NCBI RefSeq assembly: GCF_027912515.1
Contig: NZ_CP115464.1
Span: 1,302,001-1,366,000, forward strand
Reading direction: 5' to 3'
DNA: 64,000 nt
Source: Brevundimonas sp. NIBR10
GTDB lineage: Bacteria; Pseudomonadota; Alphaproteobacteria; Caulobacterales; Caulobacteraceae
Below, one piece after another: positions 1-64,000 of this stretch. The stretch's first letter is position 1. The number at the start of each line of letters is the position of its first letter. A program made the translations under genes and the position numbers. The notes beneath the pieces are model-generated. The model saw only the letters and a list, made by a program, of their open reading frames with translations, ran no database searches and was not told the origin of the DNA.

Positions 1-1
1 C

Positions 2-346
2 CGGATCAATGCGATCCGGGCCGGACTGCTTTGTCGATGCCCGAACTGCGGCAAGGGCAGGCTGTTCGCCGGCTTCCTGAAGGTCGTGGATCGGTGCGCC
101 GTCTGCGGCTTCGACTACAGCCGCATGAACACCGGCGACGGGGCGGCGATCTTCATCATGCAGATCGCCGGCGGGCTGGTGGTGTTCTCGGCCCTCTATG
201 TGCAGATCGCCTTCGATCCGCCGATCTGGCTGTTGCTGCTGGTGTCGCTGCCGCTGGTGGCGGGACTGTCGATCGGGCTGATGCGGCCGGGCAAGGGACT
301 GATGATCGCGCTGCAGATGCGGGGCAAGATGGACGGCGCGCGGTGA
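2..346 (+). CDS. DUF983 family zinc-ribbon membrane protein (5' truncated)
   Basis: The reading frame is open from the left edge, so the N-terminus is missing. It begins with a zinc-ribbon-like pair of CxxC motifs (CPNCGKGRLF and CAVCGFDY), followed by two hydrophobic segments (IFIMQIAGGLVVFSALYVQI and a stretch around LLLLVSLPLVAGLSI). This order, CxxC pair then two transmembrane helices, is the DUF983 signature. DUF983 genes commonly lie at the end of aa3-type cytochrome oxidase clusters beside SURF1, which is the arrangement here: its stop codon overlaps the SURF1 start by four bases (GTGA). A role in oxidase assembly is inferred from this context only; no biochemical function is visible. 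Confidence 0.85.
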   Translation, partial: RINAIRAGLLCRCPNCGKGRLFAGFLKVVDRCAVCGFDYSRMNTGDGAAIFIMQIAGGLVVFSALYVQIAFDPPIWLLLLVSLPLVAGLSIGLMRPGKGLMIALQMRGKMDGAR

Positions 347-1056
347 GCCGCTTTCCGTGGCTGCTGACCCTGTTCACGGCCCCCGCCCTGGCCCTGCTGA
401 TCGGACTCGGGGTCTGGCAGGTGCAACGGCTGGCGTGGAAGGAGGGCCTGATCGCCCGGTCCGAGGCGGCGGCAAAGGCCGCGCCCGCTGCGCTTTCCGA
501 CGTGCTGACGGCACCCGATCCGGAGTTCCGGCGGGCGCTCGTGGTCTGTCCGGGACTGGCGACCGCGCCGTTCGTGGAGCTTCAGTCGATCCATGACGGC
601 GAGCCGGGGTCACGGCTGATCTCCCTGTGCCGGGCGCCGGGCGTTGAGACACCCCTGCTGATCGACCGGGGCTTCGCGCCCGAAGGCGTTTCGGCCCGGC
701 CCCGGGTGATCGAATCGACCATGCCCCTGTCGCTGCTGGTCGAGCTCAGGCGGACGCCGGGGGCGGGCAATGCGATGACGCCGCCGCCCGCCGGTAACCG
801 CTTCTATGCTCGGGACAGCGCGGCGATGGCGCAGGCACTGGGGGCTCCGGCCGTGTCGGAGTTCACCCTGTTCGCCCTGACCTCGCCCAATCCCGAGATC
901 GGGGCCCTGACCGCTTCGGCTCCCCCGGCGGCGTTTTCCAACAACCACCTCGGCTATGCGATGACCTGGTTCGGACTGGCGATCGCCCTGGTGGGTTTCT
1001 ATGTGGCCATGCTCTGGCGCCGGATGCGCCGGGAGCCTGAGAAAGACCCGTCCTGA
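343..1056 (+). CDS. SURF1 family cytochrome c oxidase assembly protein
   Basis: A 237-aa inner-membrane protein needed in this family for assembly or heme insertion of aa3-type cytochrome c oxidase. It has the SURF1 layout: an N-terminal transmembrane helix followed by GLGVWQVQRLAWKEGLI, a periplasmic domain of about 170 residues, and a C-terminal helix starting with NNHLGYAMTWF, the conserved H-YA-WF motif. The start is GTG at 343, inside the DUF983 stop (GTGA), because the frame upstream of it reads as an out-of-frame shadow of DUF983. The stop at 1054-1056 overlaps the proposed CTG start of the M16 peptidase, so the three genes are probably translationally coupled. Confidence 0.92.
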   Translation: MSRFPWLLTLFTAPALALLIGLGVWQVQRLAWKEGLIARSEAAAKAAPAALSDVLTAPDPEFRRALVVCPGLATAPFVELQSIHDGEPGSRLISLCRAPGVETPLLIDRGFAPEGVSARPRVIESTMPLSLLVELRRTPGAGNAMTPPPAGNRFYARDSAAMAQALGAPAVSEFTLFALTSPNPEIGALTASAPPAAFSNNHLGYAMTWFGLAIALVGFYVAMLWRRMRREPEKDPS

Positions 1057-2324
1057 CCACACTTCATACCCTGTCCAACGGCGTTCGCGTCGTCTGTGAT
1101 CCGATGCCGGGCCTGCGCACCCTGGCCCTGTCCGTCGCCGTGCGCGGAGGCGCGCGCTGGGAGGCCGAGGCCCAGTCCGGCTGGTCGCACCTGCTGGAAC
1201 ACCTGGTCTTCAAGGGCGCAGGCGAGATGGCCGCGCGCGACATCGTCGAACGGATCGAGGCCGAGGGCGGATCGATCAACGCCGCCACCGGTTACGAGCG
1301 GACCAGTTTCGAGGTTCGGGCCCTGGACGGGTCACTCGGCCTGGCCATGCAGGTGGTGTCGGACCTGGTGTTCCGCCCCACCCTCGATCCCGTCGAGATC
1401 GAGCGCGAGAAGGACGTGGTGGCCCAGGAGATCGCCGAGGCCTTCGACACCCCTGACGACCAGGTGTTCGAGATGGCCCAGACCAGGGCCTTTGCCGGCC
1501 AGTCGATGGGGCGGCCGATCCTGGGTTCGGTCGAGAGCCTGAAGCCGGTGAAGCGCGAGTCGATCGGCGATTGGCGCGCGCGACTGTATTCGCCCGACCG
1601 GATGGTGGTGTCGGTGTCGGGCGCGGTGGACGCGGCCGAGCTTCTGGCCCTCGCCGAGCGCTGGTTCGGGGATGCGGTGGCGCGGGCGGCGGATGCGCCG
1701 GAACCGGCGAGCTTCGTGGGCGGGACGGCGACGCTGAGCCGCAAGATCGAACAGGCCAATCTGGTGTTCCAACTGCCGGCCCTGTCGGCGACCGATCCGG
1801 ACCTGCCGGCCATGCGGCTGTTCACCGAGATCCTGGGCGGCGGGATGGCGTCGCGGCTGTTCCAGAGCGCTCGCGAGGAACGGGGCCTGGCCTATGCCGT
1901 CGACGCCTATCACGAGGCCTATGAGGATACGGGCGTGCTGGGCATCTATGCCGGGGCGGCGGCGGACCGGGCGGTCGAACTGGCCCAGGTCTGCGCCGAC
2001 GAGATCCGGTCGCTGGCGACCGATGGGCCGAGCGTCGCCGAGCTGTCGCGGGCCAAGGCGGTGCAGACGGCGGGCCTGTGGATGTCGGACGAGAGCCCGG
2101 CCAGCCGGGCGGGGCGCAATGCGGCGCAAACGCTGGTCTATGGCGCGCCGTTGTCGTCCGAGGCCAGCGTGGCGAAGATCACGGCGGTGAGGGCGGACGA
2201 TCTGAAGCGGGTCGGGATGCGGGTGCTGGCCTCGGGCAAGGCGGCTACGGCGGTACTGGGGCCGAAGGGGGCGAACGGGGCAGGGGTAGCGTTCGTGAAG
2301 GGGCTCGGTATCGCTCTCCCATAG
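1053..2324 (+). CDS. M16 family zinc metallopeptidase
   Basis: About 423 aa, related to mitochondrial processing peptidase beta subunits and PqqF-type peptidases. The inverted zinc motif HLLEH lies at residues 46-50, counted from a CTG start, and the third ligand Glu126 sits in VAQEIAEAF, exactly 76 residues later as is usual for M16. The R/Y substrate motif region (AREERGLAYAV) is also present. The first ATG is at 1104, but starting there would delete the family-typical first strand TLSNGVRVV. The only in-frame alternative upstream after a stop at 1038-1040 that keeps the whole strand is CTG at 1053, which overlaps the SURF1 stop as CTGA. The gene ends inside an inverted repeat, which supplies the last codons and the stop. 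Confidence 0.9.
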   Translation: MTTLHTLSNGVRVVCDPMPGLRTLALSVAVRGGARWEAEAQSGWSHLLEHLVFKGAGEMAARDIVERIEAEGGSINAATGYERTSFEVRALDGSLGLAMQVVSDLVFRPTLDPVEIEREKDVVAQEIAEAFDTPDDQVFEMAQTRAFAGQSMGRPILGSVESLKPVKRESIGDWRARLYSPDRMVVSVSGAVDAAELLALAERWFGDAVARAADAPEPASFVGGTATLSRKIEQANLVFQLPALSATDPDLPAMRLFTEILGGGMASRLFQSAREERGLAYAVDAYHEAYEDTGVLGIYAGAAADRAVELAQVCADEIRSLATDGPSVAELSRAKAVQTAGLWMSDESPASRAGRNAAQTLVYGAPLSSEASVAKITAVRADDLKRVGMRVLASGKAATAVLGPKGANGAGVAFVKGLGIALP

Positions 2325-2502
2325 GGAGAGGGCTTGAGGCTCGCAGAGCGCAGCGATGCGCCAAGCCGAAAGGGTGAGGGGTTCTGCCCTTACCGGTTGG
2401 CACGGTGCCCCTCACCCTTTGACTGCTCCGCGCCGCCCTACGGGTAGCGCAAGTCCGATCGCTGACGCTCTCGGGCGCTCAAGCCCTCTCCCCATGGGAG
2501 AG
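2314..2502. repeat. Long imperfect inverted repeat after the M16 gene
   Basis: The outer arms, about 2314-2338 and 2478-2502, are inverted copies with only about two mismatches in 25 bases, and each arm is itself nearly palindromic (CTCTCCCATAGGGAGAG). An inner pair, AGGGTGAGGGG at 2371-2381 and CCCCTCACCCTT at 2408-2419, also matches. Transcribed RNA could fold into one long hairpin with branching arms. The element fills nearly all the space between the M16 and GNAT genes and contains the M16 stop codon. It resembles REP/MITE-like extragenic palindromes; no transposase or long ORF is inside. It may act as an mRNA 3'-end structure. Confidence 0.8.
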
Positions 2503-2525
2503 GGAGTCGACTATCGTACCCGCCC

Positions 2526-3119
2526 ATGGCCCTGCTCGACTGGATGACGGACGCTGCCGGTCCCCATGTGCGGGGGCATGGGGTGATGTTGCGGCCGCCG
2601 CGCGCGGGCGACTATCAGGCCTGGGCCGATCTTCGTGAGGCGTCGCGGGACTATCTGCAGCCGTGGGAGCCGGCCTGGCCCGAGGATGACCTGACGCGGG
2701 CGGCCTATCGTCGGCGGCTGACGGTCTATGCGCGCGAGCTCGAGCTGGGCAACGCCTGGCCCTTCTTCATCTTCGACACGGCCGGGCGGGTGTTGCTGGG
2801 GGCGGTGACCCTGTCGAACGTTCGGCGCGGCGTCGCCGAGACCGGGACCCTGGGCTACTGGATCGGCCAGCCCTATGCGGGGGCGGGCCATGCGACGGCG
2901 GCGGTGCGGGCCGTGGCGCGCTATGCGTTTGCCGACCTGAGGCTGCACCGGCTGGAGGCGTCCTGCCTGCCGATCAATACGGCGTCGCGGCGGGTGCTGG
3001 AGAAGTCCGGGTTCCGCAAGGAGGGCGAGGCGCGGGCTTATCTGAAAATTAACGGGCGATGGGCAGATCATCTTCTGTTCGGCCTCTTGTCAGAAGACGC
3101 CGAACGGGCCGACGCTTAA
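2526..3119 (+). CDS. GNAT family N-acetyltransferase, RimJ/RimL-like
   Basis: A 197-aa single-domain GNAT protein. Its architecture follows RimJ/RimL: RGHGVMLRPPRAGDYQAW at the N-terminus, the acetyl-CoA-binding motif A as LGYWIGQPYAGAGHATAA (Q-x-x-G-x-G/A type), and the final LEKSGFRKEGEARAYLKING. These enzymes acetylate N-terminal amines, often of ribosomal proteins. The specific substrate cannot be read from sequence, and RimJ here means family resemblance. It lies between the inverted repeat and pdeA, in the same orientation. Confidence 0.88.
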   Translation: MALLDWMTDAAGPHVRGHGVMLRPPRAGDYQAWADLREASRDYLQPWEPAWPEDDLTRAAYRRRLTVYARELELGNAWPFFIFDTAGRVLLGAVTLSNVRRGVAETGTLGYWIGQPYAGAGHATAAVRAVARYAFADLRLHRLEASCLPINTASRRVLEKSGFRKEGEARAYLKINGRWADHLLFGLLSEDAERADA

Positions 3120-3147
3120 GGCCAGTCGCAAAGGATACCGCCCCGTC

Positions 3148-4821
3148 GTGAACGCCACGCGCTCCAGAACCCTGGCTTGGGACGCGACGACGGCGATCGA
3201 GGCCCTGGCCGCCGCCGACTCGGCGCTGTGGATCTGGACGCCGGCGCTGGACGAAATGCGGTTCACCGGATCGACCCGGCCGCTGGGACTGGGACCGCTG
3301 GCCCCCGAATGCTCGGCCGCCGCCTTCGTCGCCGTAACCCTGCCGCAGGACCGGTCGCTGGCCGAGGGCCTGCTGACGCCGCGCGAGGAGGGGACCGAGA
3401 TCGCCGTGCGCCTGCGGATGCGCGGATCCGAGACCTGTCTGTGGCGGGGTGTCTGGCTGGAGGACGGCTTGCGGGCCGCGGGTCTGGTGGCGCTGGAGAC
3501 CAAGTTTGCGGGCGCGCAGAAGGATCAACTGACCGGTCTGCTGGACCGGCGTGGCTTCCTGGCGCGGGCCGCCGACGTGCTGGCCGTACCCGGCGATTAT
3601 GAGCTGGTGGTCGCCGACGTGGATCGTTTGCGGCGGCTGAACGAGGCGCTCGGCCATGAGCGGACCGATCTGGTGCTGTCGGCCCTGGGCTCGCGCCTGG
3701 CGGCGGCGTTTTCGGATCAGGCGTCCCCGGCGCGGATCGGCGAGGACGAGTTCGCGATCCTGCTGCCGCGCCCCGCCACGGGCAATGCGGCCGAACGGGT
3801 GCGCGAGGCGCTGGAGCAGCCGCTGAGGGTTGCGGGATTCGACATCTATCCGACCGTTTCGATCGGCTTCGTGTCCTGCGAAGGCGGTGCCGATGCGGCG
3901 GATGCGGCCGAACTGCTTCGCCGGGTCGAACTGGCGGTGGGCCAGGCCAAGGGCGCGGGGCGGTCGGGGGCGGCGGCCTATGGCCGGGCGCTTGAGAGCG
4001 ATTCCCTCAGCCGGCTGGCACTGGAGGCGGACCTGAGGAACGCCTTCGTACGCGGCGAGATCGAGCCCTTTTTCCAGCCGATCGTGAACCTGAACACCGG
4101 GGCGGTGGCCGGGTTCGAGGCCCTGGCGCGGTGGCGGCATCCCAAGCGCGGCCTGGTCCCGCCCGACGAATTTCTGGGCCTGACCGAGGAAATGGGCCTG
4201 ATGAACGATCTGGGCCTGATGATGATGACCCAGTCGGCGCGCCAGCTGTCGGACTGGCTGCGGCGGCATCCGCGCGCGGGCAAGCTGTTCTGTTCGGTCA
4301 ATCTGTCGGTCGGCGAGATCGAGCGGCCCAACCTGATCGAGGACGTCGCCCGGGTCATCAGGGAGACCGGCCTGCCGCGCGGCGCCCTCAAGCTCGAGGT
4401 CACCGAGGGCGACATCATGCGCGATACCGAAAAGGCCGCGGTGATCCTGCAAAAGCTCAAGGACGTCGGGGCGTCGCTGGCGCTCGACGATTTCGGGACC
4501 GGCTTCTCGTCGCTGAGCTATCTGGCGCGGCTGCCGTTCGATACGCTGAAGATCGACCGCTATTTCGTGCTGACCATGGACAAGGACGAGGGCTCGGCCA
4601 AGATCGTCAAGTCGGTCGTCAACCTGGGTCGCGACCTGAACCTGGAAGTCGTCGCCGAGGGCGTGGAGAACGCCTCTCTGGCCAAGCTTCTGCTCGACGC
4701 CAGCTGCCACTATGGCCAGGGCTTCGGCTATGCACCCGCGCTTCCGGCCCAGGAGGCCGAGGTCTATCTGAACGAAAGCCTGTCGGACGGGACAGCGCCG
4801 CTGAAGCAGCGGTCGGCCTGA
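3148..4821 (+). CDS. pdeA: PAS-GEDEF-EAL cyclic di-GMP phosphodiesterase, PdeA-like
   Basis: A 557-aa soluble protein with a PAS-like N-terminus (about 1-115), a degenerate GGDEF domain (about 125-285) and an EAL domain (about 295-550). The diguanylate cyclase motif reads GEDEF at 198-202, the variant in Caulobacter crescentus CC3396 (PdeA). There the domain binds GTP and activates the EAL phosphodiesterase instead of making c-di-GMP. The EAL domain looks active: FEALARW with EAL at 324-326, LKLEVTEGD, LDDFGTGFSSLSYL, LKIDRYF, VVAEGVEN and YGQGFGYAPAL are all present. Length, domain order and motif support orthology to PdeA. Start is GTG 3148; no ATG is near the beginning. Confidence 0.88.
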   Translation: MNATRSRTLAWDATTAIEALAAADSALWIWTPALDEMRFTGSTRPLGLGPLAPECSAAAFVAVTLPQDRSLAEGLLTPREEGTEIAVRLRMRGSETCLWRGVWLEDGLRAAGLVALETKFAGAQKDQLTGLLDRRGFLARAADVLAVPGDYELVVADVDRLRRLNEALGHERTDLVLSALGSRLAAAFSDQASPARIGEDEFAILLPRPATGNAAERVREALEQPLRVAGFDIYPTVSIGFVSCEGGADAADAAELLRRVELAVGQAKGAGRSGAAAYGRALESDSLSRLALEADLRNAFVRGEIEPFFQPIVNLNTGAVAGFEALARWRHPKRGLVPPDEFLGLTEEMGLMNDLGLMMMTQSARQLSDWLRRHPRAGKLFCSVNLSVGEIERPNLIEDVARVIRETGLPRGALKLEVTEGDIMRDTEKAAVILQKLKDVGASLALDDFGTGFSSLSYLARLPFDTLKIDRYFVLTMDKDEGSAKIVKSVVNLGRDLNLEVVAEGVENASLAKLLLDASCHYGQGFGYAPALPAQEAEVYLNESLSDGTAPLKQRSA

Positions 4822-4831
4822 CCGGCGGCCT

Positions 4832-6406
4832 CTACCAGTCGATCAGGGGCGCGCGCGTTTCGTAGCGGAACGCGTCAAGCCGGCGCTGCTCGTCCGGCGT
4901 GACCTCGGCGTAGGTCTGCCAGATGGGCAGGCCCTCGGCCTGTTCGTCGTCCTCGAGCATCAGGACGCCGAGACAGCGGGTGTCCCAGCCGTCGGTCATT
5001 TCCGTCGGGTTCCAGTCGTCGAGCGTGAACAGTTCGACCGTGATCGTCTCCGCCGTGCCGTCCGGCACGATCAGGGAAATACTGTGCCAGCCGTCGGGCG
5101 CGACCGGGACCTTGAGCCTTTGCCAGGGCGTCACGACGAAGACGTGGGTCGTGTGAACGTCGGAACCGGGTCGGTTGGTCATGAAGGCGATCCGCGCCGT
5201 GCCGTTGCGGACGCGAACGGTCTTTCGCGCCTGCCAACTGGTCCAGCGCAACCTCTCATCGGGTGAGCCCTCAATGTGATAGACCCCGTCGTCGTTGGGT
5301 GCCGGCGGGCAGTGCTGCGTATAGCCGAAGGCGTTGTCGATGTGGGCCCGGTAGCGCGAGAACATCGGGCCGCCGCGCGCGAACCGCGTCGAGATGGCGG
5401 TCAGGGGCACATGGGTCAGGTGAAGGCGGAACTCGTCGACGCCGTAGTCCTCGGCCAGACGCAGCGCCTCTTCGACCTCGGCCTCGGTATCGTTCCAGTC
5501 GAAGACCAGATAGCGCCACTGGACCCGGGGCGTGGTCACGCCGAGCTCGCGTCGCGCCTGAAGCAGATTGGCCATGCCCTTCATCGCCAAGTCGAGCCTG
5601 CCGCCCACGTGATAGCGGGCGTAGGCCTCCTGGGTCACGCCGCTGATGGTGAACTGGATGAAGTCTAGCGCGCCGGCCGCCACGACCTTTCGCGCGCGAT
5701 CCAGGTTCGACAGGGGGATGCCGTTGGTCGTGGTGTTGACCCGCGCCTGGGGATTGGTGCGCTGGATATGTTCCAGCATGTCGGCGGCCTGGACGTTCAC
5801 GAATGGGTCGCCGTAGTTGAAGAAGAAGACGTGGCTGAGCGAGCCCTCCAGATCGTCCATCACCGAGGCGAAGGCGTCCAGGTCGAGGAAGTCGGAATCG
5901 CGGGTCTTGATGTCCCGGTCGTTGTTCGGCTTGCAGGCCGGCTGGTCGCAACGCAGGTTGCAGCGGACGGTGGTCTCGACCACCAGGGTGGTGGGGCGCG
6001 CGGGCCGTTCGGGCAGGGTGTCGGGCGCGTCCTCGGCGACCGCCTGTGACAGGTTGCATTCGGTGCAGCGACGCCCCTTCCACAGGCGGGCCTGAAGGGT
6101 TTCGTATTCGGGATTGGCCCAGATCTCGGCCAGGGACTGGCGATAGATGTTGCCGAAGCTGCGTCGGCTGTGCGGATCGTCGAGGCCGCAGGTGACGTTG
6201 CCGTCCGACTGGATCGACAGACCGCCCTCGATCCAGGAACGCCGATAGCGACCGCCGTCGGGCTCGGTCATCAGGCAGCTGGGGTCGGTGTGCTTGCGGT
6301 TGTAGTTCCAGGGGCCGTCAAGCGGTGCCGGGGGCGGGGAAATCTCTTGAGCCGTTGAGGTCTTTCGCCGGGGCAGGGTGAGGGTTCGCCAGGACAGAAG
6401 ACTCAT
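4832..6406 (-). CDS. Radical SAM protein with N-terminal SPASM-like and C-terminal beta-rich region
   Basis: 524 aa. The N-terminal part has a SPASM/twitch-like layout with Cys44, Cys73, Cys114 and Cys117 around SIQSDGNVTCGLDD, FGNIYRQSLAEIW and RRCTEC. The radical SAM core follows with the cluster motif CNLRCDQPAC at 149-158, then FFFNYGDPF in place of the GGEP strand and TTNGIPLS. The cluster spacing is CX3CX4C rather than the canonical CX3CX2C. The last 130 or so residues are beta-rich and lack cysteine motifs. Placing the SPASM-like part before the core is atypical. The substrate is unknown; SPASM radical SAM enzymes usually modify peptides or proteins. It converges with pdeA, ten bases away. 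Its start is preceded by a GGTGGAG ribosome-binding site. Confidence 0.82.
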   Translation of the reverse strand: MSLLSWRTLTLPRRKTSTAQEISPPPAPLDGPWNYNRKHTDPSCLMTEPDGGRYRRSWIEGGLSIQSDGNVTCGLDDPHSRRSFGNIYRQSLAEIWANPEYETLQARLWKGRRCTECNLSQAVAEDAPDTLPERPARPTTLVVETTVRCNLRCDQPACKPNNDRDIKTRDSDFLDLDAFASVMDDLEGSLSHVFFFNYGDPFVNVQAADMLEHIQRTNPQARVNTTTNGIPLSNLDRARKVVAAGALDFIQFTISGVTQEAYARYHVGGRLDLAMKGMANLLQARRELGVTTPRVQWRYLVFDWNDTEAEVEEALRLAEDYGVDEFRLHLTHVPLTAISTRFARGGPMFSRYRAHIDNAFGYTQHCPPAPNDDGVYHIEGSPDERLRWTSWQARKTVRVRNGTARIAFMTNRPGSDVHTTHVFVVTPWQRLKVPVAPDGWHSISLIVPDGTAETITVELFTLDDWNPTEMTDGWDTRCLGVLMLEDDEQAEGLPIWQTYAEVTPDEQRRLDAFRYETRAPLIDW

Positions 6407-6594
6407 TCGAACACACGTTACTCCACCAGAAGTCGAGTGTGTGCGCCGGTCCGGCGGGGGTCAACGCCCGACCCGCGATCCGGACGGGACCAACGAAAAA
6501 TTGACCGGTCCCTATTCCGCCCGCATCCAATCGCATTAACTGCGACGACTAGGAGGAAACGGCGCGATCGTCGCCGATCCGAGGGACAACGACC

Positions 6595-7548
6595 ATGAAT
6601 GCGCAACTGCTTACCGGCCTGATCGCCGCCGTCGGCCTGCTGGCCAACCTGGCCATGGGTAGCGGTGTCGCCGCCCAGGACGGGCATGCGGCCCATGCCG
6701 AACCGGCCGACCACGGCCACCACCACGTCGATTTCGACTCCGACCGGATGCACGTCCGCGTCGATGGCGCCGAGGGCGGCAAGGACATCATCCTGATCCC
6801 CGGCCTGAGTTCCTCGCCCGAGGTCTGGGACGGGACGGTCGAGCATCTCGGGAACGGCTGGCGGGTGCACCGCATCCACATCCAGGGCTTCGCCGGGGCT
6901 CCGGCCGAGGGCAATGCGACCGGGCCGGTCGCCGCGCCGGTGGCTGAGGAGATTGCGCGCTATATCACCGAACAGGGGCTGGATAAGCCCGCCGTCGTCG
7001 GCCATTCGATGGGCGGGACGATCGGGATGATGCTGGCGGCGCGCCATCCGGCCCTGGTCGGCAAGCTGATGGTCGTGGACATGGTGCCCTTCATGGGGGC
7101 GATGTTCGGCCCGCCCGGTGCCACGGCCGAAAGCGTCGCGCCCATCGCCGAGCAGGTCTATCAGGGCATGGCCAACAGCCCGGCCGACGCCTATCGCACC
7201 CAGGCCGTGGCTTCCGTCACCGGCATGATCGCGACCGAATCCAAGCGCGCCGGTCCGATCGAGGACACGATCAACAGCGACCAGCAGGTCTCGTCCTCGG
7301 CCTTCCGCGAACTGATCCTGACCGACCTGCGGTCCGAACTGTCGAAGATCACGGCCCCGACCGAGGTGGTCTATGTGAAGTTCAACGATCCGCGCATGAC
7401 GCCCGAGATCACCGACGCCATCTATCAGGCCTCGTTCGCGAGCCTGCCCGGCGTGACGCTGAAGCGGATCGACGACGCGGCCCACTTCGTCTTCCTGGAC
7501 CAGCCGGACCGGTTCAACGCCGAACTGGACGCCTTCCTGGCAAAATAG
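6595..7548 (+). CDS. Exported alpha/beta hydrolase
   Basis: 317 aa with an N-terminal signal peptide (hydrophobic 5-22, cleavage near AMGSGVAAQDG), so probably periplasmic. The alpha/beta hydrolase core shows the oxyanion strand IILIPGLSSSPEVWD, the nucleophile elbow VVGHSMGG with Ser138, and the catalytic His297 in DAAHFVFLDQP. The acid is probably Asp in the preceding VYVKFNDPRM segment. After the signal peptide there is a histidine-rich stretch (GHAAHAEPADHGHHHVD), unusual for the fold and possibly metal-binding. Upstream sequence has two Shine-Dalgarno-like runs, AGGAGG at 6551-6556 and GAGGGA closer to the ATG. Substrate is unknown; an esterase or lipase-like activity is likely. Confidence 0.85.
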   Translation: MNAQLLTGLIAAVGLLANLAMGSGVAAQDGHAAHAEPADHGHHHVDFDSDRMHVRVDGAEGGKDIILIPGLSSSPEVWDGTVEHLGNGWRVHRIHIQGFAGAPAEGNATGPVAAPVAEEIARYITEQGLDKPAVVGHSMGGTIGMMLAARHPALVGKLMVVDMVPFMGAMFGPPGATAESVAPIAEQVYQGMANSPADAYRTQAVASVTGMIATESKRAGPIEDTINSDQQVSSSAFRELILTDLRSELSKITAPTEVVYVKFNDPRMTPEITDAIYQASFASLPGVTLKRIDDAAHFVFLDQPDRFNAELDAFLAK

Positions 7549-7551
7549 GCG

Positions 7552-8175
7552 ATGCGCCACTCGGCCGCAGACCGGATCATCGGCCTGTATTCCGAGAAGG
7601 CCGCAGGCTGGATCGAAGACCGCGCGCCTGTCCTGGGCCAGTGCGGCGGAACCGGCCTGGACGAGGCCGGGTGGCTTGCGAAGTTCATGGCGTGTCTGCC
7701 ATCGGGGGCGAGGGTACTCGACGTCGGGTGCGGGTCGGGATGGCCGGTGGCAGCTGCGCTGCTGGAGCACGGGTTTCGCGTCACGGGGGTCGATCCCGTA
7801 CCAGGCCTGCTTGATCATGCGGCGCAGACTCTGCCGGCCGGAGAATGGATCGTGGGCGATATGCGGACGCTGGAGTTGGGGCGGACGTTCGACGGCGTTC
7901 TGGCCTGGTTCAGCCTGTTCCACCTGACGCCCGAGGACCAGAGGATCGCCCTGCCGCGCATCCTGGCTCACGTCGTGCCGGGTGGTGTGATCATGTTCCC
8001 CACTGGATCGGCCGAGGGCGTGCAGATCGGGCAGTGGCGCGGCGAGCCCCTGTATCACGGCAGTCTGGGCGCGCAGGAGTACCGCGCGATCCTGAACGGG
8101 AACGGGTTCGTGGAGATTGGCGACGCCACGGATCAGCGGCCACCGGGTCTCGTATGGCTGGCCCGGCGGGTCTGA
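7552..8175 (+). CDS. Class I SAM-dependent methyltransferase
   Basis: 207 aa. The Rossmann-fold motif I is VLDVGCGSGWP, followed by the acidic end of strand 2 (VTGVDPVPG), a motif II region FDGVLAWFSLFHLTPEDQ and a post-II strand VPGGVIMF. This places it among small-molecule class I methyltransferases of the UbiE/TehB type. The ATG lies three bases after the hydrolase stop, so the two genes are probably co-transcribed. The methyl acceptor cannot be inferred. The end, RPPGLVWLARRV, is typical of such proteins. Confidence 0.85.
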   Translation: MRHSAADRIIGLYSEKAAGWIEDRAPVLGQCGGTGLDEAGWLAKFMACLPSGARVLDVGCGSGWPVAAALLEHGFRVTGVDPVPGLLDHAAQTLPAGEWIVGDMRTLELGRTFDGVLAWFSLFHLTPEDQRIALPRILAHVVPGGVIMFPTGSAEGVQIGQWRGEPLYHGSLGAQEYRAILNGNGFVEIGDATDQRPPGLVWLARRV

Positions 8176-8181
8176 GCGCGA

Positions 8182-8487
8182 TCAGGCCGGCTGGCTGAGG
8201 GTGTCGGCGACGCCGTTGAGGAAACTCTGGCGCTTGGCCAGGACGTCGGCTTCCTCGACCAGACGGCCCCGGTTCGGCGTCGACGGGCGGCGGGCCTCGT
8301 CGCGCAGGCGGGTGACCAGGGCCTCCAGATGGCCGGCACCCTTGCGCGCGTCCATCACGGCGGCGTGGGTCCGGGCCTCGGCGATGCGGCGGGGCAGCAT
8401 GTCGGCGTCGTCGGGGCGGAGTTCGGCGCGGACGGCCAGACGGGCGAAATCGTTGGCGTACAGCCGGACGTAGCTCTCTTCGATCAT
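8182..8487 (-). CDS. Small conserved-looking hypothetical protein
   Basis: 101 aa, mostly charged and predicted helical (VRAELRPDDADMLPRRIAEARTHAAVMDARKGAGHLEALVTRLRDEA), with no signal peptide, membrane segment or recognised motif. It converges with the methyltransferase gene, six bases apart. Codon usage and a natural start (MIEESYVRLYANDFARL) suggest a real gene, but I do not recognise the family and assign no function. Confidence 0.6.
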   Translation of the reverse strand: MIEESYVRLYANDFARLAVRAELRPDDADMLPRRIAEARTHAAVMDARKGAGHLEALVTRLRDEARRPSTPNRGRLVEEADVLAKRQSFLNGVADTLSQPA

Positions 8488-8657
8488 GGGGTCGTTTCGG
8501 TCAGGCGGCCAAACCGGAGCGGATCGACCGCCTCGAACGGGCGGTTCGCTCTCGGCGGCCGGGGCTACATATGGTGACGATTGCGCCGATTGCGAGGGGC
8601 GCAGGTGAATGCGGCGTTCGCCCTTGACCCCGCCGCCGGATACGCCTCCAAGCCCGC

Positions 8658-8906
8658 ATGGCCATCGAAACCGTGCACATCGTCCAAGCCTATGTTCAGG
8701 GCCGCGGCAAGGGCCTGAAGGCCGAGCAGCAGATGGGTTGCAAGACGGCGGAAGAGGCGCGGCGCAAGGCCGAGCGGCTGGCCCCCTTGCGGCTGGGGGT
8801 CGTGGCGTTCTCGGCCTCGGCCGACACCGAGATGGGCGACTATGACGAGAACCCGACGATCCTGTTCAAGTCGGGTCAGCTGCCGCCGCCGTGGAACGAG
8901 GACTGA
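8658..8906 (+). CDS. Small hypothetical protein (82 aa)
   Basis: 82 aa with an N-terminal beta-alpha pattern (ETVHIVQAYVQGRGKGLKAEQQMGCKTAEEARRKAERLAPLRLGVVAFSASAD), an acidic segment and a C-terminal ILFKSGQLPPPWNED. The composition and pattern, including an alanine/lysine-rich helix after a glycine turn, look like a genuine small cytoplasmic protein of the kind frequent in Caulobacterales. No function can be assigned. It reads in the same direction as the DUF6065-like gene but is separated from it by about 90 bases. Confidence 0.6.
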   Translation: MAIETVHIVQAYVQGRGKGLKAEQQMGCKTAEEARRKAERLAPLRLGVVAFSASADTEMGDYDENPTILFKSGQLPPPWNED

Positions 8907-8998
8907 CGCCCCTTCGGTATAGACCTGCGCCGCGTCGCTCTTACGAGTGTCTTGGGCCCATGGCATAAGGCCGCGTCGGTAGCGAGTGAGGGCGCGGT

Positions 8999-9853
8999 AT
9001 GAGGAAGCGGCTGAAGGGATCGGCGCCCGAGCGTCCCCGGGGCACCCCCGTCCGGGCCGCCGAGACCGATCTGATCTGCTATGTCCGCCAGGGCTGGGCC
9101 CCGCGCATCGCCCCGGCGTCGGCGCGTCGCGACTGGATGAATGACACACCCGAAAGCTTTGCCTATCGCTGCCTGCCGCTGGCCATCGCCAATGCGCATG
9201 GCTGGGAGGTGCTGAGCCCCTGCGGATTCTCCGCGCGCTGGCATGGCGGGGTGGACGCCAGTTCGGTCGAGATCGTGCTCGACAAGGGGGCGGACCCCAA
9301 GTCGGCACCCCATTCCCTGTTCGGCAGCGGGACCATCACCTTCCACGTCGACGGGATCATGCGCACGTCCGAAGGCTGGAACCTGTGGGTCGGGGGGCCG
9401 CCCAACGCCATCAAGGATGGCATCGCGCCGCTCGGTGGTGTGATCGAGACCGACTGGTCGCCCTATACCTTCACCATGAACTGGCGCTTCACCCGGCCCG
9501 ACGTGTGGATCCGGTTCGAGGAGAACGAGCCCTTCTGCTTCTTCTTCCCGACCCCGCGCGGGGTGGTCGATCGGCTCAAGCCCGAACTGCGTCCGATGGA
9601 GGACGAGCCCGAACTGCTCAGGACCTTCGACGCCTGGAGCGCCGCACGTCGGGCCTTTCAGGAATGGGTCAAGAAGGCCAAACCCTCGGCCCCCGCCGAC
9701 CAGTGGCAGAAGCTCTACTATCGCGGCCTGCATCCCGCGGGGCAGCCGGGCGCGGCGGATCACGAGTCCAAGCTGCGGCTGTCGCCGTTCCGTCAGACGG
9801 GGTCCAGGCGAGTCTGTCCGGTGAGCCATGACGACGGCAAGCCGCGCGGCTGA
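8999..9853 (+). CDS. DUF6065-like protein
   Basis: 284 aa, cytoplasmic, rich in aromatic residues. Characteristic segments are DWMNDTPESFAYRCLPLAIA, NAHGWEVLSPCGFSARWHGG, SEGWNLWVGGPPNAIKDG and TMNWRFTRPDVWIRFEENEPF, which match my memory of the DUF6065 family. Function is unknown. The C-terminal 40 residues (LRLSPFRQTGSRRVCPVSHDDGKPRG) are low in structure. There is no signal peptide. The family name is from recall and has not been verified against a profile. Confidence 0.65.
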   Translation: MRKRLKGSAPERPRGTPVRAAETDLICYVRQGWAPRIAPASARRDWMNDTPESFAYRCLPLAIANAHGWEVLSPCGFSARWHGGVDASSVEIVLDKGADPKSAPHSLFGSGTITFHVDGIMRTSEGWNLWVGGPPNAIKDGIAPLGGVIETDWSPYTFTMNWRFTRPDVWIRFEENEPFCFFFPTPRGVVDRLKPELRPMEDEPELLRTFDAWSAARRAFQEWVKKAKPSAPADQWQKLYYRGLHPAGQPGAADHESKLRLSPFRQTGSRRVCPVSHDDGKPRG

Positions 9854-9987
9854 CCGATCGGTAACCCGCGCGCCATGGTTTGGGCCGATTGGGTCATCAC
9901 GCTGGCGTGAGGTCTTCACGCGGCGTTCACCACAATGGGCGTTTTGGTGAGACGCGCGAACGGCTATGACGGCCGGGGTTTCTGAGG

Positions 9988-12078
9988 ATGTCGATGGCCG
10001 GTCCGGGGTTCGGAAACAAGACTGCGAATGGCGGCGGGGGCGGACCCAAGCCCGCGCGCACCCGGCTGCAGCAGGTCGTCTACTGGGGATCGGTGCTGGC
10101 CGTCTGGGGGGTGATCTTCCTGGTGGTGTTCTTTGCCGTGTTCGCGCGGGGACTGCCTGACACCTCCAGCCTGTACAACGTCGATCGCCAGCCTTCGATC
10201 ACCTATCTGGATCGCAACGGCGCCCTCATCGCGACACGGGGGACGCAGCAGGCACCGCCGGCCGATCTGGAGAGCCTGCCCGACTATGTGCCGGCCGCCT
10301 TTATCGCCATCGAGGACCGGCGGTTCTGGTGGCATCCGGGGTTCGATCCTATCGGCATGAGCCGGGCCATGGTGTCCAACATGCGGGCCGGGCGGATCGT
10401 CCAGGGCGGCTCGACCCTGACCCAGCAGCTGGCCAAGAACCTGTTCCTGACGCCCGACCAGAACATGCGGCGCAAGGTGCAGGAGCTGATGCTGGCCGTC
10501 TGGCTGGAGATGAAGTTCTCCAAGAAGGAGATCCTGGCCCTCTATCTGAACCGCGTCTATTTCGGTGCCGGGGCTTACGGGATCGAGGCGGCGTCGCAGC
10601 GGTATTTCGACAAGCCGGCCAAAAACCTGGCGGTCGGTGAGGCGGCGCTGCTGGCGGGGCTGCTCAAGGCTCCGTCACGCTACTCGCCGGTGTCCGAGAG
10701 TGAACGGGCGGCGACCCGGGCCACCGTGGTGCTGAACCAGATGCAGGAAACCGGCGTCATCACCGCCGCCCAGCGCGAGCAGGCGGTGCTGGAACCGGTG
10801 CGGGTGTCGCGGACGCTGGCCACCCAGCACGCCCAGTATTTCATCGACTGGCTGGACAAGGAAATCCGCGGCCTGGTCGGCGAACCGACCGAGGACATGG
10901 TCGTGGAGACGACGCTCGACCTGACTATCCAGACGGCGGCGGAGCGGGCCGTGAACCGCATCCTGGAGCGGGATGCGGGCAAGGGCGTGCAGCAGGCGGC
11001 CCTGGTGGCGCTGGACGGCGACGGCCGGGTGCGGGCCATGATCGGCGGCAAATCCTATGCCGACAGCCAGTTCAACCGGGCCGTCGATGCGCGGCGTCAG
11101 GCGGGGTCGTCGTGGAAGCCCTTCGTCTATCTGGCGGCGGTCGAGGCCGGCTATACGCCCCAGACGCCGGTGGTCGATGAGCCGATCCAGATCGGCACCT
11201 GGTCGCCCCGCAACTATTCCGGAAACTTCGGTGGGCCGACGACCCTGGGCGCGGCGCTGCAGAACTCGACCAATACGGTGGCGGCCTATGTCGCCGACCA
11301 GATCGGGCGCGACGCGGTCAGCCGGGCAGCGCGTCGGCTCGGGATCACCTCACGGATCGGGCTTGAGCCTGCCATGGCGCTGGGGACCACCGACGTGTCG
11401 CCGATCGAGATGGCGACGGCCTATGACGCCTTCGCCAACGGCGGGCGGCGGGTCGAGGCCTACGGCATCAACCGCATCCGGACGCCTTCTGGACGGGTGA
11501 TCTACAACCGCTCGGCGCGCGAGGGCATTGGGGCCCAGGCGATCAACAATCCGGCGCTGTATTATATGAATCAGATGCTGCGCGGGGTGATCGCGGGCGG
11601 GACGGGGGCCTCGGCCGCCATTCCCGGGCGCGATCTGGCGGGCAAGACGGGCACCACCTCGGACTACAAGGACGCCTGGTTCGTCGGCTATACCGGCGGC
11701 TTCGTGGCGGCGGTCTGGGTCGGCAAGGACGACGCTACCCCCATGCGCGGCGTGACCGGCGGCGGGGCCCCGGCCGCGATCTGGAAGGGCTTCATGACGG
11801 CCGCCCTGCCGCGACTGAACGCCCCGGCCATCCCCAACGGACCGGCCATGCCCGAGGGCTGGATCGCGCCCGATCCGGTCGGCGACCTGATGGGCAATAT
11901 CGAGGACCCTTACGCGACCGGCGAGGCCGCCGATCCCAATGCCGGGGTGTTCGACGACCCGACCGCGCCGCAGCCGAGGCTGGAGGTCACACCGCCGTCG
12001 CGCCGCATCGACCCGCCGGACCAGCGGCCGGAGCCGGATGCCCCGCCGGAGAAGCGCAGCGACCCGCTGTTCTTCTGA
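9988..12078 (+). CDS. Class A penicillin-binding protein (PBP1A-type)
   Basis: 696 aa, a bifunctional peptidoglycan glycosyltransferase/DD-transpeptidase anchored in the inner membrane. A basic Gly-rich cytoplasmic tail is followed by one transmembrane helix (about 28-50). The GT51 domain shows catalytic Glu109 in FIAIEDRRFWWHPGFD, the motif QGGSTLTQQLAKNLFL and ELMLAVWLEMKFSKKEILA. The transpeptidase domain has the active-site SSWK (Ser374 to Lys377), SxN as STN at 427-429 and KTGT at 553-556. The C-terminus is a proline/acidic-rich tail. The start has a nearby GAG-rich ribosome-binding region and a preceding gap of 134 bases in which no gene is seen. Convergent with the YihY gene. Confidence 0.95.
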   Translation: MSMAGPGFGNKTANGGGGGPKPARTRLQQVVYWGSVLAVWGVIFLVVFFAVFARGLPDTSSLYNVDRQPSITYLDRNGALIATRGTQQAPPADLESLPDYVPAAFIAIEDRRFWWHPGFDPIGMSRAMVSNMRAGRIVQGGSTLTQQLAKNLFLTPDQNMRRKVQELMLAVWLEMKFSKKEILALYLNRVYFGAGAYGIEAASQRYFDKPAKNLAVGEAALLAGLLKAPSRYSPVSESERAATRATVVLNQMQETGVITAAQREQAVLEPVRVSRTLATQHAQYFIDWLDKEIRGLVGEPTEDMVVETTLDLTIQTAAERAVNRILERDAGKGVQQAALVALDGDGRVRAMIGGKSYADSQFNRAVDARRQAGSSWKPFVYLAAVEAGYTPQTPVVDEPIQIGTWSPRNYSGNFGGPTTLGAALQNSTNTVAAYVADQIGRDAVSRAARRLGITSRIGLEPAMALGTTDVSPIEMATAYDAFANGGRRVEAYGINRIRTPSGRVIYNRSAREGIGAQAINNPALYYMNQMLRGVIAGGTGASAAIPGRDLAGKTGTTSDYKDAWFVGYTGGFVAAVWVGKDDATPMRGVTGGGAPAAIWKGFMTAALPRLNAPAIPNGPAMPEGWIAPDPVGDLMGNIEDPYATGEAADPNAGVFDDPTAPQPRLEVTPPSRRIDPPDQRPEPDAPPEKRSDPLFF

Positions 12079-12091
12079 GTGGCCCCGGAGG

Positions 12092-13351
12092 TCAGGTCGT
12101 GGTCTTGCCGCCTGACGCCTTGACCTTTCGCTTGGTCAGGCGATCGGCGACGGCCTCGGTGTGCTTCAGGGTGAAGGCCAGGGCCGCCGGGTTGCCGCGA
12201 CGGGCCCCGACGCTGTCGGCCACCAGGGCACCGCGTTCGCCCAGGGGTTTGGGTGCGCCGGTGGTGGTGTCGACGGCCGTCTGATGCTCGATCTCGGCAT
12301 TGACCTCGGCCCCCATCAGGATGATCTGCACCGTGATCCAGATCCACAGCAGAAAGCCCATGAAGGCCGCCAGGGGCCCGTAGGAATCGGTCCTGACAAA
12401 GGTGGTCAGGTACCAGCTGAACAGGAAGGAGACGCTGAGGCTCAGGACCGCTGCAAACAGGGCCCCCGGCGTCAGCCAGCGCCACCGGGCCTTCTGGCGA
12501 CAGGGCCCGAAGCGATAGATGACGGTCAGGGCCGTGACATAGACCAGGAACAGCACCGGCCAGCGCAGCCAGGCCAGATGGGCGAACTCATCCTCCAGGC
12601 CGAACACCGACAGGACGACGGGGACCCCGACGACCAGGGCGGCGGTCAGCAGCACGGACGCAAGACCCGTCAGGGTGAAGGCCAGACAGATCAGGTTGTA
12701 GCGGACGATGTTGCGTTTCTCGACCTCGTGATAGGCGACGTTCAGCCCATAGAAGAGCGTCTTGATCCCGCCGTTGGCCGTCCACAGCGACAGGCCGAAG
12801 GTCCAGATCAGGGTGAAGGTCAGCTGGGACGAGGTGTTGGACGCCAGCCGCTGCATCTCCCCACCCAGGAATCCGGCGACATTGGCGGGCAGGACCGAAT
12901 AGAGGAATTGCAGCCGGCTCCAGGCGTCGGCCGGATCGGCGAACAAGCCATACAGGGTGACGAAGGCCGCCAGGGTCGGGAACAGGCTCAGCACCATGAA
13001 GAAGGTCACGCCCCCCGCCACGAACCCGACCCGATCCCCGAAATAAGCCCCCCCGACCCGCCAGCCGATATCGACCCAGCCCTTGTGCGGGATGTGCTCC
13101 GGCCGCGCCGCCAGACGTCCTCGACCCGGATCTCGGCGGTCGTGATCCTCGGGCGTCGGCGCAGGCGGTGTCAGGGCTTCGGGGCGTCGGGGTCTGAGCT
13201 CGATCCCGAACTTGTGCCCCTTGGCATACAGCAGATGCGCCGCCCCGGCCCCGGCGGCGAGCCCTGCGACCGCGGCACCGACGAAGCGCCAGAGGGTGGT
13301 GACGCCAACCGATGCCTTGCGGTTCCTGGTCGGCGGCGTAAGTCTGATCAT
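12092..13351 (-). CDS. YihY/virulence factor BrkB family membrane protein
   Basis: 419 aa, an integral membrane protein with six hydrophobic segments in the centre. The segment FVAGGVTFFMVLSLFPTLAA and the FGLSLWTANGGIKTLFYGLN region are typical of the YihY/BrkB fold. An N-terminal extension of about 95 residues (one hydrophobic segment VGAAVAGLAAGAGAAHLLY, then Pro/Arg-rich) precedes the core. The C-terminal cytoplasmic tail is Lys-rich. The molecular function of the family is unsettled; the old ribonuclease BN label is wrong. Convergent with the penicillin-binding protein gene. Confidence 0.9.
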   Translation of the reverse strand: MIRLTPPTRNRKASVGVTTLWRFVGAAVAGLAAGAGAAHLLYAKGHKFGIELRPRRPEALTPPAPTPEDHDRRDPGRGRLAARPEHIPHKGWVDIGWRVGGAYFGDRVGFVAGGVTFFMVLSLFPTLAAFVTLYGLFADPADAWSRLQFLYSVLPANVAGFLGGEMQRLASNTSSQLTFTLIWTFGLSLWTANGGIKTLFYGLNVAYHEVEKRNIVRYNLICLAFTLTGLASVLLTAALVVGVPVVLSVFGLEDEFAHLAWLRWPVLFLVYVTALTVIYRFGPCRQKARWRWLTPGALFAAVLSLSVSFLFSWYLTTFVRTDSYGPLAAFMGFLLWIWITVQIILMGAEVNAEIEHQTAVDTTTGAPKPLGERGALVADSVGARRGNPAALAFTLKHTEAVADRLTKRKVKASGGKTTT

Positions 13352-13406
13352 GCCCGGCTAACGGTCGAGCTTGGCTGTCGTTCCAGCACGTGACGGGGAG
13401 GACCCG

Positions 13407-14297
13407 GTGTTTCGCTCGATCATCATCGCTTCAGCCCTCATGATGTCCGCGATCCCTGTTCCCCGAACCTCACCTTCCGGACTCGACCTGCAAGATCCTA
13501 CGACCGGAGCCTGGTCGGAAGAGGCTTTTGATCGAGCGGTCGCCAAACCGGTCTCCGCATGGGCGCGCCAGGGACGGATTGAAGGAGACAGGCGTTTTGA
13601 AACACTTCTCGGAACCGTGGGGCAGGATCACACTGAGCGCACCCGGCTGCTCACCGCGTATGGAATGGCAATATTCGCGCGGGACGAGAAGGCTGCGAGC
13701 CTGCCCTATCTGAAGCGCGCGGCGACCGAAGCCAGAAGTGCCTTCACGCCGAATAGCCGCCAGCTCGCGATGGCGCTCGCCGACTACGCGACGGTCGAAT
13801 TCGAGGTTCTGGGCGATGACGTCACGCCTGAGGCAGAGCAAATGACACGGGAGGCCTATGGTATCCGGATGCGAATCCTGGGTTTGCATCATGACGAGAC
13901 CCGGTCATCGCGAGGAACTTTGAGCAGGATCGAAGAGCTACCGTCTCGCATCAGGGGCAATGCGGAGAAGCTCGCGGTCGTCTCGCGGCGATACGAGGCC
14001 CTCTTGGCGTCACCGTCTGGTCGGCTTCTGGAACCTTGGGAGGCCGAAAGTCTGCAAGATCAGTGGATCGACATGCTGATCGCGAACCGGCGGCCTGATC
14101 TGGCCTGCGCGGCCCTGGTCAGTCTCCAGTCCGGTCCCGGTCGAGCCGGAAGCCCCTGGCTTGGCCGAGTGATCGGTCAGAAACTTCAGGATGCGGGCTA
14201 CACCCGTCAAGCGGAACCGCTGTTGGGTGCGGAACCGGACCTGGACATTCTGAAGGACACCAACATTCCGCCACCCGTCGTCAGGTGCGCCCCATGA
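13407..14297 (+). CDS. Exported helical-repeat (TPR-like) protein
   Basis: 296 aa from a GTG start at 13407, chosen because it follows a strong ribosome-binding site (ACGGGGAGGA) and leads straight into a signal peptide (FRSIIIASALMMSAIPVP). The mature part is helical, with segments such as RTRLLTAYGMAIFARDEKAA, RQLAMALADYATVEFEVLGD and AYGIRMRILGLHHDETRSS, resembling kinesin-light-chain-style tetratricopeptide repeats. No catalytic motif is visible. Codon use is slightly less GC-rich than in neighbours. Its stop overlaps the MOSC start (ATGA), although a functional link is not evident. Confidence 0.6.
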   Translation: MFRSIIIASALMMSAIPVPRTSPSGLDLQDPTTGAWSEEAFDRAVAKPVSAWARQGRIEGDRRFETLLGTVGQDHTERTRLLTAYGMAIFARDEKAASLPYLKRAATEARSAFTPNSRQLAMALADYATVEFEVLGDDVTPEAEQMTREAYGIRMRILGLHHDETRSSRGTLSRIEELPSRIRGNAEKLAVVSRRYEALLASPSGRLLEPWEAESLQDQWIDMLIANRRPDLACAALVSLQSGPGRAGSPWLGRVIGQKLQDAGYTRQAEPLLGAEPDLDILKDTNIPPPVVRCAP

Positions 14298-15076
14298 CCG
14301 CCCGCATCGCCGCCCTGTATCGCCACCCGGTCAAGGGGTTCACGCCTGAGCCGCTGGAGGCCGCCGTGCTGGAGGCCGACGGCTGGTTTCCGGGCGACCG
14401 GATCTGGGCGGTGGAGAACGGGGTGTCGGGGTTCGATCCGGCGGTCCCTGCGCATCTGCCCAAGCAGAAGTTCACGGTGCTGATGCGCCAGGCGATCCTG
14501 GCGCGGGTGCGAACGCGGTGGGATGAGGCGGCGAATGTGCTGCACGCGGAGATGGATTGCGAGCCCCTGGCCGTGCGGATGGACGATGCCGGCGACCGCG
14601 CCGAGTTCTGCGAGAGGCTGGCGGCGTTTCTGGGCGACGAGGCGACGGGGCCGCTCAGGCTGATCGAGGCCGGGCCGCGCCATCGGTTCATGGATTCGAT
14701 GCGGGGCCGGGTGTCGGTGCTGAACCTGGCCAGTGTCCGCGATCTGGAACAACGGCTGGGGCGGCCGGTGGACCCCTTGCGGTTCCGGGCCAATGTCTGG
14801 GTCGAGGGCTGGCAGCCGTGGGCCGAGAACGGTTGGGGACGGCCGGACGCCGAAGCGGCGGGGCCGGTGCTGGGCCTCGGTGCGGTGACCCTGCGTGGCG
14901 ACAAGCCGATCGTGCGCTGTGCCGCCACCGAGGTCGATCCGGCGACGGGGATGCGGGACATGGCGGTGGTCAAGAGCCTGCATGACCTCTACGGCCATGT
15001 GCTGACGGGCCTGTATTGTTCGATCGAAACGGGTGGTCGCATCGCGGTCGGTGATCCGGTAATCAGCCCGGCATGA
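14294..15076 (+). CDS. MOSC domain-containing protein
   Basis: 260 aa. The N-terminus (IAALYRHPVKGFTPEPLEAA) is the MOSC N-terminal beta-barrel signature, and the MOSC domain follows with PLRFRANVWVEGWQPWAEN and LHDLYGHVLTGLYCSIETGG. MOSC proteins bind or deliver sulfur or molybdenum cofactor, as in the mARC/YcbX and MoCo sulfurase families. The usual conserved Cys equivalent is probably in IVRCAATEVDPATG. The start is ATG 14294, overlapping the previous stop; its own stop overlaps prmC (ATGA). Confidence 0.85.
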   Translation: MTARIAALYRHPVKGFTPEPLEAAVLEADGWFPGDRIWAVENGVSGFDPAVPAHLPKQKFTVLMRQAILARVRTRWDEAANVLHAEMDCEPLAVRMDDAGDRAEFCERLAAFLGDEATGPLRLIEAGPRHRFMDSMRGRVSVLNLASVRDLEQRLGRPVDPLRFRANVWVEGWQPWAENGWGRPDAEAAGPVLGLGAVTLRGDKPIVRCAATEVDPATGMRDMAVVKSLHDLYGHVLTGLYCSIETGGRIAVGDPVISPA

Positions 15077-15957
15077 GCGAACAGATCACCCTCGTTTCCG
15101 CATGGAAGTCGGCGCAGGCCCGGTTGAAGGCCGGCCGTATCGACAGCCCCTCCATCGACGCCCGCCTGTTGCTGGAGGCCGCGACCGGGGCCAGCCGGAT
15201 GGACATCCTGACCGATCCCTATCGCGCCGTGACGGCCGAACAGGCGGAGGTGATGGACGGCTATGTCGAGCGGCGGCTGAGGCGGGAGCCGGTGTCGCGC
15301 ATCCTGGGCCGCAAGGGGTTCTGGAAGATCATGCTGAACGTCACCCCCGACGTGCTCAGCCCCCGACCGGACACCGAGACCATCCTCGACATCGCCATGC
15401 TGGCGTTTGCACCGCATGAGGCCTTCAGCATGATCGACCTGGGGACCGGGTCGGGGGCTATCCTGCTGGCCGTGCTGGCGGAGCGTCCGGCGGCGTCCGG
15501 CGTCGGCACCGACATCTCGTCCGAGGCCCTGGCGGTGGCGAAGGAGAATGCGGCCAATCTCGATCTCGACGGTCGCGCCGCCTTCCTGAGGACCGAATGG
15601 GCGGCGGGATTCGGGGATCACAGCTTCGACTTCGTGGCGTCCAACCCGCCCTATATCCCGACCGACGACATCGCCGGCCTGGACCCCGAGGTGCGCGAGC
15701 ACGATCCGATCCTGGCCCTGGACGGCGGGCCGGACGGGTTGCAGGCTTACCGCGACCTCGCCCCCGAGATCATGCGTATCTTGAAGCCCGGTGGGACCTT
15801 TGCCGTCGAGATCGGCTTCGATCAGGGCCCGCAGGTCAAGGCCCTGTTCGAGGCGGCCGGGTTCGAGGGGGTGATCGTCGTCAAGGATCTGGGCGACCGG
15901 CACCGGGTGGTGACGAACGGGCCGGACCCGAGGACGAATCCGATACCGAAGATGTAG
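15073..15957 (+). CDS. prmC: Peptide chain release factor N5-glutamine methyltransferase
   Basis: 294 aa. PrmC/HemK methylates the Gln of the GGQ motif of release factors RF1 and RF2. An N-terminal helical domain (about 1-85) precedes a Rossmann methyltransferase domain with motif I MIDLGTGSGAILLAVLAE and the catalytic NPPY at residues 191-194 in FDFVASNPPYIPTDD. PRPDTETILD is also typical of the family. prmC usually follows prfA; here the upstream neighbour is the MOSC gene. The stop is directly followed by an inverted repeat. Confidence 0.95.
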   Translation: MSEQITLVSAWKSAQARLKAGRIDSPSIDARLLLEAATGASRMDILTDPYRAVTAEQAEVMDGYVERRLRREPVSRILGRKGFWKIMLNVTPDVLSPRPDTETILDIAMLAFAPHEAFSMIDLGTGSGAILLAVLAERPAASGVGTDISSEALAVAKENAANLDLDGRAAFLRTEWAAGFGDHSFDFVASNPPYIPTDDIAGLDPEVREHDPILALDGGPDGLQAYRDLAPEIMRILKPGGTFAVEIGFDQGPQVKALFEAAGFEGVIVVKDLGDRHRVVTNGPDPRTNPIPKM

Positions 15958-16150
15958 TCTCCTCCCCGTCGCGCAGCGATGGGGAGGTGGATCGGAGGCC
16001 GCTTGGCCGACGAGACGGAGGGGGCGACTCGGTCTCCAGAGTTGGGGCTGTTGAATGACTCACCGTCGATAGCGTGTCGCCCCCTCCGTCACGGCGCTGA
16101 AGACGCGCCGCGACACCTCCCCATTCGCCAGGCGGCGAACGGGGAGGAGA
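15958..16150. repeat. Long imperfect inverted repeat after prmC
   Basis: The outer arms, 15958-15992 and 16114-16150, match as inverted copies (TCTCCTCCCCGTCGC against GGCGAACGGGGAGGAGA) with a few mismatches, and each arm can form its own small hairpin. The inner pair is perfect over 15 bases: GACGGAGGGGGCGAC at 16014-16028 and its inverse at 16076-16090. It begins one base after the prmC stop codon. No ORF or transposase is inside. Probably a palindromic extragenic element that may also end or stabilise the upstream transcript. Confidence 0.8.
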
Positions 16151-16439
16151 CCATGCCCTCGCGGCCCCTCACGATTACCCCTTGGAAATCAGCCCGGGCC
16201 ACGCTAAGTCTTGCGTCGTCTCCCACCCAAACCGCACGCCTCGAACCGACCGCCGGTTCCAGTCACGCGCGCCGAGGGCTGTGATGGTCGGGCCGGTCGC
16301 CCGGCGGACCACGGGGCGGCGACGGATTTCCGATCACATCGTCAGCGGGGATGGGCCCCGAACGAGACGGAACGACGAAACGAACGGACCAGGACGCAGA
16401 CGCGATCCGGTCGTTCCCTCGAAAGCACGGTATCGTCTC
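16151..16439 (+). other. Untranslated stretch upstream of the DUF4167 gene
   Basis: About 290 bases between the inverted repeat and the DUF4167 start. The DUF4167 frame is open through most of it, but the translation (Arg/Pro-rich, MEISPGHAKSC onward) does not look like protein. I see no clear promoter, riboswitch or small gene here. A long 5' leader is possible. Confidence 0.4.
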
Positions 16440-17558
16440 ATGAGAGATTTCAAGGGCATGAAGCGTCAGCGCGGACGCAACAGGAAGCCCGGCGGCAATG
16501 GCCCGTCCAACGCCAACAACGCCAATCCGAACCGGTCCTGGGACTCGCAAGGGCCCGAGAACATCAAGGTCCGGGGCAATGCCCAGACGGTCTATGAGCG
16601 CTATCTCCAGCTGGGTCGCGACGCGACAGCGGGCGGCGACCGGGTCCTGGCCGAGAACTATCTGCAGCATGCCGAGCACTATTTCCGCGTCCTGAGGGCG
16701 CTTCAGCCGCAGCGGCCGGTGTCGGAGATCGCCGCGCGCGAACTGTCGAACCAGGGTTACGACATCGATTTTGAGGACGAGTCCGGGGCCCAAGCCGCCG
16801 CCTTCCTCGCCGCGCAACAGGCCGCCGACCGCGCCCAAAACAGTCAACAGGGCCAGGGTGGGCAGCAGGGCGGCTATCAGAACAACGACCGCACCGACGG
16901 CGAAGGCCAGCAGGCCCGCAACGAAGGTGGCCAGCAACGCGAATGGCGTGACCGCGACCAGAACCGGGATCGCGACCAGAATCGCGACCGCGACCAGAAC
17001 CGTGACCGCGACTCCAACCGCGACCGTGACCAGCAGCCGCGCGCCGAGGGCGATGGCGGCGAAGAGGGCCAGACTGGCCAGGGTCCCCGCCGCGAGACCC
17101 GCCGCGAACGCTGGGAGCGTCGCCGTGAGGAACGCAACCGCCGCTTCGAGGCCGAAGGTGGCGTCGGCGAGGCTCCCGGCAACGCCCCCTATGACGACAG
17201 CCGCGAAGGCGGGCGCGACCGTGATCGTGACCGCGACGCCGGATCGACCCCGGCCGAAACGCCCGCGCCGATCGTGGCCGAATCTCCGGCCGAAGCCCTG
17301 GCCGGCACACCCTATGAACCCGCCGCCGACGATGCACGTCCGGCCCGCGCCGAGCGTCCGCGCCGGACGCGGATGCCGCGCGAGAATGACGGCGACGATG
17401 CGCCCTCGACCCTGCCCGGCTTCCTGACCCGGTCGTCGGCCCCGGCTCCGGCCGCTGCGCCGGTCGAGACCGCCGAAGCGGCCGTGGCTTCCGACGACGA
17501 AGCTCCGACGCCGAAGAAGCGCGCGCCCCGCAAGCCCAAGGTCGTCGCCGAGGACTGA
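16440..17558 (+). CDS. DUF4167 domain-containing protein
   Basis: 372 aa. The N-terminal 110 residues carry the DUF4167 domain (GNAQTVYERYLQLGRDA, NYLQHAEHYFRVLRALQPQ), preceded by a basic RNA-binding-like stretch KRQRGRNRKPGG. The rest is intrinsically disordered. Residues 170-199 are five repeats of a hexapeptide RDRDQN or near variants, encoded by 18-bp units at 16947-17036, followed by Arg/Glu-rich and Ala/Pro/Glu-rich parts and a Lys/Arg tail (KKRAPRKPK). DUF4167 proteins are widespread in Alphaproteobacteria and often sit near prmC; function is unknown. ATG 16440 is chosen; ATG 16458 is a possible alternative. Confidence 0.85.
   Translation: MRDFKGMKRQRGRNRKPGGNGPSNANNANPNRSWDSQGPENIKVRGNAQTVYERYLQLGRDATAGGDRVLAENYLQHAEHYFRVLRALQPQRPVSEIAARELSNQGYDIDFEDESGAQAAAFLAAQQAADRAQNSQQGQGGQQGGYQNNDRTDGEGQQARNEGGQQREWRDRDQNRDRDQNRDRDQNRDRDSNRDRDQQPRAEGDGGEEGQTGQGPRRETRRERWERRREERNRRFEAEGGVGEAPGNAPYDDSREGGRDRDRDRDAGSTPAETPAPIVAESPAEALAGTPYEPAADDARPARAERPRRTRMPRENDGDDAPSTLPGFLTRSSAPAPAAAPVETAEAAVASDDEAPTPKKRAPRKPKVVAED
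16947..17036 (+). repeat. Five 18-bp in-frame tandem repeats
   Basis: Five consecutive 18-base units within the DUF4167 gene encode RDRDQN three times, RDRDSN and RDRDQQ. Units differ mainly at third codon positions (CGT/CGG/CGC, GAC/GAT), so the peptide repeat is conserved more strictly than the DNA. Copy number may vary between strains. Confidence 0.8.
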
Positions 17559-17654
17559 CGCCGAGGCCTGTCGCCGGGCGGGTCTGTCCCAAAGCCGACA
17601 CAGGAACCGCCGGACTCCCCGCGCCTTTCCCCTCCTCATTCTGAGGAGATCGAC

Positions 17655-18812
17655 ATGAAGGCGTTGTGCTGGCACGGCAAGGGCGACATGCGTTGCGAAA
17701 CCGTTCCGGATCCCGAGATCCAGGACGGCCACGACGCGATCATCAGGGTGACCTCCTGCGCCATCTGCGGGTCTGATCTGCACCTGTACGGCGGCTTCGT
17801 GCCGGGCATGAAGCCCGGCGACGTGATGGGCCACGAGACGATGGGCGAGGTCGTCGCCGTCGGCAAGGACAACCACAAGCTCAAGGTCGGCGACCGCGTC
17901 GTGGTGCCATTCACCATCAGCTGCGGCGAGTGCGACTATTGCCGGCGTGGTCTGTATTCCGTGTGCGAACGCTCCAATCCGAACGGGGCGGAACAGGCCA
18001 AGCAGATCGGCTATCCGACCGCCGGCCTGTTCGGATACACCCATATGTACGGCGGCTTTCCCGGCGGCCAGGCCGAATACCTGCGCGTTCCCTATGCCGA
18101 CGTGGGGCCGATCAAGGTGCCCGAAGGGCTGAGCGACGATCAGGTCCTATTCCTGTCCGACATCTTCCCGACCGGCTGGATGGCCGCCGAGAACGCCAAC
18201 ATCCAGCCCGGCCAGACCGTGCTGGTGTTCGGCTGCGGCCCTGTCGGCCAGTTCGCCATCCGATCCGCCTTCATGATGGGCGCCGAGCGGGTCATCGCCA
18301 TCGACCAGGTGCCGGAGCGCCTGCAGATGGCGCGGGATGCGGGGGCCGAGACCATCGACTTTTCCGAAGGCGATCTGCAGGAGCGGATCAAGACCATGAC
18401 CTACGGCGTCGGCCCCGACGCGGTGATCGAGGCGGTCGGCCTGGAAAGCCACGGCTCGGGCAGCCTGATGGAAAAGGTCCAGGAGGCGGTCGCCGGCAAG
18501 ATGGAACGTCCCTATGCCCTGAACGAGGCCATCATCGCCTGCCGTCCCGGCGGCACGATCAGCCTTCCCGGCGTCTTCGTCGGTGCCGTCCCGACCATGA
18601 TGGGGGCCTTCGTCGGCAAGGGCCTGACCCTCAGGACCGGCCAGACCCATGTGCAGAAATACCTCGAACCCCTTATGCGGCGGATCGAGGAGGGCGAGAT
18701 CGACCCCAGCTTCCTGATCACCCACAAGATCAAGCTGGAAGACGGCCCGGACGCCTACAAGATGTTCCAGGAAAAGAACGACGGCTGCATCAAGGTCGTC
18801 ATCAACCCCTAA
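17655..18812 (+). CDS. Zinc-dependent alcohol dehydrogenase
   Basis: 385 aa, medium-chain dehydrogenase/reductase. The catalytic zinc site begins at CAICGSDLH (Cys35/Cys38 region) with GHETMGEV following. The structural zinc lobe is [16 protein letters not shown]. The nucleotide-binding fold shows [14 protein letters not shown] and the strand end VIAIDQV, an acidic residue favouring NAD. It belongs with glutathione-independent formaldehyde dehydrogenase-like and threonine-dehydrogenase-like enzymes; the natural substrate is uncertain. An AGGAGAT ribosome-binding site precedes the ATG, and a rho-independent terminator follows the stop. Confidence 0.9.
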
Positions 18813-18843
18813 GGCCGAGGATGCCCGGCGGCGACGTGACCGG

Positions 18844-18875
18844 AGGCCCCCGTGGAGACGCGGGGGCCTTTGTTC
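18844..18875 (+). terminator. Rho-independent terminator after the alcohol dehydrogenase gene
   Basis: A 9-bp perfect stem, AGGCCCCCG at 18844-18852 paired with CGGGGGCCT at 18861-18869, with an 8-base loop followed by TTGTTCGTT. It lies about 30 bases after the stop codon. The T-run is short but the stem is strong. Confidence 0.75.
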
Positions 18876-18920
18876 GTTCGATGGGCAGAGGTATCGTCGG
18901 TGCAAACGCGGAGGGAGTGC

Positions 18921-19280
18921 ATGAGCACCCGGGATCACTATCTGGCGGTCTTCACCTCGGACAAGACCGGGCCCCGGTGGCGAGAATGGTACGGGCTTAC
19001 CGAGGCCGAGAAGACGGCGCGGCAGACGGCGGGTATCGCCGCCATCGCCGCCTGGGACGAGGCGCACCGCGACGTCATCGTCTGGCAGGGCGGCCCGCTG
19101 GGGCCGACGAAACGGATCACCGATGCGGGCGAGGTCACCGACGTCGTCAACCTGCTGACCGTCTATATTGTGGTACGCGCGGAGACGCACGAGGCGGCGG
19201 TGCGGCTGTTCGACGGCCACCCGCACATGTCGATCTTCGTCTGCGACGGGGTGGAGGTGATGCCGGTGCTGGGGGGATAG
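18921..19280 (+). CDS. YCII-related small protein
   Basis: 119 aa, starting at ATG 18921 after GGAGGGAG. The pattern YLAVFTSDKTGPRWREWYGLT, a central IVWQGGPLGPTKRI and the C-terminal AVRLFDGHPHMSIF resembles the YCII/DGPF dimeric alpha-beta barrel superfamily, where a His-Asp pair is expected in the active site. The family call is from pattern recall. No metabolic context helps: it lies between the dehydrogenase terminator and a GIY-YIG gene. Confidence 0.65.
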   Translation: MSTRDHYLAVFTSDKTGPRWREWYGLTEAEKTARQTAGIAAIAAWDEAHRDVIVWQGGPLGPTKRITDAGEVTDVVNLLTVYIVVRAETHEAAVRLFDGHPHMSIFVCDGVEVMPVLGG

Positions 19281-19282
19281 GG

Positions 19283-19624
19283 TCAGTCGTCCTCGGCGGG
19301 TGGAACCCAGTCCGGATCGTTGACCGGATACCAGTCCGCCGCGAGGTCCAGCCAGTCGGGGTTCGCATCCTCGATCAGCTTCAGCTTCCAGTCGCGCTTC
19401 CAGCCCTTGATCCGCTTCTCGCGAACGATCGCCTCGGTGACCAGGGCCTGTCGCTCGAACCAGACCAGTTGGGTGCAGCCCTTGATTCTCGAATGGCCGT
19501 CGAAGGCACCGTTCTTGTGCTTCCAGACCCGCGCCGTCAGGTTTGAGGTCATCCCGACATAGGTCGCGCCGTTGCGGCCGTTGGCCATGATGTAGGTCGC
19601 GATAAAGGTGCGATGGGTCGGCAT
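19283..19624 (-). CDS. GIY-YIG domain protein
   Basis: About 113 aa, a single GIY-YIG nuclease-fold protein of the short YhbQ-like type found in bacterial genomes. It shows ATYIMANGRNGATYVGMTSNLTARVWKHKNG (a TYI/TYVG variant of GIY-YIG with the following Arg), and WFERQALVTEAIVREKRIKGW with the catalytic Glu in TEAI. It ends acidic (WVPPAEDD). Start is ATG 19624; GTG 19630 is a possible alternative. It converges with the YCII-like gene. An inverted repeat begins upstream of it, about 20 bases away. Confidence 0.85.
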   Translation of the reverse strand: MPTHRTFIATYIMANGRNGATYVGMTSNLTARVWKHKNGAFDGHSRIKGCTQLVWFERQALVTEAIVREKRIKGWKRDWKLKLIEDANPDWLDLAADWYPVNDPDWVPPAEDD

Positions 19625-19643
19625 CCGCACAACCTATGCTAAT

Positions 19644-19823
19644 CCTCCCCTTTCGTGATTCCGGGCGAAGGCGCGCTTGCGCCGCAGACCCGGAACAAGG
19701 CGGCGCCGAAGCGTAGCGCAGGCGAAATGGTTCAGCGCGCTGTGTGTGTGACAGGTTCGCGCTCCCGCGCGCCGCCCGGTTCCGGGTCTCCGCTGCGCTG
19801 CGCCCGGAATGACGAAAGGGAGG
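19644..19823. repeat. Long imperfect inverted repeat near the GIY-YIG gene
   Basis: The outer arms are 19644-19668 (CCTCCCCTTTCGTGATTCCG onward) and about 19800-19823 as the inverse with one indel and one mismatch. An inner 10-base pair is perfect: GACCCGGAAC at 19687-19696 and GTTCCGGGTC at 19779-19788. The centre holds a TGTGTGTGTG run at about 19741-19750. No coding potential is evident. It is of the same general kind as the other three inverted repeats in the window but differs in sequence. Confidence 0.8.
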
Positions 19824-19983
19824 GTTGTCGTTCTCCAAGGCATCCGTCAGCTTCGGCTGCCACCGGTCGTCGGATCGCGATGCGCTCGTCCTCCACCCGC
19901 AAGGGGAGAAGCGTTGGGCAAATCGATTCTTCAGAAAGTCTCAATCACTGGTTAGGCAGATAAGGTTAACGGAGGCGCGTCTG
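19824..19983. other. Non-coding spacer upstream of the DUF488 gene
   Basis: About 160 bases between the inverted repeat and DUF488. The GC content drops toward the gene (TTCAGAAAGTCTCAATCACTGG, AGATAAGGTTAACGGAGG). GGAGG at 19970-19974 is the DUF488 ribosome-binding site. A promoter is expected here, but no convincing -35/-10 pair was identified. Confidence 0.4.
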
Positions 19984-20484
19984 ATGATTTCGACAATCGG
20001 CTATGAGGGGGCGAGGCCTGACGATTTTGTCCGTACGCTGCAACTCGTCGATGTTCGGATGGTCATCGATATTCGAGATCGGGCACAATCGAGACGGCCA
20101 GGTTTCTCGAAAACTGCTCTCCGTGATTCCCTTGACGCGGCAGGCATCGGATATCTTCACCTCAAAGAGCTGGGTGATCCAAAGGAAGGTCGCGATGCGG
20201 CCCGTTCTGGAGATTTTGCGCGGTTCAGGCAGATCTATGCGTCGGTCCTCAAGACCGTCGAAGCCTCTGAAGCGCTCGATCAGATTGCCACGCTGAGCGA
20301 ACAGATGAGCGTCTGTCTGCTTTGCTACGAGCGCGATCACCGCGAGTGCCATCGCAAGATCGTTGCGGATTGTCTCGAATCGGTTGTTGGGTCGAAAGTG
20401 CGCCACTTAGGAGTGCAGGCCAATGTCGCGGTTCGAAAGCTCGACGGACGAGTGCGTGATGCTCGTGAAGGCGCTCCCGCATAA
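19984..20484 (+). CDS. DUF488 family protein
   Basis: 166 aa. The family marks are the N-terminal TIGYEG at residues 4-9, VIDIRDRAQSRRPGFSK, the GIGYLHLKELG segment and the motif CLLCYERDHRECHR at 111-124. DUF488 function is not established; the conserved Cys and His residues suggest a catalytic or metal-binding site. Start ATG 19984 follows GGAGG with 9-base spacing. Base composition is lower in GC than in neighbours. It overlaps the next gene by 62 bases, so the two are likely translated together. Flanking repeat and composition suggest lateral acquisition. Confidence 0.85.
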   Translation: MISTIGYEGARPDDFVRTLQLVDVRMVIDIRDRAQSRRPGFSKTALRDSLDAAGIGYLHLKELGDPKEGRDAARSGDFARFRQIYASVLKTVEASEALDQIATLSEQMSVCLLCYERDHRECHRKIVADCLESVVGSKVRHLGVQANVAVRKLDGRVRDAREGAPA

Positions 20485-21190
20485 AAGCAGCAACTACTTT
20501 GAGACGGTGTGTTGCGCCGGTGTCGGACACGACATGAAATGGCGGCGATTGTACCCTGTGGCTTTTCGAACCCTAGAGAAGGGGCAGAAATTTTCTCGTT
20601 GGGATTGGGTTTCGTATAGCTTCACGACGCCTTCGAACGACAAACGCTCGGAGAGCCAGAAGGTGGTGCATGAGACCATCTCCGTTTCCAAAAGCATGAA
20701 AGTTGGCGAGCGGTTTGGTTTTGCCCGACGAATGACGCGAGAGAGTACCGACGAAGCCGTCTCCTTGGGCGAAACACTGACCTTGCTGCGCCCTGACAAT
20801 GTACGATTCTCGTGGCGCAGAAAATCCGACGAAGAGGTCGCTGTAGAGCGTATCAAGCACGCGGCGCTCGCTGGTCAGCTTTCTTTCCTTCACGACGCAC
20901 CCAAGCCACTTGAGCCTTGTCCGTTCGAATTCACATTCCGGTGGAAAGACGCGGCGGGGAAAAGTCGCTCCAACATCTGCGACGATTGGGAGACGTCAAC
21001 TGCATTCTCTGTCCGCAGAGATTTTAAGGGCGGGCAGGGAGCTCTAGAATCTCTGAGAGAGACGTTCGAGGTTGAGTACCCTCAAAAAGGAATGCGGTTT
21101 GCACTGGGGACCCACTCAAGAAGAAGCTCTCAATGGCTGCTGGTCGGTGTCATTCGGGTAGATGAAGCAAGCCAAGGTGAGCTGTTCTAG
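20423..21190 (+). CDS. Uncharacterised protein paired with DUF488
   Basis: 255 aa, not recognised as a named family. The N-terminal part (MLVKALPHKSSNYFETVCCAGV, MKWRRLYPVAFRTL, FSRWDWVSYSFTTPSNDKRSES) resembles a conserved bacterial hypothetical family that I recall without a name. It is basic and cytoplasmic, with no membrane segment. The end VGVIRVDEASQGELF follows a strand-rich region. ATG 20423 is chosen because TAGGAG precedes it at good spacing; ATG 20459 is the alternative and would begin closer to the conserved part. The gene has markedly lower GC and different codon use (TTT, AAA, AGA) from the surrounding clpB region. Confidence 0.7.
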   Translation: MSRFESSTDECVMLVKALPHKSSNYFETVCCAGVGHDMKWRRLYPVAFRTLEKGQKFSRWDWVSYSFTTPSNDKRSESQKVVHETISVSKSMKVGERFGFARRMTRESTDEAVSLGETLTLLRPDNVRFSWRRKSDEEVAVERIKHAALAGQLSFLHDAPKPLEPCPFEFTFRWKDAAGKSRSNICDDWETSTAFSVRRDFKGGQGALESLRETFEVEYPQKGMRFALGTHSRRSSQWLLVGVIRVDEASQGELF

Positions 21191-21196
21191 GGCCGC

Positions 21197-23785
<2,589 letters not shown>

Positions 23786-23942
23786 TCTGGGTCGTTTCCC
23801 CTGACAAGGCGGATGACAGTCAGCGCCCTTGCAAGAAGCGACGCCTTGATCTGGGGCAAAGGTGGGTGTGGCGATGGGGCCACACAAGGGGTGGCGTCAG
23901 ATGGTGCGGGGACTAGGGTAGGGCACTGTCCCGAAAGGTCCG

Positions 23943-24590
23943 ATGCCCCATTCCGCCTGGCCGGTCGATCCCGGCGTCATCCTGCCGTTCCTGATCGCCG
24001 TCGCCCTGATCGAACTGACGCCGGGGCCCAATATGGGCTGGCTGGCCATGGTGTCGCTGACGCGCGGGCGGATGGCCGGGGCGGCGGCGGTGGGTGGGGT
24101 GACCCTGGGTCTGGCGGTGTGGATGCTGGCCTCGGCGTTCGGGCTGACCCAGGTGCTGCTGACCTGGCCGTGGCTGTACCAGACGATCCGCTGGGCGGGG
24201 GTGGCCTTCCTGTTCTGGCTGGCGTGGGATGCGTGGAAATCTCCGGGGGCGGGCGAGGCGGTGTCGGAGGACGTCCCGGGGCGCGACCTGGGGCAGGCCT
24301 TCGTCAGGGGGCTGGCGGGCAATCTGCTGAACCCCAAGGCGGCGGTCTTCTATGTGGCCCTGCTGCCGACCTTCATCCGGCCCGATCATGCAGGGGCGCT
24401 GGTCCAGGCGCTGACGCTGGGGACGCTGCATCTGGGAGTCGCCTTGATGGTCCACGGCCTGATCGTGCTGGGCGCGGCGGGGGCGGGTGCGCGTCTGCTG
24501 ACCGACGCCAAGGGACCGTGGCTGCGGGCCGGGTCGGCGCTGGGAATCGTAGCGGTGGCGCTCTGGATGGCGTGGGAGACGCGAGGCTGA
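23943..24590 (+). CDS. LysE family translocator
   Basis: 215 aa, an integral membrane protein with about six helices, typical of LysE/RhtB amino-acid or small-molecule exporters. The N-terminus FLIAVALIELTPGPNMGWLA is the LysE signature (TPGPN), and GNLLNPKAAVFYVALLPTF is the second conserved segment. The substrate is unknown. It is divergent from clpB with a gap of about 157 bases. Confidence 0.9.
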   Translation: MPHSAWPVDPGVILPFLIAVALIELTPGPNMGWLAMVSLTRGRMAGAAAVGGVTLGLAVWMLASAFGLTQVLLTWPWLYQTIRWAGVAFLFWLAWDAWKSPGAGEAVSEDVPGRDLGQAFVRGLAGNLLNPKAAVFYVALLPTFIRPDHAGALVQALTLGTLHLGVALMVHGLIVLGAAGAGARLLTDAKGPWLRAGSALGIVAVALWMAWETRG

Positions 24591-24668
24591 AATCCGTGTC
24601 GGGATGCAACGTCGCGGGCGAGGTGGCGTTGAAGCGGCAGCGGGGGCTAATCGAAGGAAGGCATTTCC

Positions 24669-25022
24669 ATGCGTACCCTATTGATCGCCGCCGCCGCCGG
24701 TCTGATGACCCTCAGCGCCCTGCCTGTCGCCGCCGCCGTCGCGCCGCAGGAACGACCCTATACGCAGGACCGGGACAATCGCGGCCGGAACGACAACGAC
24801 TGGAACAACGGACGCGGCAACGACAGCCGCAATGACAATGATCGCTATGGCCGCTGGGATGACCGGTGGGGCGCAAGGCCGGCCGGTCCGCCGCGTGGCT
24901 GGACCCGGACCAACGACTGGTACCGCCACGTTCGCGCCTGTTCGCAGCGCTATCGCAGCTATAATCCGCGTACGGACACCTATGTCGTGCGTCGCAATGT
25001 GGTGGCGCGCTGCCGCCTTTAG
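24669..25022 (+). CDS. Exported BA14K-like small protein
   Basis: 117 aa with a clear signal peptide (LLIAAAAGLMTLSALPVAAA). The mature protein is extremely Asn/Asp/Arg-rich (NDNDWNNGRGNDSRNDNDRYG) and ends with a BA14K-like module, CSQRYRSYNPRTDTYVVRRNVVARC, with two Cys that could form a disulfide. BA14K proteins were first noted as Brucella immunoreactive proteins; their function is not known. GGAAGG precedes the ATG and a strong terminator follows. Confidence 0.75.
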   Translation: MRTLLIAAAAGLMTLSALPVAAAVAPQERPYTQDRDNRGRNDNDWNNGRGNDSRNDNDRYGRWDDRWGARPAGPPRGWTRTNDWYRHVRACSQRYRSYNPRTDTYVVRRNVVARCRL

Positions 25023-25046
25023 GACCCCAGCGGGTCGAAGGACACG

Positions 25047-25078
25047 AGCCCCGTCGCGAGAGCGGCGGGGCTTTTTCG
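25047..25078 (+). terminator. Rho-independent terminator after the BA14K-like gene
   Basis: An 11-bp stem, AGCCCCGTCGC at 25047-25057 and GCGGCGGGGCT at 25062-25072, with a GAGA tetraloop and one G-U pair, followed by TTTTTCGT. It lies about 25 bases past the stop, directly before the convergent FzlA-like gene, which it might also serve. Confidence 0.85.
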
Positions 25079-25085
25079 TCTGCGG

Positions 25086-25766
25086 CTAGAAATCCAGGTC
25101 CGCATAGTGGGCGGCGGCGGCGAGGCCTTGGAAGCGGTCGGTCAGCAGGGGGCGGAAACAGGGCCGCGACTTGATCTTCATGTACCAGAGCTTGAGCGCC
25201 GGCTGGGCCTTCCACGGCAGTTCGCCGAAATAGTCGAGCACCGACAGGTGGGCGGCGGCGACCAGGTCGGCCTGGGACAGGCGACGCCCCGCCAGCCAGT
25301 CGCGGGCGGCGGCGAGCTCTTCGAGCATGGCGAGGTGCTCACGCAGGGCGGCGCGGCCGTCGCGCAGGGCGCGGGCCTCGGGCGGGCCGAGGCGGAGCAG
25401 GGGCTTTTCCATCCGCTCGTGCAGCAGGACGGCGTTGACCTCGTCGGTGAAGCGGCGGTCGAACCAGGCGGTCAGGCGGCGCGCCTCGGCCCGTTCGGCG
25501 GGATCCGAGGCCAGGAGCAGCGGCGTCTTCTGCTGATCCTCGATCCAGCCCAGGATGGCGGCGGGCTCGCACAGGGTCAGAGGGCGGCTGTCGGCGACCT
25601 GAAGCACCGGCGGCATCCCGGACGGATTGAGGTCGGCCAGCGGGCAGTCGGGCTCCCACGGGCGGACGACCGTCTCCTCGAAAGCGATCTTCGCCTCGCC
25701 CAGCGCCAGGCGAACGGTGCGCGAGCCGGGGTCGAACGGGAAATGGACGAGGACGCGGGCCGACAT
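25086..25766 (-). CDS. fzlA: Glutathione S-transferase family protein, FzlA-like
   Basis: 226 aa with a thioredoxin-like N-terminal domain (VLVHFPFDPGSRTVRLALGE, GMPPVLQV) and an all-helical GST C-terminal domain. The extreme C-terminus AAAHYADLDF looks like the conserved tail of alphaproteobacterial FzlA, a GST-fold protein that binds FtsZ and is needed for constriction in Caulobacter. It lies in the same region as uppP, and a GST-like gene near undecaprenyl-diphosphatase is a recurrent alphaproteobacterial arrangement that I recall but could not verify. An ordinary GST remains possible. Confidence 0.75.
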   Translation of the reverse strand: MSARVLVHFPFDPGSRTVRLALGEAKIAFEETVVRPWEPDCPLADLNPSGMPPVLQVADSRPLTLCEPAAILGWIEDQQKTPLLLASDPAERAEARRLTAWFDRRFTDEVNAVLLHERMEKPLLRLGPPEARALRDGRAALREHLAMLEELAAARDWLAGRRLSQADLVAAAHLSVLDYFGELPWKAQPALKLWYMKIKSRPCFRPLLTDRFQGLAAAAHYADLDF

Positions 25767-25816
25767 GGAGGGGTTCTGAACCCCTGTCCGTTAAATCGCC
25801 GTTTACTGCGTTCGGT

Positions 25817-26779
25817 TCAGCCCCAGGGGCCTGAGGCGGGCCAGGGCGGTTCGTGGGGCGTGCCGGACGGGTCGGCATGGATCAGGACGTCGGCACCGGG
25901 CAGGGCCTGACGGATGCGGTTTTCGGCGTCGTCGATGATCTGGTGGGCCTGGGTCAGGGTCAATGCGCCGTCCAGATCGACGTGCATCTGGACCATCACA
26001 GCCCCGCCCGATGTGCGGGTGCGCAGGCGGTGCAAGCCCCGGATGCGGGTATCCGACAGGACAGCCTGGGAGATGGCGGCAATCTCGTCGTTGGAGGCGG
26101 ACCGGTCCAGCAGTTCGTCGGAAGCCGTCTTCAGCAGGGCGACCGCACCCCAGGCCAGCCAGACCGCGACGACCAGGCCGGCGGCGGCGTCGAGACCCGG
26201 CGCGCGCAGCCAGGAACCCGAGATCACCCCGATCAGGACGACGGCGGCGGCGGCCAGATCGGCGGCATAGTGGGCGCGGTCACCGGCGACGGCCAGGGAC
26301 TTGACCTGTTTCAGGGCGCGCGTCTGGAACCAGACCAGACCGGCCGTCAGGATCATGGACAGGACGATGACACCGACGGCCCAGCCGCCGGCGGCGACGG
26401 GGCGGGGGTCGAACATCCGGTGGATGGCCTCCCAGCCCACGAAGACGGCCGAGGCGAGGATCAGTCCCGCCTGGACCAGACCGGCCATGGACTCGCCCTT
26501 GCCGTGGCCATGGCGATGCTCGGCGTCGGCGGGCGCGGCGGCCCAGCGCACGGCGAAGAAGGTGGCCAGGGACGCGGCCAGATCAAGCGCTGAATCGGTC
26601 AGGGACGCCAGCACCGAGACGGAACCGGACGCGCCCAGCGCAAAGGCCTTGAGCGCGATCAGGACGACGGCGACCCCGACCGACAGGCGGGTGATCCGAC
26701 GCGTGATCGCCGCCGCGTCGGGTCCGGTCAGCGCGGGCTTTGCGGCGGCGTCAGGCGGCGTTTCGGCGGGGGATGTCAT
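25817..26779 (-). CDS. Cation diffusion facilitator family transporter
   Basis: 320 aa from ATG 26779; upstream in-frame residues look non-coding. Six hydrophobic helices include the metal-site helix LASLTDSALDLAASLATFF (Asp-x3-Asp) and, after the loop HRHGHGKGESMAGL, a further helix. The C-terminal cytoplasmic domain ends with VMVQMHVDLDGALTLTQAH. This is the FieF/MMT1-like branch, which exports Zn(II), Fe(II) or similar divalent ions. The specific metal is not evident. Divergent from the HTH-citrate-synthase-like gene with 157 bases between. Confidence 0.92.
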   Translation of the reverse strand: MTSPAETPPDAAAKPALTGPDAAAITRRITRLSVGVAVVLIALKAFALGASGSVSVLASLTDSALDLAASLATFFAVRWAAAPADAEHRHGHGKGESMAGLVQAGLILASAVFVGWEAIHRMFDPRPVAAGGWAVGVIVLSMILTAGLVWFQTRALKQVKSLAVAGDRAHYAADLAAAAVVLIGVISGSWLRAPGLDAAAGLVVAVWLAWGAVALLKTASDELLDRSASNDEIAAISQAVLSDTRIRGLHRLRTRTSGGAVMVQMHVDLDGALTLTQAHQIIDDAENRIRQALPGADVLIHADPSGTPHEPPWPASGPWG

Positions 26780-26936
26780 CCCCGGCCTTGTCGCCGAAAG
26801 CCGGGGCCTTGCCAAGCGCGGCGGTCACAGGCTTATGGTCAAGCTTAACCCCTAAAACGGTGGTCACCAAAGCGCCGCAAGGTTGTAGCGTCTCTTACCA
26901 CGACGCGATGATGAGGAAGGTTGGGCAGGCATCGGC

Positions 26937-28109
26937 ATGGATACGGCCGCACGCTGGATAGGACGGGGCGAAGCCCTGGAGCGACTGGGGATCAAGACCC
27001 AGACGCTGTACGCCTATGTCAGCCGTGGGCGGATCGCCGCCCGGCCCGATCCCGCCAATCCGCGCCGCAGCCTTTATGCCGTCGACGATATCGGTCGGCT
27101 GACCTCGCGGAGGTCCGAAGCCGATGCCGGGATGCCCGCCGACCTTCAACTGCTGACCACACCGGCCGTGCGTGGCGTGGTCACGATCGCCTCGTCCGTC
27201 AGCGTGATTGCGGGCGGTCGGCTGTTGTACCGGGGCCGGGATGCGGTCGACCTGGCCCAGACCGAAACGATCGAGGATGTCGCCCGCCTGCTGTGGGATG
27301 CCCGGAGCGAAAATCCGTTTGCGGGACTGGGGCCGCGTCTGGACGGGGCCGGAGGCGTCAACGCCCGCACCCGCCTGTTCGGAGCCCTGGGGCGACGGGC
27401 GCATGAGGACCGGTCGTCGGCCGGACGCGATGCGACGTCGCTGAAAGTCGAGGCGGCCTCGGTGCTGAACGAAGTCATGGACGCCGTCGCCGGACCGGGG
27501 CCGCGCCTGTATTTTCACCAGCAGCTCGGGCGAGGCTGGAAGCTGCTGGAGCGGGACAGTCCGCTGATCTGCCGGGCCGTGGTGTTGGCCGCCGATATCG
27601 GGTCCTGTCCTTCGGCCGTGGCCACGCGGGTGTCCGCGGCGGGTGGGGCGTCCCTGGCGGGGGCGGCGCTGGCGGGTCTGGTGGCGACGGCGGGGTCGAC
27701 CGAACAGGCTGATCTGATCGCCGCCATCGCCCACGTCCACGAGGCCCGGCGCGATCCGGCCGGGGTGTCGAAGCGTCGAGCGGCCGAGGGGACACTCCCC
27801 GGGTTCTCCGACCCGCTGTGGCCAGACGGCGATCCGCGCGGGCCGGCGCTGCTGGCGGCCTCGGCCCTGCCCGCCGATCTGGCGGCGGTGGCGCGGGAAG
27901 GCGAGGCGGCGTCCGGTCGTACGCCGACTCTGAACCTGGCCCTGGCCCTGCTGGCGCGACGACTGGACCTGCCCCGCGATGCGGCGGCGGACCTGATGCT
28001 GATCGGGCGGCTGGTCGGCTTGCTCGGTCATGCACTGGATCAGGTCATCGACGGCTCGCCTATTCAGGCTAGCCTGCGCTATGTGGGCCCCAGACCGACG
28101 GCGCAGTGA
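26937..28109 (+). CDS. HTH domain fused to a degenerate citrate-synthase-like domain
   Basis: 390 aa. Residues 5-60 form an excisionase/MerR-type helix-turn-helix (ARWIGRGEALERLGIKTQTLYAYVSRGRI). The remainder is a citrate synthase fold (RGVVTIASSVSVIAGGRLLYRG, DVARLLWDARSENPF). The catalytic segments are altered. The DH-LNAST region reads LAADIGSCPSAVATRV, the HGGA loop reads LVATAGSTEQ and the GFGH segment reads PGFSDPLWPDGDPRG, so all three usual histidines are absent. It is probably a regulator or pseudoenzyme, not a synthase. It is followed 27 bases later by uppP. Confidence 0.8.
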   Translation: MDTAARWIGRGEALERLGIKTQTLYAYVSRGRIAARPDPANPRRSLYAVDDIGRLTSRRSEADAGMPADLQLLTTPAVRGVVTIASSVSVIAGGRLLYRGRDAVDLAQTETIEDVARLLWDARSENPFAGLGPRLDGAGGVNARTRLFGALGRRAHEDRSSAGRDATSLKVEAASVLNEVMDAVAGPGPRLYFHQQLGRGWKLLERDSPLICRAVVLAADIGSCPSAVATRVSAAGGASLAGAALAGLVATAGSTEQADLIAAIAHVHEARRDPAGVSKRRAAEGTLPGFSDPLWPDGDPRGPALLAASALPADLAAVAREGEAASGRTPTLNLALALLARRLDLPRDAAADLMLIGRLVGLLGHALDQVIDGSPIQASLRYVGPRPTAQ

Positions 28110-28136
28110 GGCGACCCCGGCATATCTGAGGGGTTC

Positions 28137-28946
28137 ATGGCGGACTGGCTGGCGGCGATCATCCTGGGTCTGGTCGAGGGGCTGACGGAATTCATTCCGG
28201 TGTCCTCGACGGGCCATCTGTTGCTGGCCAAGAGCCTGATGGGGCTGGAGAACGAGCCCTGGGACACCTTCATCGTCATGATCCAGCTGGGCGCGATCCT
28301 GGCGGTGGTGGCCCTGTATTTCGGGCGGCTGTGGAAGGTGCTGATCGGCCTGCCGGGCAAGGATCCGGCGGCGCGGCGGTTCGCGATCTCGGTCTTGCTG
28401 GCCTTCTTCCCGTCGGCCCTGATCGGCCTGCTGTTCCATGATTTCATCAAGACGGTGCTGTTTAATCCCACCGTGGTCTGCGTCAGCCTGATCCTGGGCG
28501 GCATCGCCCTGATCGCCCTGGAGCGCTGGGCACCGCAGCCGCGCGAGCATGACGCCATGAAGTTTTCGGCGAAGACGGCGCTGGGCGTCGGCCTGTTCCA
28601 GTGTCTGTCGATCATCCCGGGCGTGTCGCGCAGCGGGGCCACCATCGTCGGCGGCCTGTTGCTGGGCGTGGACAAGCGGGCGGCGGCCGAGTTCTCGTTC
28701 TTCCTGGCCATCCCGACCATGGTCGGGGCGTTCGGGCTCGATTTCTGGGAGAGCCGCGAGATGCTGACCGGCGACGTCCTGACCCTGATCGCCATCGGGT
28801 TCGTGGTGTCCTTCGTCAGTGGACTGATCATCGTGAAAACCATGCTGGATTTCGTGACCAAACACGGGTTCGCGCCGTTCGCCTGGTGGCGGATCGCGGT
28901 CGGGGCGGTCGGGCTGGCGTTGCTGCAAGCCGGCCTGATCGGATGA
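28137..28946 (+). CDS. uppP: Undecaprenyl-diphosphatase
   Basis: 269 aa, a polytopic inner-membrane enzyme that dephosphorylates undecaprenyl diphosphate to recycle the lipid carrier for peptidoglycan and polysaccharide synthesis. The two signature motifs are intact: EGLTEFIPVSSTGHLLL near the N-terminus and IIPGVSRSGATIVGGLLLG. About seven hydrophobic segments. The stop overlaps the next gene by four bases (ATGA), so it starts the putative operon with the nonulosonic-acid-like genes. Confidence 0.95.
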   Translation: MADWLAAIILGLVEGLTEFIPVSSTGHLLLAKSLMGLENEPWDTFIVMIQLGAILAVVALYFGRLWKVLIGLPGKDPAARRFAISVLLAFFPSALIGLLFHDFIKTVLFNPTVVCVSLILGGIALIALERWAPQPREHDAMKFSAKTALGVGLFQCLSIIPGVSRSGATIVGGLLLGVDKRAAAEFSFFLAIPTMVGAFGLDFWESREMLTGDVLTLIAIGFVVSFVSGLIIVKTMLDFVTKHGFAPFAWWRIAVGAVGLALLQAGLIG

Positions 28947-29653
28947 GCGACGTCCGGCCCGTGCTGGAGGCCGTCTGCGCTCACGTGATGGCGGACCTGC
29001 CCGCCATCCTGGCCCAGCGCCGGACGGTGACGTGGAAGCCGGACGGCAGTCCGGTCACCGAGGCCGACGTGCGGCTGGAGCGTGAAGTCCACGCCCTGCT
29101 GGAGGGGCGGCTGGGGTCGGTCAATCTGGTCGGCGAGGAGAGCTATGATCCTGCGGGCGGCACCGGGGCGGCGTCCTGGACCGCTGTGCTCGATCCGATC
29201 GACGGCACGGAGAATTTCTGTTCAGGCCTCAAGGAATGGGGCGTGTCCCTGTCGCTGTGGCGCGACGGGGGCCACCAAGGGAGCCTGTTGCTGTTACCCG
29301 AACTGGGGGAGCGGATGATGACCGGGGAACCGATCGAGCGGCACGTGTCGCGGATCACTGGCTTCTCGTCCTCGATCACGCCGGAACTGGCGCAACAGCT
29401 GGTCGGGGCGGGGGAGGCGCGAATCCTGGGGTGCGCGGTCTACAATCTGTATAATGTGGTGCGCGGGTCGCTGGCGCGGTTCGCCAACCCCAAGGGTGCC
29501 AAGAGCTGGGACCTGATGGCCGGGCTGATGCTGGCCAGAGAGCATGGATGCGACGTGACGGTGGAGGGACGACCCTATGACGGATCCTATCTCGAGCCTG
29601 ATCGCCGACATCGCTTCGACATACGCCACCGATACGATCTTCATCCTGGGTAA
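28943..29653 (+). CDS. Inositol monophosphatase family protein
   Basis: 236 aa. The family's metal-binding motifs are present: LVGEESYD (GEE), AVLDPIDGTENF (DPxDGT) and GAKSWDLMAGLMLAREHGCDV (WD near the end). Members hydrolyse sugar or nucleotide phosphates, such as inositol phosphate or 3'-phosphoadenosine phosphate. The starting ATG overlaps uppP, and the 3' end overlaps the next gene by 77 bases in another frame, so the last 25 residues (GSYLEPDRRHRFDI onward) are encoded by shared DNA. Because it sits inside the NeuB/NeuA-like group, dephosphorylation of a sugar-phosphate intermediate is a reasonable guess but unproven. Confidence 0.85.
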   Translation: MSDVRPVLEAVCAHVMADLPAILAQRRTVTWKPDGSPVTEADVRLEREVHALLEGRLGSVNLVGEESYDPAGGTGAASWTAVLDPIDGTENFCSGLKEWGVSLSLWRDGGHQGSLLLLPELGERMMTGEPIERHVSRITGFSSSITPELAQQLVGAGEARILGCAVYNLYNVVRGSLARFANPKGAKSWDLMAGLMLAREHGCDVTVEGRPYDGSYLEPDRRHRFDIRHRYDLHPG

Positions 29654-31103
29654 GGGACCGTCGGTCGATCAGATCGATCCCCGGATATTCTCCGGCGCCC
29701 TGGTCATCGGCCTGAACGACGCAGAGCGGATCGCGCCGGTCGATATCAGTGTCTTCCATGACGGCTGGGTCGCCGAGAGCGTGGCCGACAATGGATTCAA
29801 GTCGCGGGCCTATGTGACCTCGACCCCGATGACGGCACCGAACCGCACGGTCATCCGGCTGGATCATGCGCCGCTGAGCCAGGAATCCAGCGACCTGATG
29901 ATGCAGCGGTTCCAGGCCGGACAGCTGCAGATCGAGGACATTCTGTTCATCACCGCCCTGCAGATCGCGCGGCGGGTCGCGGCGCAACGGGGTCGGCCCC
30001 AGACGGTCTATATGGTCGGTCTGGATTTCCAGTACGACGGCGGCCACGCCTATTCGGAGCGCGTGGGTGCGGACTTCTCGCACGCGCTCGACGAGGAGCG
30101 TCGGCTGGTGTTCGGGATGCAGGAGTATTTCTTCCTGAACGCCCTCTATGTGCTGAAGGGCTCCGAGCTCGATGTCCGGCACGTGGGGGCCAAGAGCTTC
30201 AGCGCCCTGTCGCAGACCGAGCTGAATCATGCCTTCGGCGGCGGTGCCGATCAGGACCGGCCTGCAGGGTCCGGCGTCGCTGTGGTGGCCGAACTGACGA
30301 CCAACCATTTCGGCGATCGGCTGAGGCTCGAGCGGATGATCCGGGCGGCGCGGGCGGCGGGCGCGGACTATGTGAAGCTTCAGAAGCGTGACGTCGACAG
30401 CTTCTACAGCGCCGAGCAACTGGCGGCGCCCTATGCGTCACCGTTCGGCAAGACGTTCGGTGACTATCGGCGGCAGCTGGAGCTGACGCCGGACGATTTC
30501 GGATTCGTGGCGGCGATGTGCGCGGAGCTGGGCCTGGGGTGGTTCGCCTCGGTGTTGGACAGGCCGTCGTTCGACCTGGTCGCGGCGCTGGAGCCGGCGA
30601 TGGTCAAGCTGCCGTCCACCATCTCCGAACACCGGGATTTCCTGGCGGCGGTGGCGGGCTCGTACGAGGGGACGATCGTGCTGTCGACCGGCATGACCGA
30701 TCAGGCCTATGAGGACTGGGTGCTGAAGACCTTCACCCGGTGCGAGCGGCTGGTGCTGATGCAGGCCAACTCGGCCTATCCGACCCGGGCCGAAGACTGC
30801 AATATCGGGGTCGTGCGCCACTATCACGAACTGTCCCGGACCGATTCCCGCATCGTCCCCGGCTATTCCAGCCACGACTTCGGCTGGATGGCCTCGGCGC
30901 TGGCCGTCGCGGCGGGTGCGCGAATGGTCGAGAAACACGTCAAGCTGGGCAACACCGACTGGGCCCATTTCGATGCCGTGGCGGTCGACCTGACCACACC
31001 GGACTTCAAGGACTACGTCGATCATGTTCGTCAGGCCGAACGGATCGTGGGACAGGACAGGAAGGCGATCATGCCCAGCGAACATCACAAATACTGGCCA
31101 TGA
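29577..31103 (+). CDS. Fusion of GT42/Maf-like domain and NeuB-type synthase
   Basis: 508 aa. The N-terminal 215 residues begin IFILGKGPSVDQIDPR (GKGPS at 25-29) and contain VYMVGLDFQYDGGHAYSE, echoing the AGNGPSL and SGIDFYQNG motifs of CstII-like GT42 sialyltransferases and of Maf/DUF115 proteins. From about 235 the protein is a divergent NeuB-type TIM barrel: VVAELTTNHFGDRLRLERM, DYVKLQKRD, IVLSTGMT, QANSAYPT, GYSSHD and VEKHVKLGN (His454). It ends without the C-terminal SAF antifreeze domain of typical sialic acid synthases. The predicted reaction is PEP condensation with a sugar to form a nonulosonic acid; the fused domain's role is unknown. Confidence 0.8.
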   Translation: MTDPISSLIADIASTYATDTIFILGKGPSVDQIDPRIFSGALVIGLNDAERIAPVDISVFHDGWVAESVADNGFKSRAYVTSTPMTAPNRTVIRLDHAPLSQESSDLMMQRFQAGQLQIEDILFITALQIARRVAAQRGRPQTVYMVGLDFQYDGGHAYSERVGADFSHALDEERRLVFGMQEYFFLNALYVLKGSELDVRHVGAKSFSALSQTELNHAFGGGADQDRPAGSGVAVVAELTTNHFGDRLRLERMIRAARAAGADYVKLQKRDVDSFYSAEQLAAPYASPFGKTFGDYRRQLELTPDDFGFVAAMCAELGLGWFASVLDRPSFDLVAALEPAMVKLPSTISEHRDFLAAVAGSYEGTIVLSTGMTDQAYEDWVLKTFTRCERLVLMQANSAYPTRAEDCNIGVVRHYHELSRTDSRIVPGYSSHDFGWMASALAVAAGARMVEKHVKLGNTDWAHFDAVAVDLTTPDFKDYVDHVRQAERIVGQDRKAIMPSEHHKYWP

Positions 31104-31819
31104 ACGTCGCCGCTCTGATGATCGGGCGGGGCGGCAGCTCCTTGCCCGACAAGAATATCCTGCCGGTACTTGGCGTGCCGCTGCTGAAATGGACGGCGTC
31201 GGCGGCGAGGCGCAGCCGGTATGTGTCTCGCTTCTATGTCAGCAGCGACTGCCCTCGAATCCTCGACGTCGCCGGAGAAGCCGGCTACGCGCCGATCGTT
31301 CGCCCCCCTGAACTCGCGTCAGATACGGCGCAGAGTTCGGACGCGGTGCGACATGCGATGCCCATCATGGAGGCCGACGGACCGGTCGATATCCTGGTGG
31401 TCCAGCACGCCAATGTCGGCACGATCCATCAGGATCAGATCGACGCCTGTATCGATATCCTGATCGCTCGTAGCGACCTCAGCGCCGTGATTCCCAGCCA
31501 TGAGATGGCTGAGTACCACCCGATGCGGGGCAAGGCCGTGAACGCAGACGGCACCCTGGCGCCGTTCATCCCGGCCGCGACATTCGTTTCGGCGAACCGG
31601 CAAGACCTGCCCAAATGCCTTTTCTTCGACCATTCCTTCTGGGTTCTGAGAGGGCGATCCGCCGTGTTCGACCCCGAGGGTCAGGCTCCTTGGCCCTGTA
31701 TGGGACGACGCATCGCGCCGTACGAGACCTCGGGCTGCCTGGATGTCCATACCCTCGACGATCTTGAGAAGACGGCGGTGTGGCTGAGGGCCCACGACAT
31801 CGCGCCGCCTGATTTCTGA
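31100..31819 (+). CDS. Divergent CMP-sugar cytidylyltransferase (NeuA-like), copy 1
   Basis: 239 aa, starting at the ATGA overlap with the synthase gene. The nucleotide-binding start MNVAALMIGRGGSSLPDKNILPVLG is a variant of the IPARGGSKGIPRKNI motif of acylneuraminate cytidylyltransferases. Further NeuA-like segments are RFYVSSDCPRILDVAGEAG and RPPELASDTAQSSDAVRHA. The end CLDVHTLDDLEKTAVWL corresponds to the usual D-I-D-T-x-D-D region. Predicted to activate a nonulosonic acid as its CMP form. Context with the NeuB fusion supports this. Confidence 0.82.
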   Translation: MNVAALMIGRGGSSLPDKNILPVLGVPLLKWTASAARRSRYVSRFYVSSDCPRILDVAGEAGYAPIVRPPELASDTAQSSDAVRHAMPIMEADGPVDILVVQHANVGTIHQDQIDACIDILIARSDLSAVIPSHEMAEYHPMRGKAVNADGTLAPFIPAATFVSANRQDLPKCLFFDHSFWVLRGRSAVFDPEGQAPWPCMGRRIAPYETSGCLDVHTLDDLEKTAVWLRAHDIAPPDF

Positions 31820-31836
31820 AGCGGGACCGCAAGACC

Positions 31837-32541
31837 ATGACGTTGAAGAGTGCCCCCACGGTCGTCGCGGTCGTTGCAGCCAAGGCGGTGTCGACCCGCG
31901 TGCCGCGAAAGAATTTGCGGGAGTTCCACGGGGGACGGTCGCTGCTCGATATCAAGATCGAGCAGTTGCTGTCCGCAGCTCACATCAGCGAGGTCTATGT
32001 GTCGAGCGACTCCCCGGAGGCCCGGCGAATTGCCGAGGCGGCAGGGGCCCGGTTTGTCGAGCGGGACCCTCACCTGACACGGTTCGAGACCCCGTGGGGG
32101 GACGTCATCGACGGCATCCTTCAAGACATACCGGTGTCGCCCGAAACCTTCATCGCCTGGTGCCCGATCACGAGTCCGCTGTTCACCCGCTACGACGAGG
32201 CGATCGACATGCTGGGCCAGGGAGATATCGACAGCGTGATCTCGGTGACACGCGACCAACGGTTCTTCCTGAGCTCAGAGTTTCAGCCCATCAACTATCA
32301 GTGGGGTGTGTGGCATCCCTACAGCCAGAATCTGAAGCCGCTGCACATCCACAACACCGCCATCTCTCTGGCGCGCAAGGCGGATATCCTGCGCAATCGC
32401 TATCTGATCGGCGAGAAGCCGGGGTTCCTGATCACCGACACGGTGGAGGGTATCGACATCGACACGATGGACGAATTCGAGATGGCGCAGTTCTTCTACG
32501 CCCGGCGGTTAAGACAGGGTGGCCCGTCCGCGAAGACTTGA
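31837..32541 (+). CDS. Divergent CMP-sugar cytidylyltransferase (NeuA-like), copy 2
   Basis: 234 aa. The N-terminus VVAVVAAKAVSTRVPRKNLREFHGG carries the S-x-R-x-P-x-KN nucleotide-binding motif, followed by VYVSSDSPEARRIAEAAG and a C-terminal VEGIDIDTMDEFEMAQ, the classic IDIDT-DE metal-binding segment. It shares little sequence with copy 1, so the pair is not a recent duplication. Two cytidylyltransferases in one operon may serve two sugars, or one may have an altered role. It ends 66 bases before the LuxR-type gene. Confidence 0.85.
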   Translation: MTLKSAPTVVAVVAAKAVSTRVPRKNLREFHGGRSLLDIKIEQLLSAAHISEVYVSSDSPEARRIAEAAGARFVERDPHLTRFETPWGDVIDGILQDIPVSPETFIAWCPITSPLFTRYDEAIDMLGQGDIDSVISVTRDQRFFLSSEFQPINYQWGVWHPYSQNLKPLHIHNTAISLARKADILRNRYLIGEKPGFLITDTVEGIDIDTMDEFEMAQFFYARRLRQGGPSAKT

Positions 32542-32607
32542 GCCGGCCTGCGGGACTGGACCTGCGGGCGATCACGCATCATCGTCGCGCGACAGAGGCG
32601 AGGGGCC

Positions 32608-33057
32608 ATGCCGGACAGACTGACATCGCAGGAACTGAGGTGCGTCCTGCTGGCCGGCGACGGTCTCAGCGACAAGGAGGTCGCGGTCGCGCTGGGGATC
32701 GCGCCGCGGACCGTCGGCAACAATCTGCACCGCGCCTATCGCAAGCTCGGCGTCTCGGACCGCAAACTGGCGGCACGACGTCTGAGTAGCGATTACTCAG
32801 AGCATCCATTGCTCATAGACCACCTCACCGGACGGGCCGCATCACGGACGGACACCGGGGCGGTTCTGATCGATGCTGGTGATCTGAGGTCCGTGGAGGG
32901 GCCGCTGATGCGGGCCTATCGCGGACTGGGGGCGTGGCGGACACCGCCGCGGCGTCACCCCCGCATCGTCCTGATCCTGGGCGGCGCGGTGGCCATCGTG
33001 ATCGTCCTTGCGATCACGGGTCAGATCATGGCGGGCATCAACGACTTCCTCGGCTGA
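32608..33057 (+). CDS. LuxR-type helix-turn-helix protein with C-terminal membrane helix
   Basis: 149 aa. Residues 4-60 form a LuxR-family HTH (LTSQELRCVLLAGDGLSDKEVAVALGIAPRTVGNNLHRAYRKLGV). After a linker there is one transmembrane segment near the C-terminus (RIVLILGGAVAIVIVLAITGQ). No receiver or ligand-binding domain exists. The layout implies a DNA-binding domain held at the inner membrane. A GAGGGGCC ribosome-binding region precedes the ATG. It is followed by two small genes in the same direction and may form an operon with them. Confidence 0.8.
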   Translation: MPDRLTSQELRCVLLAGDGLSDKEVAVALGIAPRTVGNNLHRAYRKLGVSDRKLAARRLSSDYSEHPLLIDHLTGRAASRTDTGAVLIDAGDLRSVEGPLMRAYRGLGAWRTPPRRHPRIVLILGGAVAIVIVLAITGQIMAGINDFLG

Positions 33058-33086
33058 TCCGATCCTCCCTCGAAAGGCCGACCTCC

Positions 33087-33482
33087 GTGACTCCATCCGC
33101 CGTCATCCTGAAGAACCCCCAGGCCGCCGTCTCGGCCGCCAACGCCATCGCGGCGGACCTCAACGCACTCGAGCGCCACGTCGACGAGGCCCTGATGCGG
33201 GCCCATGCCATCGGCCAGACCCTGTCGTCGGGCCGCATGGCCGCCGGTATTTCGGCGACCTTCGGCCAGGCCATGTTCGACGACCTGGCCAAGGTCATTC
33301 CCGATGCGACTTCCCTGCGCGGCAGTGTCGTCGCCATGCATATGCGAATGCAGCGTCGCGCCGATTCCCTGGGCGTCAGCCCGACCCTGGGGATCGAGGA
33401 GAAGCCGCCGGAGAACGGCCCGGAGACGCCCTGGCCCAAGGCGGAACTTCTGCCGACGCCGGCCCGCGTCGCCGCAGAGTAG
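33087..33482 (+). CDS. Hypothetical helical protein (131 aa)
   Basis: 131 aa from GTG 33087, preceded by GAAAGG. The sequence is predominantly helical (AVSAANAIAADLNALERHVDEALMRAHAIG, ATFGQAMFDDLAKVIPDATSLRG) and has a proline-rich C-terminus (EKPPENGPETPWPKAELLP). No membrane segment, signal peptide or known motif is seen. It sits between the membrane-anchored LuxR-type protein and a four-helix membrane protein, three bases before the latter. Function unknown. Confidence 0.6.
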   Translation: MTPSAVILKNPQAAVSAANAIAADLNALERHVDEALMRAHAIGQTLSSGRMAAGISATFGQAMFDDLAKVIPDATSLRGSVVAMHMRMQRRADSLGVSPTLGIEEKPPENGPETPWPKAELLPTPARVAAE

Positions 33483-33485
33483 CCT

Positions 33486-33902
33486 GTGCTCGCGACCGCC
33501 ATCTATGCGTTTAATCTGTTCGCTTTCGCGTTGCTCCTGTGGCGCGGACGGTGGGCGGACAGGATCGCGGTCGCGGCCTTCGCTCTGGCGATCGTGGTGG
33601 AACCCCTGGCCGGGGCTCTCACGGTCGGCTCCTGGCGGACCGGCACGAGTGTTCTGAACCTGGCGCTGTTCGTGATCGTCTGGTGGCTGGCCGAGCGGGC
33701 CGACCGATGGTGGCTGGTCTTCGTGGCCAGCGCCCAGTTCGTCATCGTGGCCACGCACGCCATGCCGCTGATGTCCGACAACGCCTTCGTGTGGTCGGGG
33801 ATCGCGCTGCGGAACGGTCTCTATATTCTCATCAGCCTGCTGTTCCTCGTCGGGGCCTTCGAGGTCTGGGCGGACCGGCGCATCCGTCTGGAAGCCCGCT
33901 AG
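33486..33902 (+). CDS. Small four-helix membrane protein
   Basis: 138 aa from GTG 33486. Four hydrophobic segments are visible, including YAFNLFAFALLLW, VLNLALFVIVWWLAE, WWLVFVASAQFVIVA and LRNGLYILISLLFLVGAFEVW. It ends with a basic tail (DRRIRLEAR). The gene starts three bases after the previous stop, so it is likely co-transcribed. I do not recognise the family; a membrane partner for the anchored LuxR-type protein is possible but speculative. Confidence 0.6.
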   Translation: MLATAIYAFNLFAFALLLWRGRWADRIAVAAFALAIVVEPLAGALTVGSWRTGTSVLNLALFVIVWWLAERADRWWLVFVASAQFVIVATHAMPLMSDNAFVWSGIALRNGLYILISLLFLVGAFEVWADRRIRLEAR

Positions 33903-33955
33903 GCTCCACGCGATCGACGGTTTCCGGGACGGCCAGGCAAGCCCTGGACAACTCC

Positions 33956-34057
33956 ATGCTCCCCAAGACGACCATCACCCTGTTCGCAGGGCAGCGCGGC
34001 TCTGCGCCGGACGCGGTTGCGACATCCCTGCACGTCGATCGATTGGTGCTCGCATGA
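33956..34057 (+). CDS. Possible 33-aa leader ORF
   Basis: A short frame starting MLPKTTITLFAGQRGSAPDA and ending in TGA, which overlaps the acyltransferase ATG as ATGA. It has no obvious ribosome-binding site and may be a chance ORF. The overlap geometry, the same as the true stop-start couplings elsewhere in the window, is the only reason to list it. Confidence 0.25.
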   Translation: MLPKTTITLFAGQRGSAPDAVATSLHVDRLVLA

Positions 34058-34886
34058 GCACGGCCATAGACATTCCGGTGGACGAGGCGCTGATCGAACG
34101 CTTCCGGCGCGCGCGCATCCTGTTCTCCTATGATCGACGCGAGGTCGCCGAGGGGCGGGGATGGCTGTCGGATCACGAGACGATCCAGGTCCCCGGATCG
34201 ATCAGAATCGAAGGACCCAGCGCATTCTACGGTGGCCCTTATGCGCCCAGCCGATGGGCCGTGCCGGGAGGCCTTTGCACCATGGGTGCCGCATCCTATT
34301 CGCACTCGCCGCTGCCCGCAGGCCTCAACGTCGGACGCTATTGCTCGATCGGCCGAGGTCTCAGGTTCATCGATTTTGCCCACCCGGCCGAATGGGCCTC
34401 GACCTCAGTCGCCTTTTTCAGGCCCAGCGACACCCCGTTCACGCCGCCGTTGCGCGACGCCCTGGACGCGGTCTCCGAGGAGGCCGGGTCGCGGTTCAGT
34501 CCCCTGCCGTACGCATCACGGCAGGGGCAGGCCTATCCCGTCATCGGTCATGACGTCTGGATTGGTGACCAGGTCGCGATTGCCCTCGGCGTCACGATCG
34601 GAAACGGCGCGATCATCGCCACGGGTGCGGTCGTGACGACCGATGTCGAACCCTGGACCATTGTCGGAGGCGTTCCCGCCAAGCCGATCCGCAAGCGGTT
34701 CGCACCGGACGTGATCGCGCGTCTGAGGGCCTCGCTCTGGTGGACCTACCCTTGGCATGCGTTTCACGGCATGAGCCGGACGGACCCCGACCTGTTCGCC
34801 GATCAGGTCGTTGCGGCCGCCATGGCCGGCCGCCTGAAACCCTGGACGCCCGAGACGGTGACCCTGGAACCGGCCGAAGTCGTTCC

Positions 34887-36191
<1,305 letters not shown>

Positions 36192-36452
36192 GACGATCAG
36201 ATAGGGCGCCGATGCGTGCTGCGGGAGGGGGCAGGGTCGTCGCAGCCTGTCCAACGGCGCGCCGTTCGCGATCGGAGGTGTTCATCGGCGTTTCGCCAAC
36301 GCACAGGCGCCGCCGTTCACGAAGCCGGGCCGGTCATCGCCGCAAGTCCGGTGGCGGCGCGTCGGGGCCGGGGTGATGGTCGGGACATCGGAGCCCGGTG
36401 GTCGGGTTCCTCCATACCGCTCTTCACCCCTCTCCTTACAAGGATGCCCGTC

Positions 36453-36881
36453 ATGATCCGTTTCGCTTCCGCCGCCCTCGTCGCCGCCCTGCTGGTTTCG
36501 GCCCCCGCTCTTGCAGAGACGTCCGCCCCCACCACCATCACCCTGGACTTCGACACCGCCGCCACGACCGGCAAGGTGATGGTGGTGCTGTATGACTCCG
36601 AAGCCGCCTTCTCGGGTGGAGCGCCGGTGGCCCAGGCCATGGTCGATGTTGGGGCCGGCCAGCACAGCGCGACCTTCGCCGACCTGCCCGCCGGCGACTA
36701 TGCGGCCAAGAGCTTTCACGACGTCGATGGCGACGGGAAAATGAACACCAACCCGTTCGGCATGCCGACCGAACCCTTTGCCTTCTCGAACAACGCCCGC
36801 GGCAACATGGGCCCGGCCCCGTGGAGCGCCGCCCGCTTTGCCGCCTCGGGTCCGGTGACCCAGACGATCAACCTGCGCTGA
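36453..36881 (+). CDS. DUF2141 domain-containing exported protein
   Basis: 142 aa with a signal peptide (FASAALVAALLVSAPALAET). The mature domain is DUF2141: KVMVVLYDSEAAFSGGAPV, FADLPAGDYAAKSFHDVDGDGKMNTNPFGMPTEPFAFSNNARG, and a final WSAARFAASGPVTQTINL. Function is unknown; the D-x-D-x-D-G loop suggests calcium binding. ATG 36453 is used because AAGGA precedes it at 8 bases; ATG 36444 is an alternative. A long inverted repeat follows the gene. Confidence 0.85.
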   Translation: MIRFASAALVAALLVSAPALAETSAPTTITLDFDTAATTGKVMVVLYDSEAAFSGGAPVAQAMVDVGAGQHSATFADLPAGDYAAKSFHDVDGDGKMNTNPFGMPTEPFAFSNNARGNMGPAPWSAARFAASGPVTQTINLR

Positions 36882-36892
36882 TAGCACGGACT

Positions 36893-37030
36893 TCTCCCTC
36901 CCCCTGCGGGGGAGGGCAGGCGGCGCAGCCGCCGGGTGGGGGCGGCAAGGCAGATCAGCGCCGCGTCGCCTTGCCCTTCCCACCCGGTCTTCGCTGCGCT
37001 TCGACCACCCTCTCCCGCGGGGGAGGGAGA
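36893..37030. repeat. Long imperfect inverted repeat before the carotenoid oxygenase gene
   Basis: Arms 36893-36951 and 36968-37030 match as inverted copies with scattered mismatches: TCTCCCTCCCCC against GGGGGAGGGAGA at the ends, GGGTGGG against CCCACCC in the middle and GGCAAGGC against GCCTTGCC at the inner ends. The loop is about 16 bases. Each terminus is itself palindromic (CCCCTGCGGGGG, CCCGCGGGGG). It lies between the DUF2141 and carotenoid oxygenase genes, so it could act as a terminator or leader structure. No ORF is within. Confidence 0.8.
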
Positions 37031-37057
37031 TACACCCTCAAGATTTGGATTCCCTCC

Positions 37058-38539
37058 ATGACCCCGACCCGCCGCAACATCCTGATGGGCGCAGCCGCCC
37101 TCTCCGCCGCCGTTGTCACGCCCGAAATGGCGCGCGCGGCGGCCGCCCTGAACGTCGCCAACGATGCGGGGGCCGCCGACTGGGCCCTGGCGACGCGGGA
37201 CCTCGAAGCGGACGTTGCGCCCCAGACGATGCGCCGTATCCGGGGACGTGCCCCGGCCGGGCTGGAGGGGACGCTGTTCCGCAACGGCCCCGGCAAGTTT
37301 CGTCGTGCAGGCGGATCGGCCACCCACTGGTTCGATGGCGACGGTCTGTTGCGGTCCTTCGATATCGCCGGCGGCCAGGTCACCCTCCAGGCACGCTTCG
37401 CCGACACCAACAAGCGTCGCACCGAGACCGAGCTCGATGCCGTGGTCACCCCCGGCTTCGGCACCCCCGGCCGCCCCGGTGCCCGGATCGATTCCGTCGA
37501 CGACGCCAACTGCGCCAACACCGCCGTCATGGTGGCCGGCGACAAGGTCTGGGCCCTGTGGGAGGGCGGGTCGCCACTGCAGATGGACGCAGAAACCCTG
37601 GCCACGGAACACTACGTCACCCTCAAGCCCGATCTGAAGGGGATGCCGTTCCAGGCCCATCCCCGCTTCGATCCCGACGGCACGATCTGGAACGTGGGGG
37701 CGAACGGGGCCCAGGTCATCGTCTGGCATCTGAACGGCGCGGGCGGCCTGATCGAGGCCCAGGTCGTGACCCTGCCGCGCGCCAGCTATTTCCATGATTT
37801 CACGGCGACCGACCGGCACCTGATCTTCGTGCTCCAGCCCTGGGTCCATGAGCGCAACGGGATGCCGTTCACGACCCAGTTCGGCTGGCGGGCCGATATG
37901 GGGACGCAGGTGGTCGTGCTGGACAAGGCGGACCTGACGCGCGGCCGTGTCTATGAACTGCCGACCTTCTCCTTCTTCCACCTCGGCGACGCCTGGGCCG
38001 ACAGCGACGGCACGATCCGGTTCGATGTCGCGGCGGGCAAGGACATCGAGTTCGCGGTCGAGGGGGCCCGGGTTCTGGTCGAGGGGCGCGGCCGGGTGCC
38101 CGGCGAGCCGACCAAGCTGGCCCTGATTACCCTGCACGCCGACGGCCGGGCCGAGATGGTCTCGAGCGGGCTGACGGGCGAATTCCCGCAAGCCAATCCC
38201 CGATTCGCGGGCCTGCGGCGCAGCCTGACGGTCCATACGGCCGGAGAGACGACGGGGCGTCCCCTGCCGACGGGGCTGGCGGTCCAGGACTGGTCGAGAG
38301 GGCGTGCCGACGCCTTCCACTTCGGCACCGGCCACGTGGTCGAGGAGGCGGTGTTCGTGCCCAAGCCTGGCGGGACGCGCGAACGCGACGCGTGGCTGAT
38401 CGTCCCCTCGATCGACCTGCGGGCAGGGGTGACCCAGTTGCATGCGTTCGACGCAGGGAATGTATCCGACGGGCCGCTCGTCACATGGGCGGCGGATGTG
38501 GCACTGCCGGCCGGGTTTCACGGGGCGTGGCGGGGATAA
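37058..38539 (+). CDS. Carotenoid oxygenase family protein with Tat signal
   Basis: 493 aa. The N-terminus TRRNILMGAAALSAAVVTPEMARA is a twin-arginine signal peptide, so export through Tat is likely. The four iron-binding histidines of the carotenoid cleavage dioxygenase seven-bladed propeller are His201 (QAHPRF), His246 (FHDF), His308 (FHLGDAW) and His488 (GFHGAW). LEGTLFRNGPGKFRR is the family's N-terminal signature. The family cleaves carotenoids, apocarotenoids or lignostilbenes; substrate is undetermined. A Tat-exported bacterial member with an intact iron site is moderately unusual. ATG 37058 is the start. Confidence 0.93.
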   Translation: MTPTRRNILMGAAALSAAVVTPEMARAAAALNVANDAGAADWALATRDLEADVAPQTMRRIRGRAPAGLEGTLFRNGPGKFRRAGGSATHWFDGDGLLRSFDIAGGQVTLQARFADTNKRRTETELDAVVTPGFGTPGRPGARIDSVDDANCANTAVMVAGDKVWALWEGGSPLQMDAETLATEHYVTLKPDLKGMPFQAHPRFDPDGTIWNVGANGAQVIVWHLNGAGGLIEAQVVTLPRASYFHDFTATDRHLIFVLQPWVHERNGMPFTTQFGWRADMGTQVVVLDKADLTRGRVYELPTFSFFHLGDAWADSDGTIRFDVAAGKDIEFAVEGARVLVEGRGRVPGEPTKLALITLHADGRAEMVSSGLTGEFPQANPRFAGLRRSLTVHTAGETTGRPLPTGLAVQDWSRGRADAFHFGTGHVVEEAVFVPKPGGTRERDAWLIVPSIDLRAGVTQLHAFDAGNVSDGPLVTWAADVALPAGFHGAWRG

Positions 38540-38620
38540 CGAATCCGCAGCGAGAAACTGATTGCCCTCTCCACCGAGTTCGAGGAGTGATCGCCGGTGT
38601 CGCAAAATGGCGGGGGCCGG

Positions 38621-39676
38621 ATGAACATTATCGTGACGGGCGGTGCGGGCTTCGTTGGAAGCGCTCTCGTTGATCGGCTGATGCAGCACACGGACCACGA
38701 GGTCCTGGTGGTCGACGCCCTGACCTATGCCGGGACCTGGCGAAACCTGCACGGCATGGAGCGGAACGACCGTCTGGCCAAGGTCAAGGGGGATATCGGC
38801 GATCGTGAGCTTGTCGCGAGACTGCTGGCCGAGTTCGAGCCGGATGTGGTGATCAACCTTGCCGCCGAAACCCATGTCGATCGCTCGATCGATGAGCCGG
38901 GTCCGTTTGTCGCGACCAACATCCTCGGCGGTTTCGGGCTGCTGGAAGAGACTCGAATGTGGTGGTCACGGCTGACGAAGGCTCGACGGGACGCTTTCCG
39001 GTTCATTCAGGTCTCCACTGACGAAGTGTTCGGCAGTCTTGGTGAGACCGGCCGATTTGACGCCATCAGCCGCTACGATCCACACTCTCCCTATTCGGCG
39101 AGCAAGGCCGCCTCTGATCACCTGGTGCGGGCGTGGGGGCACACCTACGGCCTGCCGGTCATCGTCACTCATTGCTCGAACAATTACGGGCCCCGCCAGT
39201 ATCCCGAGAAACTCATTCCCTTGACGACCCGGCGTGCGATCGCGGGTTTGAGCCTGCCCGTCTACGGCGATGGCGGCAACATCAGGGACTGGCTTGCGGT
39301 CGAGGATCACGCGGCGGGTCTGCTGGCCGTGATCGAAAGGGGAAGGTCGCAGGCTACCTATATGTTCGGAGGCGGAGCGGAGCGGACCAATCTGCAGGTG
39401 GTGACCACGATCTGCGCCGTTCTGGATCGACTGAGACCGCAGGGCGCTCCCCATGCCCGACTGATCGCGCTGACCCAGGACCGGCCGGGTCATGATCGCC
39501 GCTATGCTGTCGATTTCACACAAACCTGCCGGGAGATAGGCTTCGAGCCGAGTGTGGACTTCGACCAGGGACTGGAACGAACCGTGGCCTGGTTTCTGGA
39601 GCAAGGCGATCTGACGGGTGACGCGGCCCAGCGGACCCGCCGGCTCGGGCTCGACAGCGTGGGGCGAAATCCGTGA
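38621..39676 (+). CDS. rfbB: dTDP-glucose 4,6-dehydratase
   Basis: 351 aa from ATG 38621 (MNIIVTGGAGFVGSALVDRL), the canonical RmlB N-terminus with NAD-binding TGGAGFVGS. Catalytic residues lie in VSTDEVFGS (Thr-Asp-Glu of the dehydratase) and YSASKAASDH (YxxxK). SNNYGPRQYPEKLIP and GDGGNIRDWLAVEDH are RmlB hallmarks. It converts dTDP-glucose to dTDP-4-keto-6-deoxyglucose. GTG 38597 could give an eight-residue extension. It overlaps rfbA by four bases. Confidence 0.95.
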   Translation: MNIIVTGGAGFVGSALVDRLMQHTDHEVLVVDALTYAGTWRNLHGMERNDRLAKVKGDIGDRELVARLLAEFEPDVVINLAAETHVDRSIDEPGPFVATNILGGFGLLEETRMWWSRLTKARRDAFRFIQVSTDEVFGSLGETGRFDAISRYDPHSPYSASKAASDHLVRAWGHTYGLPVIVTHCSNNYGPRQYPEKLIPLTTRRAIAGLSLPVYGDGGNIRDWLAVEDHAAGLLAVIERGRSQATYMFGGGAERTNLQVVTTICAVLDRLRPQGAPHARLIALTQDRPGHDRRYAVDFTQTCREIGFEPSVDFDQGLERTVAWFLEQGDLTGDAAQRTRRLGLDSVGRNP

Positions 39677-40542
39677 AGGGCCTGTTGATGGCGGGGGGCA
39701 CCGGAAGTCGGCTGGCCCCGATGACGAAGGTCGTCTCCAAGCACCTCCTGCCCGTCTATGACAAGCCGATGATCTACTATCCGCTGACCACGCTGATGCT
39801 GTGCGGCGTGCGCGAGATCCTGATCATCTGCAACAGCCGTGACACGGCGGACTATCAGGCGCTTCTGGGAGACGGATCCCTCTGGGGTTGTGCGTTCAGC
39901 TATGCTGTTCAGGACGGGGCAGGCGGGATCGCCGAAGCGTATCGGATCGGCGAAGCGTTCGTTCGTGACGAGACGTCGGCTCTGATACTGGGCGACAACA
40001 TTTTCTATGGGGACAGGCTCGGGAGCGTTTTCGCCGACGCGGTCAGCCTGAACCGTGGGGCGACGATCTTCGCCCACCACGTCAATCGCCCCGAGGATTA
40101 CGGCGTGGTCGAGTTCGACAGCGACAAGAACATCCTGTCGATCGAGGAAAAGCCGACAAACCCACGCTCGAACTGGGCGGTGACGGGTCTTTACGTCTAC
40201 GACGCCGAAGTCGTTGATATCGTGCGAGGGCTTCAGCGGTCGGACCGTGGCGAGCTGGAGGTCACCGACATCAACCGCGCTTACCTGGAGCGCGGACGGC
40301 TGAACTTGAAACGAATAGGGCGGGGGTATGCCTGGCTGGACGCAGGCACGCCGGACGGTCTTCTGGAAGCGTCCGAATTCGTGCGAACCGTCGAACGACG
40401 CCAGGGTTACAGGATCGCCTGCCCCGAAGAGGTCGCCTATCAGATGGGCTATATTGATGCCGATGCGCTGGGTCGGTTGGCGCGCGAACACGGAAGCTCT
40501 GCCTACGGAAATTATCTGCTCAATGTCATAGCCGAGGTCTGA
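39673..40542 (+). CDS. rfbA: Glucose-1-phosphate thymidylyltransferase
   Basis: 289 aa from GTG 39673, overlapping the rfbB stop. The nucleotide-binding start is MKGLLMAGGTGSRLAPMTKVVSKHLLPVYDKPMIYYPL. The product site IEEKPTNPRSNWAVTGLYVYD contains the conserved E-K-P and V-x-G-L-Y motifs. RmlA couples glucose-1-phosphate and dTTP to dTDP-glucose, the first step of the rhamnose or related 6-deoxysugar pathway. The end of the protein is the usual ANYGNYL region (SAYGNYLLNV). Confidence 0.95.
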   Translation: MKGLLMAGGTGSRLAPMTKVVSKHLLPVYDKPMIYYPLTTLMLCGVREILIICNSRDTADYQALLGDGSLWGCAFSYAVQDGAGGIAEAYRIGEAFVRDETSALILGDNIFYGDRLGSVFADAVSLNRGATIFAHHVNRPEDYGVVEFDSDKNILSIEEKPTNPRSNWAVTGLYVYDAEVVDIVRGLQRSDRGELEVTDINRAYLERGRLNLKRIGRGYAWLDAGTPDGLLEASEFVRTVERRQGYRIACPEEVAYQMGYIDADALGRLAREHGSSAYGNYLLNVIAEV

Positions 40543-40583
40543 GGCTGACATGGGGGCGTAGGGTCAGTAGGACGCGTTCAGTC

Positions 40584-41702
40584 TCATCCGGGCCCGAATC
40601 TGCCGCCATTCGCCTGGTAGCGTCTTCCCAGGCCGTCAAAGCCCCCCGCGTCCACGAACTCTTCCGAGGCGGGGAAGGTCGCGAGAAAATCTGCAAGACC
40701 GCGTTCATCGACGAAAGTGCGCGCATCCCGCAGTTCGTCGTTGTTGGGGTGGCGTGAGAGAAACAGACTGTAGGCCTGCCTGACCAGGACACCGTCCGTG
40801 TCGTGGACCGTGCCCTTGGCTCTGGCGAAGCGATCCAGGTACTCGGAAATTCCTCGGCTACCGGCCGCCGCCGCCTTGACCCGCTCGTAGCCGATATCCT
40901 GGTAGGTCTCGAATACGGCCCCGTAGTAGGAAACGGCGTCGGCCCACTCTCCCGCATAGCGCACCTGGCCCAGGGGAAGGCCTGATCCGGAGTATTCGAG
41001 CGCGGTGGCGACCGAAGGGTAGGGCGTGAGGATGATTGCATCCAGGGGTTCGCGCCCTTCGATCGCGATCCGTTCCGGCCGTTGCGCATGGGCCAGGATC
41101 CTGTTCGCGACCTCCGCCAGAACATTGCGGGCAGGGTGGTTGACCGTGAACATGGGCTGTTCGCGGTGGAAACGGGGCACGATCAGATCTGCGCTGGTAA
41201 TGCCCGATGAACTGATACTCTCACGACGCATGAGGTCGAGCGTGGCACCGAAGGCCTCGGATCGGGCAAAATCGAAGGGCAGAAAGTCGGCGCTCAGCAT
41301 ATCGGCGACAAATGCCTCGGCGGGCAGTCGACGCAGAAAATAATCGATCGCGTGCGCGTCGTGATATTCCATCCGGTCGCCCGTAAACTCTCCCAGGGTG
41401 AATATCTGCGGCATCTGCCCGCTGTGGTGGATGACCGGAAACTCCACGAGTATTGCGTCGGGTCGGGTGTTCTCGCGTGCCCAGCTGAGCGAAAGCTCCT
41501 GAACACCCCGATAGCCGTCCGAAATCGGCTGGTGGACGACGATATCCGCGCTGCGGACGGCGGCGATGTGGTCCTGAAGCCCCTGGTCCAGATCGGTCTG
41601 GTAGCAGGCGCGTCCGTCGATCTGCAGGGTCTCGCTTGCGACTTCCCGCATCAGTTCGACCAGGGCCAGGGCCTGGCAGTTGCCATGGATGTAGACGTTC
41701 AT
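40584..41702 (-). CDS. WcbI-type polysaccharide protein with C-terminal DUF4214-like segment
   Basis: 372 aa. The N-terminus MNVYIHGNCQALALVELMRE carries the GNCQ motif of the WcbI family (polysaccharide biosynthesis, putative acetyltransferase of the SGNH-like fold). HIAAVRSADIVVHQPISDGYRG and FPVIHHSGQMPQIF are also characteristic. The last 70 residues (QAYSLFLSRHPNNDELRDA and TFPASEEFVDAGGF) resemble the DUF4214 repeat that accompanies some surface polysaccharide and calcium-binding proteins. The likely role is modification of a surface polysaccharide. The function is inferred from family and locus only. Confidence 0.75.
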   Translation of the reverse strand: MNVYIHGNCQALALVELMREVASETLQIDGRACYQTDLDQGLQDHIAAVRSADIVVHQPISDGYRGVQELSLSWARENTRPDAILVEFPVIHHSGQMPQIFTLGEFTGDRMEYHDAHAIDYFLRRLPAEAFVADMLSADFLPFDFARSEAFGATLDLMRRESISSSGITSADLIVPRFHREQPMFTVNHPARNVLAEVANRILAHAQRPERIAIEGREPLDAIILTPYPSVATALEYSGSGLPLGQVRYAGEWADAVSYYGAVFETYQDIGYERVKAAAAGSRGISEYLDRFARAKGTVHDTDGVLVRQAYSLFLSRHPNNDELRDARTFVDERGLADFLATFPASEEFVDAGGFDGLGRRYQANGGRFGPG

Positions 41703-42962
<1,260 letters not shown>

Positions 42963-42963
<1 letters not shown>

Positions 42964-43931
42964 TGAATTCGGAAATCCGGCATCCCTCCATCCTCGTCAC
43001 GGGCGCTGATGGCTTTATCGGCGCTCACCTGGTCAGAGCACTGAGGAGCCGGTTTCCGGACTTCGTCGTGTTTTCGAGTTGCCGCAAGGGGCCTCGAAAT
43101 CATGTCGATGCGCATCATCTCCAGGCCGACATGGCCGAAGGCGCGTCTATCGACCGCCTTGTCGACCAATCCAGGCCGGATGTAGTGATCCATCTCGCGG
43201 CCCAGGCGAGCGTCGGCAAGTCTCTGGAAGTCGGTTCGGACGTCTGGGAGGTCAACGTCGGCGGCACCCGACGACTGGCGGCCGCCGTGCGCGCGGTGAA
43301 GCCGGACGCATGTTTCATCTTTGCATCCAGCGCCGAGGTCTATGGCGACTCGTTCCAGTCCCAACTGCCCATGGACGAGGATTCATGTCCGCGGCCCATG
43401 ACCCCCTATGCCAGAAGCAAACTGGCTGCCGAGTTCGTCCTGCGTGACACATTGGGTGTCGATGCCCAGCTCATCATCCTGCGCTTCTTCAATCATGTCG
43501 GCCCTGGCCAGGGAGAACAGTTCGTCGCGGCGTCGTTCGCCGCGCAATTGGCCAGGATTGAGCGTCAAGGCGGGGTGGGTCGGATCGAAGTCGGGGATCT
43601 CACGGCAAAACGGGATTTCGGCGACGTACGCGATGCCGTCGCGGCTATTCTGGCGGTGATAGAGGCGCGGGCGACCCTGCCCGCGGTGAACACATTCAAC
43701 GTCTGCTCCGGCGAGGTTCGGACGGTCCGCGATCTGCTCGACAAGCTCATCGCCGGCAGCACCGCCCGGCCCGAGGTCGTGGTCTCCCATGATCGCCTTC
43801 GTTCCGTGGAGACCCCTTGTGCCGCGGGGTCGATCAAGTCTCTATGCAAGGCAACCGGCTGGTCGCCCGGAGGTCTGACCGACGAGACGATCAAGGGCAT
43901 CCTCGATTATTGGCGGCAACAGACATCATGA
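42963..43931 (+). CDS. NAD-dependent epimerase/dehydratase, probable GDP-4-keto-6-deoxymannose reductase
   Basis: 322 aa, short-chain dehydrogenase of the extended type. ILVTGADGFIGAHLVRAL binds the cofactor, FASSAEVYGDS is the Ser site and YARSK holds catalytic Tyr and Lys. RFFNHVGPGQGEQFVAASFA fits Rmd-type GDP-6-deoxy-D-mannose reductases more than simple epimerases. Immediate coupling to gmd (TAG/GTG one-base overlap) supports a reductase forming GDP-D-rhamnose or GDP-6-deoxy-talose. The exact product is not settled. Confidence 0.88.
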
Positions 43932-44105
43932 GCGGACGTTCGCCGGTCAGGGTCGCGACATGATGTCGAAAACATTGTTCGCTCCTGCTGGAGCTAGATG
44001 CCTGATTGTGGCATATATTGCGACGCAGCATCGGGGGCTTGGCTGCCATCCGAAGTTTTCTACGACCGGGACGCCGGGAACGAATTTCCCTGAGGGAGTG
44101 CAGTG
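43932..44105 (+). promoter_or_regulatory. AT-richer gap upstream of fcl
   Basis: A 174-base stretch with lower GC than its surroundings (TTGTGGCATATATTGCG around 44005-44021). TATATT could act as a -10 element, although no good -35 is 17 bases upstream. GAGGGAG at 44091-44097 is the fcl ribosome-binding site. It could drive fcl and the two glycosyltransferases downstream. Confidence 0.3.
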
Positions 44106-45113
44106 ATGACGGTGTCTTTGAGTGGGAAACGCGTCTGGGTCTCGGGCCACCGGGGTATGGTCGGCTCGGCCATTGTCCGCCGCTTGCAAGAGGAAAATTG
44201 CGAGATCCTCACGGCGGGTCGGAACGACCTCGACCTCACCGACTCCGCCGCCGTTGATGCCTGGGTTCAGACCAACAAGCCCGATGTGTCAATCGTGGCT
44301 GCCGCCAAGGTCGGCGGCATCATGGCGAATGACAGTCTGCCAGCCGTCTTTCTGTACCAGAATCTGATGATCTCGGCGAACGTGATCCACGCCTCCTATC
44401 GGGGCGGGGTCGAGAAGCTGCTGTATCTTGGGTCCTCCTGCATCTATCCGCGCCTGGCTCCCCAGCCGATCCACGAGGACTCGCTTCTGACCGGGCCGCT
44501 GGAGCCGACCAACGAATGGTATGCGATCGCCAAGATTGCCGGCATCAAGCTCTGCCAGGCCTATCGCAAGCAGTACGGGGCGGATTTCATCTCGGCGATG
44601 CCGACGAACCTGTTCGGACCCGGAGACAACTACGATCTGAACTCCAGCCACGTCATGCCGGCCCTTATACGAAAGATGCATGAGGCCAAGCTGGCGTCCT
44701 CGCCTTCTGTAGAGGTGTGGGGTTCGGGCACGCCGTTGCGCGAATTCATGTACGTCGACGATCTCGCCGACGCCTGCATTTTCCTGACCAAGACCTATTC
44801 CGACGCGCCTCATGTGAATGTGGGGTCCGGTGACGAGATTTCGATCCGGGACCTGGCGCATCTGACTGCCAAGGTGGTCGGGTTCGAAGGGGATCTGGTG
44901 TTCGATGCGTCCAAGCCGGATGGGACGCCGCGCAAGCTGATGGACTCCACCAGGCTTCACGACATGGGATGGTCGGGAAAGCATGGTCTCGAGGACGGTC
45001 TGCGTCTCGCCTACCAAACCTTCCTGGCCGAGGGGGCCCGCGGTGAGGTTCGCGCCATCAATGACGGTATTTCGACCTTTGAACCCACTGGAGCGCGTGC
45101 GGTAAACTCATGA
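44106..45113 (+). CDS. fcl: GDP-L-fucose synthase
   Basis: 335 aa. The N-terminus [20 protein letters not shown] and the motifs [42 protein letters not shown] (catalytic YxxxK) and [21 protein letters not shown] are distinctive of Fcl/WcaG. It epimerises and reduces GDP-4-keto-6-deoxymannose to GDP-L-fucose, so the locus probably makes both GDP-fucose and GDP-rhamnose from the gmd product. ATG 44106 is favoured by GAGGGAG eight bases upstream; an in-frame GTG lies one codon earlier. Confidence 0.95.
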
Positions 45114-46348
45114 GCACGAAAAAGAAGAAGGCCGGTGGGTTGGGGCGAACCCTGCTGATCTGCGATCCGACCTGCGTTCTGCCGTATGGACACACGGTCC
45201 CGGCGCTGAATCACTTCCGCAAGGATCTGGGCGGCGATTTCGACGCCGTTCATTGCCTGGCATCAACCGGATTGCCGAAAGAGGTCGCGGCCGAGTTCGG
45301 CTTCGATCGCAGGTTCACCTTCCTGTACAATCGATACATTCCGATCATGTCGCCGGCGCAGTCTAACCAGATTGTGAACCAGCATCCGGCCTTTGACGAC
45401 GACTATGCCGATCCCTTCGAGCGCGTGGCGACTTACGACGCGGCGGGAACGCTGGCGGACTACAAGATCACAAGCGACGACGTCATCTTCTTTCCGGGTG
45501 CCGACTTCTATGGCGTGATCGGGTTCCTGAATGCGCTGGCGGATGCCCCGCAGACTGAGAGGCCCACGGTCTACATTCGCCTGATCGGCGTCCTCGAAGG
45601 CTCGTCGCCGTACTACGATGACGGTACAGCGCAGTTCTTCAAGCGGGTCCGGGCGGCTTCGGAGGGGGGGCTGGACATCCGCCTTTCGGCGGAGACGCCG
45701 GAGTATGCCGATCTGATCAGCGGTCTGACCGGCCTCACGACCTTTGTAACGCCCTATCCCGAGACGTCCGAACAGGTTCCGCTACCGGATGGTGACGACT
45801 TCACCGTCCTCTGTGCCGGGTCCGCACGGCTCGACAAGGGGTTCCTTGATCTCTTCGGAATCGCGCGTGAAAGCTTGGCGAACCCGCCCAAGAAGTTGGG
45901 CCTGAAGTTCGTGACCCAGACCCTGCCCCTCAAGGGGCACGAGCAATGGGATTCCTACACGTCCCAACTGTACGCCCTGAGAGGCGTGACCCTGCTCGAC
46001 CCGGTCATCACGTCCGAGAAGATGCATGATCTCTACCGGGACAGCGACATCGTGCTCTTGCCCTATGCGAGGGACGTGTACCGGCTTCGGGGGTCTGCGG
46101 TGATGATGGAAGCGGCCAGCGTCGGCCGACTTTGCATCACCCTCAGAGGCACGGCCTTTGCACGACAGGTCGAGTACTACGGCCTCGGCGATCTGGTTGA
46201 TGAGCCCTCCCAGATGCCGGCCGCGATCCGGCGGCTGGCGAACGGCGGCCGCGAAGAAATGGCCGAGCGAATTCGACAGGCGAGAGCGCGGTTCTATCTG
46301 GACGTGCGTTGCTCCTATGAAAACTGGTTCCGGTCGGAGCGCGGGTGA
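45110..46348 (+). CDS. GT-B glycosyltransferase (GT4-like)
   Basis: 412 aa, starting in the ATGA overlap with fcl. The C-terminal half carries the nucleotide-sugar side of a GT-B fold: [20 protein letters not shown], then [30 protein letters not shown], an E-x7-E-like segment. The N-terminus [23 protein letters not shown] is a strand/loop/helix typical of group 1 transferases. It probably adds a sugar to the surface glycan. Donor and acceptor cannot be determined; nearby GDP-fucose or GDP-rhamnose synthesis makes these candidates. Confidence 0.82.
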
Positions 46349-47868
46349 TGAAACGTCGAATCCTTTACATCGGACACGCATTCCATCTCAGGACGCGGTC
46401 GAACCGGTTCATGCTCGATATCCTCGAGAAGGCGTTCGACGTCACGCTCGTCTACGTCGATCCAGACAAGCTGCACGAAACCAACTTTGACGTTTCGGCC
46501 GCCGACTACGACATAGCGGTCGTTTACCAGCTCGATTTCCTGGCTCCCATCTTCCTTGCCAAGGGGTTGCCCACCGTTGTCATCCCCATGTTCGACGGTT
46601 CCGAACACATGCCCGAGGGGCATTGGCAGATGGCGAACCAGGCGCGTTTCGTCGCCTTCTCGCGCCATCTGCATGTGAAGATCCAGCGGGCCGGCGGCAC
46701 CTCGCTGCTGGTAAAGTATTTCCCGAAGGTCTCGCCCAACCCCGTGCGGCGCATGAACAGCCTCAACGGCTTCTTCTGGGAACGGCGTCCCGACAGTCCG
46801 ATCAACACGCAGATGATTGCCAGGGTTATCGGCAGCCAGCTGGACAAGCTGCACATCCATCAGGCACCGGATATCCCGTGGACGACCGAGACGGCGCTGC
46901 CGGCCCAGTTCGGCAACACCGAGATCACCACATCGCAATGGTTCGAGAACGTTTCTGAACTGGACGACATCATGTCCCAGTCCAATGTCTATTTCGCGCC
47001 AAGGCTCAGCGAAGGTATCGGCATGGGCTTCCTCGAGGCCATGGCATCGGGAATGATGGTGATCGCGCACGATGCAAGCACCCATAACGAATACATCGCG
47101 AACTGGCAGAGCGGTATTCTCTATACATTGGGAATCGATGGCTCTCCCCATGTGAGCCCCGAACTCGCCTACGAACTCGGCATGAACGGCCGCCAATCCG
47201 TGGCCGAAGGCCGTGCAGCATGGCTTGCGCAGATTCCGGAGATGATCGACTGGATCGAAACCACGCCTGCGCCTGACATCGCAGAGGTCAATGCCTCGAT
47301 GCTGGCGAACGAGATTCCGAAGGCCTACCTCGCCGGCTTCGGATCCTATCTCCAGTTCCTGCGTCGCAGCACGCCGCTGATCCACAAGATGTCACCGGCC
47401 CTTGACGAGAAGCGGTCGCTGGCCCAACGGCCTGCGACCTTCCCGGACGACGACGAGGCCGGCCTCGTTCCCCGGTTGTCCAAGACCGTGATGGGGTTCG
47501 GGACGTCGGAGACAAGACCATATCTCGTCAGCGGCTGGTCGCACGATGAAGCCGGCTTTGTGTGGATGGACGGAACGGTCGGCGTAATCCGGTTCGCCAA
47601 CTCCGCCGAACTGAGCACCAGCACCTGCATGACGGTGACCTGTCACGCCCCCCAGTCCATCGTCGGACAAAAGCTGGCCGTCGTCCTGAACGGCTCGCTC
47701 TGCGGTTCGATCGACGTGGGGGACGCGACCCAGTCCACGACCTTCCCCCTGCCCGACGAGGGGCTGAGGAAATTCAATGAGATCAGGTTGTTCGCTGGGC
47801 AGGCCCTGACGGGCGGGGCCGATCCACGGGCGTTGAGTGTCGCGATAACCTCGATCATCTTCGAGTGA
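46348..47868 (+). CDS. Glycosyltransferase with C-terminal beta-rich domain
   Basis: 506 aa from ATG 46348, which overlaps the previous stop (TGATG). The GT-B part (about 1-330) ends with APRLSEGIGMGFLEAMASGMMVIAHDASTHNEYI, the EG-FLEAMA-G motif of GT4/GT1 transferases. From about 390 to the end lies a beta-rich domain (GVIRFANSAELSTSTCMTVTCHAP, AVVLNGSLCGSIDVGD, LSVAITSIIF), similar in layout to carbohydrate-associated modules elsewhere in this locus. A glycan-binding role is possible. It is translationally coupled to the Nudix gene. Confidence 0.82.
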   Translation: MKRRILYIGHAFHLRTRSNRFMLDILEKAFDVTLVYVDPDKLHETNFDVSAADYDIAVVYQLDFLAPIFLAKGLPTVVIPMFDGSEHMPEGHWQMANQARFVAFSRHLHVKIQRAGGTSLLVKYFPKVSPNPVRRMNSLNGFFWERRPDSPINTQMIARVIGSQLDKLHIHQAPDIPWTTETALPAQFGNTEITTSQWFENVSELDDIMSQSNVYFAPRLSEGIGMGFLEAMASGMMVIAHDASTHNEYIANWQSGILYTLGIDGSPHVSPELAYELGMNGRQSVAEGRAAWLAQIPEMIDWIETTPAPDIAEVNASMLANEIPKAYLAGFGSYLQFLRRSTPLIHKMSPALDEKRSLAQRPATFPDDDEAGLVPRLSKTVMGFGTSETRPYLVSGWSHDEAGFVWMDGTVGVIRFANSAELSTSTCMTVTCHAPQSIVGQKLAVVLNGSLCGSIDVGDATQSTTFPLPDEGLRKFNEIRLFAGQALTGGADPRALSVAITSIIFE

Positions 47869-48494
47869 ACAGCCCTCGATCGCTTGCGCCTGTCACAGCG
47901 ATCGAAACGGTCTATTCTGACTGGACCGAGCTGAAACGGGTGACGTTCACGCTGCGAAGCGGGCTGAGCGTCACCCGGCACGTCGAAGACCATGGTCGCT
48001 CGACAGCCGTACTGCCTTATGATCCGGAGCGGCGCTGCGCCTTGCTCGTGACGATGGCGCGTGCCCCCGTGATCCTGGCCGGTGTCGACGACCTGCTTGA
48101 GGTCCCGGCCGGGCGCGCCGATGAGCGCGAGAGCCAAGAGGTCGCCAGAGCAGAAGCGTTCGAAGAGTGTGGCGTTCGACTGGGAACGCTTGAGCGGATC
48201 ATGGAAGCCTGGACCATGCCCGCAGTCTCGTCCGAGCTCAGTGCCTTGTTCATAGCGGAGTACAGCCGCGGGGACCGAGTCGCTCCGGGCGGCGGCCTGT
48301 CCGAAGAGGGCGAAGAAATCACCGTCGTCGAGCTAGGCCTGGATGCGCTCTGGTCCCGTCTCCTTTCGGGAGGTCTGCCCGATCTCAAGACGGCATTCCT
48401 GCTTCAGGCGCTGAGGCTGCGTCGGCCCGAGCTTTTCTCAGGCCCGATCCAAGACGGCCTGCCATCCCGGGGCACCGGATCCCTGAACCAGTGA
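47865..48494 (+). CDS. Nudix hydrolase
   Basis: 209 aa. The Nudix box is recognisable but altered: LEVPAGRADERESQEVARAEAFEECGV. Relative to G-x5-E-x7-REUxEExGU the loop is one residue shorter and the conserved Arg is Ala, while the EE-x-G core is intact. ADP-ribose or GDP-mannose-type hydrolases have this kind of N-terminal beta lead (KRVTFTLRSGLSV). In a GDP-sugar locus, hydrolysis of nucleotide sugars is a plausible role. GTG 47865 overlaps the preceding stop. Confidence 0.8.
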   Translation: MNSPRSLAPVTAIETVYSDWTELKRVTFTLRSGLSVTRHVEDHGRSTAVLPYDPERRCALLVTMARAPVILAGVDDLLEVPAGRADERESQEVARAEAFEECGVRLGTLERIMEAWTMPAVSSELSALFIAEYSRGDRVAPGGGLSEEGEEITVVELGLDALWSRLLSGGLPDLKTAFLLQALRLRRPELFSGPIQDGLPSRGTGSLNQ

Positions 48495-48677
48495 GACGAG
48501 GCCGGTTCAAGGTCTGCGGAAACCGGGCAAATAACTCGCGACCCCGCCGCACCTGACGCCGGATAGACTTGGAGCGCCGGCCGATCACGCTCCACCAATC
48601 GCGTTCCGGTGCGATCGAGGTCTTGAGCAACACGTGGGTCAGAAGCGCCAAACGGCCCTGCCGAAATTGATCATGCT
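48495..48677. other. Intergenic region between convergent Nudix and GHL6-like genes
   Basis: 183 bases with no clear terminator. A minus-strand frame is open across it (LTHVLLKTSIAPERDWWSVI), with somewhat protein-like sequence but no start or conserved neighbour. It may be a decayed gene fragment; nothing firm can be called. Confidence 0.3.
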
Positions 48678-50333
48678 CTAGGCACGACCACCTTCGATCA
48701 CCGCGAATGGCCCGGTGAGCTCGAACTCGATGGTCTGGGGCGTGGCGAGTGACTGATCCGCATAGCCCCAGACCCGGTGGGTCCGCAAAGATTCGGGCAA
48801 CCGTACGCGAACGCCGCCAGCATACCCCGATCCCTTGTTGAGGACATGGCGTCCCAATTGCTCCCCCTTCTCGACGCTGTTCCAGAAGAAAAGGCGCCAG
48901 GCGCCATCCGGGGCAAGGAGCCCCCGAACGAAAACCGACCAGTGACGCTCGATCTTCATTCCTGACCAGGGGGTGACAATGGCGGACTTTTCGTAGGCCC
49001 CGAGCAGTCGGTCGACGAGATCCTGATCGACGTCCCAATTGGCCCGGATCATCCGTGCCGCGAAGTCCGGATCGTCATGGCCGATGACCGACACTCCGAG
49101 ATCGAGGGCCCTTTCGATCACGCGCTGCCCCGCCGAGGACAGCGGGCGTCCGTCGGGTACGATCAGGGTCCGGATCTGGGCCAGGCGGGCATCGCATCGT
49201 GCCGTCGCCGCCGTTCCTACGTTCAGTCCGGCCACACTTGCGCTGAGCATGGCTCCTCGCAGGCGCGCGAAATCCTGACTCTGTTGGAGCGCCTCGCTGT
49301 CCGCAAGGCACAGGACGTCCGGCTCAAACGACGGCGCCGTCATCGTGGCTGCCAGTTGCAGGCGCTCGATCTCGGCTCGCATCTCGTTGAGAGATGCGGT
49401 GTAGGAGGTATCGATCCGGCCGGTCAGCGCCATCGGGAAATAGACGTGGACCGACTCGTCCGCAGCCAACAGCGGCGCGACCTCGTGGACGAGTTGATCG
49501 GGTGCCTTCGGATACTTCCGGCCTCCGCCCTCGGGCTCGACGAACAAGGGCATGACCACCTCGCGCTCCTGACCCTCGTCGAGAACCACCGCTGTTTCGA
49601 TCCAGGCATCCAGCGGACCGAAGAAGGGTGGAAGGTCGGATGTGATCAGCGAAAGCCCCTTGGGCGGTGCGATCGGATGGCGGAAGGTGAAGGCTAGGTT
49701 CACCGAACACTTCAGGTCTTTCACCTGATGGTCGAGAAAGGTCGCCAAGGCCAGGATGTATTCCGAGTAGCTGGCAACGGTCGCTCGTCTCTGGTCAGCG
49801 ATCGGTGCGTTCTCGATCGCGCCGGCGATACCGAGCAGCCGCATGGCCGCATCGCTCCTGAACTGGCCGGCGGCTTCGCCGACCGCCCAGTAGTCGCCGT
49901 CAAAGAAGAAGCCGTCCGGATCATATCGCTCGACGAGCTCGGCCAGGAATGGCTTCAGCCATTCCTGCACATAGGGCGAGGATGGCTCGATCCGGCCAGT
50001 CGGAATGCCGTCGGGCCGAATACGCTCCCAATCCGGCCGTTCCTTGGTCAGGACGTCATTGCGCAGCGTGCTGACGTAAAGCGCGAAATCGACCTTTCGA
50101 TCTCGAGCCAGTCCGCGCCAGATCTCGGGCAGATCGTGTTTAAGACCCGGGGCTACTGTCGATATCGCAGACGGGAATTGCGCCAGGCCGTCATGGCCCA
50201 AGGCAAAGACTGTCAGTCGGGTCGGCCGGACGTCGTCGAGGAACTGTGCAAGTTCGGCGACGTCCAGATCATGCAGGGCGTAATCGTCCAACCCCGAATG
50301 GAGATGGTTGTCGATCAGAATGCTAATGTTCAG
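48678..50333 (-). CDS. GHL6-like TIM-barrel glycoside hydrolase
   Basis: 551 aa if begun at the CTG overlapping the upstream stop (CTGA). The N-terminal strand ISILIDNHLHSG leads into a GHL6/GH29-like barrel: RLTVFALGHDG, DRKVDFALYVSTLRND, a SPYVQEWLKPFLAELVERYDPDGFFFDGDYW segment with the acidic D-G-D site, and HPIAPPKGLSLITSDL. The C-terminal third (WRLFFWNSVEKGEQLGRHVLN) is beta-rich. No signal peptide is evident, so cytosolic action or export by another route is possible. No ATG or GTG lies near the beginning in-frame without a long overlap into the preceding gene. The target could be the fucose or rhamnose glycan made here. Confidence 0.75.
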   Translation of the reverse strand: MNISILIDNHLHSGLDDYALHDLDVAELAQFLDDVRPTRLTVFALGHDGLAQFPSAISTVAPGLKHDLPEIWRGLARDRKVDFALYVSTLRNDVLTKERPDWERIRPDGIPTGRIEPSSPYVQEWLKPFLAELVERYDPDGFFFDGDYWAVGEAAGQFRSDAAMRLLGIAGAIENAPIADQRRATVASYSEYILALATFLDHQVKDLKCSVNLAFTFRHPIAPPKGLSLITSDLPPFFGPLDAWIETAVVLDEGQEREVVMPLFVEPEGGGRKYPKAPDQLVHEVAPLLAADESVHVYFPMALTGRIDTSYTASLNEMRAEIERLQLAATMTAPSFEPDVLCLADSEALQQSQDFARLRGAMLSASVAGLNVGTAATARCDARLAQIRTLIVPDGRPLSSAGQRVIERALDLGVSVIGHDDPDFAARMIRANWDVDQDLVDRLLGAYEKSAIVTPWSGMKIERHWSVFVRGLLAPDGAWRLFFWNSVEKGEQLGRHVLNKGSGYAGGVRVRLPESLRTHRVWGYADQSLATPQTIEFELTGPFAVIEGGRA

Positions 50334-52186
50334 TGTCTGACCCCATGGTTGATCGGAACTCGTATCGTGGTTCCGCCGCCGCCTGCCCGCACGATCTTGG
50401 ATTCGCTCGACTGCAGCTGTTGTGACAGTCGAACGAGATTGGCATCGAACGCGCAACCTGTCCCGGTTTTCGCTCCCGTGGGGCTCAGGCGATCGGTCCG
50501 TGCCGGCATGGTCTGCGTCGGACCGCTGAACGCGGGCCAGCCCCGGCCGATGCCCCCGCCTTGGGATCGCAGGGCGTGGCGGTCATCCAGCACCAGAACT
50601 TCGGCCTCACCGTCGACGAAACTGACGGAACAGGGTCTCTCTCCGGCGGCGAGAACGGCCGGTCCTGCGATGGCTTTGCAGAACCGGTCCAGCACGAATC
50701 TGGCATCGACCCCACCGTTGTCCAGCCAGTCCTCAGCGCTCGCACTGGCGAGGATGAGGGCCGGCGTGGACGCCGTCCGACCGATGAGAACATTCTCGTA
50801 GATCGCCAGGTCGACCTCGCGCCAATAGTCCGGCGTAACGACGATCATCTCCCAGAAATTGCTGAGACGCGGGGGTTCAAACGGGTAGTTGTAGAGTTCG
50901 CGGTAGGCGAAATCCCCCAGAGACTGACTGTTGATGCTGAGGCCACAGAGCTCAAGCGACGCCGTCGTCAGGCTGAGGACGATGCCGCAGTTCTCTGCGC
51001 CCGCAGGTGCGTGCGACAAGGCCTGCAACGCAAGGGCAGAAGAGCCGTCATTGAATCTCAACGGCCCAATGACGGTTTTGGGGCTGGGCGGTACGTCGGC
51101 TGAGAGTGACATCACCATCACGCTGGAGCCTTGGGACAGCAGGCCGTGCGCCAGACCCAGCAGGGTGCTCCAGAAATGCTGGTTTGGTGCAAAATATTTC
51201 TCGGTGAGTTCAAACTCTGTGGGCGACACCAGCACCTGCGTTTGAACCAGACGGTCGCGGTCCTTCGCTTCGCCGAAAAAGGACTGCGTCAGCATCTGCC
51301 CGGCGGGCAGGCCGCCCCACATCCGGTCCGCCAGACGTTTCGGCAGACCCGCATCGACTCGGCCGAACACATCCACAACCAGTCGGGCCAGGCCCAGAGC
51401 TTCCTGGCGAAGGTTGAACTCGAGATACTTCCAGTGGTCGCCGACGAAGACAAACTTTATCATGACCTCTGAACGACCAGTCAGACGGGCCGGGATCGTA
51501 AAACCGATATCCTCGTCGTGCCACCGAACGCCGTCGTGCGAACGTGGTAGTTCCTGAACCAGTTCGCCCTCGACCTCGATCGCAAGGGCCGTGCGCAGCT
51601 GGGCATTCATCCGTACTCGATGGTCCGCACCCGGCACCACCGGAAGGATGAGTTCCGCTCCGTCCAGCCCCCAACGGAAGGCCTTGTTGTGGAAGAAGCT
51701 CATGAAGGTCAGCCGACCTTCCCGGTAGGACCAACGATCCGCGATGAGGCCGCCATCGGTGCTGGAGCCAACGTTGACTTCATATCGGTAGGTGTGGCCT
51801 TCGAAGTCGGTCTTGAAGACACGGGACGCCACCGGGACGACATCGTTCGACATATAGGGCGCGCTCGGCACCAGGATGATTTCTGAATCCTCCGGCAGGT
51901 TCAGATAGAGATCTGGATGCTGGTACGACGCATCGTCCTGTACGATCTGTGTCAGCAGCTTTCCGCTACGCGCCGAGTAGACCAGCCAGTTGAGTTCCAG
52001 CCGGTGCGAGAAAAGCTCGTTGAGTTTGATGCCGGTTGTGAAATGACGTGTCCGCAGATCGAACAGGATTCGGACGCATCCGGTGTGTTCGCTTTCAATG
52101 CGGTGCCGCAGGGGGGCCGTCATGACCTCGTCGGTAGGCGTCTCGACCAGAGCCTCGCCAAACACCGCTGCGGTGTCGTCCAACAT
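50330..52186 (-). CDS. Large unrecognised protein coupled to the GHL6-like gene
   Basis: 618 aa from ATG 52186, which follows GAGAGGGG at good spacing; an in-frame GTG six codons upstream is less likely. The N-terminal 300 residues are strand-rich (YRYEVNVGSS, TFMSFFHNKAFRWGLDGAELI, VMIKFVFVGDHWKYLEFNLR), consistent with beta-sandwich or lectin-like folds. A central helical-strand region follows (FWSTLLGLAHGLLSQGSSVMVM), and the C-terminus has ILASASAEDWLDNGGVDARF. No signal peptide, membrane helix or known motif is seen. Stop-start overlap with the hydrolase gene implies a shared function. Confidence 0.7.
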   Translation of the reverse strand: MLDDTAAVFGEALVETPTDEVMTAPLRHRIESEHTGCVRILFDLRTRHFTTGIKLNELFSHRLELNWLVYSARSGKLLTQIVQDDASYQHPDLYLNLPEDSEIILVPSAPYMSNDVVPVASRVFKTDFEGHTYRYEVNVGSSTDGGLIADRWSYREGRLTFMSFFHNKAFRWGLDGAELILPVVPGADHRVRMNAQLRTALAIEVEGELVQELPRSHDGVRWHDEDIGFTIPARLTGRSEVMIKFVFVGDHWKYLEFNLRQEALGLARLVVDVFGRVDAGLPKRLADRMWGGLPAGQMLTQSFFGEAKDRDRLVQTQVLVSPTEFELTEKYFAPNQHFWSTLLGLAHGLLSQGSSVMVMSLSADVPPSPKTVIGPLRFNDGSSALALQALSHAPAGAENCGIVLSLTTASLELCGLSINSQSLGDFAYRELYNYPFEPPRLSNFWEMIVVTPDYWREVDLAIYENVLIGRTASTPALILASASAEDWLDNGGVDARFVLDRFCKAIAGPAVLAAGERPCSVSFVDGEAEVLVLDDRHALRSQGGGIGRGWPAFSGPTQTMPARTDRLSPTGAKTGTGCAFDANLVRLSQQLQSSESKIVRAGGGGTTIRVPINHGVRH

Positions 52187-52432
52187 CCAGTCCCCTCTCG
52201 GCACTCGTAACGCGTGTCGGACGCCAGCCTGACCGCTCGACCCTTAGCCGTCAGCGTCAGATCAGCGCAAGGTCTTTTCGGGGTCGGCGAGCCATATCCC
52301 GATCGCGGGCGCAGGAGCCTCCCGGACCGGTGCGGCGGAAAGGGGAAATACAGGTCTGACCGGATGGTTCTGCCTTTCCATCTTGCAGGTGGAACGGGTA
52401 AGGGGAGGCAGGCAAGACAGGATCAGCGTTGC
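52187..52432. promoter_or_regulatory. Divergent intergenic region upstream of the exporter operon
   Basis: About 246 bases between the 618-aa protein gene and the ABC permease. It should hold promoters for both directions. A G/A-rich ribosome-binding region (AAGGGGAGGCAGG around 52400-52412) precedes the permease, though at longer than ideal distance from ATG 52433. No clear promoter motif. Confidence 0.35.
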
Positions 52433-53212
52433 ATGGCGTTTGCCGCGGCAGTGAAGAAGCACACCACGCTGATCAGCGCACTAGTCATGCGCGAGGTCAC
52501 AACCCGTTTCGGGCGTGAGGGGATAGGGTTCCTGTGGGTGATCGGCGAGCCGCTGATGTTCTGCGTCGGCGTGTTGATCATGTGGGGCTTCATCAAGCCC
52601 GAGTACGAACACGGCGTACGCGTCGGACCCTTTGTCATGACAGGCTATATGTGTCTGCTGATCCTGCGGCACATGGTGACGGGCAGCATCGGCGCGGTCC
52701 AGGCTAACGTCGGTCTGTTTCACCACCGACAGGTCAGCGTCAACCACGTCATGTTCGCTCGGAACCTGTCCGAGTTCATGGGGGGCAGTCTCGCCTTCGT
52801 GATCGTCTACGCCGCGCTGATCATCCTCGGAGAATGCGAGCTGCCGTGGAACTGGATGCTGTTCTATGGGGGCTGGTTCCTGAACGCCTGGGTGGCATTC
52901 GGCCTGTCCTACCTTTTCGCAGCGCTTTCCGTCCGGTTCGAAATCATGGAGCGGATCGTCCCCGTCGCGACCTATGCGATGATCCCGGCATCCGGCTGTT
53001 TCACCATGGCGTCCCTGATTCCCGACAAGTACAGGGAGGGCTATCTCCTGATTCCCATGCCGCACGGGGTCGAGATGGTCCGCGGCGCGGTTTTCGGTGA
53101 GTTCGTACACGTCTACTACCACCCCTGGTATGCTTTTGCCTGGGGGGCAGTGCTGCTGTTCTCCGGGATCGTTCTCCTCTCTGACGCCAAGGACCGTGTT
53201 CTAATCGACTGA
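52433..53212 (+). CDS. ABC-2 type polysaccharide export permease (KpsM-like)
   Basis: 259 aa with six hydrophobic segments and the ABC-2 membrane layout. HTTLISALVMREVTTRFGREGIGFLWVIGEPLMF is the family's N-terminal amphipathic coupling region (MREV-T-RF). The C-terminal segment LIPMPHGVEMVRGAVFGEFV has the PHG motif common in KpsM/RkpT permeases. It probably forms an exporter with the KpsT-like ATPase and the KpsE-like protein in the next two genes. The exported glycan is the product of this locus. Confidence 0.92.
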   Translation: MAFAAAVKKHTTLISALVMREVTTRFGREGIGFLWVIGEPLMFCVGVLIMWGFIKPEYEHGVRVGPFVMTGYMCLLILRHMVTGSIGAVQANVGLFHHRQVSVNHVMFARNLSEFMGGSLAFVIVYAALIILGECELPWNWMLFYGGWFLNAWVAFGLSYLFAALSVRFEIMERIVPVATYAMIPASGCFTMASLIPDKYREGYLLIPMPHGVEMVRGAVFGEFVHVYYHPWYAFAWGAVLLFSGIVLLSDAKDRVLID

Positions 53213-53256
53213 CGTCGATTGTGCGTGCTAAGCCGGGCTGCGCCCATGGAACTCAT

Positions 53257-54420
53257 ATGACCGATCCGAACCTGACCTATCTGGGCCCCATCCCCAAGGC
53301 GTTGACCTACGACAAGAAGCCGACGCCCTGGTGGAAGCGCGTGCCCCTGGCCTTCATCATCGTCGTCGTCGTGCCGACGGTGCTGGCGGTGATCTATTAT
53401 CTGATCATTGCTTCGCCGAGATACGTGTCCGAAACGATGTTTATCGTTCGGGCCGCGAATGCGTCACAGCCTTCGTCCCTGGGGTTCGCGCTTGAAGGCG
53501 TCGGTCTCGGAACGACCCAGTCCGATGCTTTTGCCGTCCACAAGTATGTGACCTCCCGAGACGCCTTCAATGACGTGTCCCGGCAGTTCGACCTTCCCAA
53601 GGTCCTGGCACCGGCCGGAGCTGACCCGTTCTCGCGTTTTCCGCGTCCCTGGGAGAAGCGGACCAACGAGGGCTACTTTAAGGGGTTTCAGCGTTTTATC
53701 GACATCGGCTACGATTCGTCGACGGGCATAACCACCCTGAGGGTCGAGGCGTTCAGCCCGCGTGAAGCCCGGGCCATGACCGAGACCCTGCTTGTCGGCA
53801 GCGAGAGCTTGATCAACCGGATGAATGAACGGTCGGCCGGCGATGCCATCAAGGAAGCGACGGAGGCGCGCGACCGCGCCCGGCAACGGCTGTCCGAGGC
53901 CCAGCAGCAACTGACCGGGTTCCGCAACCGCGAGCAGTTCATCGATCCGGAAACCACCGCGACCGAAAGTACGCGCCTCATCGGCGGCCTGCTGTCGACC
54001 GTGGCCCAGCTCAGAGCCGAACGTGCCCAGGTGATGGGCGAGGCCCCGTCCAGCCCGCAATTGCCCATCATCAACAGCCGTATCGCGGCCTATGAGGGCC
54101 AGATCGCCCGTGAGCGGGCCAAGATCGCCGGGGATTCGGGCTCGCTGGCTCCCAAGCTCAGCGCCTACGAGGACCTGTCCCTCAATCGCGAGTTTGCCGA
54201 CAGGGAGTTGACGGCTGCGACGGCCGCCTTGACGAATGCTGAAGCCGAAGCCCGGCGTCAGAAGCTCTATCTCGACCGCATCGTCGCGCCGAGCACGCCC
54301 GATGAGGCGTCTGAACCCCATCGGCTGGTTGCCATCCTGACGGTGCTGATTTCGACCCTGTTGGCCTACAGCCTCGGCTGGTTCATCTGGGCCGGTGCGC
54401 GCGAGCACAGGCAGGACTGA
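53257..54420 (+). CDS. KpsE/BexC-like capsule export membrane protein
   Basis: 387 aa from ATG 53257. A short cytoplasmic N-terminus precedes a transmembrane helix (VPLAFIIVVVVPTVLAVIYYLIIA), then a large periplasmic region with coiled coil (AIKEATEARDRARQRLSEAQQQLTGF, then AQLRAERAQVM), and a second transmembrane helix near the C-terminus (LVAILTVLISTLLAYSLGWFIW). ASPRYVSETMFIVRAA is typical of KpsE/Wzz family polysaccharide co-polymerase or export proteins. It spans the periplasm between the ABC transporter and an outer-membrane channel; no KpsD/Wza gene is seen in the window. Confidence 0.9.
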   Translation: MTDPNLTYLGPIPKALTYDKKPTPWWKRVPLAFIIVVVVPTVLAVIYYLIIASPRYVSETMFIVRAANASQPSSLGFALEGVGLGTTQSDAFAVHKYVTSRDAFNDVSRQFDLPKVLAPAGADPFSRFPRPWEKRTNEGYFKGFQRFIDIGYDSSTGITTLRVEAFSPREARAMTETLLVGSESLINRMNERSAGDAIKEATEARDRARQRLSEAQQQLTGFRNREQFIDPETTATESTRLIGGLLSTVAQLRAERAQVMGEAPSSPQLPIINSRIAAYEGQIARERAKIAGDSGSLAPKLSAYEDLSLNREFADRELTAATAALTNAEAEARRQKLYLDRIVAPSTPDEASEPHRLVAILTVLISTLLAYSLGWFIWAGAREHRQD

Positions 54421-55091
54421 TGCTCCCCGTCGTTGACATCGGGCTCAGCGTCCAGAATCTGTCCAAAACCTATCATGGTGCCAAGACTCCAGTTTTCTCC
54501 AATCTGAGTTTTGACGTTGGTCGAACCAGTCGGCTGGCTATTCTGGGGCGGAACGGTCAGGGAAAATCGACACTGATCAAGATGCTCGGCGGTATCCTGC
54601 CGCCGAACGAGGGGCATATCCGGTGGCGAATGTCCTCGTCCTGGCCGATTGGCTTCACGGGTGGATTTCAGGGCAGTCTGTCCGGCCTGGACAACATTCG
54701 ATTCATTGCGAGAATCTATGGCCGGAAATATCAGGATATCCTGGAACGGGTCGATGACTTCGCGGAACTAGGACGCGCCCTGAGGGAGCCGGTCAAGATC
54801 TACTCCTCGGGCATGCGGGCCCGCCTGGCGTTTGGCTTGTCCCTGGCGATCGAGTTCGATTGCTACCTGATCGATGAGCTTGTCGCCGTCGGGGACGCCC
54901 GCTTTCAGCGCAAATGTAACGAGGAACTATTCCAGGCGCGTGCGGACCGGGCCTTCATGATGGCATCGCACAACACCCACATCATCGGCGAGCACTGCGA
55001 TCGCGCTCTTATCATCGAGAGCGGCAAGGCCAAGATCTTCGATGACGTACACGAGGCGATCGACGTCTATTCCTGGCTCCGCGCCGCATGA
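54420..55091 (+). CDS. ABC transporter ATP-binding protein (KpsT-like)
   Basis: 223 aa. Walker A is GRNGQGKST at 43-51; the signature is YSSGMRARLAFGLSLAIEF; Walker B is CYLIDELVAVGD; and the switch His lies in MMASHNTHIIGEHCD. The short length and the IDELVAVGD pattern match polysaccharide-export ATPases such as KpsT and Wzt without a C-terminal glycan-binding domain. The start ATG 54420 overlaps the KpsE-like stop (TGATG), and its stop overlaps the next start (ATGA). Confidence 0.93.
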   Translation: MLPVVDIGLSVQNLSKTYHGAKTPVFSNLSFDVGRTSRLAILGRNGQGKSTLIKMLGGILPPNEGHIRWRMSSSWPIGFTGGFQGSLSGLDNIRFIARIYGRKYQDILERVDDFAELGRALREPVKIYSSGMRARLAFGLSLAIEFDCYLIDELVAVGDARFQRKCNEELFQARADRAFMMASHNTHIIGEHCDRALIIESGKAKIFDDVHEAIDVYSWLRAA

Positions 55092-55942
55092 GCGAGCCCA
55101 TTCGACTGTTCGCCCTGTTCGTTGACGAAATCTCCGACAAGGCCTGGCGGGGACCGCTGACGGCCGCAGGGGAGGCTGGTGGCTGGGACATCCTGACGGG
55201 CCCCGTCTCGGACTGGGCCAAGATGACGCACCGCTGTCTGGTGCTTTCGGATGACCCCGATTGGGGGCTGGTCATACCGGCCGACCAATCCGTGGTCATC
55301 ATGGCCGGCATCCCGGCGCCGCCCCCGGGCAAGATTTCCGATTTCGAGGCCAAGGAGGCCGTAGCGGCGGCCTCGGCGCGTCTTTCGAAAGCGTCCATGA
55401 TCATCGCCCAGGGAGGAACCTTCGTCAGCGCTTCGTCCGCGAGCCTCAGCCTGCCGCATCTGGGGGACGCTCAGCGGGGAGAGGCGACGCTGATGGTCCC
55501 CTTCGTCAAGCCTTGTGCCTTGTCGATCTACAATCACCTGCCGCCCCGACCCGGCGCTGCTGCGATCTGGCCCGCCGAATCGTTCTGGTACAATACCGCT
55601 GACAGCCTGGATGGTGGCCCGCAGGAGCTGGATCTGACGGGCCGGGCCAGGATCATCGTCAACGGCCCCCATATCTACCTCACGCCGGGTCTGTGGCGGG
55701 TGACGTTCGAAATCTCGGTCGATCCGGAAGGGGGTGTTGCAACCCTGAGTTTCGACTGGGCCCATGGCGACAACAAGGTTACGTGCAACGCCGTGATCAA
55801 TGAGTCGGGGCGCTACAAGGTGGAGTTGGAGCGTCGGTGGACGGTCGCGGGCCCGGCCCAGGTGATCGCCATCGTTAAACAACCGCTGTTTCAGGGACGA
55901 TTCGAAATGCACGATTGCAAGGTGGAGATGATTGAAGCCTGA
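55088..55942 (+). CDS. Unrecognised beta-rich protein in the export operon
   Basis: 284 aa with a small alternating N-terminal part (RLFALFVDEISDKAWRGPLT, HRCLVLSDDPDWGLVIPADQ) and a C-terminal beta-sandwich-like half (IYLTPGLWRVTFEISVDPEGGVATLSFDWAHGD, RYKVELERRWTVAGPAQV). The P-G-L/Y-W/R-V-x-F pattern recurs near the C-terminus of the following radical SAM protein (LKRGRYVVRFLGEL), suggesting a common module. It has no signal peptide. A role in polysaccharide modification or binding is inferred from its position between the ABC ATPase and the radical SAM gene; the family is unknown. Confidence 0.7.
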   Translation: MSEPIRLFALFVDEISDKAWRGPLTAAGEAGGWDILTGPVSDWAKMTHRCLVLSDDPDWGLVIPADQSVVIMAGIPAPPPGKISDFEAKEAVAAASARLSKASMIIAQGGTFVSASSASLSLPHLGDAQRGEATLMVPFVKPCALSIYNHLPPRPGAAAIWPAESFWYNTADSLDGGPQELDLTGRARIIVNGPHIYLTPGLWRVTFEISVDPEGGVATLSFDWAHGDNKVTCNAVINESGRYKVELERRWTVAGPAQVIAIVKQPLFQGRFEMHDCKVEMIEA

Positions 55943-57722
55943 TCACGGCTCTGACGTGCTCCCGTGTGCCCTTGTGCCGGGCCGGAATCTCCGGAGTGAT
56001 CGCATGCTGCGTGCCCAGATCTATCAGAGCCACAGCCGGTTTGACCTCGTCGAGCCGGACGGCGGTACCGCTGACAGCGGTGTGATGTTTCGCCGGATCG
56101 TTCAGCTGCCGGCTGGACATCACGGCTTCCTGGTGCAGCTACAGACGGATCCGTCGGCCCTTCCTCAGATCGTGTCGCTGGATATAGAGGTCGTGGACCT
56201 TCTGAGTGGGGACCGGATCGGCGGCCTTTCACTCACTGCAAGCGAATCCGAGATCAGTCTGCAGCGTCTTGACAGCCTGGTGTTCGGGACGCGGTCGTCG
56301 CTGGCGACCTGCGTCGCCATCACCGGTCGGGTCACAGGGGCCTTGGGGCGGGTCATGTTGCGCCACCTCGTGATCAACCGGTCCGATGCGGTCCCCCCCA
56401 AACGTGAGGATTTCTTCGACGACATCGCGCGTCTCAATACGCGGGTTCTGAAAAGTATCTTCGTGGGATCGACGAACATCTGCAGCGCCAACTGCCCCCA
56501 CTGTCCGACCAACAAGAAGATGACCGCACACCTCGAGCAGGGAGTGATGTCGGATGAGGTTTTCGAAAGACTGCTTGATGGGTTGGCGACGATCGATCTT
56601 GCGGATGGCTTGATGTTCGGTCTGTTTGGCGAGCCGTTCGATGATCCCCGGCTCGAGACGCGGATTCGGCGACTGCGTGAACGGTTCCCCGACATTCCCG
56701 TCAATGTGGCGACGAACGCGGGCAGCGCCGACGTCGATCGGATGATGTCCATTGTCAAGGACATCCGGACCCTCGCTATCCATGTCGAGGCCGTCACGGC
56801 CGCCACATACGACAAGCTGATGGTTCCGCTAAAGGCGGCCGAGGTTCTGCCCCGTGTCGATGCCATGGTGCGGGCAGCTCCGCACAAGGTTTCCATCACC
56901 ACCCCCGTCCACAGAAATAATCTGCACGAGCTGCCCGCCCTGGTCCGGCGCTGGTCCGGGTTTGGCGCGGACTTTAGATTCTCCCAGCTCCAGACCCGCG
57001 TCACCGATCTGACCGCCGCCCGGCGACTTGCCTTGGCTCCCGCCCCGGGCTTCTGGACATGGGATTTGCTCGACCTGATCATCATCGACTGGGATGGATC
57101 GGTCCTGGTCACCTGTGATGATTTTTTGAAGCGCCAGGTCCTGGGCAATCTCCGAACGACCCCGCTCGCCGACATCCTGGCCGGAACGCCGCGCCGACAG
57201 GCGTTCGAGGCGCTGCGGAACTATCGCTGGACGGATCTGCCGTCGATCTACGGTGCTGTGGTCGACGACGCCGCGGCTCTCCTCCCCAACCAGGGCGAGT
57301 TGTCTCGGCCCCAGATCCACCAGCTAGGCTCGACCCGGTTCCAGACGGACCGGTCCGAGCGCGTGTCTGACGGTCTGGTCATTCGCCACGACCAAGACCC
57401 GGACCAGACGCCGGCGGTATTTGGGCCGTATCTGTCCTTGAAGCGCGGTCGCTACGTCGTGCGGTTTCTCGGCGAACTGATCGCCGGTTCGGTCATGTGC
57501 CTGCAATTCCGCGTCACGACGCAGTTCGGTCAGCTAGTACTGGCCGCAGAAGAACGTCGGGGTGGTCGAGACCGCATCGAAGGGGTTGCGCTTGAGTTTA
57601 CGATCGATAGCGATGAATCGTCGGTCGAGTTTCCGATAACCGCCCTCGGCGGCCTGGCCGACGATGGCTTTCTGTTCCGGGGCGTGGTCGTCTATGCCGT
57701 CGAGGACTGCCTGTTGGTGTGA
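55932..57722 (+). CDS. Radical SAM protein with flanking beta-rich domains
   Basis: 596 aa. An N-terminal beta-rich region (about 25-150; FRRIVQLPAGHHGFLVQLQT) precedes the radical SAM core with the canonical CX3CX2C motif CSANCPHC (Cys184, 188, 191), GLFGEPFDD and NVATNAG. A SPASM-like strand follows (IIDWDGSVLVTCDDFLKRQVLGNL) with only one Cys visible, then a C-terminal beta-sandwich-like region (YLSLKRGRYVVRFLGEL and VALEFTIDSDESSVEF). The likely start is TTG 55932, preceded by GGTGGAG and overlapping the previous gene; ATG 56004 is an alternative. The substrate is unknown. Confidence 0.82.
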   Translation: MKPDHGSDVLPCALVPGRNLRSDRMLRAQIYQSHSRFDLVEPDGGTADSGVMFRRIVQLPAGHHGFLVQLQTDPSALPQIVSLDIEVVDLLSGDRIGGLSLTASESEISLQRLDSLVFGTRSSLATCVAITGRVTGALGRVMLRHLVINRSDAVPPKREDFFDDIARLNTRVLKSIFVGSTNICSANCPHCPTNKKMTAHLEQGVMSDEVFERLLDGLATIDLADGLMFGLFGEPFDDPRLETRIRRLRERFPDIPVNVATNAGSADVDRMMSIVKDIRTLAIHVEAVTAATYDKLMVPLKAAEVLPRVDAMVRAAPHKVSITTPVHRNNLHELPALVRRWSGFGADFRFSQLQTRVTDLTAARRLALAPAPGFWTWDLLDLIIIDWDGSVLVTCDDFLKRQVLGNLRTTPLADILAGTPRRQAFEALRNYRWTDLPSIYGAVVDDAAALLPNQGELSRPQIHQLGSTRFQTDRSERVSDGLVIRHDQDPDQTPAVFGPYLSLKRGRYVVRFLGELIAGSVMCLQFRVTTQFGQLVLAAEERRGGRDRIEGVALEFTIDSDESSVEFPITALGGLADDGFLFRGVVVYAVEDCLLV

Positions 57723-57833
57723 GGAAAGGCCGGCGCGTCGCCGTCCGAACGACGCACATCACGAGCGCATCCAAACCCCTTATACATTACAGGCCGGCTT
57801 GGCGGGCGCGCTCTCATCCCGTACTGAACCGGC

Positions 57834-59537
57834 ATGCCGCCCATTACCGAGAGCAGGTTGATTCCGGCCATGACGGACAGTGCGGAAAAGTCGTCCTTTC
57901 TCCGGCTGAACGCCGTCCTGACCGAGGTTTCACTGGCGAAAGCCCGGTCTGGCGGGCGGGTGATCTACGTCGATCTCATGCATGACAACGTGCATTATCA
58001 GATGCGATCGCTGGTGATCGGCAGGGCGGTGGCGCACCTGCTCGGTTTGCCTCTGGTGGGCATTGTCGGCAATCCCGGCGTGGTCCGGCGGTCCGCCTAT
58101 CTGCGTCCCAAGGACGTTGATCTCAAATTGATCCGCTCGTTCGGTGTCCGAAAGATCATCAGGGTTCCACAATCCCTGCCCTCCACACCGGCCTCGGAGA
58201 AGGGTGCCGAGGCGCTCAGAAAGATCATCGGAAGCCGCCTTGAAGGCGAGGTCGTCCCGGCGGAGTCGATCCGGGCCTTGACGGCCATGTGCGACGGCGC
58301 TGTGCATCTGGGGCGTTTTCTGCATGGGACCGTGCTGAGGTCCCAGCTGATGCCGGAACTCATCGGCGGACCCTGGCTGGACTCGGCGATCGACGACTTC
58401 GCCCGGCTGGACGACTGGCTTTGTCGTCAGTTTCTGGATCAACCTCCTGCCGCCTTCGTTACGGGGCACGCCGACTATGCGCCCTGGGGCCTTGCGATCG
58501 AACGCGCCATCGCCGCAGGTGGCGTCGGGGTACACTTCCATGTCGATGTCCGACTCCCGATCTATCTGCTGCGCCGCAACGAGCCGGGCTTGACGCTCCA
58601 CGGCCAGATGCGACGCGCCGATGCGCATGTGTTTGGGCGGTTTCAGAAGCACGTCGGGAAATCCAGGTCGGCAGCCCGGTTCGCGGCGGTACGCCACGGG
58701 CGCGCCTACGAACTGTCGAAGAACTGGCGTTGGGTCGGTGCGACCCAGGCGGCACAACCGTCCTGGCCGTTCGAGGACGGCCTGCCCTGCGTCTGCCTGT
58801 TCACCCAGACGTTCACCGATCAGCCCAGTTCGGATGAAAGCGTGTTCGTCGACTATCTGGAATGGGTCGAGGCCACGCTCGACCATGCCGCCACGCATGG
58901 CGGCTACAATCTGCTGATCAAGGTTCACCCATATGACGGGAATTTCGATCTGGCCTTCAGCATCAACCGGCTCGAAGCCGAGTATGCGAACTGTCCCAAT
59001 ATCGCGTTCGCCAGGACCCAGATTCCCCATGCCGAATTGGCGCAGAAGTGCGTCCTGGGCCTCACCGTCCGCGGAACTCCGGGCCTGGAAATGGTCGCCG
59101 AGGGGCTGCCCATGCTGCTCGCAGGACATGGAACCTACAGCGATCTGGGCCTGGCCCAGGTCGCCAGGGATGTGAAGGATTACTTCGACCGTATCGAACG
59201 TGCCGTCGCAAGGTCCCGACGAAAGACGCTTAAAAGCACGGCCCGAATGTACATGGCCTGGAACCGGATCCTGTCGCCGACAAGTTCAGGGTTCCTGGGA
59301 CCCTTCGATATCTCGCCTCCGAACGCGGCTTTCTGGGAACGCGCGGCTTCGGGCGTTCATGCGACGACGGTTGAGGCGGACGAACTGACGCAGACCCTGG
59401 CTCGCGGGTGGCAGGATGGGCCTGACGAAGCCGCGGTCCGCCTGAGTTCCCCTGCGTTGGACCAATTGGTCGAGCGTTGGTCCCATGAAAGCCTGGGGGC
59501 GCACGGGGGATCGAGCGCGGCGTCTGCGGACGCCTGA
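57834..59537 (+). CDS. Capsule polysaccharide biosynthesis-type protein
   Basis: 567 aa. The C-terminal half resembles the Capsule_synth (KpsC/KpsS-like) GT-B family: LLIKVHPYDGNFD, CPNIAFARTQIPHAELAQKCVLGLTVRGTPGLEMVAEGLPMLLAGHGTYSDLG. Such enzymes add sugars, for example Kdo linkers, at the reducing end of capsule or related polymers. The N-terminal half contains VIYVDLMHDNVHYQM and a GHADYAPWGLAIERAIAAGGV segment typical of the fold. ATG 57834 or ATG 57870 could be the start; neither has a strong ribosome-binding site. A 111-base gap separates it from the radical SAM gene. Confidence 0.8.
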   Translation: MPPITESRLIPAMTDSAEKSSFLRLNAVLTEVSLAKARSGGRVIYVDLMHDNVHYQMRSLVIGRAVAHLLGLPLVGIVGNPGVVRRSAYLRPKDVDLKLIRSFGVRKIIRVPQSLPSTPASEKGAEALRKIIGSRLEGEVVPAESIRALTAMCDGAVHLGRFLHGTVLRSQLMPELIGGPWLDSAIDDFARLDDWLCRQFLDQPPAAFVTGHADYAPWGLAIERAIAAGGVGVHFHVDVRLPIYLLRRNEPGLTLHGQMRRADAHVFGRFQKHVGKSRSAARFAAVRHGRAYELSKNWRWVGATQAAQPSWPFEDGLPCVCLFTQTFTDQPSSDESVFVDYLEWVEATLDHAATHGGYNLLIKVHPYDGNFDLAFSINRLEAEYANCPNIAFARTQIPHAELAQKCVLGLTVRGTPGLEMVAEGLPMLLAGHGTYSDLGLAQVARDVKDYFDRIERAVARSRRKTLKSTARMYMAWNRILSPTSSGFLGPFDISPPNAAFWERAASGVHATTVEADELTQTLARGWQDGPDEAAVRLSSPALDQLVERWSHESLGAHGGSSAASADA

Positions 59538-59599
59538 TCACGCAGGGTGGCCCGGCCACCGGAGGGGCGGGAGTTTCGGTCAGCGCCGTGTCCGATCGC

Positions 59600-60154
59600 T
59601 CAGAACACGCCGCGCCAATCCGCCAGTGGCCTGTTCAGCGAGTCTCTGTCGGAACGGGTTTCGGGCGGTACGTCGAGCGGAAGCCGTAATGACAGGGCGG
59701 CATCGTCATGGGCGATCTGTCCCAGGTGGCCCGGCGAGAACGGCCGACTGCATTTGTAGATGATCTCGACGTCTGCGGTCAGGGACTGGAAGCCGTGCGC
59801 CGCGCCTTCAGGAACGAAGATCCAGGGTGAGTCCTCGTCCATCTCGTGGGTCGCGACGGAGCCGAAATGGGGCTCACGCAGGTCGAGCGCGATGTTGAGC
59901 ACCCGTCCACGGATCACCCTGAACAATTTGGCCTGGGCATGGGGCGGGGTCTGGAAATGCAGTCCCCGGACCGTGCCCCTTGATCGGGTGAAGGAACTGT
60001 TGTCCTGAACGAGGTCCGGCAGTCCCAGGTCCTCGAACGCCGCACGGCTGTAGCGCTCACTCAGCCATCCTCTCGGATCGTTGAAGACCGGTGTGTGAAC
60101 CCAGGCGAGGTCGGCAAATTCGGCGATCTTTTCGAGCAGGTAACCCGAGGTCAT
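59600..60154 (-). CDS. rfbC: dTDP-4-dehydrorhamnose 3,5-epimerase
   Basis: 184 aa cupin-fold RmlC. HTPVFNDPRGWLSERYSRAAF is the N-terminal motif, QDNSSFTRSRGTVRGLHFQ carries the catalytic His, GRVLNIALDLREPHFG and PWIFVPEGAAHGFQSL follow, and EIIYKCSRPFSPGHLG is the late segment. It epimerises the 4-keto-6-deoxyglucose product of RfbB. It lies about 20 kb from rfbB and rfbA, and no rfbD reductase is in the window, so L-rhamnose is likely but not assured. Divergent from the GT61 gene. Confidence 0.92.
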   Translation of the reverse strand: MTSGYLLEKIAEFADLAWVHTPVFNDPRGWLSERYSRAAFEDLGLPDLVQDNSSFTRSRGTVRGLHFQTPPHAQAKLFRVIRGRVLNIALDLREPHFGSVATHEMDEDSPWIFVPEGAAHGFQSLTADVEIIYKCSRPFSPGHLGQIAHDDAALSLRLPLDVPPETRSDRDSLNRPLADWRGVF

Positions 60155-60271
60155 GACGAGAAATTCTCAGTTTATGAAGGCGGGCCAGGTCCGGGCCGGA
60201 CCGTTCCGGAGCCTGCCGCCCCCTACACAATTGGGTCGACAATACCCGGTAAGGCCGTCACATCGGGCCCC
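60155..60271. promoter_or_regulatory. Short divergent gap between rfbC and the GT61 gene
   Basis: About 117 bases containing ACAATTGGGTCGACAATACCCGG and GGTAAGG, with no defined promoter pair. It presumably holds both start regions. Confidence 0.3.
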
Positions 60272-61387
60272 ATGAATACGCTGGAAATAAGCGGCACTCT
60301 AGATGCCGATCTGCACGTCTTCGAGGATCGGCCCGATCTGGTTCGACAGCCGACGGAGCGTATCCGGCTGGACAAGGAAGCGACGTCCGAGGCGATTGAT
60401 CTGTTCGTTTGTCGAACGCCAGACCAGCTGGTGTCCAGCTGCTACCTGGTGGTGGATCTCGAATCCCGCCGGCTGATGGTCAACCAGAGTTACGACAATG
60501 TCGGCTACTGGTTCCCGCGCGCGCGCCCCAAGCTTACAGACGATGACTTTACGCTCAGCTCGACCCCGATCCCGATCGAGGGGCCCCACGTCATCATCGG
60601 GGGACCGATCGACAGCGTGTGGTACCATTGGCTTGTCAGCTGGTGTGCCCGTTTCTACATCGTCCGTCAGTTGAGACCGGATCTGTTCGAGGATCCTGCG
60701 GTCCGGTTCATGGTTTGCACGGAGGCGCGCAACCAGTTCCGGGAGACCGCTCTGGCGGTCGGCATTCCGGAAGATCGGATCACCTGGGTTACCCACGATA
60801 ACGACTACCTGGTTCAGGACGCGATCGTCGTGACCTTCCCCGATCAGCGCTATCTCTATCCCGAGGTCGTACGCGGGATCGCGGCGACGCTGAAGGCGAA
60901 CCTGGCCGCCGATATCGAGCCCGGCCGTCGTCGAATATTTGCATCAAGGCAATCGTTCACGACGCCCAAACGGCGGGTCGCCAACTGGGCGGCCATCCAG
61001 CCTGTGCTCGAGGCGTTCGGGTTCGAGGTCGTCGAGTTGGGACAGTTGTCGGCGCGGGACCAGATCGCCATGTTCTCACAGGCCCAGTTCGTGCTCGGCG
61101 TCCACGGATCCGACCTGGCAAACCTGATCTTTTGCGAGCCGGGAGCCATTGCCCTGGTGATCGAGAACGAACGCAACCTGTACCACGGGCTGTCGGCTTC
61201 GCTCGACATCCTCAGCGGGATCGTGGGCGTAGACTATCACTGCATGATTGCAGAAGAGGCGATCGACCCCGACGCCGACTATTCCCACTTCCCCACCCTG
61301 CACAATCGCGACGTGATCATAGACCCGGACGGACTGCGCGACCGGTTGATCGCGCTCGGCTGTCAGCCGGTCGTCGCAGCCGTCTAG
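60272..61387 (+). CDS. GT61 family glycosyltransferase
   Basis: 371 aa from ATG 60272; the open frame upstream is not protein-like. The GT61 (DUF563) signature is present as VWYHWLVSWCARFYIVRQL and later LGVHGSDLANLIFCEPGAIALVIE, the usual G-x-HG-x-x-L-x-N-x-x-F segment. FASRQSFTTPKRRVANW is the conserved central strand/loop. GT61 enzymes transfer xylose, GlcNAc or other sugars. It is convergent with the bifunctional mannose gene, overlapping by four bases. Confidence 0.88.
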   Translation: MNTLEISGTLDADLHVFEDRPDLVRQPTERIRLDKEATSEAIDLFVCRTPDQLVSSCYLVVDLESRRLMVNQSYDNVGYWFPRARPKLTDDDFTLSSTPIPIEGPHVIIGGPIDSVWYHWLVSWCARFYIVRQLRPDLFEDPAVRFMVCTEARNQFRETALAVGIPEDRITWVTHDNDYLVQDAIVVTFPDQRYLYPEVVRGIAATLKANLAADIEPGRRRIFASRQSFTTPKRRVANWAAIQPVLEAFGFEVVELGQLSARDQIAMFSQAQFVLGVHGSDLANLIFCEPGAIALVIENERNLYHGLSASLDILSGIVGVDYHCMIAEEAIDPDADYSHFPTLHNRDVIIDPDGLRDRLIALGCQPVVAAV

Positions 61388-63597
61388 CCGAGGGCGGGGT
61401 TGGGCAGGATGTCCAACTCGCTCGACCGGTCGGTGTCCGACAGTTGCCGCAGGGCAGCCATGATGTGGTAGAACGAGCTGGCCGGAGCGGGTTCGTCCAC
61501 GAAAGTCAAATCCTGGAGGCGCTTGTCCCGCCACAGGCCGTCCTCGGTGAGATATAACCAGAGCGCTCGCTGTGCGGCGGCCGCATCTTCAAGATAGGCT
61601 TGGCGCGCGCCGTCATGGCTGAGTTCGGCCAGGATCAGGGCGGCCTTCAACCATTCGGTCTGAGGCCAGAGGCGCGCTCGACGGCTGCGGATCGTACCGT
61701 CATCATTCATGGCATCGACGGCGACCGCCATTCGTTCACTCACGCCGGCGATGCCGTGGGCATAGAGTTTGCGAGCCACGTCAAGGGCGCTCTCGTCATT
61801 TCGAGCGCGCGCGTGACGCGCCATCAGCCAGGCCCATTCGAATTGATGCCCCGGCTCGACCAGTCGCCCGGCCTCGCCTTGGGCAGGTGCCCAGTCAGAG
61901 CCGAAGAACTCACGCAGATATCCGCCTTCGGCGTCGATGAAGGTCGACCGGGCAAGGTGCGCCACCTGATCGGCCAGTTCAGTCCAGCCGGCGTCGCCTC
62001 CGGTTTCTTCCCAGGCCAGGCAGGCTTCGAGCAGGTGCATGTGACAGTTGGACTGCCAGGCGTCGTCTCCCCCCTCGATCAGGGCGCCGTTGGGCAGCGA
62101 GCGGGCGCGCAGGGCCTCACGGATCTTGACCGCCCGTGCCTCGATTGTCGGCTCGGCGCATCCGGCACCCTTGGCCATCGCCAGGGCGAACATCACGAAG
62201 GCCTGATCATAGACCATGGCCGTTTCGTCGAGCGGCGTCCCGTCCGCCGCCAGCAGGGTCCGGCAAAGGCCGTCGTCGCGCAGGTAGTCGGCGATCAGGC
62301 GATCGACGCCCTGGTCGACACAGCGTTTCCACGGGCCTCGCCAGCCCATCTGGCCGGCCTGGGCGAAGACGTAGATCTGGCGCGCCTGGACCCGCGCCCG
62401 GCGCGAGGTCTGCACGGGCCGGCCGTCCATGCCGATGACCTCCGCGAACACGCCGCGCTCGTCCTGGCCCAGGGAGGACCAGATCGGAAGGGCGCGCAGG
62501 CGCATCCAGTCGGCAAACCGTCGCCCGCCGGTGGCCAGGATTTCGGGAATCGGCCTTACGAAATCCAGATGCTGGGGAGAAGCGACCCTGAGGCGATCGA
62601 CGATACGCTTGACGTCCTGGGCGCGCGACAGGTCGCACACGAGGACCGCGTCCTTCTCTGCGATGATCGCCAGGTTCCGTACGCCGAGTGCGGCGACCAT
62701 GATGCCGTCAGCGGACCGGGCGAGGCAGCCTTCGGAGTCCTCGAAGATGTGGAGGCCCGTGTCGCCCTCGCCACTCGCGGCAATCGCGTCCCATGCCCCC
62801 AGGTCGGACCATCCGAAATGCACTTCGAGCACCGAAGCGAGCCGGGTCTTTTCCATCAAGGCGTAGTCGATCGAGATCTTCGGTGCCGCGGTGAAGGCCT
62901 CGGTCAGGACTTCCACGTCAGCCAGACCGCGGGGCGGCAGGGCCGCCTGCACCGCCGCCTCGACCGCCGGTGCATGGGTCCGGAGTTCTGACAGCAGGGT
63001 GCGGGCCGCGACCACGAAATTGCCGCTGTTCCACAGATAGCCGGCGGAGATATACTCACCCGCCGTCGATGCGTCGGGCTTTTCGATGAACCGATCGATG
63101 TCGGAAAGTCCGCGTCCGGACGGTTTGATGTATCCGTAGGCTGATGAAGCCTCGCTGGGCGAGACGCCCAAGGTCACGACCCGGCCTTCGGCGGCCGCGA
63201 CGGCCGCGGTGCGTACGGCCTCTCGAAAGGCGTCGTGCTCGGGGATGTGATGATCGGAGGCCACAAAGGCGTTCACGCCGCCCGGGTCTTCACGTTCGGT
63301 CCAGGCCGCCGCTGCGGCCATCGCGGCTGCTGAGTCCCGTGCTTCGGGCTCCAGCAGCACGTGGGCGGACACGCCGATCTCGTCCAATTGCTCGACGATC
63401 CAGGGGCGGTGAGAGACCCCGGCGACCACGATCAGTCGGCCTCCGTTGTCGGCCAGCGCCGCGACACGCAACACGGTTTCCTGAAAGAGCGAGCGATTGC
63501 CGGCCAGAGGGATGAATTGTTTGGGTCGGGAAGGCCTGGAAGCAGGCCACAGACGGGTCCCCGACCCACCGCACATGATCACAGGATAAATTTTCAT
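61384..63597 (-). CDS. Mannose-1-phosphate guanylyltransferase fused to AGE-type isomerase
   Basis: 737 aa. The N-terminal 345 residues are a GDP-mannose pyrophosphorylase: YPVIMCGGSGTRLWPASRPSRPKQFIPL (nucleotide site), FVASDHHIPE, FIEKPDAST and WNSGNFVVAA. From about 360 to the end is an N-acylglucosamine 2-epimerase (AGE) domain: FADWMRLRALPIWSSLGQ, VYDQAFVMFALAMAKGAG, NCHMHLLEACLAW, GHQFEWAWLM and RLWPQTEWLKAALILAE, with alpha/alpha-barrel His residues typical of the fold. AGE members include mannose/fructose isomerases, so the protein may carry out mannose-6-phosphate isomerisation and GDP-mannose formation. The gene should supply GDP-mannose to gmd. Confidence 0.9.
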   Translation of the reverse strand: MKIYPVIMCGGSGTRLWPASRPSRPKQFIPLAGNRSLFQETVLRVAALADNGGRLIVVAGVSHRPWIVEQLDEIGVSAHVLLEPEARDSAAAMAAAAAWTEREDPGGVNAFVASDHHIPEHDAFREAVRTAAVAAAEGRVVTLGVSPSEASSAYGYIKPSGRGLSDIDRFIEKPDASTAGEYISAGYLWNSGNFVVAARTLLSELRTHAPAVEAAVQAALPPRGLADVEVLTEAFTAAPKISIDYALMEKTRLASVLEVHFGWSDLGAWDAIAASGEGDTGLHIFEDSEGCLARSADGIMVAALGVRNLAIIAEKDAVLVCDLSRAQDVKRIVDRLRVASPQHLDFVRPIPEILATGGRRFADWMRLRALPIWSSLGQDERGVFAEVIGMDGRPVQTSRRARVQARQIYVFAQAGQMGWRGPWKRCVDQGVDRLIADYLRDDGLCRTLLAADGTPLDETAMVYDQAFVMFALAMAKGAGCAEPTIEARAVKIREALRARSLPNGALIEGGDDAWQSNCHMHLLEACLAWEETGGDAGWTELADQVAHLARSTFIDAEGGYLREFFGSDWAPAQGEAGRLVEPGHQFEWAWLMARHARARNDESALDVARKLYAHGIAGVSERMAVAVDAMNDDGTIRSRRARLWPQTEWLKAALILAELSHDGARQAYLEDAAAAQRALWLYLTEDGLWRDKRLQDLTFVDEPAPASSFYHIMAALRQLSDTDRSSELDILPNPALG

Positions 63598-63700
63598 CGC
63601 CCGCTGCTTAGCGGAGGCTGAAAGGTTTGCGAAGCAGATTTGTTGGACGGCTCACGGGCTCCGTAGCGTGTTCCCGAAGCGTTCGTGGCATCGACCTCCG

Positions 63701-64000
63701 TCAGGTCGCCGGAGGCGCGAAAACTGCCCCGAAATCCGTCTGCGCATTCTCGAAATCGGGCGGGCGGCCGATGTCCAGCCAGTATTCGTGGATGGGATAG
63801 GCACCGACCGTATCGCCGTCGGCGGCGAGAGCCGCCAGGAGTTCGGGCATGTCATAGGGGCCCTGGGCCGGGACGCGGGCCAGGACGGACGGATCGAGGC
63901 AATAGACGCCGGCGTTGGCCTGCCAGCGGAAGGTGGGCTTTTCGCGCAGGGACACCAGGCGCGAGCCGTCGATCTCGGCGACGCCGTGGGGAGCCTGAAA
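63701..64000 (-). CDS. CBS-type sugar-phosphate nucleotidyltransferase (5' truncated)
   Basis: The C-terminal 99 residues of a nucleotidyltransferase that continues beyond the right edge. NAGVYCLDPSVLARVPAQGPYDMPELL and the final AYPIHEYWLDIGRPPDFENAQTDF are the IHEYWLDIG-PxDF signature of the HddC/PtmE-like family. Members activate heptose or glucosamine-1-phosphate with GTP; Campylobacter PtmE supplies GDP-glucosamine for legionaminic acid. The frame stays open to base 64000. The exact substrate cannot be inferred. Confidence 0.75.
   Translation of the reverse strand, partial: FQAPHGVAEIDGSRLVSLREKPTFRWQANAGVYCLDPSVLARVPAQGPYDMPELLAALAADGDTVGAYPIHEYWLDIGRPPDFENAQTDFGAVFAPPAT

Follow-up and report, generated by a model that had tools for sequence, protein, structure and literature searches.

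The enzymes closest to the protein described here are the canonical nonulosonic acid synthases NeuB, PseI, and LegI, which contain a NeuB barrel (PF03102) and an antifreeze-like (SAF) domain. Canonical nonulosonic acid clusters include the enzymes that make the aldose. In canonical NeuB, key substrate-binding residues are supplied by the SAF domain of the partner subunit (PMC7591256). The Leptospira NeuB 6ncs has a 290-aa chain that is apparently too short for a SAF domain, and NeuB enzymes without SAF are therefore probably not unique. Other described relatives resemble the N-terminal part of the protein in fold; they are the Maf flagellin glycosyltransferase 5mu5 (MptE-like/DUF115), the GT42 enzymes Cst-I and Cst-II, and the archaeal 6-hydroxymethylpterin pyrophosphokinase MptE/HPPK 8sd5. 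The Kdo pathway (KdsA-KdsC-KdsB) and the mammalian Neu5Ac-9-P pathway (NANS-NANP-CMAS) consist of PEP condensation, dephosphorylation, and CMP activation. KdsC dephosphorylates Kdo-8-P and NANP Neu5Ac-9-P, and both are HAD-type.

The 64,000-nucleotide stretch of Brevundimonas sp. NIBR10 DNA analysed here (the window) contains a gene of 508 aa (29577..31103, +) with an ATG start and an uninterrupted ORF. The product has the barrel and the metal and PEP residues of NeuB, PseI, and LegI. In contrast to them, it lacks SAF and the equivalent of E134, has an added N-terminal domain, and often has an adjoining phosphatase. The initial annotation described one chain with a transferase-like domain and a NeuB barrel, and this single intact ORF bears it out. 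The Pfam NeuB model covers residues 254-495 (PF03102, E 5.8e-42, 144.2 bits against a cut-off of 22.1), which places the known family in the C-terminal half, and residues 1-227 have no significant Pfam match. Both motifs reported for the N-terminal region are present: residues 25-29 read GKGPS, and residues 146-161 read MVGLDFQYDGGHAYSE. The structure model of the whole protein has a pLDDT of 86.7 and a pTM of 0.75.

A scan of genome contigs, with one genome per species, found the fusion at 63 loci. Going by record titles, they belong to Alpha-, Beta-, and Gammaproteobacteria, Actinobacteria (Nesterenkonia, Garicola, Demequina), Cyanobacteria (Prochlorococcus and a Synechococcales MAG), and a Deinococcales MAG. 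The matched stretch is free of in-frame stops in 61 of the 63, with one stop in L043 and six in L063. A frameshift, which the initial annotation had considered as another explanation, or an assembly artefact is ruled out as the source of the fusion by these intact stretches. The architecture is not a chance one: the protein search gave 865 relatives, and the best 120 of them, 468-529 aa long, all have PF03102 and align over 92-100% of the query with 59-96% identity. The fusion is rare all the same. Within the phylum of the window, the N-domain profile is matched in 2 of 398 genomes, its own included, and the full-length fusion occurs in at least 4 of 101 genomes of its genus, again with its own counted. 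Fifteen of 5,426 complete E. coli genomes have the fusion, in 12 cases on the chromosome and in 3 on a plasmid, and a plasmid of Enterobacter roggenkampii also carries it. Capsule export and rhamnose genes surround all four copies viewed (3 of the 15 from E. coli and the one from Enterobacter), in a group 3 order as given in PMC10433991. Horizontal transfer is likely in view of the patchy distribution over several phyla. A viral-contig scan gave 22 pattern matches, none of which was confirmed as a relative, and among 50,697 phage records the NeuB half alone was matched, in 2; a phage or viral origin was rejected. Within a known enzyme family, the fusion is an architecture that is real, conserved, and apparently mobile.

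The NeuB barrel (residues 254-495; 30336..31061, +) is recognized by PF03102, by its kept active-site residues, and by Foldseek, which matches PseI 8h2c at E 3.4e-14 and also NeuB. Residues E239, K267, Q269, K344, S347, Y401, S431, H433, H454, and D466 are each identical in 51 of 51 sequences. They match NmeNeuB E25, K53, Q55, K129, S132, Y186, S213, H215, H236, and D247, respectively, the pairing of D466 with D247 having been made by hand. The set covers the metal site, the PEP site, and some of the sugar site. NmeNeuB H215 and H236 are the metal-binding pair, and K129 and S132 bind PEP; the corresponding H433, H454, K344, and S347 are kept in 51 of 51. From the family and these residues, PEP condensation as such by the barrel is very probable. 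The barrel is divergent, as first described. It scores 116.1 bits with TIGR03569 (N-acetylneuraminate synthase, cut-off 399.65) and 102.4 bits with TIGR03586 (pseudaminic acid synthase, cut-off 340.25), and both models match the barrel region only. All 51 sequences have Ile (I349 here) at the position of NmeNeuB E134, and the equivalent of N184 is Ser, as it is in PseI. The Leptospira NeuB 6ncs fits the fusion with a TM-score of 0.80, has no N-domain, and has Asp at the E134 position, whereas the fusion has Ile.

The SAF model PF08666 has no match in the fusion gene, and the same model finds the SAF of the canonical NeuB in this genome, directly beside the barrel (G000:C1:1370047-1370205). The absence of SAF that had been reported is confirmed in this way. 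At most 19 residues lie between the end of the match and the stop codon in 62 of the 63 loci (102 in L043), so these 62 have no room for a SAF domain. The protein ends 13 residues past the Pfam NeuB match, with a short conserved C-terminal SEHHKY tail (residues 496-508; 31062..31103, +) at the SAF position of the canonical enzymes; K496, E502, H504, K505, and Y506 are identical in 51 of 51. Since SAF supplies substrate-binding residues in canonical NeuB (PMC7591256), the natural reading of the missing SAF and of the change from E134 to I349 is that the sugar substrate would differ from the canonical one.

The genes for precursors bear on the same question. The genome of the window (G000) has, roughly 37 kb downstream from the fusion, a second, canonical nonulosonic cluster, which is apparently complete and of legionaminate type. 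It contains NeuB with SAF and NeuC by profile, and the ORFs beside them, read by eye, comprise NeuA, an aminotransferase, an acetyltransferase, and a PtmE-like protein. Among precursor enzymes, the search covered NeuC, PseC, and NanE alone, in a small sample of six genomes. Three draft genomes have the fusion as their only NeuB (G446, G258, and G504, the Pectobacterium of L024), and neither NeuC (TIGR03568) nor PseC (TIGR03588) is above cut-off in any of them. Where a canonical NeuB is also present, NeuC adjoins it in G000 and G505, and PseC in G503. NeuC-family matches below threshold occur in G258 (96 bits) and G504 (85 bits; cut-off 236). The best PseC-family matches are not far below the cut-off of 424, with 359 bits in G258 and 362 bits in G504. 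The G504 gene was set aside as a PseC and is probably ArnB, because it lies between an apparent UDP-glucose dehydrogenase and an ArnC-like transferase, as read by eye. NanE, which would supply ManNAc-6-P, is present in one of the six genomes, the fusion-only G258. By annotation, the precursor genes of the four capsule stretches besides those for dTDP-rhamnose are the cytidylyltransferase (unnamed in the annotation of L067), the phosphatase, and the fusion, with an acetyltransferase in one. The lack of NeuC and PseC above cut-off in the three fusion-only drafts, together with these sparse precursor genes, suggests that the aldose or aldose phosphate is one of ordinary metabolism.

The fusion could instead be an ordinary synthase that has diverged in sequence, making sialic, legionaminic, or pseudaminic acid from precursors supplied by other parts of the genome. 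PseI and NeuB are indeed among the nearest solved relatives, the database name is N-acetylneuraminate synthase, and the PseC-family matches fall short of the cut-off by no more than 65 bits in G258 and G504. For the new E. coli group 3 capsule loci that they report, Hong et al. 2023 name CMP-sialic acid and an inositol among the possible precursors and note that structural data are lacking (PMC10433991); on annotation only, those loci are taken to be partly the same genes. In contrast, the scores are far under the NnaB and PseI equivalog cut-offs, both E134 and SAF are lost, and NeuC and PseC are above cut-off in 0 of the 3 fusion-only genomes, which leaves an ordinary synthase improbable.

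Directly upstream of the fusion gene is a gene for a 236-aa phosphatase of the inositol-monophosphatase family (28943..29653, +; PF00459, 77.5 bits against a cut-off of 27). Its nearest solved structure is the histidinol-phosphatase 5yht (E 1e-8), and its translation contains the DPIDGT and WDLMAG motifs. The two genes overlap out of frame by 77 nt (29577..29653, +), and the same phase is found in 47 of 64 sequences, which are the 63 loci and the window. Measured from the matched start of the fusion, the overlap is 71-95 nt long in 37 of the 47, and it is just 1-4 nt in three E. coli copies and one Enterobacter copy. The phosphatase stop codon TAA (29651-29653) is contained in the codons GGT-AAG of the invariant Gly25-Lys26 (29649..29654, +), and the stop lies inside GGT-AAR codons of this pair in 26 of the 47 overlapping sequences. 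GGT accounts for less than half of the remaining glycine codons in all those genes except L019; no probability is put on the placement of the stop, the sequences being related. The long overlap is kept from Prochlorococcus to Brevundimonas, an argument for joint production of the two proteins.

A phosphatase homologue occurs within 4.5 kb of the fusion in 53 of 63 sequences. This and the other neighbour counts take in profile matches up to E 1e-3 over 4.5 kb, leave out L063, and keep L043. The ten sequences without it are nine from Nesterenkonia and one from Garicola, and for two of these (L037 and L043) the start is no more than 450 nt from the locus end. Neither phosphatase nor cytidylyltransferase is found in 8 of the 63, all among these ten. 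The phosphatase is proposed to act on a ulosonate phosphate (or a sugar phosphate), and its linkage to the fusion (53 of 63) is the basis for a proposed phospho-type ulosonate route with a logic like that of KdsA, KdsC, and KdsB.

On the other side, the fusion overlaps by ATGA a CMP-sugar synthetase-like gene of 239 aa (31100..31819, +; PF02348, 45.1 bits against 22.6), whose nearest solved relative is the CMP-Neu5Ac synthetase 6ifd (E 1.2e-17). A second such gene of 234 aa is found at 31837..32541 (+; PF02348, 42.5 bits against 22.6). Cytidylyltransferase homologues occur within 4.5 kb of the fusion in 47 of 63 sequences. The two cytidylyltransferase genes of the window are in tandem; L003, a close relative with a 96% identical fusion, carries one of them as a copy of 58% identity, and the other was not seen there. 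The window also contains a hexapeptide (CatB-like) O-acetyltransferase-like gene (34054..34950, +; PF00132); 11 of 63 sequences have a homologue of it within 4.5 kb of the fusion. In one E. coli capsule locus, a CatB-related gene sits between the cytidylyltransferase and the phosphatase.

Glycosyltransferase neighbours vary. In L004 and L018, polysialyltransferase-like genes (PF07388) are located downstream, and relatives of these occur in L050 and L052; an MptE-like TPR protein is located upstream in L054 and has relatives in L045 and L062. Scanned proteins of L066 and L069 comprise transferases of the GT2, GT92, and GT1 types, a Capsule_synth protein, a methyltransferase, and the cassette partners, and two matched nothing. 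The idea that one and the same transferase family adjoins the fusion at every locus was rejected, since the groups F17, F18, and F22 have no convincing hhalign match to one another. The 339-aa protein of E. coli and the 443-aa protein of Prochlorococcus likewise have none to each other or to these three. F17 and the proteins of about 600 aa that adjoin the E. coli and Enterobacter plasmid copies are one family. A separate transferase gene is often nearby, and there is therefore less need for a transferase inside the fusion.

The N-terminal domain (residues 1-222; 29577..30242, +) is assigned to a Maf/MptE/GT42-like Rossmann fold by AF2, VIA-align, Foldseek, and hhalign. The AF2 model has a pLDDT of 89.8 and a pTM of 0.90. 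VIA-align and Foldseek match it to both the GT42 fold and the Maf/MptE-like fold (a family missing from the VIA-align list is not thereby excluded), and hhalign against one Maf/MptE-like domain gives a probability of 92.5. The predicted structure is that of the Maf/MptE/GT42 fold. The likeness to GT42 and Maf claimed in the initial annotation therefore stands for the fold, which the structure prediction supports, but does not extend to the family profiles. PF06002 (GT42) matches 0 of 43 members at E up to 1 and nothing in G000 at E 1e-3. PF01973 (Maf/MptE-like) reaches its gathering score in none of the 43, and the six for which it is listed have a best E of 0.04. The N-domain sequence profile finds nothing among solved structures up to E 10. 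Compared with a single CST-I protein, hhalign gives a probability of 48.9 over just 33 columns; this GT42 comparison relies on one sequence because the L083 search scored no GT42 relatives at E 1e-3. The domain thus differs from Maf 5mu5 in its score below the PF01973 cut-off and in being joined to a synthase, and from MptE/HPPK 8sd5 in having no family match above cut-off and a different partner domain.

Eighteen positions of the N-domain are invariant in the alignment of 43 N-domains (A3), including G25, K26, G27, N47, D48, G148, D150, and F151. By alignment and predicted secondary structure, most are in the loops after strands, where relatives bind nucleotide. These putative pocket residues fit catalysis and binding equally. 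In one rival reading, the N-domain is an active CMP-ulosonate glycosyltransferase, which uses the product of its own partner after activation by the cytidylyltransferase. This appears unlikely, as neither PF06002 nor PF01973 is above cut-off in any of the 43 members, and the loci with polysialyltransferase-like genes number four. A single 222-residue domain without an acceptor region would also have to serve the polysaccharides of E. coli, Nesterenkonia, and Prochlorococcus alike. In addition, hand alignment tentatively places the catalytic histidine of Cst-II (H188, after the lid) at residue 181, a variable position that is mostly M, L, I, S, P, or T.

A kinase or pyrophosphokinase that readies the sugar for condensation, of the kind that MptE and thiamine pyrophosphokinase represent, is quite improbable. 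An MptE family match above cut-off is absent from the 43 members, the thiamine pyrophosphokinase families are in none of their Pfam lists, and the proposed chemistry has no need of a kinase.

The N-domain may also be a mere structural stand-in for SAF, a barrel cap or oligomer holder that has lost its own ligand. It is paired with a SAF-less barrel in 63 loci (61 without an inner stop), and it evolves faster than the barrel, with a mean column identity of 53% (A3, 43 rows) against 68% (A5, 24 rows). A search restricted to proteins of about 127-404 aa gave only five entries with the N-domain and no full barrel. A free-standing N-domain was rejected for the two of these that were inspected, since P0121 enters the start of the NeuB barrel and P0124 is a fragment. 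Even though these features suit a stand-in, the 18 invariant positions, mainly in the loops after strands, are not obviously needed by a cap, and this role is improbable.

The preferred reading, for which the balance is even, is a compact pathway that would make a CMP-activated 2-keto-3-deoxy (ulosonic) acid for surface polysaccharide, with the N-domain binding a nucleotide or nucleotide sugar and aiding synthesis. The rivals above concern mainly the N-domain or the substrate and are partly compatible with it, and the likelihoods given are not meant to sum to one. In this pathway, ordinary metabolism would provide the aldose or aldose phosphate that the NeuB barrel condenses with PEP. Should the aldose carry a phosphate, the overlapping phosphatase would strip it from the product, a step that the linkage of the genes slightly favours. 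The neighbouring cytidylyltransferase would turn the acid into a CMP-sugar, which is highly likely, and a separate glycosyltransferase, varying by locus, would probably attach the acid to a glycan. The N-domain might bind CMP, CMP-ulosonate, or another nucleotide and control or help the SAF-less synthase; this is its likeliest role, with chances a little short of even. The proposed logic is that of the Kdo and Neu5Ac-9-P pathways; in contrast to them, the phosphatase here is of the inositol-monophosphatase family, and the synthase has a transferase-fold domain. A broader proposal is tentative and on balance doubtful. It holds that fusion, phosphatase, and cytidylyltransferase form a further CMP-ulosonic acid route, independent of precursor enzymes of the NeuC and PseC types and with a 3-deoxy-2-ulosonic acid of no assigned pathway as its product, that the transferase-fold domain is a catalytic or nucleotide-sensing partner, and that the cassette has moved between phyla, including into E. 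coli capsule loci.

A literature search of titles and abstract openings, with most subscription journals outside its scope, found nothing on this fusion. A title cited in PMC10433991 gives the K3 antigen of E. coli a 4-deoxy-2-hexulosonic acid, and according to that paper the genetic basis of K3 has yet to be determined; a K3 reference locus is used in a later catalogue (PMC13171606). As a product of the fusion, this sugar is a weak lead only, since PEP condensation gives no 4-deoxy sugar directly.

The database name "N-acetylneuraminate synthase" implies sialic acid for cells whose product may be a different one. Surface-sugar prediction for these bacteria would have to change if the proposed pathway is correct, including for the 15 of 5,426 complete E. 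coli genomes that have the fusion, and the unassigned acidic sugar could then be sought directly. The fusion is also a clear test case for the role of a transferase-fold domain joined to a synthase.

The gene for an inositol-monophosphatase-family protein (the phosphatase) runs into the start of the gene that fuses a Maf/MptE/GT42-like domain to a SAF-less NeuB barrel. The overlap, at 29577-29653 in the window, is long and constant in phase, and it also occurs among the loci of other genomes, L003-L065. In 26 of the 47 overlapping sequences from the window and these loci, the phosphatase stop codon lies within the Gly-Lys codons of the fusion's GKG motif (Gly25-Lys26-Gly27).

Neither a phosphatase nor a cytidylyltransferase was found within 4.5 kb of the fusion in L032, L037, L038, L040, L041, L043, L047, and L055. 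In L055, a phosphatase-like tail lies over the fusion start, as a weak match (35 aa, E 0.02). Two Nesterenkonia copies are interrupted, with six inner stops in L063 (10001-11536) and one in L043 (442-2001), which may reflect sequencing error or decay.

Two further protein groups occur near the fusion. A family of about 480-850 aa, including group F17, is present at seven loci ranging from a cyanobacterial MAG to enterobacteria (L066, 8840-10630; L067, 8762-10585; L026, L027, L029, L033, and L058), and a Pfam scan of its L066 and L033 members gave no match. Group F15, of about 660-690 aa, comes from Actinobacteria (L030, 13453-15528; L035, L044, L046, and L065); its L030 protein, the one member scanned, contains TPR repeats.

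Further downstream in the window, past the gene group of the fusion, lie polysaccharide genes (window 45110-61384). They encode transferases of the group 1 and GT61 families, an ABC-2 permease, a Capsule_synth protein, an ABC ATPase, and a Wzz-like protein scoring under the cut-off. Just past the window's end, the same genome carries a legionaminate-type cluster that appears complete and includes a canonical NeuB with its SAF domain (L086; G000:C1:1364000-1380000).

When L003 is compared with window 31100-34950, one of the window's cytidylyltransferases is not found in L003. The two fusions are 96% identical, whereas the genes directly after them are only 58% and 73% identical. This drop in sequence identity right after the L003 fusion gene, together with the missing cytidylyltransferase, marks a possible swap point.
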